Origin: Chaetoceros tenuissimus
Taxonomy: Eukaryota; Bacillariophyta; Thalassiosirophyceae; Chaetocerotales; Chaetocerotaceae
Assembly: GCA_021927905.1 (NCBI GenBank)
Contig: BLLK01000023.1
Coordinates: 496,001-560,000 of the forward strand
Reading direction: 5' to 3'
DNA length: 64,000 nucleotides
The position numbers and the translations under genes are program-made. The notes below the pieces were generated by a model. That model made no database searches, was not told the DNA's origin, and saw only the letters and a list, made by a program, of their open reading frames with translations. Every line of letters starts with the position of its first letter. Positions within the stretch are counted from its first letter, which is position 1. This document shows, piece after piece, positions 1-64,000 of the stretch.

Positions 1-226
1 TCTCCTAGCTTAAAAAACTTGTGTCAGTGTTGATTAATGATTACAACGATCACAATCATTCAAATAAAGTGGAAGAAGTGAAGTAGCAGAGTGGACATAG
101 CAACGCATTTATTTATGTATATTATATTTAAAGGTCATTCTCTTCATGAGCAAGACCTTGCAGTTTCCTAGAGTTCTATCAGCACATGTGCTGAACCAAA
201 GTGAAGGAGAGTGTGCACTATAGCAT

Positions 227-946
227 CTAGATTGTTACCTCACTCTCTTCGGTTAATGCATGGGCGTCATTCTCTTCTAGCCATTTTTTGTAATCATCAG
301 TCCGTCTGACTGTGATTATTATTCTTGCTCGTCGTACTGGAGTATTTCTTTTACCTTGATGTGGAGGTTTCTGATCCATTTCATTCTCTCTTGGTGATGT
401 TTTTTGAGGAGAAAATAAAACCGAATCTAGAGCTGGATTAGCTATTTTTGGATTCGATGTCTTTTTTTTAAGCTCCACAGAGACATATGATGTTTGAACT
501 CTATAAAAATGATAAATGTGCAAGTGAGAATTTTGGAAATGGAAAACGAAAATGGAGACAGAGAATATATTAGGATTGCAAGCATCTCAAATTTCCCATC
601 GATGAATATATCCAAAAATTTCCACGTACCGAACAATGGTTGCCAATTTGGATCGTTCCAAAAGATGAGCCGCATCCACTGCAGAAACAATAGCACCTTC
701 TAAAGCAGATAGGTCACAATATTCATCCGTCATGAGAAATCTCCGTGCCAGGTTAAAAAACGCTGCTGGATTTTTAGACGCACTCACAGCAATCACCTGC
801 CTCTCCTCCGCCATCGCATCAATATAGGTATTGGAAACAATTTTTGCATCTGATTCTGACTGAGAATGTTGGGACGTAGTTGCCTCAGGCTTTTGGTCGG
901 ACTTGAAATGTATGTCATCGGCATCACCTTTCTCCGCCTTTGACAT
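227..946 (-). CDS. Alba-like nucleic-acid-binding protein, 2 exons
   Basis: Two exons on the minus strand, 946-630 and 500-227, join across a 129-nt GT..AG intron with the split codon CG|A in frame, giving 196 aa. Residues about 50-110 match the Alba fold: a start of IAVSASKNPAAFFNLARRFL, then a helix reading GAIVSAVDAAHLLER, then a beta-strand VRVQTSYVSVEL. Alba proteins are small dimeric DNA/RNA-binding proteins, and eukaryotic members mostly bind RNA. The N-terminus is acidic and Ser-rich. The tail is basic (GKRNTPVRRARIIITVRR) and could add RNA contacts. The start is the first ATG after an AT-rich stretch. It is transcribed away from the CNOT4-like gene. The Alba call rests on motif pattern only and is moderately sure; the splice join is well supported. 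Confidence 0.6.
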
Positions 947-1621
947 GCTAGCTGTACTGTTTATGGAGAAATCTTTGAGTACTGATATATAACTTTTTAT
1001 ATAACCACCAATTTATTTTGCAATGGAATAATAGCTAGAAAATTTTAAATCATTGGTAGGACTGGCATAGGTCGTCAAAATTCAATGAAGAAAGAATCTA
1101 AAATGGGTAGAAATGTACAAGGATATGGATTACTTTGTTCAAATATACAAGCAGAATCTAGATGATGACTATATCTCTATTCCAATAACTCCAAAAGGGT
1201 ATTACCAAGTCTATTCCTAAGAAAGAACAACTAGAACATACATCTTTTTCAGTACATGATGGTGTTTCTAGTCAAAAAACAGTTCGGTATCATTGTCTTC
1301 AAGGTCGACGATCTTGAAAATTGCGGGAAAAATAAGATTTCCTCAACATGGCAAAGACAATGGCAATGGCCTGTTTCATCCTTATTGGGAAAGGAGATGA
1401 TTGGTGGTTCTGAAATAAACATGAAAACAAAAGAGAAGGAAAGTGAAAAGAGTGTAATTCGCCACTTGGCTCGCTTTGCTACTAGCTAGCGATTATTTTT
1501 CCAAAAGAACTGCGTAGAAAGAAGAGTGAAGGAGTTCAACCTGTGAATGCTCATAGCTTGTAATAGCTAGTGTACAAACTTCAATTTCTTACCCTCACTT
1601 TATTCACTTTACATTTATACA
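947..1621. other. Divergent intergenic region
   Basis: This 675-base AT-rich stretch lies between the Alba-like gene (leftward) and the CNOT4-like gene (rightward), so it must hold both promoters and both 5' leaders. A 77-codon open frame at 1256-1489 has no recognisable composition or partner exon and was left out. No repeat or RNA gene was seen. Confidence 0.5.
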
Positions 1622-4600
1622 ATGGACGATGTAAGTACTTTTTGTATTGAAAAGGGTTCGAAGAAAAGTGATACATGTGAAATGAGAGCAGGACACATTT
1701 GAGATTTTTAGATGCAACATTTTTCCTCTTTTTTTCAACTTGTGTAAAACAAGAGATGTGATTGCTGAAGCACGTACTGCAAACACTCTTTTCCATCTTT
1801 TTTTATTCACCTTCAATGCATAAAACATATAATATTGCTAACACTTGTATTCATGACAGAATGACGTATGCCCCCTTTGTTGCGAAGAACTGGACATCTC
1901 AGACCAGCAATTCTTCCCTTGTAAATGTGGTTATCAAGTATGTATGTGGTGTTGGCATCGCATCAAAGAATCAGAATCTGGTCTTTGTCCTGCCTGCCGC
2001 ACGCCATATGGAGATGACCCACACGAATTTAGTGCGGTAGATATGGAAGAAGTTGTGAAAGCCAATAAAGAAAAGGCGGCTGCGGAAAAACGAGAAAAAG
2101 ATCGATTACGTGCACAGGCGGCTGCTGCGTCGGGGAATCCTGCCGCATTTAGTGTCGCAGGTATGCATATAGGTGGAGGATCAGATGGTGATTTGGCAGT
2201 GGCGACAGCGGGAGGGAATAGAGGGCATCTAGAACCGCCAAAGGATCGTAACCAGCTCGCTGTCATGAGGGTCATTCGCAGAAACTTGGTTTATGCTGTG
2301 GGGTTGCCACCTTCCATTGCCACTGAAGAGATTTTGAGAAAACCTGAATACTTTGGTCAATATGGAAAAATTTCGAAAATTGTATTGAACAGAAGTCATA
2401 CTGGTAATGGGGATCCGAGACGAGCAAGTGCTTCTGCATATGTGACGTTTGCTCACAAGGTGAGTATGGTACATGGTCTTGAAATATGATTCATTGTGAA
2501 TACTCTCTTGAAAAGGGCTCATTCATTTACTTTTTTAAAATTTCAAAATCATTACAGGAGGACGCATTGGCATGTATTTTGGCACTTGATGGATTTTATG
2601 TAGATGGAAGAAATATTCGTGCCTCATATGGAACCTCAAAGTATTGTTCAGCTTTTATCAAAAATGTCAGATGTAATAACCCTGATTGTACATATTTACA
2701 TTGTATGGGCGACTCAGAAGATACTTTTACAAAACAAGAAATTCAAGCTGGATATGTTACAAGTGGAAGAGATGTTTTGGCGAGGCAACAACAAATGTCT
2801 GCAGGAACAAACTCAAGACGTAAAGTTGGAAGTGGTGGACCATCAGGGACTGGAAAAGTGGCGACGAATCCTGTATTTCCACCGCCGACCTTTGAAGAAC
2901 AGAGTAAACCCTCACAAACAAATTTGGTACCGCCGCCTCCGGCAACTTCATCGACAACTCAATTTCCTCCTGTGAGTAGTGCAGCTACCGTGAGTAGAGC
3001 AGCTTCGACTAGTATGACTGGATTCTCGGCTATTGCTGCTGGAAATGCACCAACACCTGCTTCGAAAATGACAAGATCGTCCTCAGTGCCACTTTCTACT
3101 CAAGCAACAAAGAATGAACCGGAACTTACACCTGCGGAAATGCTGTCACGTCAACAAGAAGAGCTTCGAAAGAAACATCCACAAAATAGTACAAATGCAA
3201 ACAAGAAAAAGAATGCTACAACAGCAGCAGTAAGTGCTCCATCTAATGCAGATAACACACCCTTGCCTGCGCCAACCCCTGCACCGGCGCCTGCACCTCC
3301 ATCTACTACTGCAGCTTCTATTGTTGCAGGAGTACATTCCACTGCAAAACCTACAGCACCGGCTCCACATACAACTTTGACAGCATTGACACCACTCAAA
3401 AGAGCAACCTCACTTCCAGAGAAGAAAGAATCAAAGCTGTCAAGTCTGGGAAATACTTCAACACTTACTCCAGCTCAACAAGCAAACTTTATTACATCTG
3501 CATCATCTCGAGAAAATTCTACAAAATTAGATACATTGAGAAGCAATAGTAGTACTTTGCAAAATGGAAATGGTGTTGGAAACCTTACTTCACTCAAGAG
3601 TTCGAAACCTATTGGAGCAAGTTCTATTGGAGGTTCAGTTATTGGTGGAAATTCTTCATTGACTAGCAGTAATAATTCATTCGGTAACCGTCCTGTATCA
3701 AATGGTCTTGGTGGTTTGTCATCATTGAATAGCAACCCTAGCAGCAATAACAATACAGGAGGAAGTTTGTTGGGCTCGCTTGGATCGTCTTCCATTGGAC
3801 CAAATAATAACATTGGTGGTCAGCCTATTGGCGGAAGTGCCATTGGAGGAGGTGGAAATAGTGTCATCGGAGGAAGTAGTATCTTATCTCAACCACTCAT
3901 GTCTTCCTTTGGCGAAACAAAAACTGGCAGCTCCAATGGATTACTTGGTAACAATACTTCTGACTTTAATTCCTTTGGTGGAGGAGGACTTTGGGATCAA
4001 CCTAAGCAAAATATGGACAATAGACAAAATACTCAGCTTCATCAAAATAACAATAACGCAATTGGTGGAACTATGTTGAGTGCAGCTGCACCAAAGCAAG
4101 ATGGTGTATCTGGAAGCTCAGCATTAGCATCAATGCTTGGTATCGAACTACCAACTGGAGTAGGGTCTCTCAGAGAGACACTATGGGCATCTTCAACTCC
4201 ACTGAAGAATCCGTCATCTGAAACCAAGACAAATGCTCCTACACCAATTGGAGCTGGTATCAAGAAATCAAGTGATGGTATCATTATTGGAGGTCGATCC
4301 AGTATGAGTTCTGCCGGTGGTGTCCCAATTGGTGGCTATGGATCATCTGTTGGTCCAGCGAATAATGGTAACAAGAATGATATTGCGCTTTTGCAATCAC
4401 TCTTACCAGGTGTACACATTACAAGCGGAAATTATCAACAGGGTGCACCAAATGCTATGCCAACAGGAAACCCATTTGGAGGACCTGATTCTTGGGGTGG
4501 ACTTGGAGGAGGAGTATCCCAACAACAGAATCAAAATATTCAGTCTCAAAAGCCAATTGGAGAGCTTTCTAACCAATTTCAAGACTCATGGAATGGTTAT

Positions 4601-4663
4601 CCAAGTGCTCCTGGTCCGAAGAACGATGGAAGAAACCAACAGCGTCAACCAAACATTTGGTAA
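1622..4663 (+). CDS. CNOT4: CNOT4/NOT4-type RING E3 ubiquitin ligase, 3 exons
   Basis: NOT4 is the E3 ligase of the CCR4-NOT complex and acts on mRNA and ribosome quality control. Proposed exons are 1622-1630 (ATGGACGAT, then GTAAGT), 1860-2459 and 2558-4663, giving 904 aa. The RING follows at once as a C4C4 finger: CPLC, CKCGYQVCMWCW, CPAC. Next comes an Ala/Lys-rich coiled linker, then an RRM (RNLVYAVGLPP through ASAYVTFAHK, continuing in exon 3 with ALDGFYVDGRNIRASYGTSK), then a CCCH finger (CNNPDCTYLH). This RING-linker-RRM-CCCH order is diagnostic of NOT4. The last 500 residues or so are Ser/Asn/Gly/Pro-rich and disordered, with repeated IGG blocks. The 9-nt first coding exon is inferred from frame and splice signals; a longer leader exon is possible. 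The family call is very safe. Confidence 0.9.
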
Positions 4664-5042
4664 ATGAAATTTATAACGCATTTGTTTAAGTGGAGAGTTG
4701 AAAAAGGTGGAACAATGGAATGAACTGGTGTTTTCAATATGAATATCGTAAGTAATTTATGAGCAATTTAGAGTCACTGTAATGGAATTTGAAATGGATG
4801 CAATGGACGAATAGAAAAGGGCTCACAGCAATGGAATATGAATTGGATAAACAAGCAATGGATGTAGAGGGCGACTTGAAAGATTGTATAAATTACTTAA
4901 CGAGATTGTGAACACTAAATAATTTGCGTCTAGTTGTGAAGAAGTACCAGGCTTCTAACAGGTGACTGACTTCCTGAAACAGGATACTTCCTTTCTTTGT
5001 AGTTATATTTTCAAGAAAAGAGGTCCGACTAGTATAGTGTAC
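4664..5042. other. Intergenic region between converging genes
   Basis: 379 bases between the ends of two converging genes. It holds their 3' untranslated regions. No repeat, RNA gene or further open frame was seen. Confidence 0.4.
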
Positions 5043-5895
5043 CTATGATGACACTTCTTTCTTTAGCCACTGTAATATTTCATCATGACCATGCAAAGTT
5101 GCAACTCTTTGGAGATTTTCTTTATCAACTCCAGGGCATCCTTCCTCATGCAACCACTTCACCAATGCCAAATTTCCACTTTCGACGGCATCTGCTAAAA
5201 CGCTCCATTCTTGATCAAATACTGTACACTTGCCTTTGTAATGTAACCACTTGACCATATCCAAATCTCCGCTCTTTGCTGCGTTTACAGCTATTTGCGG
5301 ATTCGTCAGTCCACTACATTTAGAACCTTCATGTAACCACTTGACCATTTCTAGATTACCACCTTTCCTAGCTGCATACTCAGCGACCGACCTGTCAAAT
5401 TGATAATCATCAGATCTCTTTTTCCATTCACAATCATTCAATGTCGCATACAACCACTTTGAGAATATCCAAATCAGCACATTTCACAGCCAATATACTA
5501 TCCTCTAGAGGGAAAAGCGCATGTCCAACATCATCCACAAGCCACTGTACTATATCCAAATGCCCAGCTTCAATGGCAAGAGTCACAGCTCGAGTCCCTT
5601 CGATCCATGATTGCTCCCAGAACCAAAATTCCTCTAATTTATAATCATGCTTTTGTAACCATTTCAAAGTATCCAATTGACCATGTTGTATTGCAGCAGA
5701 TGCAATATCTCCCTCATCTGAATTGTAAATTACATTTCTGATTCTTGGTCGAGAGTGTAATTTTTGCAACACATTGGTTTGACCGAGTGTTGCTGCTGCT
5801 ATAGCACATTTTGTAATTTGCATCTTTCTTTTATATATATTTTTGCTAGTGGTGAGAATGAGAGAGATGAAAGCATGTGTTCTTTCGGCTTCCAT
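5043..5895 (-). pseudogene. Ankyrin-repeat protein, interrupted by one frameshift
   Basis: The reading starts at an ATG (MEAERTHAF) at 5895. It runs through ankyrin-like units with the repeating core HLDIVQWLVDD, NLEMVKWLHEG, DLDMVKWLHYKG and NLALVKWLHEEG, each about 30-33 residues, typical of the large diatom ankyrin families (protein-protein interaction, often cytosolic). The frame breaks near 5455-5463. Upstream ends ADLDILK, and the continuation WLYATLND lies one base out of phase, so a single-base indel separates two otherwise clean halves of about 150 and 140 residues. No splice signals explain the change. It is either a recent pseudogene or an assembly error; both halves keep the repeat consensus, which favours very recent damage or error. 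Confidence 0.7.
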
Positions 5896-5935
5896 TATTG
5901 ACAAAAACAAGGAATTAAAAAAGTGAATAGGAGTA

Positions 5936-5959
5936 GAATCGGTAAGTTACGGTTAATCC
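5936..5959 (+). promoter_or_regulatory. Shared upstream motif, copy 1 (Myb-site-like)
   Basis: This reads AATCGGTAAGTTACGGTTAA. It belongs to a set of four near-identical upstream elements in this window (consensus GTCGGTAAATAACGGTTA). It sits 41 bases from the ankyrin gene start on the minus strand and 238 bases from the ATG at 6174. The TAACGGTT/TTACGGTT core resembles known Myb recognition sites (YAACGG); that link is inference. Confidence 0.45.
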
Positions 5960-6173
5960 AGGAAGAGTGTCTGCTACTCCTTCTTCAAGAACACTGAAGA
6001 AGAAAATGAAAGATGAAGATCGGCAAGTGTGATGAAGGTGCACCATCATGACTGACTTTGCCCGAACTCCTTCTTCTTCTTTCATCTAATTACAATTCCT
6101 AAAGAAACACAGCGTCAATAATCTCTATTCCAGTTCAAATCTATAAATAAAAGACTTAAAAGACTTGATTAAG

Positions 6174-8230
6174 ATGATGATGGAAAAGCCGAAACCGGAG
6201 GAACAGGAAGAAGTAGAAGAAGAGCTTCCTGTGACTGTCGATGACCGTGAAGCAGAGATTGAGAGAAGGTTGGCTGCATTAGAAGTAGACGTCGATGAAC
6301 CAGAACCACAAGTAGAAGAAAAAGAAGAAGTAGTAGAAGAGGAACCAAAGGAAGAAGAAGAGCCAGCAGTACCAGTCAAAGAAGCAGAGCCAGTAGCAGT
6401 TGTATCTCCTCCTGTTGTTCAAGAGAAGCCAGTGGCAGAACCTGTCAAGCCCAATAATAAAAGTGCACTATTGGTGAGTACATGATTACTGATTGCTTAT
6501 AAAGCTATTCTGTACATATTCTTTTAGTGCTACTTTGTGAATATCTTATTTCATGCAATATTTCACTGTATTTCTTTTCTTTTTTATTCAATCTTGACTC
6601 ACTTTCAATTTCCATCTTTTTTCTTTTCTAGGCACGAATCATGGCAGCACAAGAAAGAGCAAAACAGGCTCAAGTCAAACAACAAGCAGCACCAATGGTT
6701 GCACCAGTATCTTCATCTTCTTCTTCTATGCAAGCTGAAACACAGAAAATGATGGAAGCTTTGAATGGTCTCGAGTCCAAGAAACCAGAGCCTCCTTCCT
6801 TTGCATCTGCATCGTCACTTCTTGAGCCTTCTTTGAAACCTGCTGCAGAAGCTCCCGTGAAACCGCCGCCACCTTCCTTTGATATTTTTGAAAAGCAAAT
6901 GATGGCTGCTTCTACTACTACTAATACTACTGCACCACCACCTATGATGTCTACTCAAACAGCACCACCGCCACCGGCATTTGATTCCATTGCACCAACT
7001 ATGCTACATGCACCATCTACTACTACAAATACTACAATGTCAAATGCAGATGCAGACTTTTTATCAGGATTTACTAAACCTGTAGCACCACCACCACAAC
7101 CAGCAGCACCATCCTTTGATCAAATCATGCAACAAAATCTCATGGCTCCACCTCCTGTAGATAATATGAAATCAGAAGAAGATGAAGCACTCGATTTTGC
7201 ATTAGATGAACATGGAATGGAATTGACACCAGAAGCTAAACAAAAACTCATGGAAGAACAACGTGCCATCATGGAACATATCAAACAACAACAAGTACAA
7301 AACAAGGCATCTGAAGCGGCGATTAAAGCGGATGCATTTGCAAATCGTATGACGGGTCAATCTGTAGATGGATTCTCTGCTTCCGAAGTAGAGGAACAAC
7401 GTCGAATTTTGGCACAGATTGAAGAACAGAAGCATTCTTCTAAAGCGCAGAAAATTGATATTGGCAATGGGCAGAATGTACAATTGCATGGAGAGGAAAT
7501 GACACAGAAAGCGATTGAAAAGGGTAATGCGCAACTTGTTCTTTGTTTGAATTGTAATAATTGGATGCAGGTTGTGGATTCTGCGACTCTCATGTATTGT
7601 CCAATTTGTTCGGTTGTCACTCCGGTTGTCAAACAGGATGATCTCATGAGTCAAGAGGAAATGTTGCAAATGGAACAAGATCGGAAATTGGCGGAAATGT
7701 TGCAGAATGAAGAGAATGCTGCTGCTGCTTCTTCCGGAAGTTCAGAGTATCCTGGGAATAGACGTTCTGCTACTTTGAGAAGTGGTGGTGCTGCCAATGC
7801 TGCGGAAAAGAGTTGGTGGGATACTATTTCAGATGCCATGGTGAGTGTAGGAATTACTGCAGATGCTCCACCACAACAGCAGCAACAGGCTGCTGCGGCA
7901 AGTAGAAGTTCCTACATGCCTCCTGGTTCCAATCAAAGAATGTTACATAGTGCTGTGACTGGAGAAGAAGTTGATGAACAGCATGTTGGTTTACTTAGTA
8001 GCGAAGGAGGTGGAGGAAGACCATCCGCACGTGTTGCTCAACAACAGCCCCTATTTTCATGTGTAGTAGATAGCATTTCGAGCACTGTAAATGAAGCAAG
8101 TAATTATCTGATGGGCGACGAAGAAGAGGAGGTGAATGGAGTTGACTCTAGTTCGCTTCTTGCTACTCCAAATATTGGTAGAGAAAAGGAAGGAAGTGGT
8201 AGATATTTTGCTTTGCCTCCTCAAGATTAG
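6174..8230 (+). CDS. Low-complexity protein with C4 zinc-ribbon-like motif, 2 exons
   Basis: Exons 6174-6473 and 6632-8230 join in phase 0 across a 158-nt GTGAGT..TAG intron, giving 632 aa. I do not recognise the family. In order, it shows a strongly acidic Glu-rich start, a Pro/Ala/Thr-rich disordered part with several APPPPAFD-like blocks, and two related amphipathic helices (LMEEQRAIMEHIKQQQ and VEEQRRILAQIEEQK, about residues 350-420). Next is a four-cysteine ribbon LVLCLNCNNWMQV..MYCPICS near residue 450, then a short helix RKLAEMLQNEE. The CxxC-x14-CxxC spacing suits a structural zinc site. The duplicated helices could be ubiquitin- or protein-binding helices, but this is speculation. 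The chosen start is the first ATG of three in a row. Confidence 0.7.
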
Positions 8231-8362
8231 TTTAAGTTTTTGAAGCAACTAGCTGCATTACAATCTGAAAAAGATTCTTTTATTTCGAAATAATTTTAAA
8301 ACGAGTGAAGCGTACTTGATATAAAGTACAGTAATGCAAAGGTTTTATAGCTCTTGTAGCAT

Positions 8363-9223
8363 TCATTCACTCTTTCGGGTTTCAATAGCTTTCTTGAGAA
8401 GTTTGATACATTTCAGGAAAGGCGATAATTGTTCATGAGTTGCACCACATTTCATATCATCCTCATTTAATTTCTCAGCAAACTCTAAAACAGAGAAGGT
8501 ACCTTCGATATATTTACTCTTATGTGGATATGCACGCAACAAACCAATCCTAGCTGTATATAGTTTATCAGATGCGACTGTCGTATTTTCCAACAAGTAT
8601 TTGACGATGGTTGGGAAACCTCTACAAACAGCAGCAAGTAGACACCCCATTATTAATTTTCCACTACGATCATAAAATGCTTCCACATTGGGATCCGCAT
8701 TGTATTTTTCAATAAGCTCCTTGACACATGCCAAAATTACACCTTCTGTTACGCCTTTTGCACTGCAACAACTGACTAGAAAAGTGTCTCCACTTTCAGA
8801 TCTTTGATTAACATTGACTACAGGTCCATATTTCTTCATAATACCTCTCAAACGAGCCAAAGAGAGTGGCTTTGTAGGTTCTTCTTTCGTTGCTAGATCG
8901 TCAACTGCGTCCAGTGCCATCTCGGTTTGATCGTGAATATGAAGGTGTGCTCGCATCACTTCCTCTTTAAGTGAAAAGATGGTTCTTCTCAGGCGCTTGG
9001 AAGTTCTGCGGTTGCTGTAAGATCTATTCGAATTACTTGATCCTTTGTAGCCTTTGAGAACCAGTTCCCAGATTGGAGATGTAGCTGATACTAGACTGTC
9101 TGCAGCTGATCCCAATGGAGTGATTTGATGACAAAGGACTGATACGATGCTACGAGGTTCATCGACGAATAGCAACATGTTGTAAAATACATCATCTGGA
9201 AAAGAGAATAGAGTAGGTTCCAT
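8363..9223 (-). CDS. F-box-like / ankyrin-type protein
   Basis: A single-exon frame of 286 aa on the minus strand. The first 60 residues (FSFPDDVFYNMLLFVDEP, then a WELVLKGYKG block) resemble a degenerate F-box, which would bind SKP1. The second half has two poor ankyrin-like units, SGDTFLVSCCSAKGVTEG and GCLLAAVCRGFPTIVKYLLE. Between them is a basic Ser/Arg stretch that may be a nuclear signal. Diatoms carry many such F-box/ankyrin genes. The function is unproven; it could equally be a plain ankyrin protein. The ATG at 9223 is the first in frame. Confidence 0.65.
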   Translation of the reverse strand: MEPTLFSFPDDVFYNMLLFVDEPRSIVSVLCHQITPLGSAADSLVSATSPIWELVLKGYKGSSNSNRSYSNRRTSKRLRRTIFSLKEEVMRAHLHIHDQTEMALDAVDDLATKEEPTKPLSLARLRGIMKKYGPVVNVNQRSESGDTFLVSCCSAKGVTEGVILACVKELIEKYNADPNVEAFYDRSGKLIMGCLLAAVCRGFPTIVKYLLENTTVASDKLYTARIGLLRAYPHKSKYIEGTFSVLEFAEKLNEDDMKCGATHEQLSPFLKCIKLLKKAIETRKSE

Positions 9224-9515
9224 TGTAGAAGGTTTTGTCTTTGAAGGAATGTTTTTATTTTTCTATGGATGGAGTAGAATTTGTGTGCACTCGATGTACT
9301 TCGAACAGCTGCAAAAGTCAGTTTTTGACTATAATGACGGATATGGACTTGAGATTTCCTTTCAATTATCCAGTCAACACGAATTCGAAGTATGTTTGCC
9401 TTTCAGTCAGTATTTGTCTGATTGGAGCTGACTGAAAATTGACACGCCGCATAAGGAACGGGAGATTGAATGAGATTAAATCACTCGGCATATTCATTTT
9501 ATAGCACAGCATCTC

Positions 9516-10699
9516 ATGATGACTTCTTTAATATACAAACTAGAGCAACTTGATATCATGGAAAAGGCTTTCCATGCTTTGCAGAATGCTTGTGCACGCA
9601 AAGAAGAGGAATTTCATAGGAAATTTCAAGAATACTATGGACAGCACAACGAAGAACATTACATGCTGCCGATAGCATATGGACTGAACAGAATTTTGTT
9701 TCAACTTGAACCATTGGACCTCGAAAATGAAGAGCTGGTTCAAAAGTTGAGAGCATGGGTTGAACGGTACCCAATGGCACTCGGTGAATATGATGTAAAT
9801 GAACATAGCATCGCCGATGAAAATATGGTATATCTCACCAATTTCGATTCCCATTATGTCGTGCAATATTGGAAAAGAAATATGGTCTAATGCCTTTTCT
9901 CATTGAACTTAGAGAAGCATTCTTTAATGATGGTCTAAGAGGTGGATTACTACTTTCTGTGAACCATGATAATACCCCTTTTGAGAATGAGGCAGTCCGT
10001 GACCCAGACTTTTTCGTTCCCTGGGAATTTGATCGAATTCATCATTTAGATGCTCTTGTGCATCTCAGTCATGACGATGTTGATGAGTCAGAGCCTATTA
10101 AAGTTTTGGAATCTCTAAAGAATAAGAACATCTTAAAGGAGCGCGATGTTGAGGAGTATAATTTACTAACGAAGGCATGTGTACTAGGAGGCAAGGAAGC
10201 ACATGGAAGGTTCCATTTCTTGGTTGCATTTAATCCAGCTCCTTTATTTCGATTTGCAAGTGATGGAGATCTTGAAATACTAGATGATGAAAGCGACAAG
10301 AGAAATCGACTTTTAATTTATCTTGCTACTAGAGAAGTAGAATCCTTTGCAGTAGTTCTCACTACAACTCTCGATTTTTTCACCAGAGATTTGGGTTTGC
10401 TTTTACTAAAGGACTGCCTATCTGTGCAAGGAGTTCAAACTGAAGCAAATGCACAATTCATAACTGCGGTAAAAGCTCGCTATGGTTTGAATGTGGCTTG
10501 GACTGTAATTGAATGTTGTTTCCGATGCAATAGAAATCGAAACTACCTTTTTCTACTAGACAAAGAAAGAAGTATTTTTCCATTCATGCTAGCGATAGTA
10601 GGTTCTCACGAGGTATACAATGATGGAGATATCAAATTGACTTTACTCTATTACCTCATGCGTGAAGATTTGTCATGGTTGCATTCTGCTTTATCATGA
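9516..10699 (+). pseudogene. Array family copy 1, one frame interruption
   Basis: First member of an unrecognised family of which five copies lie in this window (see 20687 and 27334 for the intact forms). The first 110 codons (from MMTSLIYKLEQLD) hold the family's N-terminal helix and the WVERYPMALGEY block. The frame is lost near 9840-9850 and resumes one base out with LCRAILEKKYGLMPFLIE, then GLRGGLL, LLTKACVLGG, RFHFLVAFNP and the closing DGDIKLTLLYYLMREDLSW. No splice sites fit the break. Its last 210 bases and 3' flank were copied to 12826-13165. It is either recently inactivated or carries an assembly indel. Function unknown. Confidence 0.75.
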
Positions 10700-10926
10700 G
10701 CGAGTCAAGTCGTCTGGATAGAAAAGGGTGACTAAGCCTTACATCATTTTAGTTTCGTTCAGTCGGGAAATCTAGTTTCTACATTCCATATATTGAATAT
10801 TAGATTATTTTCATTTGTTTCAAAGAAGTAATAGTAGCAGTTAAGATGAAAAGATGAGGAGGAATGCAGATTAAACTAATGTGCAGCCGCAAATACAATA
10901 TTCTATAATTACACATACATGTGACT

Positions 10927-12465
10927 TTAGACAGGTTCTTCTACAGATCCACTCATCATTTCAGCAAGGCTATCATTCATCATTTTCCCTTCAGGGTCAT
11001 ATTTCTTCTGAAAATCCTTTAAAAAGTCAAGAGTTTCTTGTGAAAAGCCAGCCTTGGTGACATCGACAGCAAGCTTGTGGGGATGAGCAACACCACCTCG
11101 AGCAGTCATGAGTTCCTCAAAAGGCTTGGCAATTTTATCAAGCTCCTCTTGTCCAAGACCCTTGGGAGTGACAACATTCAAGTCAAACCAGACCACATCC
11201 CCAGCATGCGCTAAATGCGCGATTGCCTTGTCTTTGGGTGATGCCCGCAAGTGTATCTCTACAGTATATTCCACATGTTCAATAGCACGTGCAAGTAATG
11301 GCATAACTTCATTTGCTTTTTCAAAAGGAACAACATACTCCCATTCGGTATGATGCGGAGCAGGGTCATCAACGTATTGTCTGTAATATGTATCCACGAA
11401 AGCAACTACTTTGCAGAATTTTGGTGCCAACTTGTGAATGGCTTTTGGAAGAAAAGGTGATGCTTTGAACAGAAATACTCGTAGCAGACGATCCATGATT
11501 GCCGTTCGCCGGTCCTTTTCATATTCCTCAACTGACTTCTTTGCTAAATTCTACCAATTGAAAAACTTCATAGTCTCGACCTGGATAATTCCACCTTGCC
11601 ATCTGGTAATGATTACGTGTAAAAATATGAATTTATTATTGGCAGATATATAGAAACAAGATTGCATCATCTCATGAAACTTACAGAAAACAATGCACTG
11701 GATTCCCACCACTAGTTGAAATCAAAAGTGGATGGATCTTGAATTGGGGTTCGTTTCTCTTCAAGATAGTAAAATGGATCTAGCTCAAGTGTGACTTCGT
11801 AAATGATACCACCAATTCCAAAATTGACAGATTCCTCAGGACCGAGTTCAACGTCCTCTCCCTTGGCATTGATCATTTTGAACGATACAATTGAAGACGT
11901 GAAAGTGTCGAGTCTTCCTTGCCCCGTGGTCCCATGAGTGCCACCGCAGATGGCGCCCCCAATACTTTGACGATCATAGTTCCCCATGTTTTTGAGTGCC
12001 AAGCCCTTCTTTTCAAGGATGCGAATAGCATCTCGAATCTTGATTCCTGCTTCCACAGTGACAATATTCCCTTCAACTTTGATGACCTTGTTCATATTTT
12101 CAATGGAGATGAAAATACCTTCTGTTTCAAGCACGTTGCGAAACGAATGCCCGGATCCAATGCAGCGGAACTTGGAATTCTTGGCAACAAGATCTTTTTG
12201 GATAGCGAACTGGTTTTGGTGAAAACTCTTGATTTTTCTTATTGTGGAAGGGCTTTGGGATAATGCTTTTTGGGCGGCTTCCAAACCAGCGAGGCTGCTC
12301 GATGGGGTGATGATGCTCTACAATCTCGGCCATTCGGTCAATCGCTTCGTCGGCACTCATGCAACGAAAGAGGCGATGCCACAAATACATTAATCCGAAT
12401 TGAAACATCCATAGGATGAAGCGAATCCATTTGATGAATTCGGTGAAGCAATTTGTCTTGACCAT
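10927..12465 (-). pseudogene. Sugar-1,4-lactone oxidase (GULO/ALO-like), broken
   Basis: This is an FAD-linked aldonolactone oxidase/dehydrogenase, the enzyme type that makes ascorbate or its analogues from a sugar lactone. The N-terminus (MVKTNCFTEF) has a membrane-anchor-like segment. Then come the FAD-binding parts RWFGSRPKSIIPKP, FRCIGSGHSF and GGAICGGTHGTTG. The C-terminal part has the ALO-like PHHTEWEYVVPFEKA and YDPEGKMMNDSL. An intron appears to run from about 11683 (GTAAGT) to an acceptor near 11603. Three lesions are visible. One is an extra base in the CCC tract near 12250. The second is an in-frame TAG near 11715. The third is an indel near 11545 just before KSVEEYEKDRR. The usual C-terminal HWxK-like site reads AHPHKLA. 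A pseudogene is likely, though homopolymer errors could explain part of it. Confidence 0.7.
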
Positions 12466-12780
12466 TTTCTTGAGAGATTCAGTAAAACCAGCAGTGAGCA
12501 AAAGGATGTCAGCTCATTGTGATTTAACAAAGCAAGCAAAGATCGGAATTTATGGATAGAGTGAAGAACATTGTCAGATGATGATTTTGAGAAATAATGA
12601 AAAAAATGAGAAGCCCCTCTACCGAAGGGGTAAAAAATGAAAGATACTTTGATGATGACCCCCAAAAGATATACCTGCCATAGAACCGTTAGTGCTTCGG
12701 TCACTTTTGAAAAAGAATGGTGCTTCTATGTTATTCTTTGAAATGAATTCAAATAGCAAATAGTTCATCTTGAGTAAATA

Positions 12781-12822
12781 AATATTATATATATATATAT
12801 AATAAAAATATATGTATATATC
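12781..12822. repeat. AT-rich microsatellite
   Basis: A run of alternating TA (TATATATATATATA and variants) sits just before the duplicated 3' gene fragment. It may mark the left breakpoint of that duplication. Confidence 0.7.
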
Positions 12823-12825
12823 AGC

Positions 12826-13165
12826 GGTTTGAACATGGCTTGGACTGTAATTGAAGCTCACTTGATTGAAGGTTGTTTCTAATGTACGAGAAATCGAAAC
12901 GACCTATTTCTAATAGACAAAGACAGAAGAATTTTTTCATTTATGCTAGCGACAGTAGGTTCTTACGAGGTATACAATGATGGAGACATCAAGCTGACTT
13001 TACTCTATTACCTTATGCGCGACGATTTGTCATGGTTGCATTCTGCTTTGTCATGATCGTGTTAAAGTCGTCTGGGTACAAGGACAACCAAGCTTTACGC
13101 ATCATCTCAGTTTAGATCAATCGGGCATTATACTTTCTGCATTCTATAAGTAATGAACATATTTT
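12826..13165 (+). pseudogene. Duplicated 3' fragment of array copy 1
   Basis: About 230 bases here match the last 210 bases of the copy at 9516-10699, for example GTATACAATGATGGAGA.ATCAA and TTGTCATGGTTGCATTCTGC. The match continues into the 3' flank (AAGTCGTCTGG, then a weaker stretch to about 13165). No 5' part of the gene is present and the frame is not kept, with an early TAA and gaps. It is therefore a dead partial duplicate, most simply from unequal crossing-over. Divergence of roughly 15% by eye makes it older than the 20.7/22.9 kb pair. Confidence 0.8.
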
Positions 13166-13190
13166 TGAAAATAAAAAGAGAATAGAATTT

Positions 13191-13214
13191 GAGTCGGTAA
13201 ATAACGGTTAAAGC
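13191..13214 (+). promoter_or_regulatory. Shared upstream motif, copy 2
   Basis: Contains GTCGGTAAATAACGGTTA, identical over 24 bases to copy 4 at 20475-20498. It lies 121 bases before the ATG at 13312. Copies 2 and 4 could be identical simply because the genes are duplicates, but copies 1 and 3 stand before unrelated genes. Confidence 0.5.
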
Positions 13215-13311
13215 AAACTGCTTACTGCTTACTTTGGAAAATGGACATAATCATGTAAGGTAGACTAGATCTTTTATCTCATCTACAATATCATCAATAA
13301 TCGGTAAGAAG

Positions 13312-14814
13312 ATGCCGAGTCACTCTAACCTTTCTGGATCATCACGCGAGAATGATTCTTTGACTAACCAAGATACAACCAAAGAAGTGACCATGACTGC
13401 TACTGTTACTGATGGTACCACACATCCAAGAATGAAACCGCTTCTGCTGCTACTTGTCATACTGACGAAACAAAGTCAGATCAACAAGTTACAACTATTA
13501 TCACTCTAACGGAGAAACTAGATAGACTAGAGAATTTTGAAAAGTCTTTATTCGCACTCTCCAAGACTATCGAAACAAATAAGAGTTCATATAGAGAGGA
13601 TACTCCTGAGAACAATGACGAAGTCAACAACAGTGTTTCGTTCTATTTGAGTAAGTTCTTCATCAATTTAGAATCGAGCGATATTGAAGACGAGGAGCAG
13701 AAGGAGAGACTAGAGAGCTGGATCAACAAGTACCCTAAATCACTCGGAGCTATAAATTGGAACTATGTTGAGGGAGGGTATGAAGACTATGATCATAGTA
13801 CTGAGGAATATAGGAAAAAGGAGAAAAAACATCCATTTGTACTACGTGAGATTATACTCAAGAAGAAGTTTGAGCTTATTGAGTTCTTTGTAGAAATTGG
13901 GAAAGGATGGTTCAACGACAGTCTAAGAGGTGGATTACTGAAAGATCTAAGAAAGTCTAGATGGCAAGGTTTAGATTATGATGTGCTTAGCTTCTACTCG
14001 GAAAAAATTGGTCCAACAGCTCTAGACGTTCTAGTTTATGGTGGCTTTACTGATGCAGATGAATCTATTCCTATTCAAATCTTGACTGTTCTAAAAGACA
14101 AGGACCTTTTTCGGAAAGGCGATATTCAAAAATATGTTGTTGACAAAGGCTTGTTTGGCGAGAACCAATTCCGACGAAATTGAAACAGGGATTGCAAAGA
14201 AAAGATTTGAATATCTTCTTAGGATGAACCCACTAAGTTTACTCTATCCTACGACAAAAGGAGATTATATCATTTTTGCAGCAGAAATAAAAGATAGACA
14301 CATAAAGTTTTATGATCATGACCATCATAATGGGGAATGCATCCCAAACCATCATACTGAGGAGTACGTCGCAGATGGTGTAATTAGCAGAAGACGTGAT
14401 CGCAAAATGAAAGCATGGACTCCTCCACTGATGATATTTCTTGCTACTAGAGCGTTGGCGTATTTCGAAATCGCTCTCACCGCTGCCCTCAAAGTCTTTG
14501 GGAAAGAGTTGGGGTTACTCTTACTTCAGGACAAAAGCCGTTACCCTATAGTAAGCAATGCTGTACTACTAACGCATGTCAAGAGACGTTACGGTATCGA
14601 CAGGGCGTGGAATGTGGTCCAGAGAGCTTTTGAAGCTATACCGAATTACAATGTATTATTACAATTCAATAAGAAAAAGAATACCTTCCCATTCATGCTG
14701 GCTGCGAAATCATTTGTTCTATGCTGTGACGATGGTGATATCAAGTTGACCTTGTTGTATCATCTTCTTCGCAAGGACTTTTCATGGTTAGAGTCAGCTT
14801 CGCCATCAGCATAG
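13312..14814 (+). pseudogene. Array family copy 2, two frame interruptions
   Basis: Closest relative of the intact copy at 20687: both start M(P/S)(S/T)HSN.SGS..ENDSLT and share EKLDRLENFEKS, ETNKSSYREDTPENND, GPTALDVL, LLTKACLAR, YFEIALTAALKVFGKELGLL and KRRYGIDRAWNVV. The frame changes twice: near 13425-13432, before NETASAATCHTDETK, and near 14125-14135. At the second site, alignment with the intact copy shows a 2-base loss just before TTGTTGACAAAGGC. A 2-base gap away from a homopolymer points to real decay rather than only sequencing noise. Function unknown; see the intact copy for the domain description. Confidence 0.8.
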
Positions 14815-14819
14815 TATCA

Positions 14820-15115
14820 GTATGAGTATTTGCACTTCGAATATGGTTGAATCAGATTTTGGGAAGTAATATGATAAAGTCTGATCACTACCAAGCAAAC
14901 AATAGATCTTTTGGGGAATGATGTATTTGTAAATAGGCAGAATAAAATCGAATGGGTAGGTTTCATAAATAAGTTGTACTAGGATCATGTAAAAAAATGA
15001 GAATCAAGTAAATAAACTAGCAATATATTGTATATTCAATTTTTTATATTTATTTATCAAATATGAAACTATTTGCTATGAATTCATTGAAAAAGAAAAG
15101 ATAAATTGGTTCTAA
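14820..15115 (+). repeat. Duplicated 3' flank, unit a
   Basis: The downstream region of copy 2 (TTGGGAAGTAATATGATAAAGT.., ACCAAGCAAACAATAGATC.., GAATAAAATCGAATG..) recurs after copies 3 and 4 at 22200-22530 and 24085-24420. The duplication unit therefore included about 300 bases of 3' flank. Confidence 0.75.
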
Positions 15116-15130
15116 ATATTTTATGAAGTT

Positions 15131-15152
15131 GAGTCGTTAAATTACGGTTATA
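15131..15152 (+). promoter_or_regulatory. Shared upstream motif, copy 3
   Basis: Reads GAGTCGTTAAATTACGGTTA, 106 bases before the ERCC6L2-like ATG. It differs from copies 2 and 4 at two or three positions. The downstream gene is unrelated to the array family, which argues that the motif is a promoter element rather than a relic of duplication. Confidence 0.45.
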
Positions 15153-15236
15153 CATCTGACTGGGACTACGTACTGACCAACGCGGCCAAAATGAAAAAAA
15201 TGGAAGAAGCAATCATCGAATCCTTTTCCTTGCAAA

Positions 15237-18200
15237 ATGGAAGACTGGCAAAGGAGAAGACTTCAAAATGAACGAAGGAAAAAGAGAGATGAAGAACTCA
15301 AAAAGAAAAAGGAACAGGCCGGACTCCTCTCTTCTTCTAGATCCACCCAACCTAAATCTAAACAAAGTAGCATGGATCAGAAACGACTCAAGGAGGCTAA
15401 AGAGAATGCGGCAGCTGATAGAGGTTTACGATTGATTCGAGAAATGAATTTAAAAGAAATGAATTTGAAAATGAAGAGGACTTGTTTTGTCGATTCAAGT
15501 ACTTTATTTTCATCGAGTCCAAGAGATTCTTTCAAGTCTTTAAAAAAGCCATTGCCGAAAAAGGCATCTCCATTACATTCGTTTTACAGTTCTGATTCCG
15601 ATCAAGAATTTACACGCCAATTGGAGGAGAAAAAGAGCAATCCGAGAAATTCTTTGAAATTGTTAAAAAAGCCATCACCGAAAAAGCCAAAGAATTCATT
15701 TCTACACTATGAATCCGATGAAGAATATGCCATGCTGGGTGCCAAGATTGAACAAGAAAAAATAGAGAAACAATTAGTTTCAAATGTAGATTGGAAGGAA
15801 ACAAAATCTAAAAAGCAACCGAAGTCGAAGCGAAAGTCGGTGCCTAAAAAGAACTTTGATTCGGATGAGGATAGTATAGACAGTATGGATCGGAAACCTA
15901 GAGCCAAGCCCGACTTGTTCAAGGGACGTCAGAAGCACGATTCGGATAGTTATGACTCGATGTCTGAAAATGATATTCCAATGAAATCAATTACGGTGCA
16001 CAAGAAACTTGATGATGATGATTCGTACGATGGTCAAGAAGATATGGCGAAACAAAAGAGGCATGTTTCACCGAATGAATCTTTTAAAAGAAAATCTCCA
16101 AAGGCACGTACTAGACAAGTTCGACGAGAGGTATCTTCGGATGATTCCGATACTGAAGAGGATATGATGGCTTATTCTCGAAGAATGCGCAATCTCGACA
16201 AGAAAGCGCAATATTCTTCTAGTGAAGGTGAAGAAGAGGAGGTGCAAAGTGAACAGAGTCGATCTCCAAAGAATCAAGGTGGTAGAGACAAGAAAGAACA
16301 CAAGCGTAAATCATCATCTAATAGAAGCTCCAAGAGCAAGAGTAAACCTTCTCCAGTGAAACAAAAGCCAGATGATTTATGGAGTGATGACGATGTTGTC
16401 TCCTCTGCAAGTTCAATTCAAGACGACAAGTCAACATCGGCCATGAATGACTGGGATGCGGCTGTTGCATATATCAACAAATCGCCATCACCTGTCAAGA
16501 AGAAAAGGAACAAGAAACAAACAAAGAAAAAAGTTCGACCTTCCAAAGAATTTGACTATGATTCTGAAGTGGATGAGTTTGCAGATGAGGCTGCTTTGGA
16601 GCAAGAGTTGAAACCGCACTTTGAGAATCCAAAGTGGTTGTCGGAATGTATTCCTTTGCCGTTGAAGAATCCACTGGCCGAACAAGACGGGGAGGGAGAT
16701 CAAGAACAAGGTGGAGATGCAGCTGCAGATATGAAGCACTCGATTCCAGCTTCCATCAATCGCTACCTCAAAGTTTATCAGCAGGAAGGAGTACGATTTA
16801 TTTATAAACTTTTGATGCAAGGATATGGATCGGTATTGGGAGATGATATGGGTAAGTACTAAGAAGAGTACCTTATGCACTATCTATGCAAGTTGGAAAC
16901 GAATGTGCTAACAACAACATACTCAAAGGTCTAGGCAAGACTGTACAAATTATTGCACTAATTGCTGCTTTGCAAAATAAAAAGGGAAACAAGTGTGATT
17001 TAAAAGAGATTCGGGAAAGACAAGAAGCAATTATGAATTACTTTGCAAAAGTGAAGGCGGATCAAGAGGATACTTTATTGCGTGGGGGGATAATTGCGAA
17101 AACGACGGATGCTCTTCCAGAGCTTCCATACTCTCCAATTCTAGTCATTGTACCTCCACTTGTATTCACAAATTGGGAAAAAGAGTTCAAAACATGGGGA
17201 TACTTTGCAGTGGCTTCTTATAGAGATGCTAATCGAGCAATTGCAATTGAACGGATTTCCTGTGGAATGGAAGACATTATGCTCTGTGGCAGTTCCATGC
17301 TGAAGAAGGAAAAGGACTTGAATGAGTTGTTGACCATTCAGTGGAGCCTCATTATCGTTGATGAGTTTCATGACTATAAGAACCATACAACTAAATTATC
17401 CAAGGCTCTGGAAACACTTCGTAATGCTTCACAGTGTCCAATTGTTGGGATGACAGGTACTATCATGTCAAATGAATATCAAGAGCTCTACAATCTTATA
17501 GATATTGTGCAGCCTGGACTTCTCGGAGAGCGGACCGATTTTAGACGAGACTATGCTAGACCCCTTCATCTTCTTCGACCGAAAGACTCCAAGCCTGATG
17601 TACTTGCATTGGGAAACGCTCGCAATGAAGAACTGAAGACTGCATTAAAGAATGTGTTTCTTAAAAGAGAAAAATCAATGTACCTTGAGGACGATCTCCC
17701 TACAAAGTAAGTGAAAAATGTTTGATGAAACAGTTGATTTATTTTCAATCCCATAATTTGGCTAATAATCTTTTGAAAAGAAAACAAAAGATTGTCTTTT
17801 GCGAACTGAGTGAATTGCAAAAGGAACTTTATCAGCATATCATTTACAATCTCACAGAGTATCAGTTTCTTCGAACATGTAATATGCCCTGTGATTGTGG
17901 GGTGAATAGAAAGTTTTTCTTGAAATTAAGAAGCCTTCCGACGAAAGCTGTCCAAATTGAGTTTACAAGACAGAATAAAGAGAAAATAACTTTAAGAAAA
18001 GAATGCTGTTACACTGTTCCTGAAGGTGATGATGTCGTGTTTTGGCCAGCTCAACACGAGGATGATAAAATATGCCAGACGTGCCCAGGTTGTATCACTC
18101 TACCAGCTCTACAGAAACTGAATCTATTGGCTTCCCATGCCTCTTTCTTACAAGTCGATAAAGATCCAGATCATGTACGTAAAGAGAGTGATAAGAAGAA

Positions 18201-20085
18201 ACTCAAGAAAGATTTAGCGTTTGCCAAGGTAGCAATCCCGAAGCACTTGCTAAAATTCATGCCCGGCAAGTCTTATACTCGAAAGACTTCTATTTTCGAT
18301 GATCATAGTTTACTGAGTGGCAAAATGAAAGTGTTATCCTACTTCCTTAGAAAGGTGAGCAAGTATGAATTGCATTTAAAAGAGTTCACACCTCCAAATT
18401 CTCAATTTTTTTATTTCCTTTCATAGTTTGAAAAGCGAGGGGATCGAGTTCTTTTATTCTCGTACTCGACCGTGACTTTAGATATGATTCAACATTTCAT
18501 CAAAGAGAAAGGATACTCTCACTTGCGCATAGACGGTTCAGTAAAAAATAAGCAGGATTTGGTAGACAAGTATCAAGAAAATGACGATATCTTTTTGTTC
18601 CTCATTTCCACTAAAGCTGGCGGAGTGGGACTCAACCTGACCGCAGCGGTGAGTAGTTATTTTAAAGTGAAATTACTACTTCATTCAATTGTGAATCATC
18701 TCATAGTTCAAACTTTCTCCACAGAACAAAGTAATTATTTTCGATGTTGGTTGGAATCCAAGTTCAGATGAACAAGCACAGGATAGATCTTATCGAATTG
18801 GACAAGATAAAGACGTCGAGGTCATTCGTTTCGTTTCCAAAGGTACCATCGAGGAGATAAAGTATATGAGGCAGTTGTATAAGGTGCATTTGAAACAGCA
18901 AACGCTAGCTTCGGACGAGTACACTGCTAATGAACCACCACAAATTTTCCGTGGTGTCGATAAAGACAAGAATAGAAAAGGAGGTGAGTTTGGTGTACAC
19001 ACAATTATGATTATTGGCAAGCATATTCCAAAGCTGACAATCTTCCGGTAGAACTATTTGGAATTGAGAACTTACTCAAGTTCAAGGATGGGTCTTTTAT
19101 GGAGGACTTTTGGAAAGCTGCCGAGGCTCCGAAAAGAAGTGAAAATGATAAGGAAGCGATTGACGAAGAAGATATTGTTGCTGCGATGAATGGCGCCAAA
19201 GAGAACGGAATGGAAAAGCTTTTCGAGGATGAAGACGGAACAGATGATATTGAAAATGTCGTCAACAATTACTTTGAAAAGCATAAAACGTTGGAACATG
19301 TTGATGACAGCGAAGAGGAAAATGAGTTTGAAGGTGTCAACTATGAAGATTTCCTTCGAAAGGATAAGGGTGGAGCGGCATTACAAGAAGGTGATCAGGG
19401 ATTTTACGAAGAGATGGGTGCATTCTCTCAAAATGTTGCAGATGCCGAGATGGAATTTGTCGACGACAATGAAAACTCGGAGAGTGTAGAAAAAGAGACA
19501 AGAACAGAACGAGAGATAAATGAAGTCAAATTAGAATCCAAAGAAAATGATTCAAGAATCCAAGTAAAAACAGAATTTGATACGAGCGAGATGAATACTC
19601 AAGAGTGCCAAACTAGTCTGCTCGCAGAGATTGACTCCTCCATTGGATATCAGTACACACCACAATGCAGTCAAGAAGGGAAGAAGTTGCTGTCGTCACT
19701 GACGAGCGCTGAAGAGTCCAAAATAAAAGAGAAGTCTTGTAATACAGAGACCAGTATAGAGAAAGAGGCTCACGAACAAACAGTAGCTTCAAAGAGAGGC
19801 CATGAAATCAAAGGTTTTCCTCGGCAACAGGACAATGAAAAGAAGAGTAAAAAGAGTAGTGGTAATCCCTTCTTGGAGAAGGAAAATGAGGGGTTGGTAA
19901 ATTCTGAAAATACTGTGGATGATGATATCCAGACCAAGACTCCTAAGATTACGTTCACATCTAGTCCATCGAGAAGATCTGCAAAACCTACAAAGGAGGC
20001 TCTTGGAAAAAAGCGAAAAGCAGAGACAAAGTCATTCTCGTCAAAGAAATTTCTCCACATACCATCCTACTGGAAGGGAAAGTAG
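15237..20085 (+). CDS. ERCC6L2-like SNF2-family DNA translocase, 6 exons
   Basis: Exons 15237-16851, 16929-17706, 17781-18354, 18427-18648, 18725-18983 and 19052-20085 join in frame to 1493 aa. The introns are 68-77 nt. The first 500 residues are a charged Ser/Lys/Asp-rich tail with two related PRDSFKSLKKPLPKK and PRNSLKLLKKPSPKK blocks. The ATPase follows: DDMGLGKT (motif I), VDEFH in place of DEAH (motif II), GMTGTIMSN (III), then helicase-C with STKAGGVGLNL and QAQDRSYRIGQ (VI). Between the lobes lies a Cys-rich insert (CDCGVNRKFF..KICQTCPGC), as in ERCC6L2 and plant SWITCH2. ERCC6L2 acts in DNA break and transcription-linked repair in the nucleus. The C-terminal 330 residues are acidic. 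A short upstream ORF from 15191 overlaps the start in another frame and may damp translation. The SNF2 call is certain; the ERCC6L2 subfamily is likely. Confidence 0.85.
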
Positions 20086-20474
20086 AGTAAGGTATGCTGC
20101 ATCACACTGCAAGACAGAGTAGCCATTGCTGTTATTTATATTGTAAAGTAAAGTACTTGTAACTCTACTCGATCTTACCAAGACATTGCTCGGCTTTAAG
20201 TGCTTTGTACCTCCGAAGCTAGTTCTCACTGACAGGCCACTTAGCTGTACATCTTTTGCAGCAGTAATAATGTCTTGACAAGAAACCATCAGTCCATCAT
20301 TGCGTCCTCCACTGATATTTGCTTTTTCAGCTGCTTTTCTATTGAGCAGCAGTATTGTACTTGATCTTTTCTCCCTCTTGCAAGACTTAGATATATCATC
20401 CAGGGCGAAGAAGAGCCGGATCTGAGAGATGAGCCTTTTTATGAATGAAATTAAAATTTCGAAAAAGGGAAGTT
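20086..20474. other. Intergenic, nothing clear
   Basis: 3' region of the SNF2 gene and 5' region of the next array copy. No open frame of note and no repeat other than the motif starting at 20475. Confidence 0.4.
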
Positions 20475-20498
20475 GAGTCGGTAAATAACGGTTAAAGC
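20475..20498 (+). promoter_or_regulatory. Shared upstream motif, copy 4
   Basis: Contains GTCGGTAAATAACGGTTA, 212 bases before the ATG at 20687. It matches copy 2 over its full length, while the DNA between motif and start codon differs in length by about 90 bases. Confidence 0.5.
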
Positions 20499-20686
20499 CG
20501 CCTGTGTTGTTGACACACTAATAGCTAGACACAGCCAAACCGCAAATAAATTCTAAATGAACTAGTGAACTCCAACTGAAACTTCTCTCAATTATTCTAT
20601 CACAATTCTCAAAGTTGAACACTCTTACTCGTAGAATTGCTTAGACTATCATCTCTAATTACAATTTTTCAATCATTGGTCAGGAG

Positions 20687-22195
20687 ATGTCGACTCACTC
20701 TAATCATTCTGGATCGTTACATGAGAATGATTCTTTGACTCGTCAAGACACCGTACCTGCTGTTGCTACCATCACTTCGTCTGCTGCCACTAGTAGTAGT
20801 CCTACTAACGATACAGAGAATGATCAGCAAATCACAACCACGACCAGCCTCAAGGAGAAACTAGATAGACTAGAGAATTTTGAAAAGTCTTCATTTGCAC
20901 TCTCAAAGACTATCGAAACAAACAAGAGTTCGTACAGAGAGGATACTCCCGAGAACAATGACGAAATCAACGACAGTGTTTCATTCTATTTGAGTAAGTT
21001 CTTACTCGATCTCGAAGCGAGCGATCTCGAAGATAAGGAGCAGAAGAAGAGACTGAAGAAGTGGATCGCCAAGTATCCTAAATCACTCGGAGCTATTTAT
21101 TGGAACTATGTTGCAGGACCTGACTATGATGGCTATGATGAAGATGACTATGATAACATGGCTGAGGTTCTTCGAGAGAAACATGAGAAAGACGAGAAAA
21201 AATATCCATTTCAACTACGTGAAGCTTTATACAAAAAGAAATTTGAGCTAATTGTGTTCTTTGTAGAAATTGGGCAGTGGTGGTTCGGGAGTCTAAAAGG
21301 TGGATTACTAAAAGATCTAAGAAAGTCTGGTTGGGATGGTTTAGATTCTATTCGTACACTTGGCTTTTACTTGGACAAAGTGCCTGGTCCAACAGCTCTA
21401 GATGTTCTAATTTATGGTGATCTTACTGAAGGAGATGAATCCATCCCTATTCAAATCTTGAATGCTCTAAAAGATAAGGAACTCTTTCGGAAATGCGATA
21501 TTAAAAAACAGAAGTTGTTGACAAAGGCATGTTTGGCGAGAAATGTCGAGTTCGACACCTGCAAAATTGAAACAGGGATTGCAAAGAAAAGATTAGAATA
21601 TCTTGTCAAGATGTACCCACAAGGTTTACTCAATGACACAACAAAAGGCAATTATGACATTTGTGCTAAAGAAATACACGATAGATGCATTATGTTTGTT
21701 GATCACGACCGTCAGAATGACGAATACGTTGCAAATCATCATACAAAGGAATACGTCGCAGATGGAAGACTTGACTGGCGTCAGAGCAAAGTATGGACTC
21801 CTCCACTGATGATATTTCTTGCTACTAGAGCTTTGGTGTACTTTGAAATTGCTCTCGCCACTGCCCTCAAAGTCTTTGGGAAAGAGTTAGGGTTGCTCTT
21901 ACTTCAGGACAATAGCAAAGAGCCTTTGGTAAATAATGCTGTTCTACTAACGCATGTCAAGAGACGTTATGGTATCGACAGGGCGTGGAACGTTGTCCAG
22001 ACAGCTTTTGAAGCTATGCCGAATTGCAATGTATTACTACAATTCGATAAGGAAAAGAATGCCTTTCCATTCATGCTGGCTGCAGAGTCACTTGCGTTCT
22101 CTCACGATGATGGTGATATCAAGTTGACCTTGTTGTATTATCTTCTTCGTGAAGATTTGTCATGGTCCGATGTGTTTTCTCAGCAGTCAGTATAG
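20687..22195 (+). CDS. Array family copy 3, intact, unrecognised helical protein
   Basis: An uninterrupted single exon of 502 aa, the full-length reference for the family. I do not know the function. Residues 1-60 are Ser/Thr-rich and disordered. From about 65 there are helical blocks in a fixed order: EKLDRLENFEKS, YLSKFLLDLEASDLEDKEQK, WIAKYPKSLGAIYWNYV, YPFQLREALYKKKFELIVFF, LKGGLLKDL, GPTALDVLIYG, LLTKACLAR, TPPLMIFLATRALVYFEIAL, LGLLLLQDNS, HVKRRYGIDRAWNVV and FPFMLAAESLAF, ending DGDIKLTLLYYLLREDLSW. The repeated short helix pairs look like a degenerate ankyrin- or HEAT-like solenoid. No signal peptide or membrane span is seen. The start is supported by the near-identical start of copy 2. 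Confidence 0.8.
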   Translation: MSTHSNHSGSLHENDSLTRQDTVPAVATITSSAATSSSPTNDTENDQQITTTTSLKEKLDRLENFEKSSFALSKTIETNKSSYREDTPENNDEINDSVSFYLSKFLLDLEASDLEDKEQKKRLKKWIAKYPKSLGAIYWNYVAGPDYDGYDEDDYDNMAEVLREKHEKDEKKYPFQLREALYKKKFELIVFFVEIGQWWFGSLKGGLLKDLRKSGWDGLDSIRTLGFYLDKVPGPTALDVLIYGDLTEGDESIPIQILNALKDKELFRKCDIKKQKLLTKACLARNVEFDTCKIETGIAKKRLEYLVKMYPQGLLNDTTKGNYDICAKEIHDRCIMFVDHDRQNDEYVANHHTKEYVADGRLDWRQSKVWTPPLMIFLATRALVYFEIALATALKVFGKELGLLLLQDNSKEPLVNNAVLLTHVKRRYGIDRAWNVVQTAFEAMPNCNVLLQFDKEKNAFPFMLAAESLAFSHDDGDIKLTLLYYLLREDLSWSDVFSQQSV

Positions 22196-22199
22196 TTTT

Positions 22200-22530
22200 G
22201 CTGAGTAGTATTATACAATATGGCTCAATCAGATGAAAAATTACATATTTTGGGAAATAATATGATAAAGTCTGATCGGACATTATGCTTTGCTCAATGT
22301 TATTCTTACCAAGCAAGCAATAGATCTTTAGGGGAAGATGTAATTGTAAACAGACAGAATAAAATCAAATTCAAATGAGTAGGCTGAATAGAATAGAAAT
22401 TGTACTAGGATAATGTAAAAATGAGAATCAAGAAAACAAAGTAGCATTTATATTATATATTCAATTTTATACATTTATTCACTCAAGATGAACTTTTTGC
22501 TATTTGAAAAATCATTAAAGAATAAGATAG
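22200..22530 (+). repeat. Duplicated 3' flank, unit b
   Basis: Second copy of the downstream repeat: TTTTGGGAAATAATATGATA.., ACCAAGCAAGCAATAGATC.., GAATCAAGAAAACAAAG... It aligns with 14820-15115 and 24085-24420. Confidence 0.75.
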
Positions 22531-22873
22531 AACCTCCATTTTTTTCAAAAGTGGCAGAAGCTTCAACGGTTTTTGGCGGGTATATCTTTGCCTAATTTGA
22601 TCTTTTGGAAATGGGATTGGATTACGCACGACTTACCTTCAATCTCAAATCTTATGATGAGCCAAGCGATAGCGGATGAGCACTGTTTTGATCCATCAAC
22701 CATCATACTACACTTGAACGAAAGAGACGCCGGCCTCTCTTCTCTCTCCCATATCCGCCAATGCAAAAGTAACCCTGATTCTTCAAGCGCATAGACTTGT
22801 TCGGATAGATAGAGTTCAACTTACTTATCTTCATCTCCCATTACAAAGGTTGCTTTGTACAGTGTCGATCGAT
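22531..22873. other. Intergenic with no supported gene
   Basis: The stretch before array copy 4. Two short overlapping open frames here (about 22563-22794) are on opposite strands of the same bases and show no family signal. This 5' region is unlike that of copies 2 and 3. Confidence 0.4.
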
Positions 22874-24078
22874 ATGAGTTCCCTAATCGAGAAACTAGAA
22901 GATCTAGAAAGCTTTGAGAAATCATCTGACAAATTGACGCAAAAAATTGGTTGCAGTTCCTATCAAATGGGGCAAACCATATCTCACTGTCTATATCATG
23001 TTCTACAGCAAATAGAAGAGACTGATATCGAAGATCAACAACACAAACAAAAATTGGAGAATTGGATACAACGATATCCTCAGGCATTAGGAATTGCCAA
23101 TGATGAACATTCTTATGAAGAACATAGTTATGAAGATATTGATACATTTCCATTTTTACTTTGCACTCTAATTCTCAAGAGAAAATTCAAGTTGCTACCT
23201 TTTTTCATTGAAAATGGAATGGATTATTTCAGCGATGATCTTAGAGGAGGACTACTACAAGATTTGTTCAGATATGATGAGTTTGAAGAATTCTTCGATG
23301 ATGACCCATTTCATTAATGTTAGACATGGAGCTTTGGAAGTATAGTGGAATCACTCCTCTGGCATGTCTTGTTTGCTTTCATCATGAAGATGCTGAAGAG
23401 ACAGAGCTTGTTGAAGTCTTGGATACTCTAAAAAGCATGGACGTCTTTCAAAGACACGATGTTCAAGAGCTGAAATTGTTGACAAAATGCTGCCTTCTGA
23501 TGGGACTAAAAGCTCGGAACAGATTTCATTTTCTAGTAGAATTCGATCCAGAATCGTTGCTTGTAGAAACTGACCCCGATTCCTATAAAATGTCCTATGA
23601 TGTAGATATCGTTTATGAATACGAGGATGATGAAAACTTTGCAGATGAATATACATCGTTTGCATGGATTACGAGAAGTCTTTCTTGGAAACCTCAGTTG
23701 ATATTCTTTTTGGTGACGAGAAGATATACATATTTTGAAATCACTCTCACCGCTGCCCTCAAAGTGTTCGGGAAAGAGTTGGGATTGCTCTTACTTCAGG
23801 ACAATAGCAAAAAGCCTATGGTAAACGATGCTGTTCTATTGACGCATGTCAAGAGACGCTACGGTATTGATAGAGCATGGGACGTAATTGAGACTTCATT
23901 TGGAGACACGCCAAAGCGACCTGCTTTATTTAGCGTAGACAATGAAAAGGGAATCTATCCATTCATGCTGGCTGCGGAGTCGCTTGCACTCAGTTGTGAT
24001 GATGCTGATATCAAATTGACCTTACTGTATCATCTTCTTCGTGAGGATTTGTCATGGTCTGATGTGTTTTCTCCGTAA
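22874..24078 (+). pseudogene. Array family copy 4, chimeric, one frame interruption
   Basis: The chosen ATG (MSSLIEKLEDLESFEKS) is at 22874. The N-terminal 140 residues (CLYHVLQQIEETDIEDQQHK, FPFLLCTLILKRKFKLLPFF, GLLQDL) are closest to the 27334 copy. The C-terminal 150 residues (TLTAALKVFGKELGLLLLQD, AVLLTHVKRRYGIDRAW, YPFMLAAESLALS) and the 3' flank are closest to the 20687 copy. The frame changes at 23315-23319, where TAA and a following ATG overlap as TAATG; the second half then reads LDMELWKYSGITPLACLVCF. No intron fits. It is a gene-conversion chimera, inactive if the indel is real. Function unknown. Confidence 0.75.
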
Positions 24079-24084
24079 TCAGCA

Positions 24085-24420
24085 TCGTATTGATCAGCGT
24101 GATATTTGGTACTTCGAATACAGTCGAATCAGATGAAAAGCCACATATTTTGGGAAGAAATATGATATAGTCTGTCAAAACATTACGCTTTACTCACTCT
24201 TATTTTTACCAAGCAAACAATAGATTTTTTGGGGAAAATGTAATTGTAAACAGGAGAATAAATCGAATGAGTAGGATACATTAGAATAGAAATTGTACTA
24301 TGGAAAAAAAAAGAATCAAGTAAATGAACTAGCATCATAAATATATTCGATTTTCTATGTAGGCAATTACTCAAGTTGAATTATTTGCTATAAGAATTCA
24401 TTTAAAAAAATAAGACACAG
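24085..24420 (+). repeat. Duplicated 3' flank, unit c
   Basis: Third copy of the downstream repeat after copy 4 (TTTTGGGAAGAAATATGATA.., ACCAAGCAAACAATAGATT.., GAATCAAGTAAATGAACTAGC). It supports transfer of the 3' half plus flank from the copy 2/3 lineage. Confidence 0.75.
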
Positions 24421-24761
24421 TAGAACTAAGCGAAAAATTATCTTGGTAGTTGCAGCAGCTGCATTTACCGACATTCTTTCAACATCATGCTATGACTGGA
24501 ACTGCGATTGTAGTATTATTTATGCAAATATTCTTTGCAGCTTCAGGAGCATAGGAATTGAATCAACAAAAGACTAGGTACTTCATCTCTCCTCAAATGA
24601 TGAAGATCATTACCATTGCAACATACAATAGGATCAGAGACTAGCTACTCATTTGGTTTCGTTGAGAAGATAGGAACCCCTATCAGATTAGAACTTTTCT
24701 TTGTTGTTTGCAAAGAGCATCTATTAGGTGCTAGATGATTCATTATCAAAGACTGAAGAAC

Positions 24762-24931
24762 CTCTATCAGTGTGCTGAAGAGCCCCTATGAGCGAGGAAC
24801 CCCTATCAGAATGCTGAAGAGCCCCTATGAGCAAGGAACCCCTATCAGAATGCTGAAGAGCCCCTATGAGCAAGGAACCCCTATCAGTATGCTGAAGAGC
24901 CCCTATGAGCTAGGAACCCCTATCAGAATGC
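24762..24931 (+). repeat. 39-bp coding minisatellite, about 4 units
   Basis: Four near-perfect 39-base units, each reading MLKSPYEQGTPIR (13 codons), contain the paired sub-repeat CCCCTATGAGC / CCCCTATCAG. The unit length is a multiple of three, so an open frame of 84 codons (24772-25026) runs through. No signal peptide, splice partner or family supports it as a gene. A related GAACCCCTATCAGA sits earlier at about 24670. Confidence 0.85.
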
Positions 24932-25164
24932 TCATGCAGAGGAAGATGCTGGAAGACTTTCCTCATTTTCGAAGAGTCTTATTTTCGAAAAGTGAAGAAC
25001 GATTAAAAGTTGCAGATTGGCAGTAGATTTGTCATTTTGTGAATATCTTTACGGGTCATAGTTGACAGGAGTTGTAAGTTTTAGTTTTGTATACTGAACA
25101 AAGTACATACATTTGTTTCCTATTAAGAATTCGGAGTAATTCAATACTTATCGAGAAGGGTCCC

Positions 25165-25812
25165 ATGAAAGTGGAATTGAGGAAAATTGGAAAAAGCTCC
25201 TCTTTCACGTCTCATTTTGCTTCAGAACATCTCATAATATTCCAAGTTTCATTTTTTGAAGCAAAAACAAAACACGTAAGTTTATCACTCTAATCAGATT
25301 TTTAAGCATCTTGATCTTTTGTATGAGGATTGTACACGCCAATCTTCACCAGAAGAGCCAAATCCGTGCAAACATGTCAACTGCAGCAAGAGAGGAAAAT
25401 GCCAAGTACTCACCTTCACCGAAGCCGAATGCAAATGTGAGAATACCTTCATCCAATCCAATGATAAGTTGGATTGTATCTGTCCAAGCGACCATGAGTT
25501 CAATGCCAATACAAACCGCTGCTTTCCAATCACCAAATCACCTTCCAAGTCTCCAACTTCTTTTCCGTCTGTGACATCTTCTGCATCCCCTTCTCAAGAA
25601 CCATCCAAAGAAGTGGAAAAGAATGAAGATCAATGCGAGGATGATTTGAGCAGCACTTTCACACTTGACAATGGAAAGGTTGCAAATTGCAAGTGGATCC
25701 TCAAGAACAAGAAGCGTAGATCCGTTAGAAAGGCAAAGTACTGTGTTCGTGAAGAAATCATGAAGAAATCATGAAAGTGTGTCCTGTATCTTGTTGTACT
25801 TGCTCTGCGTAA
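25165..25812 (+). pseudogene. Cys-rich (EGF-like) probably secreted protein, frameshifted near the end
   Basis: The main exon (about 25299 on) encodes an EGF-like Cys pattern (NPCKHVNCSKRGKCQ, ECKCENTF, CICPSDHEFN). Then comes a diatom-style Ser/Pro linker (KSPSKSPTSFPS), then a small domain CEDDLSSTFTLDNGKVANCKW ending KYCVREEIM. Such linker-plus-Cys-domain proteins are usually secreted or wall-linked. A possible first exon (ATG at 25165, donor GTAAGT near 25279) joins in phase but has a poor signal peptide. At 25750-25771 the 11-mer GAAGAAATCAT is present twice in tandem. With a single copy the frame would read on through KVCPVSCCTCSA to TAA at 25812. As it stands it ends at 25774, losing the last Cys pairs. 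Confidence 0.6.
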
Positions 25813-26279
25813 GGTGCCTGAGTAGATGAGGTCATGATCTTCATGGTTGTTGCAGATATGCAACTGTTGACCATGAGATCAGAGCTTTCGAGTATAATGA
25901 AATTTAAATATTTGTGAAAGAAAAAAGTGTGGGCTATGAATCAAGTTAAAAATATGATTTAGGAGGACGAGGGAAAAGGAGGAAAAAAAATACCAGTAGG
26001 TGATAAACGTATAAAGCGTCGTCGTTGTCAATTTTATTGTAGTATATACTGTTTCCCATTTTCCTTATGGAATAAAAGAGAGTTATAATTTGAAACTATT
26101 CTCGTAATTATGATCTGTCCTTTCGTATTGTTTTTCAAGTCTTTTTCTTACTCGAATGCACTTTTTACAAGTGGACCGTCGATGAATAAGATGAAAATCT
26201 ACAACTGTACTATGCCAATCTCTCCGCATATATTCTAAATTATAGATATAGTAATCACCTTTCTTTCAACTGCGTCATC
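25813..26279. other. Intergenic, AT-rich
   Basis: No supported gene, RNA or repeat was found. This is the 3' region of the Cys-rich gene and, on the other strand, of the remnant at 26280. Confidence 0.35.
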
Positions 26280-26641
26280 CTACATGTTCATTGCAATGAT
26301 TGCGTCAATATCTAGAATGGATTTATGCGAATATGACTTCTCTTTATCAAATATAGAAAATCTTTGCAACCTATATTCTTCATTATCTTCATCGCTAGTC
26401 ATGAGTAGAGTAATGTTGTGACCTAGACCATTTACTTGTATGCTCGTGACACGGTCATTTATCGATTCTCCTCGTCGTATATGTAAATTGCTAAAATAAA
26501 AATGATCAAGCGCAAGAAGTCTTTGAATCCTATCTTCAAGCTCCTTCTTCGTGACTTTTAATTTTTTTTATCAACATCATCATTGGTATAGACACAACCT
26601 CTACATTGCTCATCCGTTTGTTTATAAGAAGTGGTTTCATA
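26280..26641 (-). pseudogene. Unrecognised gene remnant or partial exon
   Basis: On the minus strand an open stretch of about 95 codons without a start codon reads KVTKKELEDRIQRLLALDHF, later HIRRGESINDRVTSIQVNGL and YRLQRFSIFDKEK, to a TAG at 26280. Just upstream, past a run of eight A, the frame one base over reads TTSYKQTDEQCRGCVYTNDD. One missing A would link the two. An AG before the upstream part could be an acceptor. Composition looks coding, but no family is recognised and the 5' end is not visible. It could be a terminal exon of a decayed gene. Confidence 0.35.
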
Positions 26642-27333
26642 CTAGCTAGATACCAGCCAGTCCAGCCACTTGCTTCTCTCGCTCAAGAATGAAATATCAT
26701 CGGCCATAATCTCAAAGAAGAATCGATAAATGTAAAGCTAGAGTAGAACTCATTATCCTTGCTATCTCTTTAGTCAATTCATCATAGATACGAAAGAATA
26801 TTTACATCAGTGCAGAATGAAAAAGATTGATACATGAAAAGAGATGTGCAATGAAAATTCTTTTTCGTTGTCTTTTTCTTCAAATGAATGGTCACACGAA
26901 GCAATCATTGAATATTGAATATTTTGTACAGACACTCTAGTTTTCTCACCCCCCTTCTCGTAATCTTTCTTTCATCGGATCTTTCACAGTAGTACCTGGT
27001 ACCTAGCTAGAGTAGCAACATCGCAACATCGCAACATCGCAACATCTTAATCTGTTTTAAATGATGACTTCCCAGTTTTGGTATTATTGCTATGAATCAA
27101 GTTTAGTTCAGGGTTTACTACGTGATGCGCTGGTTGAAGGACTCGGTTGCATTCTCAACGAGAGATGACAGAGTGAAAGAGCATTTCCAGAAAATCTGTC
27201 TGTTCATCTTTGTTTCGTGAGAGAGATTTGGACAGCGTGAAATTTTGTGATTGGCTGGAAAAAGTTGCAGTTTACTATTTCCAGTCATTATAAATCGAAT
27301 AGGTACTTGAATTGAATCATATCAGCGACCACC
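26642..27333. other. Intergenic before array copy 5
   Basis: No gene seen. It contains the 9-bp microsatellite listed at 27011-27046. The 5' flank is not shared with the other array copies, and the Myb-like motif is absent. Confidence 0.4.
27011..27046 (+). repeat. 9-bp microsatellite (GCAACATCN type)
   Basis: Four tandem units of CAACATCGC lie just upstream of the array copy at 27334. Confidence 0.8.
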
Positions 27334-28563
27334 ATGGCTTCCCTTTCTGAGAAACTTTTCCATCTTTCAAACTTGGAAAATTCATATATTGCAATTCTAC
27401 AAGCTGTTGGTTCAGATGATCCGTCAGTTCAGGTTGGATACAAAGATGATTACCATCACCATTTGAATCATGATCTCGACAACCGATGCATTTACGATGA
27501 TCACTACAGAACTATATCTTTTTGTCTACAGCAAATCTTGCTGAATCTTGAAGATGAAGATATTGAAAATCAGCATCAGAAGCAAGAATTGAAGCTATGG
27601 ATTGAGCGGTATCCATTATGTCTTGGGATTCTCAACTGGGAAGATTATGATGATAATGATGAAGGCCACCTAGCAAGTCAAAGATTTCCATTTCTTCTAT
27701 GTGAGATCATTTTAAAGAAGAAATTTAGACTATTGCCATTTCTTATTGAAGCAGGAACGTATTACTTTGTTTATGGGCTTCGAGGTGGATTACTGCAAAA
27801 ACTGTCTCGTTTTGATGATATTTACCGAGGATATCATGAAGATGCACACGAAGTCTTTCCTCATGACTTAGTTTATCCAGAAATGACAGTTCTAGACGCA
27901 ATTACATGCTTCGACTATGATGATTCCATAGCCATTGAGGTTTTATCTAGCTTGAAAGATATGGGCGACCTTCAAAGGAATGACGTCCAAGAAGAAAATT
28001 TACTGTCAAAAACTTTTTTCTTCGGAGGGACAGGTATGCAAGAAAGATTCAACTTTCTTGTTGAAATGAATCCAGAGGCTTTACTTAAAGAAGTAGATGA
28101 AGCTGATAAAGATGCTTTTGATATTGTCCATGCTGGCGATGGTAAATTCTACAATATGTACAATGATTGGACTCCAGCACTGATAATAATGTTGGCAGCA
28201 TGTGAGGCTATTAATTTTGGAGTAGTTTTTCGGGCAAGTTTAAAGGTATTTCCAAGAGAGTTAGGCTTGCTCTTTATTCAAGCAAAAGACAATAGTAGTT
28301 ATCCTTCTTGGAAGGGCAGAGCAGTGCTATTAAGTTATGTCAATGAATGGGTTGGTATTCATGATGCTTGGTTTTTCATTGAATACACCTTTGTAGAAAT
28401 GACAAATCGACATGCTTTATTTAGCTTAGATCACGAAAAGGAGATCTATCCATTTATGCCGATTGCGGAATCACTTGGTGTATGTTGCAACGATGGTGAT
28501 ATCAAGTTGACCTTGTTGTATTATCTTCTTCGTGAAGATTTGTCATGGTCTGATGCGCTTTAA
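27334..28563 (+). CDS. Array family copy 5, intact
   Basis: A single exon of 409 aa from an ATG in a good context (ACCACCATGG). It lacks the 60-residue Ser/Thr N-terminal extension of copy 3 and starts directly in the first helix (MASLSEKLFHLSNLENS). The family blocks follow in order: CLQQILLNLEDEDIENQHQK, WIERYPLCLGILNW, FPFLLCEIILKKKFRLLPFL, GLRGGLLQKL, LLSKTFFFGG, RFNFLVEMNPEALL, ALIIMLAACEAINFGVVF, PRELGLLF and IYPFMPIAESLGV. The end DGDIKLTLLYYLLREDLSWS is nearly base-for-base that of copy 3, although the rest is much more diverged, suggesting a short conversion tract. Function unknown; a helical solenoid is likely. Confidence 0.8.
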   Translation: MASLSEKLFHLSNLENSYIAILQAVGSDDPSVQVGYKDDYHHHLNHDLDNRCIYDDHYRTISFCLQQILLNLEDEDIENQHQKQELKLWIERYPLCLGILNWEDYDDNDEGHLASQRFPFLLCEIILKKKFRLLPFLIEAGTYYFVYGLRGGLLQKLSRFDDIYRGYHEDAHEVFPHDLVYPEMTVLDAITCFDYDDSIAIEVLSSLKDMGDLQRNDVQEENLLSKTFFFGGTGMQERFNFLVEMNPEALLKEVDEADKDAFDIVHAGDGKFYNMYNDWTPALIIMLAACEAINFGVVFRASLKVFPRELGLLFIQAKDNSSYPSWKGRAVLLSYVNEWVGIHDAWFFIEYTFVEMTNRHALFSLDHEKEIYPFMPIAESLGVCCNDGDIKLTLLYYLLREDLSWSDAL

Positions 28564-28825
28564 CTAGCACAATTTAAATCATTGGATAGAGGCAACGCAA
28601 AGCATAAATTCTGTCTGTCTAATAACAATAACTTCGTCCAGTTTTATATTTTTGCTTGATTGAGAGGTATATTTCGTAACTGACTTCATTTACAGCCATC
28701 TAACATCTAAATATAGTTGATTCTTCTGCTTAAATACTCTGTTTACAATTCTATCCGTATATGCCCTCGTAGTTCCAAAATTGTTTGTACTGTACAACAA
28801 ATGAATTCAAATCCTATGTTCTATG
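28564..28825. other. Intergenic
   Basis: 3' flank of array copy 5. No feature identified; it is not homologous to the 3' flank repeats of copies 2-4. Confidence 0.35.
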
Positions 28826-29128
28826 CTAGCACAAGATCCCGACTTGTTCAAAACAAGAGTCACAAGAGATCTTTGCCGCCGCTTCTGCTTCCGCCTCCGC
28901 TGCCTGAGGAAGACTAGGATTGACCCTTGAAAAGATGACTCTAACCTCTTCAGGGCTCTTATGCATAATAGTCATGGTAATAGCCAAACACATGAGGTCC
29001 AAAAGCGGAGGAACATCCATATAATTCGCAGCCTTGACCAAGAGAAACATTTCTTCACGATCAATATCTGCAAACTTGGCATGGGTCGTCGCTTCTTGTA
29101 TTTCTTTGTAGGTTACATTCTCATCTAC
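28826..29128 (-). pseudogene. SKP1-like C-terminal remnant
   Basis: The minus-strand frame reads DENVTYKEIQEATTHAKFAD, then LLVKAANYMDVPPLLDLMC and KSPEEVRVIFSRVN. This is the SKP1 C-terminal dimer/F-box-binding fold, whose usual form is LILAANYLDIPPLLDLTC followed by a KTPEEIRKTFN-like block. SKP1 joins F-box proteins to cullin-1 ligases. A possible acceptor (TTCTTGTAG) sits at the left end of the frame, but no matching N-terminal exon with the usual POZ-like start was found within about 250 bases upstream. The tail is Ala/Glu-rich and abnormal (ends FEQVGILC). Probably a truncated copy; a distant first exon cannot be excluded. Confidence 0.6.
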
Positions 29129-30394
29129 AAGAACATATCATCACTACCATCATCTCCTTCATTCTTGAATGCGATATTACGAAATGAAAATACATTCCAA
29201 CTCTCGACATTTGAATTGACTTGAGAAAGTTAGATCAAGCACGAAATATTGTTTGAGTTTGAGATATTTTATACAATGCAATGATTACATATGATCATGT
29301 TGCTTTCTTCACACATCAATAAAACAATCATGGAGCTCTGCACAATGTAAAATGTATTCTTCTTCCTCTTCTTTTAAAGTTATCGGAGATCGTATTGATA
29401 CATACAAGTACTTAGGTTGATGTTTGATGTTGAGCGTATCTTTTATGCACATCGTGTATCGTATTACGTGTAAAATAAAAAAATGTCCAGATACAAAAAC
29501 GTCACACTGGCGTCATTAAAAGAGAATTTTCGGAGTAATTGTATAATTGGTACGTATTTTTCTGGTATGATAAACTCATAAATGGTCATAAATAGGCATA
29601 AACGGTTATAAACGGGAGCGCTGTTCATTTTTTCGGAGTATTAGATAAATTTAGCTCAGCTAATTTAACTTAAAATTCATTCTTGTTTCCTCGATTGAGT
29701 CTTGTTTCAATGAAATCCAACTTACTGTTTGCGAAATATGACGTCTTGCAAAAGGGGTAAATGGCCGTTAAGAAGGGGGCTGAAGATCTTATGCTCCCCC
29801 CCTTCACATTTGGATCTTTTTGGTAGTAAATTCACAACTTGCGTGAGTAAGTTGCGCATGGCTAGAAATTTTTTATATGGCTATAAAGTGTAACTAATTT
29901 TCCGTTCTATCTATTTTACACCTTTTTAGCCCAGCCCGCCTCATTTCAAACCACAGCCATCGAAAGTCTTCAAAACACAACACATGTAATGAAAACAAAA
30001 ACAAAATACAACAAGTATTGTTGTAACCAAATGCACCTGGCTCTCCACACAGAGAGACTATATGCAAGCCAAAATATAGCCCAAGTACCTACTCCCACCA
30101 CTGAATACAGCGGTATGACGAAATCTGGATGAGAATAGCTCCTTCGAAGACGAATTGTAGCATCAATGTAAGTCAAATGTTTCATTTCATTGTTCATCTC
30201 TCACTTTACAAAATCTCACTGCTCTTCATCCACAAAGGCTCCTGACAAGCAGAAGTAAGGCATTTGCCTCTTTTCAAAGCCATAATACAATTCGAAATAG
30301 AAAAAACACAACAATCAACCTCACAAGATACTATTTAGTCAACCCGAGTCCCAAGTGAGCCAGCTATCAGTATCTTGATTGAGCGTAACTGAAG
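29129..30394. other. Intergenic, possible left flank of the Crypton-like element
   Basis: No supported gene. At 29838-29861 is ACAACTTGCG..AAGTTGCGC, an inverted pair built on CAACTTGCG that recurs beyond the other side of the recombinase gene (33063 and 33144). A short A/T-rich segment with repeated ATAAACGG/ATAAATGG lies near 29580-29620. Confidence 0.35.
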
Positions 30395-30478
30395 AAACCA
30401 CTGCAAAAGTTAAAGTGTTCACAGTTTAGGGTTCTGTGGCATCTGTCTATTGACAGGTACGTCCCCTTGCAGTGGTTT
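30395..30478. other. Structured inverted repeat (12-bp stem with two inner hairpins)
   Basis: The arms AAACCACTGCAA (30395-30406) and TTGCAGTGGTTT (30467-30478) pair perfectly over 12 bp. Inside, CTGTC-TATT-GACAG forms a tight hairpin and ACAG..CTGT can form another, giving a three-way-junction shape. It lies 170 bases beyond the stop of the recombinase gene. It could be a 3' processing or transposon-end structure, or an unannotated RNA. No known RNA family was recognised. Confidence 0.5.
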
Positions 30479-30646
30479 TCTTTTCAGGAGCGAAACACAC
30501 ATCTCTATATGGCGAAGTGCAATTAAATTGCATACTTTAGTCTGAGTGTTTCAATGTGTTAGCTACCCAACCCCATACCCAACAATCAACCTGTCTAATG
30601 TCATAATATAAACATATATAAATTTAAATACGAAATTAGATTTAGA

Positions 30647-32961
30647 TTATTCCTCAGCATCTTCCTGAGGCTCTTCCTGTGCTTCTTTCATTTTCTTAAG
30701 CCAAGTCGCAACACTGGACCTTGACATATTCTTCTTGCTCATGTCCAAGGAAATTTGATTGCCAATTCCAGAGACTGTATTCTTAGACCTACCTTTAGCA
30801 CTAGTATCCAAGTTTAGAACATTTCTATACTCAACCATCACCAATTCTTGGATTCCCAAGACTCTTTGCTTTAATAAAGATGATTGATCCTGTGTCTGCT
30901 TTAGTATATTAAAATCTTCATCTGTCATACAAAGAGAAATAAATTCAAGCCCACGCTCAACTTTCTTCTTACTACCTCTTGATGTATTTGGAACTTCCCA
31001 TGCCTTTATTGCTTCCTTTGATCTCACATTACGAAAACTTCCTTTCCCATGGAAATATAACAGACATTGTGATATTGACTTAACATCTGCCTGTGGAACA
31101 TTTGCTACACCTCCACCAGTAAGTTGACTTGCCTCAGCCAATGTCGCAACTAGAGATCTTGGTCTCTGTACTGTTACAGATGCTGTAGAGACACCTGTGG
31201 CTACAGGCAATGCTACCTGTTGAGGTGTGGACATAACTTGAGGAGTTGTAATAATGGTATTTGTTGTGAGTATGTTTTCTTGCACACATCGATCTAGCTG
31301 ATGAGTACAAGTTGCAACTGAGAGTTGAAGAGATTGAAGAGCTGATAGAACCATTTGATGGTTGCTACCATTTTCAACTAAGGAAGCAGTAACAAAGGAT
31401 TCCTTTAGCTTTGTGCTCCATGCTACAAGCTGCTGCATAGCTGACATTTCATTTCTGCCAATATCACAATCATTTCCCACTGTAACAAGTTTGTGGATAA
31501 TCTCATGGCTTGGATGGTCAACACGAATATCATTGAAGTACATAATGGCAGAAGCTACAACTTCTTCTATCATTGGGCGGAGTTTCCCTTCCCTTCCAAA
31601 TAGATTGGTGAAGTGAGGATCATAATGGACAAGTTTATCAATAAACTTATTGAAAACCTCAACATTTTCAGGTCCCAAAGAAAAGAAGGTTGGAGCAGCT
31701 GGCGCCATGTGGCAATCTTGGTACTCACACAAGCCTAAGCCTCCTGGCAAGGTATTCATAGGATTATTCCTGTCCACATATCTATCACTATTTGATCCAC
31801 TAGCATGACCAGACCTATTGGTCTCTTCAGTATCATTAATATCCCTATGAATGCGCAGTGTTGTTGTTGCTCCATATCTCAAAGATTTTGCACTGTAGTG
31901 CTTTTGGAGGTCCTTTGGAATTGATCTGCGGATTGTACTTGTAAGCACTTTAGTGACAGCATCCTTCTTTTTCTTTTGTAATTCAAAGAAAGTACAATCA
32001 GCACCAGATCCCCTATTTTCAAATGCATTAGCTGGTCTAATTAATCCATCTGCCATTACAATATGTAGAAACATGCAAAAATAAAAGTCTGTCAAATAAG
32101 TCTCAGGTCCATATCTCATGTGAACAAAGCACATGGCATAACGCATGAGGGTTTTGGCTTCCCTCCAAAGTCCAACAGTACACCTGAGGAATGGGTCGTA
32201 TCTGAATTCATTCCACTTAAGGAATTTTACTTCCCCCCCACGCCCATCAGCATGGTATGTAGTTGCTATGTAGGACATCTTATTGTAGTGACTAGGGGAT
32301 GGATTTCTAAAATGATAAAAGGAATGTTAGTTCTGCAGAGGATGAAGTTTGTCAATAGGATATTTACTTACTGAAATAACTGTCTTTGAATAAAGGTCAA
32401 GTCAATGTTTGATGTAGTTGCGTCCTTACTTGTAGATCCAATAGTAAGAGGTCTGTAAGTTCTGTTTCTGAGATCCCTATAAAGAGGAAAAGTTTTATCA
32501 TCAATCGGTTCTTCCATATTATGTTGGGTCCTGCGCAGGGAGGAGGTAAAGCTTGCCACTAAGTCTTTCCACCAAGACATATGCTCCACTTCTGGTTCCT
32601 TCAGCCATGGATGACTTGGGAATGTTTTACTCAAAATAACCCTCACTCTACAGAAGTAACCTTTGGCGCTCCCTTCTGCTAGAGGTCTTGGTTCAGTAGT
32701 GTTCCTATTCAAGTAGGGATTTGTTTGTAGCCAGTCTAAGAAATCTGTTAAGATGATCACTGCGTTCTCTTCTTCTACATCTTCATAAGTGAGTTTGTCA
32801 ATTGAAGGTAATTTTTTCTCAACTGAAAGGAATGTATTGAAGTGGTCACAAGCTGCTTTATCATAATTTTGCGTGGACTCTGCATTCTGGATCTGGCGTG
32901 GGACAAGGCTAGACCTGCCTGTTGGGGAGGTAGAAGGTCTGCTATTACTATTATCATTCAT
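30647..32961 (-). CDS. Crypton-like tyrosine recombinase (DNA transposon), 2 exons
   Basis: Exons 32961-32372 and 32306-30647 join across a 65-nt intron (CA|A codon, GTAAGT..TTTTAG) to 749 aa. Residues 30-190 look like the helical core-binding domain (YDKAACDHFNTFLSVEK). Exon 2 opens with GRGGEVKFLKWNEF (first catalytic Arg). Later come SAKSLRYGATTTLRI (the K/H-xx-R block) and SGHASGSNSDRYVD (His and the Tyr nucleophile). This is the tyrosine-recombinase set R..K/H-R..H..Y. After it comes a 330-residue tail with a small helical domain (CLLYFHGKGSFRNVRSKEA), perhaps DNA-binding as in Cryptons. No reverse transcriptase is nearby, so a Crypton-type DNA transposon or its domesticated form is the best reading. 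The coding frame is intact. Confidence 0.65.
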
Positions 32962-33314
32962 CTTGACAAGTTTTTAAGTTTATGAAGGTGAAAACAAAAT
33001 GGTGTTCACTCAATGTTGTGTCGTTGGAAAAAAAAGAAGAAAAATCAGCATTTCTCGTGCGTGGCAACTTGCGTGGTGCTCTAGCTGTATTCTGCAGCGC
33101 AAGTTGAGTGGCTAGAGTGATTGTACGTGGAGCGCAACTTGCGCACTTTCGTGCGCAACCTGTGAATTTTTGAAACTGTGACGATCTTGATTCAAAAATT
33201 CTCAAATAGAAGCAACTCAGGTACCGTACATCATTCATTCCTTTACCAACCTATTGCAGTAGAGAACAAATAATACATTCATTAGATTACGACAAATAAG
33301 TAACTTAATTCAGC
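32962..33314. other. Intergenic, possible right flank of the Crypton-like element
   Basis: Contains three GCAACTTGCG-type blocks between 33060 and 33160, including GCGCAACTTGCGCACTTTCG followed by GTGCGCAAC. These resemble the motif near 29838. No gene was seen. The remainder is the promoter of the pyruvate kinase gene. Confidence 0.4.
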
Positions 33315-35062
33315 ATGTTCTCGAGACTCGCAAAGACTGTGCAAAGGACGCAGCTAAGATGTGAGAAAAGATATCTTCATCGATTTGCCGAACTGAACCC
33401 TCACGGAACTTTATGTAAAATCGTTTGTACCCTCGGTCCAGCAACTGACAGCAAAGAAATGGTTGGCAAACGTAAGTTCAAGAAACAAATCTTATAACTT
33501 TTATTCTATACATGCAAGCATACATTTCTCACATGTCATCCTCATCAGTTGTATCGGAGGGAATGCACGTCGCAAGAATTAACTTTTCACATGCAGGAAC
33601 AGATTATACATATCCCGAAATGCTATTAGATCTCGTCCGAAATGCACCAGGAAGACATTTTCATTTAGCAGATGGAGCTACTGGATCTTCCATGCCAAGT
33701 AACTTACGTGCCATCTTGGTCGATACCAAAGGTCCAGAGATTCGTACCCAACCTTTACAGGGGAATGCCGATGTATTGGAAATTGGTGCAGGATCCATTG
33801 TCGAAATTACAATAGACAAAGTGAGTGACGATGAGGCACCCGCATCGCCGGATGGACCTCATAGAATTCAAATTGATTATCCAACCATTGGTAAAGATTT
33901 ATCCGTAGGATCTCAGATTTTACTCGATGATGGATTGATTGAATTGGAAGTGACGGAGGTGAATGGTCATGGACAAGTCACTACCGTGGCTTTGAATGGT
34001 GGACCGATTAAAAAGAATAAAGGTGTGAATCTTCCAAATACATCGATTGATTTACCTGCTTTGACGGAAAAGGACAAGAGGGATTTGAAATGGGCATGTG
34101 TCAATAGTGCGGAGTATGTTGCTGCATCTTTTATTCGAACTGCTGCGAATGTACGATCTGTTCATGCATATTTGGATAGATGTATTTCAGAATTAAAAAG
34201 AGAAAATCCAGATCAAAGTTATATGAGACCACTGATTATTTCCAAAATTGAAAATAAAGAAGGTGTGGATAATTTTGATGATATTCTAGAGGAAAGTGAT
34301 GGTATCATGGTTGCAAGAGGAGATTTGGGTGTTGAGATTCCTTACAGAAAAGTTTTTGCAGCTCAAAAGATGATGGTGAGCAAATGTAATGAAGTTGGAA
34401 AACCTGTGATTGTAGCTACGCAAATGTTGGATTCGATGCAACGTAATCCTAGACCAACTCGTGCGGAGGTGACAGATGTTGGTACTGCAGTTTTAGATGG
34501 AGCAGATGCGGTCATGCTTTCTGGAGAAACTGCTGCTGGAAAGTATCCTCTCGAAAGTATTCGGGCTATGGCAAGTGTTGTAGGCGAAGCGGATACTATT
34601 TTGAACTCCAGTAGATCAGTTCTCAATAAAGATTTTGTGCCTGAGGGAGGAAATTACCTTGATGAAGAGATGGACGCAATTGCTCTATCTGCAGTTCGCA
34701 GTGCCAAAGATATGAATGCAAAGGTTATTATTTTAATCACCATGTCTGGGAAAGTAGCAAGATCCGTTGCAAAACACAATCCTACTGTACCAGTGCTTGC
34801 CTTTTGTACGGATATTTTGGTAGCGCGTAAGCTACAGTTGTATCGATCCATTAAACCGATGATGTTACAGACTGATCTTTGCCCACAGTCAGAACTGACG
34901 AGAATGAGTTTCCTAAGAGCAGAGGCTGTTAGAACTGCAAAGGAATTGGGAATGGTCCGTGATGGTGATAGAATTGTAACTATTGATAGAAGCAAGGGCA
35001 AGGATCATGATACTTTTGAATTTTCTCACAATATCAAACTGTCCACCATCAAAGAGACTTAA
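33315..35062 (+). CDS. Pyruvate kinase, 2 exons
   Basis: Catalyses phosphoenolpyruvate + ADP to pyruvate + ATP. Exons 33315-33471 and 33549-35062 join through the split codon C|TT across a 77-nt intron, giving 556 aa. The first 28 residues (MFSRLAKTVQRTQLRCEKRY) are basic, without acids early on, like a mitochondrial presequence. Family blocks seen: KIVCTLGPATDS, GMHVARINFSHA, KGPEIRTQ, KDKRDLKWA, SKIENKEG, IMVARGDLGVEIP (active-site signature), KPVIVATQMLDSM and DAVMLSGETAAGKYP. The C-terminal allosteric domain is shorter at the effector loop (ITMSGKVARSVAKHNPTVPV). Diatoms keep several compartment-specific isoforms; a mitochondrial one is likely here but plastid or cytosol is not excluded. 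Confidence 0.92.
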
Positions 35063-35721
35063 AACCTTGAAGCGACTAGTACCTTCCCTCTTTTCAAATA
35101 AATAGTGGAAATATAGAAACTTCTCTAAGGCAATTTAAACGATAACATTGATTTTTTTTCCAATGATCAACTTTTATGAGTTAGTCATGTAAATGAACGT
35201 CATCCTTGAGAAAATCTGTGGAAGAGGGAAAAGCAACTATTTAGAAACGGGTACCGGGTACCAGCAAAAAGCGATGCAAAAGATTGCCCTTTGTGAAGTC
35301 AGGGTGACACATGCGGTAACTATCGACACTGTAATTTAAACAGGGAGGTAGATCGCAATCATCATTATTCAACTCTTGGACATATTTCAAGAGTATACAG
35401 TGATTTTACCTTAGTTCCATTTGAATTTTGTTGCTGCACCTAAGTAAACAGATATTGTACATTTGCTCCTCTCCGTTATGATGCATCCACGGAGTCGAGT
35501 CAAGTTTCATTCTCTTTGTGTGGACATGGTTCTTCCTGGTACGCACAATCCAAATCAGGTCTGCAACATGAAAGATTAAAAAGTAACCGTTATAAAAAGG
35601 GTATATTCAAACCATATGAATTCTTTCCATATGAATAATTAAATTGAAATACGCATCATGCAGAATGCAGACTTGCTAAAAAATTTCCAGAGGTGCATAG
35701 TGCATAGGAGAGAAAAAGATG
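35063..35721. other. Intergenic
   Basis: 3' flank of the pyruvate kinase gene and non-coding DNA up to the inverted-repeat element. A short GGTACCGGGTACC palindromic patch lies near 35250. No gene seen. Confidence 0.4.
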
Positions 35722-36610
35722 AGAGTCTCCGGGAAAGTGTATACTTCTAGAACTTTTAGGAAAAGTTTTGTAAGTTTTTACCACTTTCATGTATTACAAT
35801 TTTTCATGAGATTAATATTGAGAGTAGACTGTTGTTGTGTAAATAAAGTGCTACTTTTGTAAGAAACATAATCATAAACTATACTTTATTTTTAAAATGT
35901 TTGAAGTAGCATGAAGCTTCAGGTTTATCATTAAACAAGGCACATTGTCTGCTACAATGTTCGTTATGTAGAATTTTCAGGAATTGCCAAAATGTTCCAA
36001 AATTGCCAAAATGTTCCAAAATTGCCAAAATGTTCCAAAATATCCAAAATGTTCCAAAATATCCAGAATTGCCGAAATCTCCAGAATAGTCAAAGGAACA
36101 CTTTGTTGTTCTTATCTTGAATTGCAGATTTCGCGGAAATTATATTTTATTTATTACGTATTTACTACGGAGGGGGCAAATATTTTACGCCAAATCTGCA
36201 AATCCAAAGAACAACAAATTGTTCTTCACAAAAAAATATCCAAAATGTTCCAAAATATCCAGAATGTTCCAAAATATCCAGAATGTTCCAAAATTGCCAA
36301 AATGTTCCAAAATTGCCAAAATATCCAAAATGTTCCAAAATTGCCAAAATTTGCATGTAGCTTTCCCCGTTCCCCTACAGATGATACTTTCAACTAGACG
36401 ATTTATCACGGGCAGCAATGCCTGTTGCCTATACTTTGGACATTCAAAGTTGCAGATAACCAGATCTCTTTACTTTTAGATTCCGAGTTTATTTTACGTA
36501 TTGACATTCTTGTTTTCTAATTTCTTTTTTCCAGATTTTTTACATTCTTGGAAAAAACTTACAAAACTTTTCCAAAAAGTTCAAGAAGTGTACACTTTCC
36601 CGGAGACTCT
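35722..36610. mobile_element. Non-autonomous DNA transposon (MITE-like) with 58-bp inverted ends
   Basis: The ends 35722-35779 and 36553-36610 are inverted copies over 58 bp with about three mismatches (AGAGTCTCCGGGAAAGTGTA, then ..TAAGTTTTT). The 889-bp interior has no transposase. It carries two minisatellite arrays instead. No clear target-site duplication was found by eye, so the superfamily is open. Confidence 0.8.
35978..36350 (+). repeat. 19-bp minisatellite, two arrays
   Basis: Units of CAAAATGTTCCAAAATTGC and the variant with ATCC are arranged head-to-tail at about 35978-36090 and again at 36236-36350. About 145 bases of unrelated sequence separate the arrays. Because 19 is not a multiple of three, all three frames become open, producing false ORFs (FQNIQNVPK-type peptides). 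Confidence 0.85.
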
Positions 36611-37321
36611 GAGAGGTTTTGAAGCACATATTTTTGGTTGTGCAAATGTTTACTGATGCTGAGAAATATTTGTAATAGAAGAGGCAGAAGAGGCATCATT
36701 GCAAAGCATTATCACTATGACGTTGACCGACCGACCGACCGTAGTACACATAGGTGAGTTTAATATTTGCTTCATAAGAAATAATTATTTGAAATTCGAT
36801 GCAGAGAGTCATGAAGTCCTTATTTATCAATAACACGGTCTGAAAGTCACGCAACAACGCGATAAAACTTTGTCGACGCTATGTTCATAACTGAACCCTC
36901 TATCAGTTCATATTTGTATTGCGTATTCGAAAAATATTTCCGTAGCTCATTTCTCACCTATACCATACTTCTGATAGAATGAACGTAGATATTGTGCGTC
37001 TGTAGAACTGTACATGACCATGAAAAGTAAAGGTACGATTTTTCAATCTCTCTGACTATTGTGAATTTACATTGTTGATATCAAGTAATGAAGAGAGTTG
37101 TATATGTGACAAAATATGGGTCCAGTAGCCCATACCATACATCAAAATTGCATATACATACTGCTTATAAATAACACGGACCATCCGAGCTTGCACTAAA
37201 TATCTTTTCTTCAATTTTCACTTCATTACCCTCACTAACTGCTGGTCATCCATTGGTAATAGCCCGACGACATGAAAATTCAAAAAAGGATTTCACGGTG
37301 AACAAAAAGGATATACTCTAT
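36611..37321. other. Intergenic with a short CCGA microsatellite
   Basis: No gene was found. At 36726-36741 there is a four-unit ACCG/CCGA run. The rest is AT-rich and shows no structure by eye. Confidence 0.4.
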
Positions 37322-37417
37322 TATAGGGGGCCCAATTTTTTATACCAAAATTAAGTACGTGTACATACTATTCGATGTATGTACGTTGTGACCCATACTG
37401 TTCAAGTACGCATTCTA

Positions 37418-37668
37418 CATTGGGCCCCCTATTAAACTTCTCGTCATATTTTTACTATATATAGCGAAAAAATTGGGCCCCCTATACTAAACTTCTCACT
37501 AAAAATACATTATATATATAGTACTAAAAATTGGGCCCCCTATACTAAACTTCTCGTCATATTATTACTATATATACAGCGAAAAAATTGGGCCCCCTAT
37601 ACTAAATTTCTCGTCATATTATTACTATATATATAGCGAAAAAATTGGGCCCCCTATACTAAACTTCT
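37418..37668 (+). repeat. Tandem array, unit about 57 bp
   Basis: Five units each begin AATTGGGCCCCCTATACTAA and continue with TTCTCGTCATATTATTACTA and TATATAGCG. Spacing is 50-60 bases, and the last three units are at 57. Each unit contains the GGGCCC palindrome next to an AT-rich (TATATATA) tract. Confidence 0.85.
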
Positions 37669-37796
37669 ACCCACAACGGAATTTTAACACGTCAGTGATG
37701 TAATTGGATTACATTGTGTGAATCCCCTCCTTTCCCTAACCATGTAAGACATGATGTTTGTTTCGCCGAACTCAGGCCTTACCCTTTTAAATGAGA

Positions 37797-37880
37797 AATG
37801 GCCCCAGCGGTGGTTGTGCCTGCGGCGCACATGCTCGGCTTCGCCTGCGCGGTGACTCCGCTTCGCGTCGTCTCTTGGGA
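37797..37880. other. GC-rich block with CGCTTCGCG-type repeats
   Basis: An 80-base island (TGCCTGCGGCGCACATGCTC, then CTCCGCTTCGCGTCG) stands out from the AT-rich surroundings. A related CACTCGTCGCTTCGCTCC occurs at about 56386. A GAATC repeat follows at 37917-37950. No gene is supported. Confidence 0.5.
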
Positions 37881-38325
37881 AAGGAAAAAGAACAAAGAGA
37901 GATGTAATGGAAGAATAAATCGAATCGAATCGAATGCATCGAATCGAAAGTGGTTGTTACAATAGTTGTGTAAGTATATTTTGTGACTTTGTGACATGGT
38001 GTGAATTGGGCCCCCTATACTAAACCATATCCCAAAAATTTTTACTGACCTGACTGAGAGCTATGACAAATAAAACACATAAGGTACACTCAAATTTTGT
38101 TGAGAGTCATTGGGTCTCGAATTTCAATATTTGCGCGAATTTATGCGAAGCGTTCCTGTCACGATCTGACACCTCAACTTCAAGTGAAATTTGTCCATTT
38201 AGCCGTTTTTGCGCATCTTTGAATAATGCACAATTGAGCAGTGAAGCAAAACATATGTTGGGAACTTTCTCATAATATCTGAACGAAGCCAGTTGTCACC
38301 CCTTTGCTATTACTTTCAATTCATC

Positions 38326-38801
38326 ATGTACAAGTCTTTGGTTTCAGTGTTGTTCATTCTAAGCATATCTAGCGCTGAACCTGATATCAATCTACCTTTT
38401 GAGAGAGATATCAGTCTGTTTGGGGTCTCGGTGAATAGGTAAGCTTCAATGTGTTTGAAAAATGACATATGACTGTTTCTCGTCTGAACCCTTCTCTCAC
38501 CTATTTCTATCTATCTACCAACAGAGGAGGATCACAAGTACCTAAGAACAAGGCAGTGAAGCCTGAGGTAAAGGGTATACGTAGGCTAGACGACTTTGAA
38601 GAGGCTGAACAGCATTTCTTCGATGTCGTCGAGAGAGCTGAGAAGAAGGTACTCAACGTTGCTGCAAATTTAATGCACGATGAAGTTGATATCCTTTTCG
38701 GCAAAGACCATGGTCATCCTATTCATGATGTTCATGATGATCCCAAAGAAGTACAGGAGAAGGTAGTACGCGAAAAGCAGTCTCCTGTTTGGCACCTTTG
38801 A
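38326..38801 (+). CDS. Small secreted protein, DEVDxLFGKDHGH family, copy A
   Basis: Exons 38326-38438 and 38525-38801 join through AG|A to 129 aa. The start MYKSLVSVLFILSISSAEP is a clear signal peptide. The mature part has a helical block FEEAEQHFFDVVERAEKKVL followed by LMHDEVDILFGKDHGHPIHD and an acidic/His-rich run. The same order appears in the next gene. The His/Asp-rich stretch could bind a divalent metal; that is inference. I do not recognise the family. The final VWHL replaces a longer tail found in copy B. Confidence 0.7.
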
Positions 38802-39437
38802 TCATGTGCATCGACCTCGAGTGCACGAGATTGCAAATTCAAATGCATTGCAACTTTGTAAAAATTACGTACAGATATTTTAAAAGCTATAAAAATTGGA
38901 CATATTGTATAAATTCAGTTTGCTCTAGGGCGTCTTGTTTTCATATGAAATCTAACTTTATCAGTACACATTCTATGCTTCTTTCATTTTTGAATGGGAT
39001 AGTTGTCTTAAAAAACGATTTTTCCTTTTCGTTCAGTCACTTCCTGCACAATGAAATACATCATAGCTAACAAAAATGCATAAAAGTTGTTACTTGTGAG
39101 AGCAAAGGCTCAAAGAATCATTATTTCCAATCAAATCCAAAATACTCATTCATCAACATTCATATTTATTGGACGGATTGTTTGTTACATCTCTGCCAGA
39201 GTGAAGGTGTCAGAATTTCCAAAGTGTCAAGTTGTCACGCTAAAAAAGAAGGTTAGGCTTCGCATACAAGCTAAATTTCACTAATTTCGAGATTTGACCA
39301 GAACCCCTCTCCATCATCACCAAACAATACTTTCACTTTAACTTGCTGTCTTGCTGTACTCTTTCATTCTTCTTCATCACAGGCTGCTTTCTATCTCTTC
39401 TTCTCTTTGTTTGATTACTCCTATACGAACTTCAACA
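38802..39437. other. Intergenic between the secreted pair
   Basis: 636 AT-rich bases. Two short open frames (38789-39070 and 39087-39284) show no coding-like composition. A weak inverted likeness (GGTGTCAG, CTTCGCATA, AATTTCGAGA) exists between 39200-39290 and 38100-38200, too diverged to call. Confidence 0.35.
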
Positions 39438-40006
39438 ATGATTAAGATCCATCATATCGCAATTTTCCTCGCCTGTGTAGCATGTGTAAGTGCTGATGCA
39501 CACCCAGACAATACGCTCTTCGAGCAAGGGATCGATTTAAATCAAGTACATAAGAAAACTAGATTCGGAAGGAGGTAAGATTGCGTCTTTTAACTTCAAC
39601 TTAATGTTGCATATATAATTCACATAGCTCATCGTTCATCTCGGTTACCTATAGAGTCGGCAATCATAAGAAGGTAGATGAAACGAAACTCACAAACAGC
39701 CAAGATAACTTTGGAAGAGCAAAAAGAAGTTTCATTCACGCCATTGAAGATGTAGAAAAGAAGGCTATTAAACTAGCTGAGAACATGATTCATGATGAGG
39801 TTGATGTACTATTTGGTAAAGATCATGGCCATCATGAAGATGACAAGGAAGTCAAGACTGTGTCTACTGTAAATGATCCAATCAAGTCTCGTAGTCCTCC
39901 ATTAGTCCCAGCTGTTGAAAGAAAGAAGAAAGAGATCCCTCATAGCTTGTTCTTGGACTTTATGGAGAGCTACGCTGCGGACAGTTACTCTCATTTTGGC
40001 TACTAA
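39438..40006 (+). CDS. Small secreted protein, DEVDxLFGKDHGH family, copy B
   Basis: Exons 39438-39574 and 39655-40006 join through AG|A to 162 aa, with the same intron phase and position as copy A. The signal peptide is MIKIHHIAIFLACVACVSAD. Shared core: FGRAKRSFIHAIEDVEKKAI, then NMIHDEVDVLFGKDHGHHED. Copy B adds a basic Pro-rich stretch and the ending FMESYAADSYSHFGY. The RR at the exon junction (RFGRR) and KR later could be processing sites. It lies 640 bases downstream of copy A in tandem. Function unknown; secretion is likely. Confidence 0.7.
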
Positions 40007-40224
40007 TCTATAGACAAGATGATGTTACATGTATATATCTATCCATTGAATCAATTTCATCAAACATCTCCTGTATTTTGGAGATGGAGAGGAGAAAAGA
40101 AAAGAACTCATCCATAATAGAGACACGACCGCAGAGCTAAACCTAGAAAAATTACATAGAGTCTAAGAATGGGATAATTCAATTTACCTACTTTTATTTT
40201 TATATATCTGTACGTCTCATGATC

Positions 40225-41052
40225 TTACGAAAGAAGAACCACTGCAGCAACACAAGTCCAAAGAGCAGTCCAAAATAAAAGTGGTCCCTTCTTCAGGTCT
40301 AACACTTTCGTCTCCTTTGTAAAGAAATATACCTTCGCATTGCAAAATACTCCCCAAAAAAGTGCTACTGTATATCCAAATGCATCAAGAGGGCTCACAC
40401 CCCACGCAAGAGCAGCATGGAAACCACTCAAACAGAAAATATTCATTCCAACAATGAGTCCTAATGCTGGGGAGTATTTATCCATTTGCTTCACTTGCCA
40501 AAGCTTACATCCAAACTGAGGTGTAAATATCAATGGAAGCATAGAAACCATAGTAATGATACTTGTTGCTTTAAGGGCATCGAGAAACCATGGAGTATCA
40601 TACACTGCAGAATAAAAGAGAATAGAACTTTGACACAGAAAATACGTCTCGAGAAGTCTTGATGGTCCAATAGTATCTGCTTCATTATTAAGAAGAGAGA
40701 AAAGGAAAATTGCCATCCAGGTCGCAGAAAAGATAGCAATAGCAGTGTTCAGAGTGTAGTGCATCTCGAAAAGGCAGAAAATGTGTGTTGCAACATTCAA
40801 CCAAGGCACTGACATGCGTTGAGTGATCTTGATGTTACTCTCATTCATCTTTTTGTCGAAATAGTTCTTCGCTGTAGCTTTTGGAGCTAGAGTTCCAAAA
40901 ACTCCAGATATAAAGATTAGTATTCCAAATTTCTTTATAGTACTCTCTGGGTCAAATGTTGAGAGTGCTTTGGTAGATGTAGCATCCAAAATGTTAGTCG
41001 CATTTAAGCCTTGGAAGGAGGAAGTAAATGTATGTAGAATCTTTGAATCCAT
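40225..41052 (-). CDS. Multi-span membrane protein, paralogue A
   Basis: A single exon of 275 aa with about seven to eight hydrophobic helices, for example KFGILIFISGVFGTLAPKA, VATHIFCLFEMHYTLNTAIA, WMAIFLFSLLNNEADTIGPS, AFGYTVALFWGVFCNAKVYF and FWTALWTCVAAVVLLS. The loops LLNNEAxTxGP, FGCKLW and AALAWGV are shared with the gene at 41421. I do not recognise the family; it resembles no transporter or channel motif I know. It could be a plastid- or ER-membrane protein specific to diatoms. A conserved upstream element lies 166 bases before the start. Confidence 0.7.
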   Translation of the reverse strand: MDSKILHTFTSSFQGLNATNILDATSTKALSTFDPESTIKKFGILIFISGVFGTLAPKATAKNYFDKKMNESNIKITQRMSVPWLNVATHIFCLFEMHYTLNTAIAIFSATWMAIFLFSLLNNEADTIGPSRLLETYFLCQSSILFYSAVYDTPWFLDALKATSIITMVSMLPLIFTPQFGCKLWQVKQMDKYSPALGLIVGMNIFCLSGFHAALAWGVSPLDAFGYTVALFWGVFCNAKVYFFTKETKVLDLKKGPLLFWTALWTCVAAVVLLS

Positions 41053-41420
41053 GATGAGATAAGAGTTCGAATTGTATTTGTTTTGATAGATTTGATTTTA
41101 TGGTATATACTTCTTGGAGATGAGATGTGGATTGATTTGTTTCAATCGCAGTATTTACGAGTAATCTTGAAATGTGATGTTAGGTGTTCTCATTTGAACT
41201 TTTCATCATATTCTCACTATGACAAATGACCCATCAATCATCTCTTTAAAAATAGTACGTACTGAGGTGGAACTTTTTTTTTAAATTTTATGCGAAAAGA
41301 TAATATAAATCTCAGTTTATTAATTTACTAGTTTATATATAAAGTTCCTGTCTTGATAATTCTTCTGATAAGTAGACCAGTATGTACTCAAAATGCACCC
41401 ATGCAAATAAAATGCTTTTT
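41053..41420. other. Promoter region of paralogue A and 3' region of paralogue B
   Basis: 368 bases that include the shared element at 41218-41237. No gene was seen. Confidence 0.4.
41218..41237 (-). promoter_or_regulatory. Shared promoter element, copy 1
   Basis: TATGACAAATGACCCATCAA on the plus strand, that is TGATGGGTCATTTGTC toward the gene. It lies 166 bases before the ATG at 41052. A TTCTCA..T block stands a little further in toward the gene, as in the other copies. Confidence 0.6.
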
Positions 41421-42194
41421 CTACGCAAGAACAACTGCGGCAGTTATGGACCACATTGTGGACCAAAACATTACCGTCTTTTTGTTAATCTCTACTTCTT
41501 TGAACTCTGGAGTAATCAAAGTTTTCATATTGCCAAGAACACCCCAAAATAATGCAATAATGTAGCCAAATGCAACTTGAGGATCAACTCCCCATGCAAG
41601 TGCTGCGTTAAATGCATTGATTGTAATCAAGCTATAGCCGAGACCATGTCCAAACGCTGGAGTAAGCTTATCCATACCAACAACTCCCCAAAGCTTGCAG
41701 CCAAACTCTGGAGTTACGACACATGGAATGGCTCCTACTATTCCAAATACACTGATAGACTTCAATGCATCTAAAAACCAGGCACTCTCGGACAATGCTC
41801 CATATGCAAGTAGAGTCTTCAGGCATACGTAAAACACTTCAGCTGATTTGTATGGTCCGACGGTCTCAGCTTCGTTGTTGAGAAGAGACTTAAGTAAGAA
41901 AACAACCCATACAAGAGAGTAGATGGCAACGGGTACGTTCAATTTGTAGTTCATGAAGAATAAGCAGAAGACATGGATCCCAATGTTTACACAAACAAGG
42001 CAAATTTGGCTATAGATTTTGAGATTGGTTGCATTTACCTTTTTACTGGTCAAATCTTTGACAACTTCATGAGGAGCTAGTACTCCTCTCGTGCCAAGAA
42101 TTAGCAGTAGCATTCCCATCCCTTTGATTGCAAAGTCGGGATTGATAAATGATATTCCAGAGGTAATTGCGCTTCCTGTTGCAGTAGTATTCAT
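41421..42194 (-). CDS. Multi-span membrane protein, paralogue B
   Basis: A single exon of 257 aa, a tandem paralogue of the gene at 40225. Conserved stretches include GILG/GVLAPHE, HVFCLFFMNYKLN, SLLNNEAETVGPYKS, WFLDALKSISVFG, PEFGCKLWGVVGMDKLTPAF and AALAWGVDPQVAFGYIIALF. It has about seven to eight hydrophobic helices with short loops and no large soluble domain. The start MNTTATGSAITSG lacks the longer N-terminus of A. Function unknown. The start codon is 176 bases from the shared promoter element. Confidence 0.7.
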   Translation of the reverse strand: MNTTATGSAITSGISFINPDFAIKGMGMLLLILGTRGVLAPHEVVKDLTSKKVNATNLKIYSQICLVCVNIGIHVFCLFFMNYKLNVPVAIYSLVWVVFLLKSLLNNEAETVGPYKSAEVFYVCLKTLLAYGALSESAWFLDALKSISVFGIVGAIPCVVTPEFGCKLWGVVGMDKLTPAFGHGLGYSLITINAFNAALAWGVDPQVAFGYIIALFWGVLGNMKTLITPEFKEVEINKKTVMFWSTMWSITAAVVLA

Positions 42195-42369
42195 GTTCTA
42201 GTTTTGGTGTATGGAAAAGTCGAGAGAATTGATGAAGCGTTCGCTATTCTTTTTAATAATCTTATGTAGAGAGTCAAGCCATATCACATTGTGAATGAAG
42301 ATTAGATTCTGATCAAATCAACTTGTTCTGTGATGTTTGTGTTCTCAAATATTGATTTCGTTCCCAATA

Positions 42370-42389
42370 CGACAAATGACCCATCAACA
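42370..42389 (-). promoter_or_regulatory. Shared promoter element, copy 2
   Basis: ACGACAAATGACCCATCAAC on the plus strand, 176 bases before the ATG of the membrane protein at 42194. GTTCTCAAAT lies about 27 bases to its left. Confidence 0.6.
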
Positions 42390-42460
42390 TCGTTGTGAAG
42401 TTTTGCGTTTGGATTTCGTAGTTGATCTTTGATGTTCGCCGCGTATAATATGAATAAATT

Positions 42461-43207
42461 CTACTTCTTTTTGCTTGTCATTCTTTTCAGAACAAATGTA
42501 TTCCTGCAAAGTGGACAATCGCTGTGATCGGTCATTAACCAAGATATGATACATTCACTATGGAATATTGATTGGCAGCATACGTCGTTTCTTGAAGAAG
42601 CTATTTCATCTCCAGCTTTGAATTGTTCGTGACATATTAGGCAGATCTTTTCATCTTCAAAAGAGCGTGCTTCCTCGATATGCTCTTCAATGTGAGGGAT
42701 TTCCTCGTCCTTGTTGTCATGAATAGAAGATGTTGAGCAGCAATCGTCTCTATCATCCTCGTTTCCGATTCCGTTGGTAGTTTCCTCTTCTTGTGCTTCT
42801 TCGTCATCGATGTGCCCGGAAGAACAATCAGTATATATCTATCCGTAGAAATTAAGTTAAAATTGCAAATGATTGGAAATAGGGCAAGATCTTGAGGCAT
42901 GTTCTTTTTGTTTACTACTTACATTGATGTCAATATGCTTCTTTAGAAACAAGCGTCTGTTTTCTTCTTCTCTAGTCGCCTCTTGTTCTTTCCGCACCTC
43001 TCCCCTTCTCACCAATAGATATACCACTGTTATGGCAAATACTATCAAAGCACCTGCTCCAAGCAAAGGTCCTAGAAGATCGTCTTTCTCTTCTTCTTGT
43101 GAGTCGACGAATGTTTTTTCTATAGGTGCAGTTGTGTTAGTCAAGCTTGTTGCTACAGATATATTGTAAGGATCTGACATCTCTTCTCCGTTCGTTGCAG
43201 AAAGCAT
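42461..43207 (-). CDS. Single-span RING protein A, 2 exons
   Basis: A probable membrane-bound E3 ubiquitin ligase. Exons 43207-42923 and 42838-42461 join in phase 0 (GTAAGT..GATAG intron of 84 nt) to 220 aa. A short Thr/Asn-rich outer part is followed by one membrane span (GAGALIVFAITVVYLLV), a basic/acidic helix (KEQEATREEENRRLFLKKHI), an acidic linker with DDEEAQ, and the C-terminal finger CLICHEQFK..VCCQSIFHSECIISWL..CPLC. This is a RING with a Cys/His ligand order of the CCHC-like variant type. The same layout recurs in the genes at 49868 and 50904, so these are tandem paralogues later separated by a mobile element. Confidence 0.75.
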
Positions 43208-43471
43208 AAAGGCAGTAATTTGTATCGATTAGTTTGTTCTGTCGGCTATACTATCTGGGTACGTAGAAATTCTTCAAATGAAAGCAGTTGACTAGTGAAT
43301 GTGATTCAATAGCTTCGTCATGCTTTTCATCACGATCGTGGATGTTAGGTTTTGTCTTCTGCGTTTGTATAAGATAAGAGGAACTCAACTGAAGCTCTTG
43401 CTTTTGTAAATGTTCTTGTAGATTGATTTCGATTTCAATAGAACTTAAAAAAGAATTTTGAACTGTTGTTG
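43208..43471. other. Promoter region of RING protein A
   Basis: 264 bases of host DNA between the RING gene and the inserted DIRS-type element. No copy of the shared promoter element was found here. The interval was one with 49581-49867 before the insertion. Confidence 0.4.
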
Positions 43472-43610
43472 GTGGTTACCACCACTGCCATTCGTCACTT
43501 TCTCTTCTAGTGTCTATAGCTAATTTATAAGAGCATTGGCGAAAATTGATGTTTACTAGGAAACCTCAACCATGCCGCCAAGGTAAGATGCATTTGAGAA
43601 TCATCTTGCC
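43472..43610 (-). repeat. DIRS-type element, split repeat B2
   Basis: 139 bases that match B1 (43828-43966) without a difference seen by eye. This is the outer right end in element orientation. Confidence 0.85.
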
Positions 43611-43633
43611 AAGGCGGGGGTGGGTGGGAGAGG

Positions 43634-43830
43634 CTTTTTAATTTTTCTATCTTATCTACTAAGCGTGAATTAAGAAACAACTGAGAACAACCATTAGGTA
43701 GTTGTTTCCTTTCAACATTCAAGTGTTGCTGGTGATGAAGAATATCTCGTTGAGGGGTACACGTGGATGTACATTGAAGGATGATAACCTGGTGTCTAAC
43801 CCCTCTACGAGACGTTCCACATTTGCCGTG
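43634..43830 (-). repeat. DIRS-type element, split repeat A2
   Basis: 197 bases identical by eye to A1 at 49384-49580. It shares a 3-base overlap (GTG) with B1. Confidence 0.85.
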
Positions 43831-43966
43831 GTTACCACCACTGCCATTCGTCACTTTCTCTTCTAGTGTCTATAGCTAATTTATAAGAGCATTGGCGAAA
43901 ATTGATGTTTACTAGGAAACCTCAACCATGCCGCCAAGGTAAGATGCATTTGAGAATCATCTTGCC
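43828..43966 (-). repeat. DIRS-type element, split repeat B1
   Basis: 139-base copy of B2, directly beyond the recombinase ORF. Confidence 0.85.
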
Positions 43967-43994
43967 TGCCACCAAAGCCATAGACGGGTGGGGT

Positions 43995-44834
43995 TTAAAA
44001 GAGAGGGACTTCTTGGTTTGGAATTAAGGTGAAATTGCCACCAGTCAGCATGCGTTGACTGAAGTGTTGCATAAGTTGAGAATTTTGCAGATGTAGGTAT
44101 CGTAGCATTTCATCAGATCTCCAGCGTCCAAGAAGACGGATGACATCAGAATCGACATTTGCGCACAGCAGAGCATTTGCACCAGCAGCTCGCAAGCAGC
44201 GTGCGCTAACATCGGATGGAAGGAAACCAAGGGCGGGACCAAGAGCAGCAACATTTGTGCGAAGAGTGTTTGTTATATCAGATGGACAAACATGCACAAG
44301 ACGTTGTCGTTCTTGGCAAAAATATGTACACAGTGGTGTATTTGGTGCAGCGTTATGCTGTTTCAAATGAATGACTCTACGTGCCAGCGCTTTGACTGGA
44401 CAGAGGTAGAATTCTCCACTGCATGAGAGTCCAATGACTTCTCCACGAACTCCATTCTTTTGCGTAGTGAATGTTAATGAAACAAAAGTGGCTTGACGGA
44501 GTTGTGTGGGTGTAGCTGTCATTGTATTGAGTCGCTGATGGCCAATCCAAAATTGAACATCAGCAAGAAGAAAGGGATCACTATCGGTGTTGGAGTAAGA
44601 ATATTCTCCAGGACGAAGAAGAAAGAAGAAAGCAATGATTATCATGTCGGCTGTGGCATGTTGATTGAAGCTGTTGCCAGAGAAAGCAATTTGTGCAATT
44701 CGACGGATGACTGAAAGAGGAACTGGCTTCACTCTATTTGGAGGCGGGTCCTTTTTCTTGTAAGACTTGATCATCCTTGCCAAACGAAAATCAATGTTAT
44801 CATGACAATTTAGTCTTGGGTCCTGTTCACCCAA
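43995..44834 (-). CDS. DIRS-type element: tyrosine recombinase
   Basis: An ORF of 279 codons with the C-terminal catalytic fold of tyrosine recombinases of the DIRS order (Arg-containing block, LGRW-like box and the Tyr near the end). It overlaps the end of the reverse transcriptase ORF by about 25 bases. It performs integration of the element's DNA circle. Confidence 0.8.
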   Translation of the reverse strand: MGEQDPRLNCHDNIDFRLARMIKSYKKKDPPPNRVKPVPLSVIRRIAQIAFSGNSFNQHATADMIIIAFFFLLRPGEYSYSNTDSDPFLLADVQFWIGHQRLNTMTATPTQLRQATFVSLTFTTQKNGVRGEVIGLSCSGEFYLCPVKALARRVIHLKQHNAAPNTPLCTYFCQERQRLVHVCPSDITNTLRTNVAALGPALGFLPSDVSARCLRAAGANALLCANVDSDVIRLLGRWRSDEMLRYLHLQNSQLMQHFSQRMLTGGNFTLIPNQEVPLF

Positions 44835-47284
44835 TTCAAGGTACGTCTGTCCAATGCTCCGTAGGTAATCTTCAGCTGATCGAGCGCGTATTGGATTCTT
44901 GTTGGCTGCATAGAATCCGTGTCGTACTCTGTGGAGGAAGACTTGTAGGTACGGTACTTTGTCCTTGACGGTTTGGAGTAAGGGATCTTGGCCCAGGACA
45001 CTTGTGAACTCAATCCACTTTTCCCAGTGTGTGTCAGAGGCGGCGGAACGTCCAGTAGTAACTCCTTGTCGAACTTCTTGTTCCGCAAAGCCGAGATCAC
45101 GCCAGAAATCAGCTTTTGTGTCGGGTGCACAATTTTGAAGGTGTATTTCTGTTTGAATTTGGAATTAAAGTGAGTGAGAAGTTCGCAATTGGATAAATGG
45201 AATAAACGAGAAGAGTCATCAGCAAGAGGATTGGATGGTCCGGAGATGTAATCATGCCTAGGAACGTATCTATGAAAGCGCTGATGAATTCCAAAGAGTC
45301 TCAAGAGTTGATGTGTTACTGCTGCATTTGTTGCACTTCCTTTCCTTTCCCAGAAGAGAGTAGCCAGATTATCCGTCTTGCTGACCAGTGTCCTTTCTCG
45401 AACATCCAAACAATGTGCTATCACATCCAAGTGTAGTAATCCTCCAGCTAATTCTAAATCGGAATTTGTAATCTTTCCTTGAGGATTGTCTTCGGTGACC
45501 AAGTCATCAATGATGTCTTGAGGCCACTTGTATCTCCACAGTAACGGATGCAATGTGTTTTTGTTTTTCATACGACTTCCAATTGTGTGAGAAGGGAACC
45601 AAACACCGCCTGCTCCTTCACCTGACGCATCATGAAAGCCTAAAGCTGATGGTAAAAGTGGCACTAGCTCGGCAATACGAGTTGGTCTCTTTGAAATGTC
45701 TTTGAGCATCCATTGAAAATCTGCAATCGATTGATGTACACCCTTCCGCAAAGAAATTCGACTTCTCTTATCCAACGATCGCAACGCTTCTTGCATCATT
45801 CCAAACATACATCTTGCACCAGGTAGTGCTAAAGCCATAGACCGTAATTCACCAAGAAGCTTATGCCATTTCTTGACACCTATGCGTTTCTGTGTTGAGG
45901 GAATACTCGATAGAATGGCGCCAAGTCTTTCCTGACGATGCTGTGGAAGCTCAATGGTCATTGCTACTGTATTTATGATCCACCCAAGCACTAGCTTGAT
46001 TGTGCTCCAAGAGCAATCTCCCTTTCTCAACTTTTTGAGTGACACTGGTTCGCGTCTGTATTCACTGTCATAGAAGTCATTGGGACGGAACACTGTATCA
46101 ATTGCGTGTAACAATGTGTCTCGGACGTAATTTCGATTACCAGTTTGTGCAAGGGCAATGAAGTCATCAACAAATACGTCGATATACTGTAGTAATGTCA
46201 TAGGGAAGGGTAGAGACGGATCTCTAACAGTAGGAATATCAGTTTGTGATAGTGATGAATTCAGCGTGGTAGCTGAAACAAATGGGGGCTGCAGCGCAGT
46301 AGCTGTAGCAGTTGGGGGTGATATTGGGCCATCCATAGGTGCAGCATGTTTAGAAAGTGGATGAGCTGCAGAAGGACTTCCAGCTTGTAGTGAACGATTG
46401 GCTAGGTCAGCAATTGTTTCAGTGGCAGTACAGAACGCTGGAGGAGAATTCTTCCAGCCCATTGGCAATACTAGTGGAAAGGCTACAAGGTTGTTGTGTG
46501 TTGCAGAAGGGAAGGTCACTCCCAGCTTGGGTATATCGTCAATGTTGAGGCACAACCGATAAAAGCCATCGGATAAGTCTACCTTCATAAGCTGGACTGG
46601 TCCATGATTGGGATTGGAAAGCAATATTTCGCGAAGTATTCTATCCAAAGCATGACCAAATTGCATGGAATCCAAGACCAGTGGCAACGTGTCTTCATTT
46701 ATATTGTAGAAGCTATAATCGACAATCCATCTAGGTCTTCTCTCGCGTTGTGGAACAACTCCAGGTGGTGATAGGCGTAGGTTTGGCAATGACTGAACGT
46801 CTTCGAATGGCAGGATGATCCACTGCCCTTTCTGCATCATATCCACAAACTCTTCCTCCAGAAAATCAAGATACTCGAAGCAAGACCGATGACTGCCTCT
46901 TTGCAGCGCTTCATCAATACGTTCTTTGCTCCACGGCTTGGTTTTGAAACGAACTGGAACTCCTCTCTTTCTGTACTGGTTCAGTACATGACCAGCAGGA
47001 TGATTTATATTTGTAGTTGCTAAGTCGACTCTGCCTCTTTTAATCTGTATGAACTTTCTCCAACCCACTTTCCTAAACAAATCAGCATCCGATTCAATTA
47101 ACTTACCAATATCACGGTGATGTGGAAGTTTAGTGTTTTTTACACTAGTTTCCACATTCACCTTGATGCGTTTTGCATCGTTATTTGATGGGGGTTTTGT
47201 TTGAAGGGGGTTGGTTGGCGAGACCGAAGGAATAGGAATAGAAGTAAGGGTAACTGGGCTTAAATTAGGCGCTACACTATTCAA
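44810..47284 (-). CDS. DIRS-type element: reverse transcriptase and RNase H
   Basis: An ORF of 824 codons. The middle holds a reverse transcriptase domain with its acidic DD box, followed by an RNase H-like domain as is usual for DIRS elements. The N-terminal 150 residues are basic and may belong to the gag end. The ORF is open throughout. Confidence 0.8.
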   Translation of the reverse strand: MNSVAPNLSPVTLTSIPIPSVSPTNPLQTKPPSNNDAKRIKVNVETSVKNTKLPHHRDIGKLIESDADLFRKVGWRKFIQIKRGRVDLATTNINHPAGHVLNQYRKRGVPVRFKTKPWSKERIDEALQRGSHRSCFEYLDFLEEEFVDMMQKGQWIILPFEDVQSLPNLRLSPPGVVPQRERRPRWIVDYSFYNINEDTLPLVLDSMQFGHALDRILREILLSNPNHGPVQLMKVDLSDGFYRLCLNIDDIPKLGVTFPSATHNNLVAFPLVLPMGWKNSPPAFCTATETIADLANRSLQAGSPSAAHPLSKHAAPMDGPISPPTATATALQPPFVSATTLNSSLSQTDIPTVRDPSLPFPMTLLQYIDVFVDDFIALAQTGNRNYVRDTLLHAIDTVFRPNDFYDSEYRREPVSLKKLRKGDCSWSTIKLVLGWIINTVAMTIELPQHRQERLGAILSSIPSTQKRIGVKKWHKLLGELRSMALALPGARCMFGMMQEALRSLDKRSRISLRKGVHQSIADFQWMLKDISKRPTRIAELVPLLPSALGFHDASGEGAGGVWFPSHTIGSRMKNKNTLHPLLWRYKWPQDIIDDLVTEDNPQGKITNSDLELAGGLLHLDVIAHCLDVRERTLVSKTDNLATLFWERKGSATNAAVTHQLLRLFGIHQRFHRYVPRHDYISGPSNPLADDSSRLFHLSNCELLTHFNSKFKQKYTFKIVHPTQKLISGVISALRNKKFDKELLLDVPPPLTHTGKSGLSSQVSWAKIPYSKPSRTKYRTYKSSSTEYDTDSMQPTRIQYALDQLKITYGALDRRTLNWVNRTQD

Positions 47285-47302
47285 TTCCTTCCAGCCAAGT
47301 TT

Positions 47303-49345
47303 TCACTGGTGAGGCCAGTGCTCCGAGCACAACTGCACCATCGGTGCATATTGGCTGGCAGAATAAGGGACATGATCATAAGAAGAGTTGCAACCTTCAT
47401 TGCAGGTACCCTTCACATGGTAAGCAAGGCACATCGTCTTGTTGGAGTCTACACGGGATTTGGGCAACTCTAATCCTGCTGCTAACCATCTAGATCTTAC
47501 ATCTCTAGCTCGCATGGATCTATCCTCTCTGTATTGGTTGAATAGGTCGGCATTGAAGGTAGGATTTGTGATAGTACGGTTTCCTCCAGGTGTGGCTCTG
47601 CTATCACTGTCATAACGTCCTTGCAATCCTCCAGTAGTAAGTGAAGGTGATGGATTTACATTGGTTAATCCCAACTGCTCCAGAAAATGAGATCCCATGA
47701 CTGGCTCCCATTGCTGATGCAGACGAATGGATTGGAAAACTCCATGTGTATTCAGAGTGGGAAGATCTGCAGGCTGAACATTTGGGTAAGAAGCCATATC
47801 GAACCAATAATCTATCTCCGTCTGCAGTTTGAACTGAAGCCGAGGCCAAAAGAGGAGTCTGCCATTCAATTCACAACCCGCTTGATACATCTGAAGCTCT
47901 ACCTGCTTCTGGTTTAACATACGATAATAAGTAGCAAGATTGGTTGTTACCGGATGTGCACCTCCCCAGAGGCACTGATGATAGATGAGATATTTCTGAA
48001 TCAGGTGCAAATAGCTGACAGTATCCGTGGAGGCCTTGATGTCCAAACCTGAGATGAGCTGAAGGTCCGCAGCCGAAGGTGCTGCTCCACCCGAGTGTAA
48101 CGTTTCGTACAAAGTAGCTTGCTGTACTACGCTGGAATTGCTGGTATCAAGAAGGAAGGAATTAAAATATTCCTTAAAGTCACCTGCAGCGGAGGCTGAG
48201 TGGAATTGCAGATTCAAGATTTTCTCCAAGATCCCTGGAGTGGTATCAACTTTCACATAGGTGAGATGCAACTGCTGTTTGGCGAGTTCCAAGTGCTGGC
48301 TGAGGATTCTGATCCGATCCCCCTTTTTAGACCTAGCCAACTGGTTCCAAACAGGTTGCAATAAGTTTCCATTTTGGACTTGTGCATAAGTAAGAAGTTT
48401 GTCATACGACGCTGGATACTCCGACTGGAAAGTCTTGTTCCTTGCCCTATTTCTTTCCTGTTGACTCTCGATTCTTCCCAAATGTACTTCTTGTGTCAAG
48501 GCATGAATGCCTTGGCTCACTAGCGTAGCTTGTGCGTGTCCAACCGCGTTGTTAAAATGGGGAAAATCCTCATACAGAAGTCTTCTACGATGTGCAATCA
48601 AATCCGGATCCAAGGCTACTACAGTAGGTAGATCTTCAGAGTCTAGAGCCAGATGTGATAAATCATTAGGTGTAGGACGACTCATGCATGCTCTCAGATA
48701 ATTAATCAGTGGTTCACATTGCTGTTCCAATTGATCAGTGACGATGGCTCCTCTCAGAGTAGTCCAGAGTTCCTTAGGTGTGTGTGGACGATCTATTACC
48801 AATGGTACATATGCATGTGGCACTAAGCAGCAATACCTTGTACGGATAAGCTCAACATTAGGGTCATTGGCTTGAAATGGGCCGAAAAGTTCGTCATCGG
48901 GATCCGCCGCGATCAAGTTGTCCAGTTGAGCCGCAGTTGGCACCAACATGTTATTGGACTGATGATACATGGAACGAGGCCAAATCGCTAATGAGAACTG
49001 TTGCTCCATCAAATCTCCAATTTGAATAAAAATTTCACCGTCATGAGGAGTAGCTCTAATGGGAGAAGCAGTGTAGGTTGCTGGGTTGATGTAGGCATGA
49101 ATCTTCTCTGAATCTTCATGGTATACTATGAAGCAGTATGTCACGGCTGGTTGGCCTTGTCTACCAGATAACGCAGTTTCTTCTACTTGGACAGGTGTAA
49201 AGTTATTGAAGTCAGTGTACGGAGCAAGTAGGGTCTGAACATGTCCATCCATAGTGTTGTTCGTAGCATCGCTGAAAAGGTCGAAGTAAGTTGTTGTTGG
49301 CGCAGCGGGCGCTGCCGGAATGGCTCCTTGTCCAGCATGAGCCAT
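47303..49345 (-). CDS. DIRS-type element: gag-like ORF1
   Basis: An ORF of 680 codons at the 5' end of the element, without enzyme motifs. A short Cys/His cluster near the C-terminus suits the nucleic-acid-binding end of a gag-like protein. The position and length fit ORF1 of DIRS-order elements. Confidence 0.7.
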   Translation of the reverse strand: MAHAGQGAIPAAPAAPTTTYFDLFSDATNNTMDGHVQTLLAPYTDFNNFTPVQVEETALSGRQGQPAVTYCFIVYHEDSEKIHAYINPATYTASPIRATPHDGEIFIQIGDLMEQQFSLAIWPRSMYHQSNNMLVPTAAQLDNLIAADPDDELFGPFQANDPNVELIRTRYCCLVPHAYVPLVIDRPHTPKELWTTLRGAIVTDQLEQQCEPLINYLRACMSRPTPNDLSHLALDSEDLPTVVALDPDLIAHRRRLLYEDFPHFNNAVGHAQATLVSQGIHALTQEVHLGRIESQQERNRARNKTFQSEYPASYDKLLTYAQVQNGNLLQPVWNQLARSKKGDRIRILSQHLELAKQQLHLTYVKVDTTPGILEKILNLQFHSASAAGDFKEYFNSFLLDTSNSSVVQQATLYETLHSGGAAPSAADLQLISGLDIKASTDTVSYLHLIQKYLIYHQCLWGGAHPVTTNLATYYRMLNQKQVELQMYQAGCELNGRLLFWPRLQFKLQTEIDYWFDMASYPNVQPADLPTLNTHGVFQSIRLHQQWEPVMGSHFLEQLGLTNVNPSPSLTTGGLQGRYDSDSRATPGGNRTITNPTFNADLFNQYREDRSMRARDVRSRWLAAGLELPKSRVDSNKTMCLAYHVKGTCNEGCNSSYDHVPYSASQYAPMVQLCSEHWPHQ

Positions 49346-49383
49346 GGTAGAAGTGTGAGCTGCGGTGATGAACAGGTATTCAC

Positions 49384-49580
49384 CTTTTTAATTTTTCTAT
49401 CTTATCTACTAAGCGTGAATTAAGAAACAACTGAGAACAACCATTAGGTAGTTGTTTCCTTTCAACATTCAAGTGTTGCTGGTGATGAAGAATATCTCGT
49501 TGAGGGGTACACGTGGATGTACATTGAAGGATGATAACCTGGTGTCTAACCCCTCTACGAGACGTTCCACATTTGCCGTG
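49384..49580 (-). repeat. DIRS-type element, split repeat A1
   Basis: A 197-base terminal repeat at the 5' end of the element, matching A2. It adjoins host DNA at 49581. Confidence 0.85.
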
Positions 49581-49867
49581 ATGTGTAGAAGTGTGTTCGG
49601 AAGATGTCAGCTGATAAAATATCCGTTAGAAGAATCGTTTTCTTTCAAGAGTCATTGTGCTATTTTAGACGATTATTGTCGCAATTTACTTGTCGTAGTA
49701 TTTCTATGCTCATATTTTTCTACATATTCCACGCGTTATTTGAAGAATGGAACTGATCCATTCATAGCATCGATATACCAAGCTAAATTTTTTGTGATGT
49801 ATGGACCTACAGCGTTCTTGTGAAAATCATATTTAGCTTAGATATTGTAAGAAGAGCGAATGTATTG

Positions 49868-50635
49868 TTATGTACTTTTTTCATTTTTGTTGAGGTCGAC
49901 TTCCTGGCTCTCGGGAACAAATATACTCCTACAAAGCGGGCAATCACCATGATCGGTCATTAACCAAGATATTATGCACTCAGTATGGAACACTGATTGA
50001 CAACATGACTCGTTCTTCGAATTGGCTACTTCCTCACTATCTTGGAATTGTTCATGACAAATTGGGCAAATATCTTTTTCTCCCTCGTGACTTGCTTCCT
50101 CGAAATAGTATACATCCAAAGTATTCTCTTCTTTCTTACTATCGCCGATGGATGTTTTTGAACAGGAGTCGTCTTCATCTTTTTCGATTTCAATTATTTT
50201 GAAAATAGCTTGTCCATTTCGTACACTATAGACTTGTTTTTGCGCTTCTTCATCATCGATGCTTTCTGATACACTGTCAGTGTACATCTGTTTGTAGAAG
50301 CAACAATAAAAGCATATGATAGAAATAGAAATAAGAACGGTTGTTCGGGAATGAAAGATCTGAACAAAGGTAGAACATGAACTTACTTTGATGTTCATAT
50401 GCGATTTTAGAAATACGCGTCTATTTTCGTCTTTGGTTGCAGCTTCTTCTTCTTCCATTTCCTCGGTCCTTTTCGTGAATACATACATAGCAAATATTAC
50501 AAATAAAATTATTGCACATGCTGCAAAAAGTAGTCCTAAATGATCTTCTACTTTTGATTTTTGAGATGTCTTTGTTGAGAATGGACCGTTCTGTAGAGTA
50601 GAAGGATTAATTGGTATGCCTCCTTTGCTCGCCAT
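49868..50635 (-). CDS. Single-span RING protein B, probably 2 exons
   Basis: The frame is open over 255 codons. Comparison with protein A indicates an in-frame intron, 50386-50288 (GTAAGTTC..ACAG, 99 nt, no stop), leaving exons 50635-50387 and 50287-49868 and 222 aa. Layout: short lumenal start, one span (LFAACAIILFVIFAMYVF), charged helix ending NRRVFLKSHMNIK, then MYTDSVSESIDDEEAQ, an acidic linker, and the finger CPICHEQFQ..CCQSVFHTECIISWL..CPLC. Retention of the intron would add a second hydrophobic stretch (ISIICFYCCFY), so alternative forms are possible. A probable membrane E3 ligase. The shared promoter element sits 177 bases upstream. Confidence 0.75.
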   Translation of the reverse strand: MASKGGIPINPSTLQNGPFSTKTSQKSKVEDHLGLLFAACAIILFVIFAMYVFTKRTEEMEEEEAATKDENRRVFLKSHMNIKVSSCSTFVQIFHSRTTVLISISIICFYCCFYKQMYTDSVSESIDDEEAQKQVYSVRNGQAIFKIIEIEKDEDDSCSKTSIGDSKKEENTLDVYYFEEASHEGEKDICPICHEQFQDSEEVANSKNESCCQSVFHTECIISWLMTDHGDCPLCRSIFVPESQEVDLNKNEKST

Positions 50636-50903
50636 GTTATATATTGTACCAAATTTATTGAATTTTACTCTTATCTTCCTGAACAGTGAAACTTATATTC
50701 ATTGAGTTGTATTGTACAAGCATATGGAGGTTCAGATCTCAAGATTCCTTACGAGTAGATCAACTCACTCTGATGTTTGGGTTCTCAAATAAATGAGATT
50801 TGATTCTAATGCGACAAATGACCCATCACAACATCAAAGTCCATTTTGATACGTTTCAAATTTATATTTACTTTACACAAATGCATAATTTCTCTTGTTC
50901 AAG
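50636..50903. other. Promoter region of RING protein B
   Basis: 268 bases holding the shared element at 50812-50831. No gene seen. Confidence 0.4.
50812..50831 (-). promoter_or_regulatory. Shared promoter element, copy 3
   Basis: GCGACAAATGACCCATCACA on the plus strand, 177 bases before the ATG at 50635. GGTTCTCAAAT lies about 25 bases to its left, as in copy 2, although the downstream gene is from a different family. Confidence 0.6.
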
Positions 50904-51684
50904 CTACTGCTTGCTACTTATTTGAGTTTCTCTTTGATTACTAGGAATAAATAGACTCCTGCAAAGGGGGCACTCATTATGATCAGTCATCAACCAAGAA
51001 ATGATACATTCACCATGGAACTTTGAATGACAACAAACTTCATTTTTTGACCAAGCTATAACTTCTCCTTCCTGAAATATTTCATGGCAAATAGGACAGA
51101 TGTCCTCTTCCTCACAAACATGTTTTGAGTACTGGAAACTTTCACCTATTTCCAATTTTCCATCTGTCGTGCGATCAGTACTGGATAGTTTCGAGCAGTA
51201 GTCTTTTTCATCTTGTCGTGATCTTTTCTAAGTCCTTCGATCATGCTGCTGTGCTTCTTCATCATCAATACATGGAGAAAGAACTTTATGTACCTGTTTA
51301 AAGCTATAAGAAACATGCCAGGGAGATAAGAAGATCAAAGATGTAAGGACTTACTTTTACATTAATATGATCCTTAAGAAACTGACGTCTGTTTTCTTCG
51401 TTCCTACTAGCTTCTTGTGCCCTCTCTTTTTCCTCTTGATGTTCTATTCTTTCCCCCCAAAGGTATAGAAGAATGATAACAAAGAGTAAACATGGTCCCA
51501 AGATTGGCCCGAGATTAAGCGCATTTGATTCTTGAGATGTATCTGATGAGAGTGTTGCATTCGGATCAACAAAAGTTTTGTTTGTCGATAAAGTCATGCT
51601 TCCATTCTTCAAATTGCTCAAAGGATTTTCTATTCGAATAGGCAAAGTCTCGTTGACTTGTGGATTTAATATTTCCCAATTCAT
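50904..51684 (-). pseudogene. Single-span RING protein C, with an in-frame stop
   Basis: Third paralogue. Exon 1 starts at the ATG MNWEILNPQVNETLPI (51684). It runs through a span (LGPILGPCLLFVIILLYLW) and the helix EEKERAQEASRNEENRRQFL to HINVK with a GTAAGT donor near 51354. Exon 2 begins after CAG near 51293 (VHKVLSPCIDDEEAQ) and meets TAG at 51228-51230. Beyond it the same frame continues cleanly through DRTTDGKLEIGESF to the finger CPICHEIFQ..CCHSKFHGECIISWL..CPLC and a stop at 50904. One nonsense codon thus separates the membrane part from the RING. Either recently dead, or the TAG lies in an unrecognised second intron. Confidence 0.65.
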
Positions 51685-51720
51685 TATCTTGGCCCTGGTA
51701 TTTGCATGATATTCTTGCAA

Positions 51721-52089
51721 TTGAAATATTCACTTTGATCAAATTCGATTCGTAATGATGCCCCTCTCCGTGGAAATTTGAATGAGAACACTGTGATAGT
51801 TCATTTCAAATTGATCGTAAAAATTGATGCGGCGGTTATTTAGATGTTGAATGTCATCGCCATAGAAATATATGGCTGAATACAGTTTTCGCAAAGTAGA
51901 ATCCAGCTCTATGTAGAATCATATATCTACAATCATATATCTACTGCTTGATTTGAGCAACAAGATTTTATCTTACTAAAATACACAATACTTCCTCTTT
52001 TACCCGACACATTGCCTGGATTTCCTTTGCTCCTTGCCATTATCCTTATGATTTTTCCATTCTCTCAAGAGAAACACTCGCCCATTATC
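51721..52089. other. Intergenic
   Basis: Promoter side of RING protein C and 3' side of the DCN1-like gene. A short direct repeat (ATCATATATCTAC twice, 51916-51946) is visible. No gene seen. Confidence 0.4.
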
Positions 52090-53267
52090 TTACTCCTTCA
52101 TACTAGTTGCAAAATCAACATAGTCGTCAATCATGACAGGCCAAGCACTCGTCTCCTCGTCGTATTGACTCAAGTCTGGACATTCAATACTAAAATCTAA
52201 AAAGCTCATCCATTGATCCAAGGTAATTCTGCTATAAGAAGTTTCTTTTGTAGTAGTTAGAAATTCCTTGAATGAATCAATACGATCTTGTGGAAGACGT
52301 TCCGGTACAGTCATGTCTATCAATGCCATGGCGAGGTCTTTGTCCAATGTTTTGTGTGTTCCCTCTAGATTGAATTTGAAGCAAAACTGATTTGGAAAAA
52401 TAAATGTAAGGTATAAGCATCACGATAGGCATAAATCATAAATCGTAGCACCACTATTGAAAAAGTTTTTCCATTCTTCTCCTTTGAACAAAAGCGCCAT
52501 TGCATACGGACTCACCTTGAAAAAATCTCGAAATTCAGATCGTTCCATAAAGCCCAACTCCAAACTCGGTAACAAAGCCTTCATTTTATCTATACTATCA
52601 ACTCTGAGAGCCTTGCATCCCTTGATCCATTCATCTTTACTAATTTGTGCAGGTTTTGACAATGGACCCATTTTATGCAATAGAACCAAGATGCGTACGT
52701 CAGTCATGGGATCAATTTCCAAATGTTCACAGAGAGTACAGATTCCTTCCATGTTTGCAATTAGCGGGTCGTCCTTATCTGCAATTTCTTCAAACATTGT
52801 CGTTACGGCTTCTTCGTCAATCTACCATTTTGAAAAAGGCAGAGGTGAGTTAGGAGGGAGAAGAAAAAATGCAACAATGAAACTGAGATGCTAAAGAATA
52901 AATTTTGAAAAAGTAAAGAAGCGACGGAGGAAAGTAGCAGCGGAACTAGATGAGCAGTACCCCATTACTATTACTGATACCGTAGTAATGCTCCTTTTCA
53001 AAAATAGAACATGGCATCTATTCATTCTAGTTTGAAGTCTCTTGGCAGTCCCTTGTTCACCTCAACGTCGGTCAAAAAAAAGGGACTTACAGAACTTCCA
53101 CTGGAATACTTTCCCCATTTCTTTCTTCCCGACATGTCTACGTTATTGACTCTTCGTTTGCTGCTGTTTTGACCCGATCGACTGCTGAGCTTTCTCTTAT
53201 TGCTCATACTAGAGAGAGGTGATTGATAATGCATTGAACTACTTTTCATCTTCTTGCGTCTGTTCAT
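52090..53267 (-). CDS. DCN1-like NEDD8 E3 (DCUN1D family), 3 exons
   Basis: Promotes transfer of NEDD8 from UBC12 to cullins, thereby switching on cullin-RING ubiquitin ligases. Exons 53267-53091, 52821-52516 and 52386-52090 join in phase 0 to 259 aa. The N-terminus is basic and Ser-rich (MNRRKKMKSSS), perhaps nuclear. Then comes the potentiating-neddylation domain: MFEEIADKDDP, then MKALLPSLELGF, FRDFFKFCFKFN, KTLDKDLAMALIDM and the conserved end DLSQYDEETSAWPVMIDDYV. The final WPVxIDDFV-type block contacts the cullin. All joins keep GT..AG and no frame break remains. The family call is strong. Confidence 0.88.
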
Positions 53268-53740
53268 GTTCAGTGTTTTGTTGTTGTTTTCTATCTTCTT
53301 CTTCACTTATCTCCAGTACTTGGCTAGTCTAATTGAAACTTTGGCTATCTACCTTAATTTCAATGTTGATTGAAATATTTCTACATTCTCATATGTGAAA
53401 ATAGTAAATTCAAATGTGTCTGCGCAAAGCAATATTTCAAATTATAATATAATTATCGTTTTGTAATTGCAAGTTGTGGTCATGATACTTGATATACTTT
53501 ATCATTTACAAAACTTAAACTGAAAGAAAGAAGAAAGAGGTAGCAGGAAAACGACTCCTTGTGAACCGTTTTGCTAACCGTCATGATCTTGTTGGAAGTT
53601 ACGAAAAGAATAATAAGATGAATATTACAAGAGAAATCAAAAGCCATGAATAAAACTTTTTGTTTATATTAAAAATCTACTTATATAATATTTTTTTGTA
53701 TTTTTTGTAATAAGTAAAAGAAATGGATAAGTCAGTATAA
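53268..53740. other. Intergenic
   Basis: AT-rich DNA upstream of the DCN1-like gene and downstream of the Cys-rich gene. A possible imperfect hairpin (GGTTAGCAAAACG with CGTTTTCCTGCTACC on the minus strand, about 53550-53590) is the only structure seen. Confidence 0.35.
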
Positions 53741-54271
53741 CTATTGACATGTTGCAATTCCATTTCTGATATTCTTTTTGCATGTTCCAGAACAGCATGG
53801 TACAGAAGTTGCTGTGTCACAGACTGCACCAATTTCAAGGCATCTGAATTCACTACTAGGACACACTCCTGCGTTTCCTTTGAAAATGTTACATGGTCCA
53901 AATCAGCAGTTGGACATTTTGTTACATTCTGTATCAGGACTGAGGCACTCTTGAGGTGTGTTGTCATCAGAGCATACCCCAGCGTTTCCATTTCCCACCC
54001 AGGTACAATAGTCTACTTTCTGACATTGACCTTTGCTGCCAAAAGATCCACATGGAATACGTTCAGAAGGGAATGCAGATGGATTCTTGCTGCTATAGGA
54101 TGGTGTAGTCGAAGGTAAGGTCGATGGGAATATGCTTGGAGTATCAGTTGATGGAACATTTGATGGAAGAGATGAAGGATTGCCTGATGGTTTTTCACTG
54201 CTATCCGATGGAAGACCTTTGCAGCAAACCTCACCTTTACTTTTAGAAACTGAAAATAAACTTTTATCCAA
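53741..54271 (-). pseudogene. Knottin-like Cys-rich secreted protein with in-frame TGA
   Basis: The minus-strand frame reads a Ser/Pro linker (SGNPSSLPSNVPSTDTPS), a Cys module PCGSFGSKGQCQKVDYCTWV ending ECNKMSNC, then TGA at 53903-53905. Past it the same frame continues with FGPCNIFKGNAGVC, AVCDTATSVPCCSGTCKKNI and a TAG at 53741. The two Cys modules repeat the same GNAGVC pattern. The TGA falls where knottin modules usually have the second Cys of a CC pair, so it is a Cys-to-stop change or, less likely, a selenocysteine. The exon for the signal peptide is not identified; an acceptor (TTTTCAG) lies near 54256. Diatom proteins of this make-up are usually secreted. Confidence 0.6.
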
Positions 54272-54316
54272 ATCTATTTTATGTCAAAGTTTCTATATGT
54301 GTAATTATCTATTCTG

Positions 54317-55285
54317 CTACTGTTTTGTAATTAACGAGCCATCCAGCAAAAGTCTGTCTCGGAACGCCTTTGTCAAAATATGATCAGACCCTTTGCTGAC
54401 CTCTAATAAGGATAGACAGCATGATTCAAGTTTGTGTTCATGAATAATATGAAATGCATTCAATTTCATCGCAGTCTCATAAGCGAGCTGGTACATTCCA
54501 TGAATATTATGATCAATACCTTCCATCACTAAAAGAGAAATACATGTTAGAATCATTTCCAGATCACGTCCAGTTGGATTGCATTTGATATCGACCGCAC
54601 GTTCAGCCAACATGAGAGAAAGAAGTTTAAGTTGTGACCTACGACCATCGCTTGCTTTGATGATGTTCAAATCACCATTGCTGCAAATTGCACTGCATTG
54701 GCATTCAAAATTAAACTTTACATCCATATACGCCTGTCGAAAGTCTCTACTTCCATGATAAACGACATCTGAGTAGCAAGAGTACAGTTCCTCTCCAGGC
54801 TGAACATCACGCGTTGTATACATTCGCATTTTCCAACCATCAAAACCATAACCGACATTTGGACAACACGAATGGTTAAGTCGGGCTGCAATGGGATAAA
54901 GGCCATGCGAATGTTCATCCGTAGAAAAATAAACATTTGACTTTAAAATACCAAAAAGTCTCTTTTGATTTGTAGCATAAGTCCCCACGAATTGATCATG
55001 CATTTGCCAAATTCGACGTCTTTTTTCAGAATCGAATCCAAGTACATTTTGCAAATAACAGTCATCATCATGCTGACTTGTGAGTTTACCATCCTTGTAC
55101 AAATCATTGATGTTGTCAATATCTTTTCCAAACAAATATGGATCTTCCACTAGGATTAAAGTCCATTTTGGCAAGAACTTCAATGCATATGCTCCTAGAC
55201 CTGAAGCACTTTGTTTGACTTCGAAAATGTCTCCCACCAATTCGTAATGTGGTGCAATATGGTCGCCAATGTCATTGCCAAGCAT
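54317..55285 (-). CDS. SET-domain protein (SMYD-like)
   Basis: A single exon of 322 aa from the first ATG (MLGNDIGDHIAPHY). It is a lysine-methyltransferase-type SET fold: ASGLGAYALKFLPKW (N-SET), a helical insert, AARLNHSCCPNVGYGF (the NHSCxPN motif for the cofactor pocket), GEELYSCYSD (EELxxxY) and a post-SET Cys cluster FECQCSAIC. The SET core is continuous with no MYND finger, so it is closer to SET-only SMYD relatives. The C-terminal 100 residues are helical (TPR-like, LAYETAMKLNAFH). The substrate cannot be told from sequence; histone or non-histone proteins are both possible. Confidence 0.82.
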   Translation of the reverse strand: MLGNDIGDHIAPHYELVGDIFEVKQSASGLGAYALKFLPKWTLILVEDPYLFGKDIDNINDLYKDGKLTSQHDDDCYLQNVLGFDSEKRRRIWQMHDQFVGTYATNQKRLFGILKSNVYFSTDEHSHGLYPIAARLNHSCCPNVGYGFDGWKMRMYTTRDVQPGEELYSCYSDVVYHGSRDFRQAYMDVKFNFECQCSAICSNGDLNIIKASDGRRSQLKLLSLMLAERAVDIKCNPTGRDLEMILTCISLLVMEGIDHNIHGMYQLAYETAMKLNAFHIIHEHKLESCCLSLLEVSKGSDHILTKAFRDRLLLDGSLITKQ

Positions 55286-56993
55286 TTCATAACGCAAGTT
55301 TCAAGAAGGCAATGTATAAATGATAAATATAAAGACCAATACTTCATCTTGCTTGGCTTGGAAGCATGAGCGTGACTGTCGTAGGAGAGGGTCTATATCT
55401 AGTATAACAAATGTGATGTTGCAGTCATCACTATTGGTCCGCACTGCAGCCATACTGCTACAGTGCATGGAAACTGCATGCAGAAAGACATGTACCAGTA
55501 CAACAATAGTACAATAGTCTTTTCCCTACAATATTGTGTTCTTCTTCTTCTTGCCAACTGTCCAATTTAGAACCAACCAGTGGCTCTTACATTCCATTTC
55601 CTCTCCAGTATAGCATTCCTGATACTCTCCATGCTTTTCAATTTTCTTTGTGAGATGCAGTAGAGTGGAAATTAGACTATGTACATGAGGAATGGAAACA
55701 ACACACAGCACATAAAGACAACATTTACACATGTTTTCGAGTGAAGGTGGGCTGCTGCGCTGCTGGCTGCTAGCTGCAAGCGCTGCTCTCGGCTCGGCAA
55801 AATGGCAATAGCCTTTATGATGGTAGATTGTATCTAATGGCAAGGTCAACCTGCCATTAGTAATCTGCGATCAATGCTTCTTTTGTTGTTTTCATCTCAT
55901 AACCTCTATTTAAAAACTAATACATTGCACATTCGTATTTTGGCTAAACTCAAAATCCTTTCAGAACGCACACTCATCAAGCAAAATTGAATCGTATTTA
56001 TTCTTTTTGAACCCTTTCAGCAATATTCAAAGCCTGATTCCCATACGAAATGTATTGATTGTTATGTCTGTATGGTTGTTTGAATCGATTGCATTTCAAT
56101 CAATGTTGATGTTGTGTACGTATGTACGTGGTCTTGTATATGAACAATTCCCGTTTGAGTCCCAGAAACAAAAATTAGGTGTTTTTCGATCAAAATCTGA
56201 ACAAACAAAGCCCTCTGAATTTTTGCTATGATTTTTCCCAATATCAGCGGAAAACAGTCTAATAGATAGGTATTTTACTTTAAGTGTACATATTGCCCAG
56301 CTCTCAATCAATTCAATTTTTTATCGACCCAGTGATGTGGTTCATACCACACATGTACGTACAGGGGTTAAGTAAGCGGTCAACACTCGTCGCTTCGCTC
56401 CTCCCGTTGACCTTGACTAAATAGCTATTCATCTCAAATTTTTTGAATTTTCATTTGCTGCCTTCCGAATCCATCAAATGCATTCCAATCATAATGAATA
56501 AAACCAGTAAGCAGTAGCAGTATTCATTTTTTATTCATACTTTATCCCCTCAACATCACTATCTCTTAGTAGTCAAACGCTTGGGAATTTAGAGAACAAT
56601 TATAAAATATCTACTTTTGGTGAATAAAAAATCTTTTGGGAAGCTAAACAGTTTATAAATGTCCAGTCATAACTCATATATGTCAGGTCATAGCTCGAAT
56701 ATTCATTTTTCAAAAGAAGAAAATTCTGAAAATATCACATTTTCATATCGACACACTACTCTTACTATGTGCTTGTTTAGTACAGTCAAATCTCCTGGGT
56801 AGTTTCGGAGAACCTCGAATCGTATCAAAGTGGGAACTGTCTGAAAACATCACTTTTTCACATCAACACATTACCTTTACTACTAGTACCACTCACGCTT
56901 GAGCCGAGCCAAATTTCTTGAACAGTTTCATAATGTCATAACTTCCCAGGCCTAGATCTATTCGCACTTTATAATCTGTTGCCAAATAGTAAA
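55286..56993. other. Long intergenic region
   Basis: About 1.7 kb without a supported gene. Short frames at 55526-55849 and 56007-56311 lack coding composition. An inverted pair GGTCAAC / GTTGACC flanks a CGTCGCTTCGCTCC patch at 56378-56412. A diverged direct repeat lies at 56725-56940. Confidence 0.4.
56725..56940 (+). repeat. Imperfect direct repeat, about 115 bp, two units
   Basis: TCTGAAAATATCACATTTTC..ACACACTACTCTTACTA at 56725 is echoed by TCTGAAAACATCACTTTTTC..ACACATTACCTTTACTA at 56841. Each is followed by a CAAAT(C/T)TC.TG..AGTTTC stretch. It lies just before the secreted-protein gene. Confidence 0.6.
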
Positions 56994-58199
56994 ATGAAAT
57001 CTTTCAAGCGGCTTTTAGCAATTCACGTATTATTATTTTCTCTAGAAATATCTATTGCAGCAAAGTCAAGCCTTAGAAATACACTTGACGAGGAGAATAA
57101 TGTAGATAATACTCACCAACTTTGGAAGAATCTTGATGCGAAAGGAGAACACTCTTCCACTAACCATCGAAACATGAGGCTTGCAAATGAACACAATATA
57201 TTCTCTCCTGAAAACAATGACAGTAATATGGAAACTGAACCTCAGTACAAGGAAGGTATGTATTAACACATCATCTCTGCTAAAAAAAGGAGTTCCCTTT
57301 TCGTATCTAATCTGACAAATTATTCTTTCTGCTTCTTAGAATCATTTGATAATAGCAAAGGTAAGTTCTTCGTCTTATATCTTTTCTACTTCAATTATTT
57401 TCAGTTGCTGAACCCAATCTTGTCGTTGGAAAAAGGTCTATGCCCTATCTGCTCTGAAACAGGAAAAGAATGCCGTGGAACCTGTATCACAACTGGAAAT
57501 CCAGCAAACATAGGTTGTTTTGAATGTATTGGTTACATTTTAGAGGACTCAGGCGATGATCTATTCACCTGTGAAACTCCAAGTGGAATGCACTACGTGG
57601 TGAAATCTGTAGATAAAGAATTTATCGATAACAACTTTGGTGGAAATGGAGAGCATAGGTCTGGAGAAGTTCATCTTATATTTGATGCTGCAGATATAAC
57701 CATTGACGACACGACAGGTGAAATCGTTTCCAGTTGTCCTCCTGGACTTTGGAATCCACCTAGACATATGAAGAAGAAGATAAACAAGTGCGAGGCAAAG
57801 ACTTGTGAAATCGACCCAAATTTGAGTTCTCCTCCTCCTGTACTTTCAGCAAGACCATCCAGTTTACCGACCTTAAAGCCATCTAGCTCCCCATCAAGCT
57901 CAGCGACCTTTAATCCATCTTTGACTCCAACAAATATCCCAACCAACATTCCGACTCCCCCCACAGTTGAATCCTATTGTTCTAAATTTTCAAGAAGTCA
58001 AAGACGTTGTAAGAGAGAGATGGGATGTTCATTCAATAATTTCAACAAGACTTGTATCATTGCCCCAACAACTGCTGAGTGTGCAAGTTTCAACAACATG
58101 ACAGATGTTATCCTTCTCAGTCATAAAAAGAAAGCATGCAAAAGGTCGGGATGCTCTTTCAATTTGATAACTCGTAAATGCTCTGGGTTTTACGACTAA
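56994..58199 (+). CDS. Secreted Cys-rich protein with Ser/Pro linker, multi-exon
   Basis: Exon 1 (56994-57255) begins with a signal peptide MKSFKRLLAIHVLLFSLEIS. A 21-nt exon (57340-57360) and a main exon (57405-58199) follow. The main exon carries LCPICSETGKECRGTCITTG and CFECIGYILEDSGDDLFTC. Next is a linker SARPSSLPTLKPSSSPSSSA, then two copies of a small Cys module (FSRSQRRCKREMGCSFNNFN and KKKACKRSGCSFNLITRKC). The strict joins give a frame one base off at the start of the main exon. Either the A-run near 57432 (GGAAAAAGG) has one base too many, or an exon edge is mis-set. The gene is probably real and secreted or wall-linked; the exact 5' structure is uncertain. Function unknown. Confidence 0.6.
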
Positions 58200-59115
58200 A
58201 TATTCTTTTCCAATCTTTATGAACTTCATATTTCACTTAGTATTAAACATAATGATACAATTGGCTCTCGTGGCAACGTCTCTAGCTGCATATGTGTTGG
58301 ATGGTCTTTGGCTAAATTTATTTGAAGTACGTCAATCAACTTCCCGTGACTGGCTAAATTTATCGGAATGTCTACGACTTTTGGCGATGCTTTCGGAATG
58401 CAAATTTTGAAAGTTTTGTTTAAGCCTCATGCGTTTTGATAAGACAACTAGACTTGTGGAACCGTGGATTTTACTATTCTTGTATGTTCAGCGAACTGAT
58501 AAGACTCCAACGCATGCGTTGAGGTTATGCTGGTGAATATTTCACTGATCTTCGTCGATTTATTTAGATATTTGCAAATTTGCTCGTCATAATTTTCTTA
58601 CTTCTAAGTTTATAATTTCAGAATTCACATTTCTGTATCACTCTACATTTACTATTCATTAATACTCATCGCAGTAGTACTAGCTCCTCTAGTTACTACT
58701 CCTCCGGTCTCTCATCAAGTCTATCTTCTTCTGACTAGTCAAGCAGCGCATCGTCAAGTTCAATCGCAGTTCCTAGAAGCTTCTGATTTGTTAATAGCGC
58801 CCACAACACTCTCAAGCTCGGAACTGAGAACCTTTGTATCTGCATCCAAGTTCTGCATCGGTCTACGCAATTTACAAAGCTAGATAGTTTACTTCTTACC
58901 AAGTAAGTATACATACGATTGATAGAACTGAGTTTAGCTTTAAGTTAAACTAGCGAGAGGTCCATATTTCTGTATGGTTGCTGACCTTGTTCAAGAAAAG
59001 ATTAACAATTCCTCTTGCAAACGATCTTCTAACTTCTGATTGCTTCCGCTTCCTCAGCCAACACAGAAGAACTATCGCGTGTCATACTGGACAGCTTCTT
59101 TAACTCTATTCCATC
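58200..59115. other. Non-coding region, likely containing the 5' LTR and leader of the copia element
   Basis: No host gene was seen. The left long terminal repeat of the element below should lie in here, but without its partner (beyond the window) the ends cannot be fixed. Pyrimidine-rich stretches at 58690-58760 are compatible with an LTR/leader. Confidence 0.4.
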
Positions 59116-62100
59116 ATGAGTGATAAAGGAGCCCAAGCGAAAGGCACATCTCAGGAGAAAACTTCTGAGAATCCGCGTACACCTGCTTCAAAAGTACCTC
59201 CTCCTCCAATTACACCTCATCCGTCATCTTCTCCAACTGTAACTATGCCTGATACACCTAAGATGGGAACCGTAGTAGAGAGCTACCCAGGAAAGGCCGA
59301 CTGGTCCTATATGAGTGGTGGCAAACCCAATGCAACTTGGACAAGCTTCGTCAAAGAAGTTGAAAACGATAGTCAACTAAGAACCTTAGATAATGCCCAC
59401 AAGGCAAAGAACAAGAAGACTCTCGAGGAGCCTCTGCCAGAGTCTCAGCACTACAAGAAAGGCGTCGCCATGCATACCTTTTCCAAGGAACTCTTCGAGC
59501 ACTTCCAGAGAGTAGGATTGGATACCATCACCTACCTACCTGATCTCTCCGTAGATCTAAAGTCCGTTACTAACTCTGTCTCCATGCACAGTGTTGTGTC
59601 AGCATACCCCCGTTTTGGTACCTTCAAGGAAAGAGCTCTTCAAGTAGCTTGCTTCTATGCTGAGAATCATTTTGATAAAATGGATAAGGATAACTCTGAA
59701 TCGGCGAAAGCCATCTTCTTTAAGTCCATTGACAGCTCCTCCAAGGAAGCTTTCAGTCATCTTATCGAGCCAAAGGACTGCTTCGCCGTTGTTTGGATCC
59801 ACTTTCTTTCCACTGCGATCATTCTGAATGAAGATACCATCTTGAGTCGCAGAACCATCATCACTGGTGCCGATCCTAAGGCTTATGAGCATGAAAACAT
59901 CTCAAAGCTATGTCAAGCTATGCAGCCCCATGTCAAAGCTTTGGTCAATGTTGGTCGTTATGAAAGTTCCGTTTCTGTCAAGTTTTTGCAAGCGCTGATC
60001 AATAAAACCACTCCAAACAAAACATTTGAACTTGCAATTGGTCTCAAGTTAGAGGAACTCGAGAAAGAAACTCAACCTCTTGCGTATCTTCAGCCGTACG
60101 AGCAAAATCTTGCGCTTCAGAAGAAACAGTTGGATCCACTATCCCTTCTTACTTTTGTTGAGGGCAAGTTTCTAAGTTTGTACAATGCTACCCCTTGTCT
60201 TTGGCAGCCTGCTACCGGCAAGACTGATCCATTGAAAGCTCTTCTTGCTCAGCCCACCGGTCTTGAAGACAAGAGCTTTGCTCAATTGATTCTACTGGCT
60301 CTCAAGCAATCTAACAAAGACGGTGAGGGAGGGGTCTGTTTCAATTGTGGAGCTTCGGATCATTGGGCCGCTGACTGTCCAAAGAAGAAGCAGTCAGGCA
60401 AGAATTCAAAGCGTGGAAAGAAAGGCAATGGTGGCAATAGTAATCAGCGTGATAATCAGAAAGGAAAGAAGACTGGTTGGAAATATCAACGTCCTTCGGA
60501 TGTATCCAAGCCTCTTCAGCGTAATGGAAAGACTTTCTTTTGGTGTGAGAAGTGCAGTCGATTCTCTACGACTCATGGCACTGCTCAGCATGGTAACAAG
60601 TCGGATTCTAGTTCATCGGATTCCTCTTCTCAGAAGATTACCTATGCTGCTGCTCTTGATCCATCCCTTTGGCTTGCTGCAGATATCAATTCCATTGTTA
60701 CTCCTTCAGTCCCTGTCATTGGTTGGGTTGTTCCATTCTTTGCAGCGGTATCTCTTGGTCTTTTCATTCTTGGTCGCAATCGTTTGGGTCTCTTTGCAAC
60801 TCTGTTCCAGAATCTATTGCTTAGTGGTTCCATCATTGCTTCCAATGCTTCTGGTCTCTTTCAAGTTGCTCTACAATCTACTGCTTTTGTTGCTGATCCA
60901 ATGACTCTAGCTTTCCAAGTTCTAAAGTCATTGTGGATTCTAGACCCATGCTTCTTCATTGCTCCAGCGTTGTGGATTGGTACAGTCATCTTCTTGCTCT
61001 TCCGTAAGCGTCGTTACTCCAAATCTTGGAGCAACCAATGCTCTGCCTCTTCTGGTCGAAAGTACAGCCGCTCCTACCGTCGTCGTCTGCAGCAGTTCAC
61101 TAAGAAGCAGAAGCTTCGCTTCCATCGCTTGCTCCAACGTTGTCTTCTAGGTGATACCATTCCACCAAAGAAACAAGTTAAAGGGAGATTTCGCCGTATG
61201 AATCGCAAAGGGAGGAATCCTAACTTTTGTTCTTTGGATGCTCGTCGTGCAAGACAGCGTTGGCTCCGCAGATACAATGCTGCACAGTTTGTCATTCAAA
61301 ATCAACACTGTGGTGGAGGTCGTTCTCATCGCCGTGTCTTTGATATATTTGTCAGCACTCGTCCTGTTCACACTCGCCGTAGTTGCCAGAGTAGCTATCA
61401 TGTCCATAGTCCAGTCACTCGCTTGACTGGTTCTCAGCGTGCTTTGTTGCTTCCATCATTCTCTTCCTTCTTCAATGCTTTTGGTAACACTCCGCCACTA
61501 GCCAACTCATTTCCAGTGATTTGGGACAGTGGTGCATCTTGTTGTGTCTCCAATAACCGAGATGACTTTGTTTCATTCAGCTCCGATGTAGGAAAGATTA
61601 TAACCAGTAAGAGTCTTTGTGGCTTGAACTCTTCTGGTCGATACGAAGTTGAGGGCGAAGGGTATGTTGTGTGGTATGTTCCAGCGGTGGATGGAACTCT
61701 CCGTTCCCTCAAGCTTCCGTGTGCTTTCATTCCGAAGTCGGAGGTCCGTCTCTTGTCAACTCAAGTCCTTTGGAATGAGCTACAAGAGTCCTTCATCATC
61801 AAGAAGGATGGCTTGCTTGAAGGAAAACAAGGTGATCCATTGCGAAAAGCAGTAGCTGTTCCCTGTCACAGAATTTCCAATCTTCTAGTGACCATGTGTA
61901 CCAATGAGGGAGCGAATCCTTCTCAGAAGCCTTCTTCCTCCAAGTCTGTAAATTTTTCGCCGGCTCCTCCAGCCGCTCCAGATCCTGAGTCTTCTCCAGT
62001 ACCTGATCCTAGTTCCATTCTAGCAGCCTTTGGACCTCCTACCAGTGAGTCCAATGCAAATCTAAGTGAAGCTCAGAAGTGTCTGCTCCGTTGGCATTAC

Positions 62101-64000
62101 CGTCTTGGTCACGTTGGTTTTGATCGTGTGAAGTTTCTTTTGGGATCTGGTGTTCTAGCTGTTTCTGAATCTGCTAAGCGTCTTCATCGAGCTGCTAGTT
62201 CCTCTTCTCTTGAATTGCCAAAGTGTAGAGCTTGTCTCCATGCAAAGCAACGAGTCCGTTCTCCACCTAAGCGTTCTAAGGGCAAAGTTACCGATCATCC
62301 AGGTGTCTTAAAGCAAGACAATCTCCTTCCTGGTCAAGCAATCTCTGTAGATCACATGATCTGTTCTCAACCCGGCCGTCGTTTCAACACCCGTGGAAAA
62401 GAATCTGACAAGTCCAAATTCAAGGGAGCCTGTGTCTTCGTTGATCATGCATCCGCCTACATTGATGTTCAATTTCAATCTGTCTTGACCTCACATGCAA
62501 CGCTTGAGTCCAAGGCAAACTTTGAAGCTATTTGTCGCGATGTAGGAGTCGTCCCTCAGAAGTATGTAATGGATAATGCCAAGTATTTTACGAGCAAGGA
62601 ATTTACTGCACACATGAGTGATTTCCGCCAGATCCAAGCTTTTGCAGGAGTAGGTGCCCATCATCAGAATGCAATAGCTGAACGTTCTATTCAGACTATC
62701 ACCTCCATTGCTCGCGCTATGATGATCCATGCTGCTTTGCATTGGCCTGAAGTCGCTGATTCTTCCCTCTGGCCCATGGCTATCAAGCAAGCAACTTGGC
62801 TCTGGAATCATATGCCGAACCCTTCCACTGGTCTTTCTCCTGCTGACATCTTCACTAGATCCAGATATCCACTTGAGAAGCTTCATGATGTTCATGTCTT
62901 CGGCTGCCCAGCTTATGTCCTTGAAAAGACCCTTGCCGATGGTAAGAAGTTACCCCGTTGGAAGCCAAGATCCACCCAGTGTATCTACCTTGGACGTGCT
63001 GATGAGTATGCCAGTTCTGTTTACAGTCTTCTGAACTTGCAATCTGGGTCCATCACACCTCAGTACCATGTTGTAATGGACGATTGGTTCGCTACAGTTT
63101 CTTCTTCTGCAGCTGCTCTTCCTGATTTCAATTCGCCAGAGTGGATTGAAATGTTTGGCAAGTCTGAACTTCAGTATTTTGGGGATGATGAACTAGATAC
63201 CTCAGCTGTTTCTGCTCTTAATGATTCCATCGTTGAAGCTCGTCATCGTGAAGCAACTACTTCAGCAATCCTTGAGCGATTTGCATCAGCAAAGCCTAGA
63301 ACTCCACTGATTTCCTCTACTGATGAGCCTACTTCATCTCCTTCTGGTCTGCCTCCAATGCCTACTTCCGTCGGTTCTCCTGCTGCTTCCAACAGTTCTC
63401 CAGCACCAACATCGTCCTTAAGGGAGAATTCTGCTGATACTGATGGTGGAAAGTCCTCTGTTGCTGTGGGATCATCTGATGGATCTGCCGATGCTGCGAG
63501 TTTCGAACCCAATGTCCGTTTCGAATCGGACATTTCTCCAAAAAGTGCAAATACCGAAGCAAAGTCTCCTCATCTTGCAGGAAATTCTTCATCACCTTCG
63601 AGTCTCGAACCCAAGCCTTCCAAGCCTCCAGTTCTTCCATCCAAGGTATCCAAGCAATCCTCTAGTGATCCTCCTTCAGCTCTGCGCCGTTCCAATCGTC
63701 GTAGCAAGCAACCTGAGCGTATGAACATCCAGTCAACTTATGGAAAATCATACTACACCTCTTTGATTCCTTCTCCAATCCACTTTCATCATCTCTTTGC
63801 TGCTTATGGTGTTCCATGCATCGATGACTCTCCTAGTCTCTCTAATGGTGGTATCTTCGTCTCTAAGAAGAACAAAGACCCTGATTTGTTCTCTTATCAT
63901 GAAGCAATGCGTCATCCTGACCGTGAGCAATGGATTAAATCTGCTGTGAAAGAGATTGAAGAGTTGGAAAGCCATGGTGTTTGGGAGGAAGTCCCTCTTT
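59116..64000 (+). mobile_element. Ty1/copia (CoDi-like) retroelement, 5' part, looks whole as far as seen
   Basis: A single open frame of more than 1600 codons starts at the ATG at 59116 and runs off the window. Parts in order: Gag with a CCHC knuckle (about 60340) and a second Cys/His cluster (about 60545); a hydrophobic stretch with several membrane-span-like helices (about 60680-61010); aspartic protease (about 61520); GAG-pre-integrase (about 62090); integrase core (62330-62830); and the first residues of the reverse transcriptase (from about 63920). The integrase-before-RT order defines copia. Open and unbroken to the edge, so probably young. Confidence 0.88.

Follow-up and report, generated by a model that had tools for sequence, protein, structure and literature searches.

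The tandem array in the window

The window analysed here, a stretch of 64,000 nucleotides of the Chaetoceros tenuissimus genome, has a GC content of 39.5% and carries five copies and one 3' fragment of a gene family, all on the plus strand between positions 9507 and 28560 (Table 1). This map was obtained by tblastn of both whole copies against the window and agrees with the listing of open reading frames (ORFs) and with the DNA. The main pieces of the copies were matched with E-values from 1e-11 to 0, and the short N-terminal stub of copy B with an E-value of 4.7e-4. The first-pass annotation had described five copies and a 3' fragment on one strand over 19 kb amid unrelated genes, two of the copies intact and three interrupted at different places. 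This description is borne out, C and F being whole and A, B, and D broken, with the addition that copy B carries two breaks. The genes between the copies are indeed unrelated to them and include a SNF2-type helicase and, on the minus strand, an oxidase with FAD-binding and ALO domains.

Copy B is the sister of copy C (71-73% amino acid identity), and the 3' fragment is, by eye, most similar to the end of copy A. In a phylogenetic tree of 58 rows, in which the window was represented by two whole copies and three pieces and one gene had been entered twice (L018 and L057), the five window rows fall on one side of a branch with an SH-aLRT support of 97. The copies, co-located and on one strand, are therefore mutual closest relatives, and the dispersed tandem array proposed at first inspection is established by this tree as a single clade. 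Downstream of copies B (14812-15160), C (22193-22720), and D (24076-24500), the 3' flanks are 76-79% alike over 220-310 bp; thus, the duplicated unit extends past the genes. Between copies D and F lies a tandem repeat with a 39-bp unit (24758-24932; 4.5 copies, 94% matches). At a distance of 0.27 kb beyond copy F, an ORF on the minus strand (28829-29137) encodes a SKP1-family dimerisation domain (PF01466; E 1.5e-7, over the cut-off).

Table 1. Coordinates of the family members in the window, of the tract shared by copies C and F, and of two related fusion genes elsewhere in the genome.
Feature	Position	Strand	Characteristics	Basis
Copy A	9516-10699	+	one frame break, about 9.80-9.84 kb	tblastn, ORF listing
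3' fragment	12826-13035	+	one internal stop	tblastn (E 2.6e-12), translation
Copy B	13312-14814	+	two frame breaks, about 13.41-13.44 kb; about 14.13 kb	
Copy C	20687-22195	+	whole open frame, 502 aa	
Identical tract in copy C, 59 nt	22109-22167	+	partner 28492-28550	
Copy D	22874-24078	+	one frame break, about 23.30-23.34 kb	
Copy F	27334-28563	+	whole open frame, 409 aa; with predicted structure	
Identical tract in copy F, 59 nt	28492-28550	+	partner 22109-22167	
F-box fusion gene	L054:1473-3848 (C34)	-	repeat domain, F-box, and C-terminal part without Pfam match	
F-box fusion gene	L076:110-2452 (C34)	-	repeat domain, F-box, and C-terminal part without Pfam match	

The family across the genome

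Searches of the genome covered 68 contigs with 41,027,912 bases (the largest contig met has 4,456,483 bases). Copies C and F as queries recovered the array itself together with places on eight further contigs, and two relatives used as queries gave at least 38 and at least 108 matches. After merging there were at least 120 family places on 18 contigs, 114 of them outside the window array, and the array is thus not the whole family as which it had first been treated. Ninety-eight of the 114 outside places are 900 bp or longer, and 12 of these 98 contain a stop; a recount of the 108-match search included all 108 rows, 11 of them with a stop. Same-strand places within 250 bases of each other were joined, so that a frame-shifted gene may count as a single long place. 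The count leaves out two rows of the 38-match search that hit other frames of the query's own gene. It also leaves out, from one search with C and F, six of the 15 rows, which fall within the window and duplicate copies already counted. For the weakest rows counted (E 1e-4 to 9e-4) membership is less sure. The numbers for the large family are lower bounds, the second F-box fusion gene of Table 1 being absent from the 108 rows.

In profile-profile comparisons, the window branch matches the L032 branch with an E-value of 3.4e-20 over 248 columns and the L014 branch with 3.9e-22 over 196 columns, and these two match each other with 1.5e-34. The window branch is thus a member of this large family, and, as judged from these comparisons, the array is one tandem branch within a family that numbers about a hundred genes or more. 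The largest array found elsewhere packs 26 places into 64 kb of a single strand (C13:721717-785607). A few short peptide patterns retrieved no relatives from viral contigs or from bacterial and archaeal genome contigs.

Frame breaks, selection, and shared tracts

As a yardstick for introns we used the SNF2-type gene that lies between B and C. All five of its frame changes are explicable by GT-AG introns of 68-77 nt, the candidates measuring 77, 74, 72, 76, and 68 nt and bearing the donors GTAAGT, GTAAGT, GTGAGC, GTGAGT, and GTGAGT, respectively. Most junctions offered several candidates, from which those rebuilding helicase motifs (e.g., GDDMGLGKT) were picked. Around each of the four breaks in copies A, B, and D, 180-210 bp were searched, and no intron candidate with such a donor was present at any of them. 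Ordinary introns were therefore rejected as the cause, and the breaks are read as frame-breaking indels in the assembly. The best intron candidate, of 50 nt with a weak donor in copy A, would remove conserved residues.

Disrupted reading frames in the assembly are one mark of pseudogenes that copies A, B, and D bear. A loss of constraint was not detected in their pieces, although a recent loss would escape this test. Four pieces of 211-288 aa, including those of copy B (211 and 225 aa), are free of stops, whereas in neutral simulations of the same pieces 48-57% of runs acquired stops at 2% substitutions per site, and 81-86% did so at 5%. On the branch leading to copy B, the N:S ratio is 47:26 (two rows summed, copy D as outgroup) as opposed to 3.6:1 expected without constraint; with copy F as outgroup it is 17:17 and 30:16. 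Because the broken pieces lack stops and look constrained, the breaks of A, B, and D appear to be recent, allelic, or errors of the assembly. The description of the array as mostly frame-interrupted holds for the assembly, but does not by itself imply long-dead copies.

It is even conceivable, if somewhat doubtful, that A, B, and D are whole in the cell and that their breaks stem from errors of the assembly or from alleles present in a single haplotype. The assembly that is apparently the source combined Nanopore with MiSeq reads, and the strain sequenced has a heterozygosity of 1.56% (PMC8613185); intact genes would be in line with the stop-free pieces, the N:S ratio of copy B, and dN/dS values of 0.19-0.39, where finite, for pieces of broken copies. 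However, copy B has two separate breaks, the fragment at 12826 is genuinely decayed, and the stops in 12 of the 98 long family places elsewhere suggest that loss, or error, is common in the family. The presence of the breaks in the living cell is something that we infer from the assembly. The opposite extreme, an array that is nothing but a functionless relic, is improbable. Three of its five copies are broken and one fragment has decayed, and this broken share exceeds that of long places with a stop elsewhere (3/5 vs. 12/98; Fisher p 0.02). Set against the 28 of 114 places that are short or contain a stop, a class that includes partial-coverage matches to possibly whole genes, no excess is seen (p 0.11). 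Moreover, the two whole frames, C and F, have a dN/dS of 0.28 over 382 codons, a rough value at a dS of 1.8, which argues against a relic.

Selection on the family is purifying, as established by comparison of the coding sequences. Within the window, 12 of 15 comparisons had a finite dS and gave pairwise dN/dS values of 0.19-0.39, which are rough since most dS exceed 1; in the other three dS was saturated. The best-dated pair is B and C, with synonymous differences of 0.32-0.34 and a dN/dS of 0.39 to either side of the break. In the large branch, dS was finite for 34 of 35 pairs; their median dN/dS is 0.21, and the highest value is 0.49. Given such low values in both sets, the idea that adaptive diversification generally drives the family was rejected. 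The first-pass annotation had taken ongoing birth and death of copies to suggest a fast-evolving role. Birth and death fits the different ages of the copies, the decayed fragment, and the broken members, but the dN/dS values lend no support to a role that evolves fast through adaptation.

Copies C and F are 57% identical overall, yet share an identical run of 59 nt (Table 1), which was reached in none of 2000 codon-column shuffles. The same holds true for a run of 32 nt that is identical between B and F. These were two of 13 pairs in the gene-conversion test; for the other 11, the observed run was reached in 6 to 1480 of the 2000 shuffles. As local protein conservation also favours long runs in this test, the codons for identical residues were counted. 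Inside the C/F tract 18 of 19 such codons are identical, compared to 67 of 130 outside, and for B/F the figures are 10 of 10 inside and 31 of 67 outside. Both tracts thus likely reflect short gene conversion at the 3' end, so far as the codon pattern can tell, and the C-terminal motif that helps define the family would be partly homogenised. The shared order of sequence blocks noted at first inspection is confirmed insofar as the named motifs are present in the alignment, but this apparent conversion accounts for part of the likeness of the C-terminal block (DGDIKLTLLYYLLREDLSW).

Fold, F-box fusions, and putative function

The predicted model of copy F is all-helical and consists of helical hairpins; a second structure prediction yielded a poorer model. 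The helical fold of the family is thus a prediction. In the fold search proposed in the first-pass annotation, Foldseek against PDB and BFVD gave no match at E<=0.001. The family had been regarded as one that cannot be named, and the curated libraries searched indeed provide no name. A match to a well-known family, which would have contradicted this view, was looked for, and none exceeded the Pfam cut-off in the window copies. In a Pfam scan of 40 members, all matches apart from the F-box (see below) were confined to single members with E-values of 0.0025 or worse, and the single NCBIfam match among the 40 (E 0.0085) was taken as chance.

The family nevertheless resembles ankyrin-repeat proteins (PF12796 Ank_2, PF00023 Ank) in the helical hairpins of the model and, by eye, in spacing and hydrophobic pattern. 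It differs from them in that the canonical TPLH motif is not seen in the window copies and that none of the members scanned reaches the curated Pfam cut-offs for ankyrin repeats; the best Ank_2 match has an E-value of 0.031 in one of 40 members, and Ank_3 attains 12.5 bits in one member against a cut-off of 22.3. The matches listed among the 168 Ank_2 matches in this genome do not, by eye, fall on family places. Thirteen of the 15 PDB matches of the 40-member profile are ankyrin proteins (E 6.1e-5), and both this profile and that of the large branch weakly match ankyrin tiles from the same genome (E about 2e-4). The large-branch profile matches these tiles far better than its own reversed and shuffled controls, and the window branch alone and the L014 branch alone gave no ankyrin profile match. 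Together these data weakly suggest that the family is a diverged ankyrin-type solenoid. Alternatively, the proteins could have another alpha-solenoid fold (HEAT-, ARM-, or PUF-like) or a helical fold of their own and may bind protein or RNA. The ankyrin share of the PDB matches and the behaviour of the large-branch profile relative to its controls make this rather unlikely.

According to the genome paper (PMC8613185), three other diatoms have fewer ankyrin domains than C. tenuissimus, and diatom dAnk proteins are mentioned in connection with frustule formation (PMC11151724). Like these genes, the family consists of expanded helical-repeat genes in the same group of organisms. The diatom ankyrin genes, however, are identified through an ankyrin domain that is recognised, whereas the family is missed by the models run. 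Titles and abstract openings contained no published name or description of it, and supplementary orthogroup tables could contain the family. It is a new, unnamed family of an already known type. If this is true, one family missed by the domain models run amounts to about a hundred of the 18,705 genes predicted for C. tenuissimus (PMC8613185), and counts of diatom repeat proteins may be too low. The family also offers a test set for the growth, tract exchange, and decay of diatom tandem arrays.

Two relatives on contig C34, adjacent in tandem and encoding proteins of 792 and 781 aa, fuse the whole repeat domain to an F-box that scores 28.6 and 30.8 bits, respectively, against a cut-off of 24.3. 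This is the make-up of F-box proteins with repeat domains for substrate binding. Unlike those, the window copies have no F-box over the Pfam cut-off, and of the 47 distinct proteins or pieces of the family that were scanned, the other 45 lack one as well. F-box proteins have SKP1 as their partner, and expanded F-box families exist in plants and nematodes. By analogy, the superfamily might consist mainly of F-box-linked substrate receptors of ubiquitin ligases, as the tandem fusions and the SKP1-family ORF adjoining copy F would suggest. Since only the C34 pair has an F-box, and the SKP1-like neighbour is perhaps there by chance, such a role for most members is unlikely. For at least the two C34 relatives, a link to ubiquitin ligases, putatively of the SCF type, is likely. 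If so, the two fusions would provide a direct handle on the partners of the family proteins.

On balance, we give about even credence to the reading in which the window array represents a local, tandemly duplicated branch of diverged ankyrin-type solenoid proteins that act as intracellular protein-binding adaptors, some of them SCF-linked. The proteins of the family, mostly of 350-540 aa, would form an all-helical solenoid, most likely of strongly diverged ankyrin-type repeats, in which stacked helical hairpins grip a partner protein; protein binding is the most likely task. In at least two relatives, the F-box on the same chain would pass this partner to an SCF ubiquitin ligase. Copies would be born by tandem duplication, swap short tracts through gene conversion, and be kept by purifying selection, with occasional loss via frame-breaking indels. 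A far-reaching extension would be that this bloom-forming diatom possesses an unrecognised repertoire of roughly a hundred solenoid proteins for recognition, some of them coupled to ubiquitin ligase by F-boxes, and maintains them in tandem arrays that turn over to meet variable targets, e.g., proteins of viruses or rival cells. We regard this as highly improbable, and purifying selection across the coding sequences counts against a simple arms race.

Two further features on the minus strand lie upstream of the array. One of them, an ORF (8363-9262) arranged head-to-head with copy A, begins like an F-box as judged by eye, although Pfam shows no F-box in it, and matches ankyrin weakly, below the cut-off (E 0.0044). 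The other (5136-5378; C17:501136-501378) is an Ank_2 match over the cut-off (39.6 bits).
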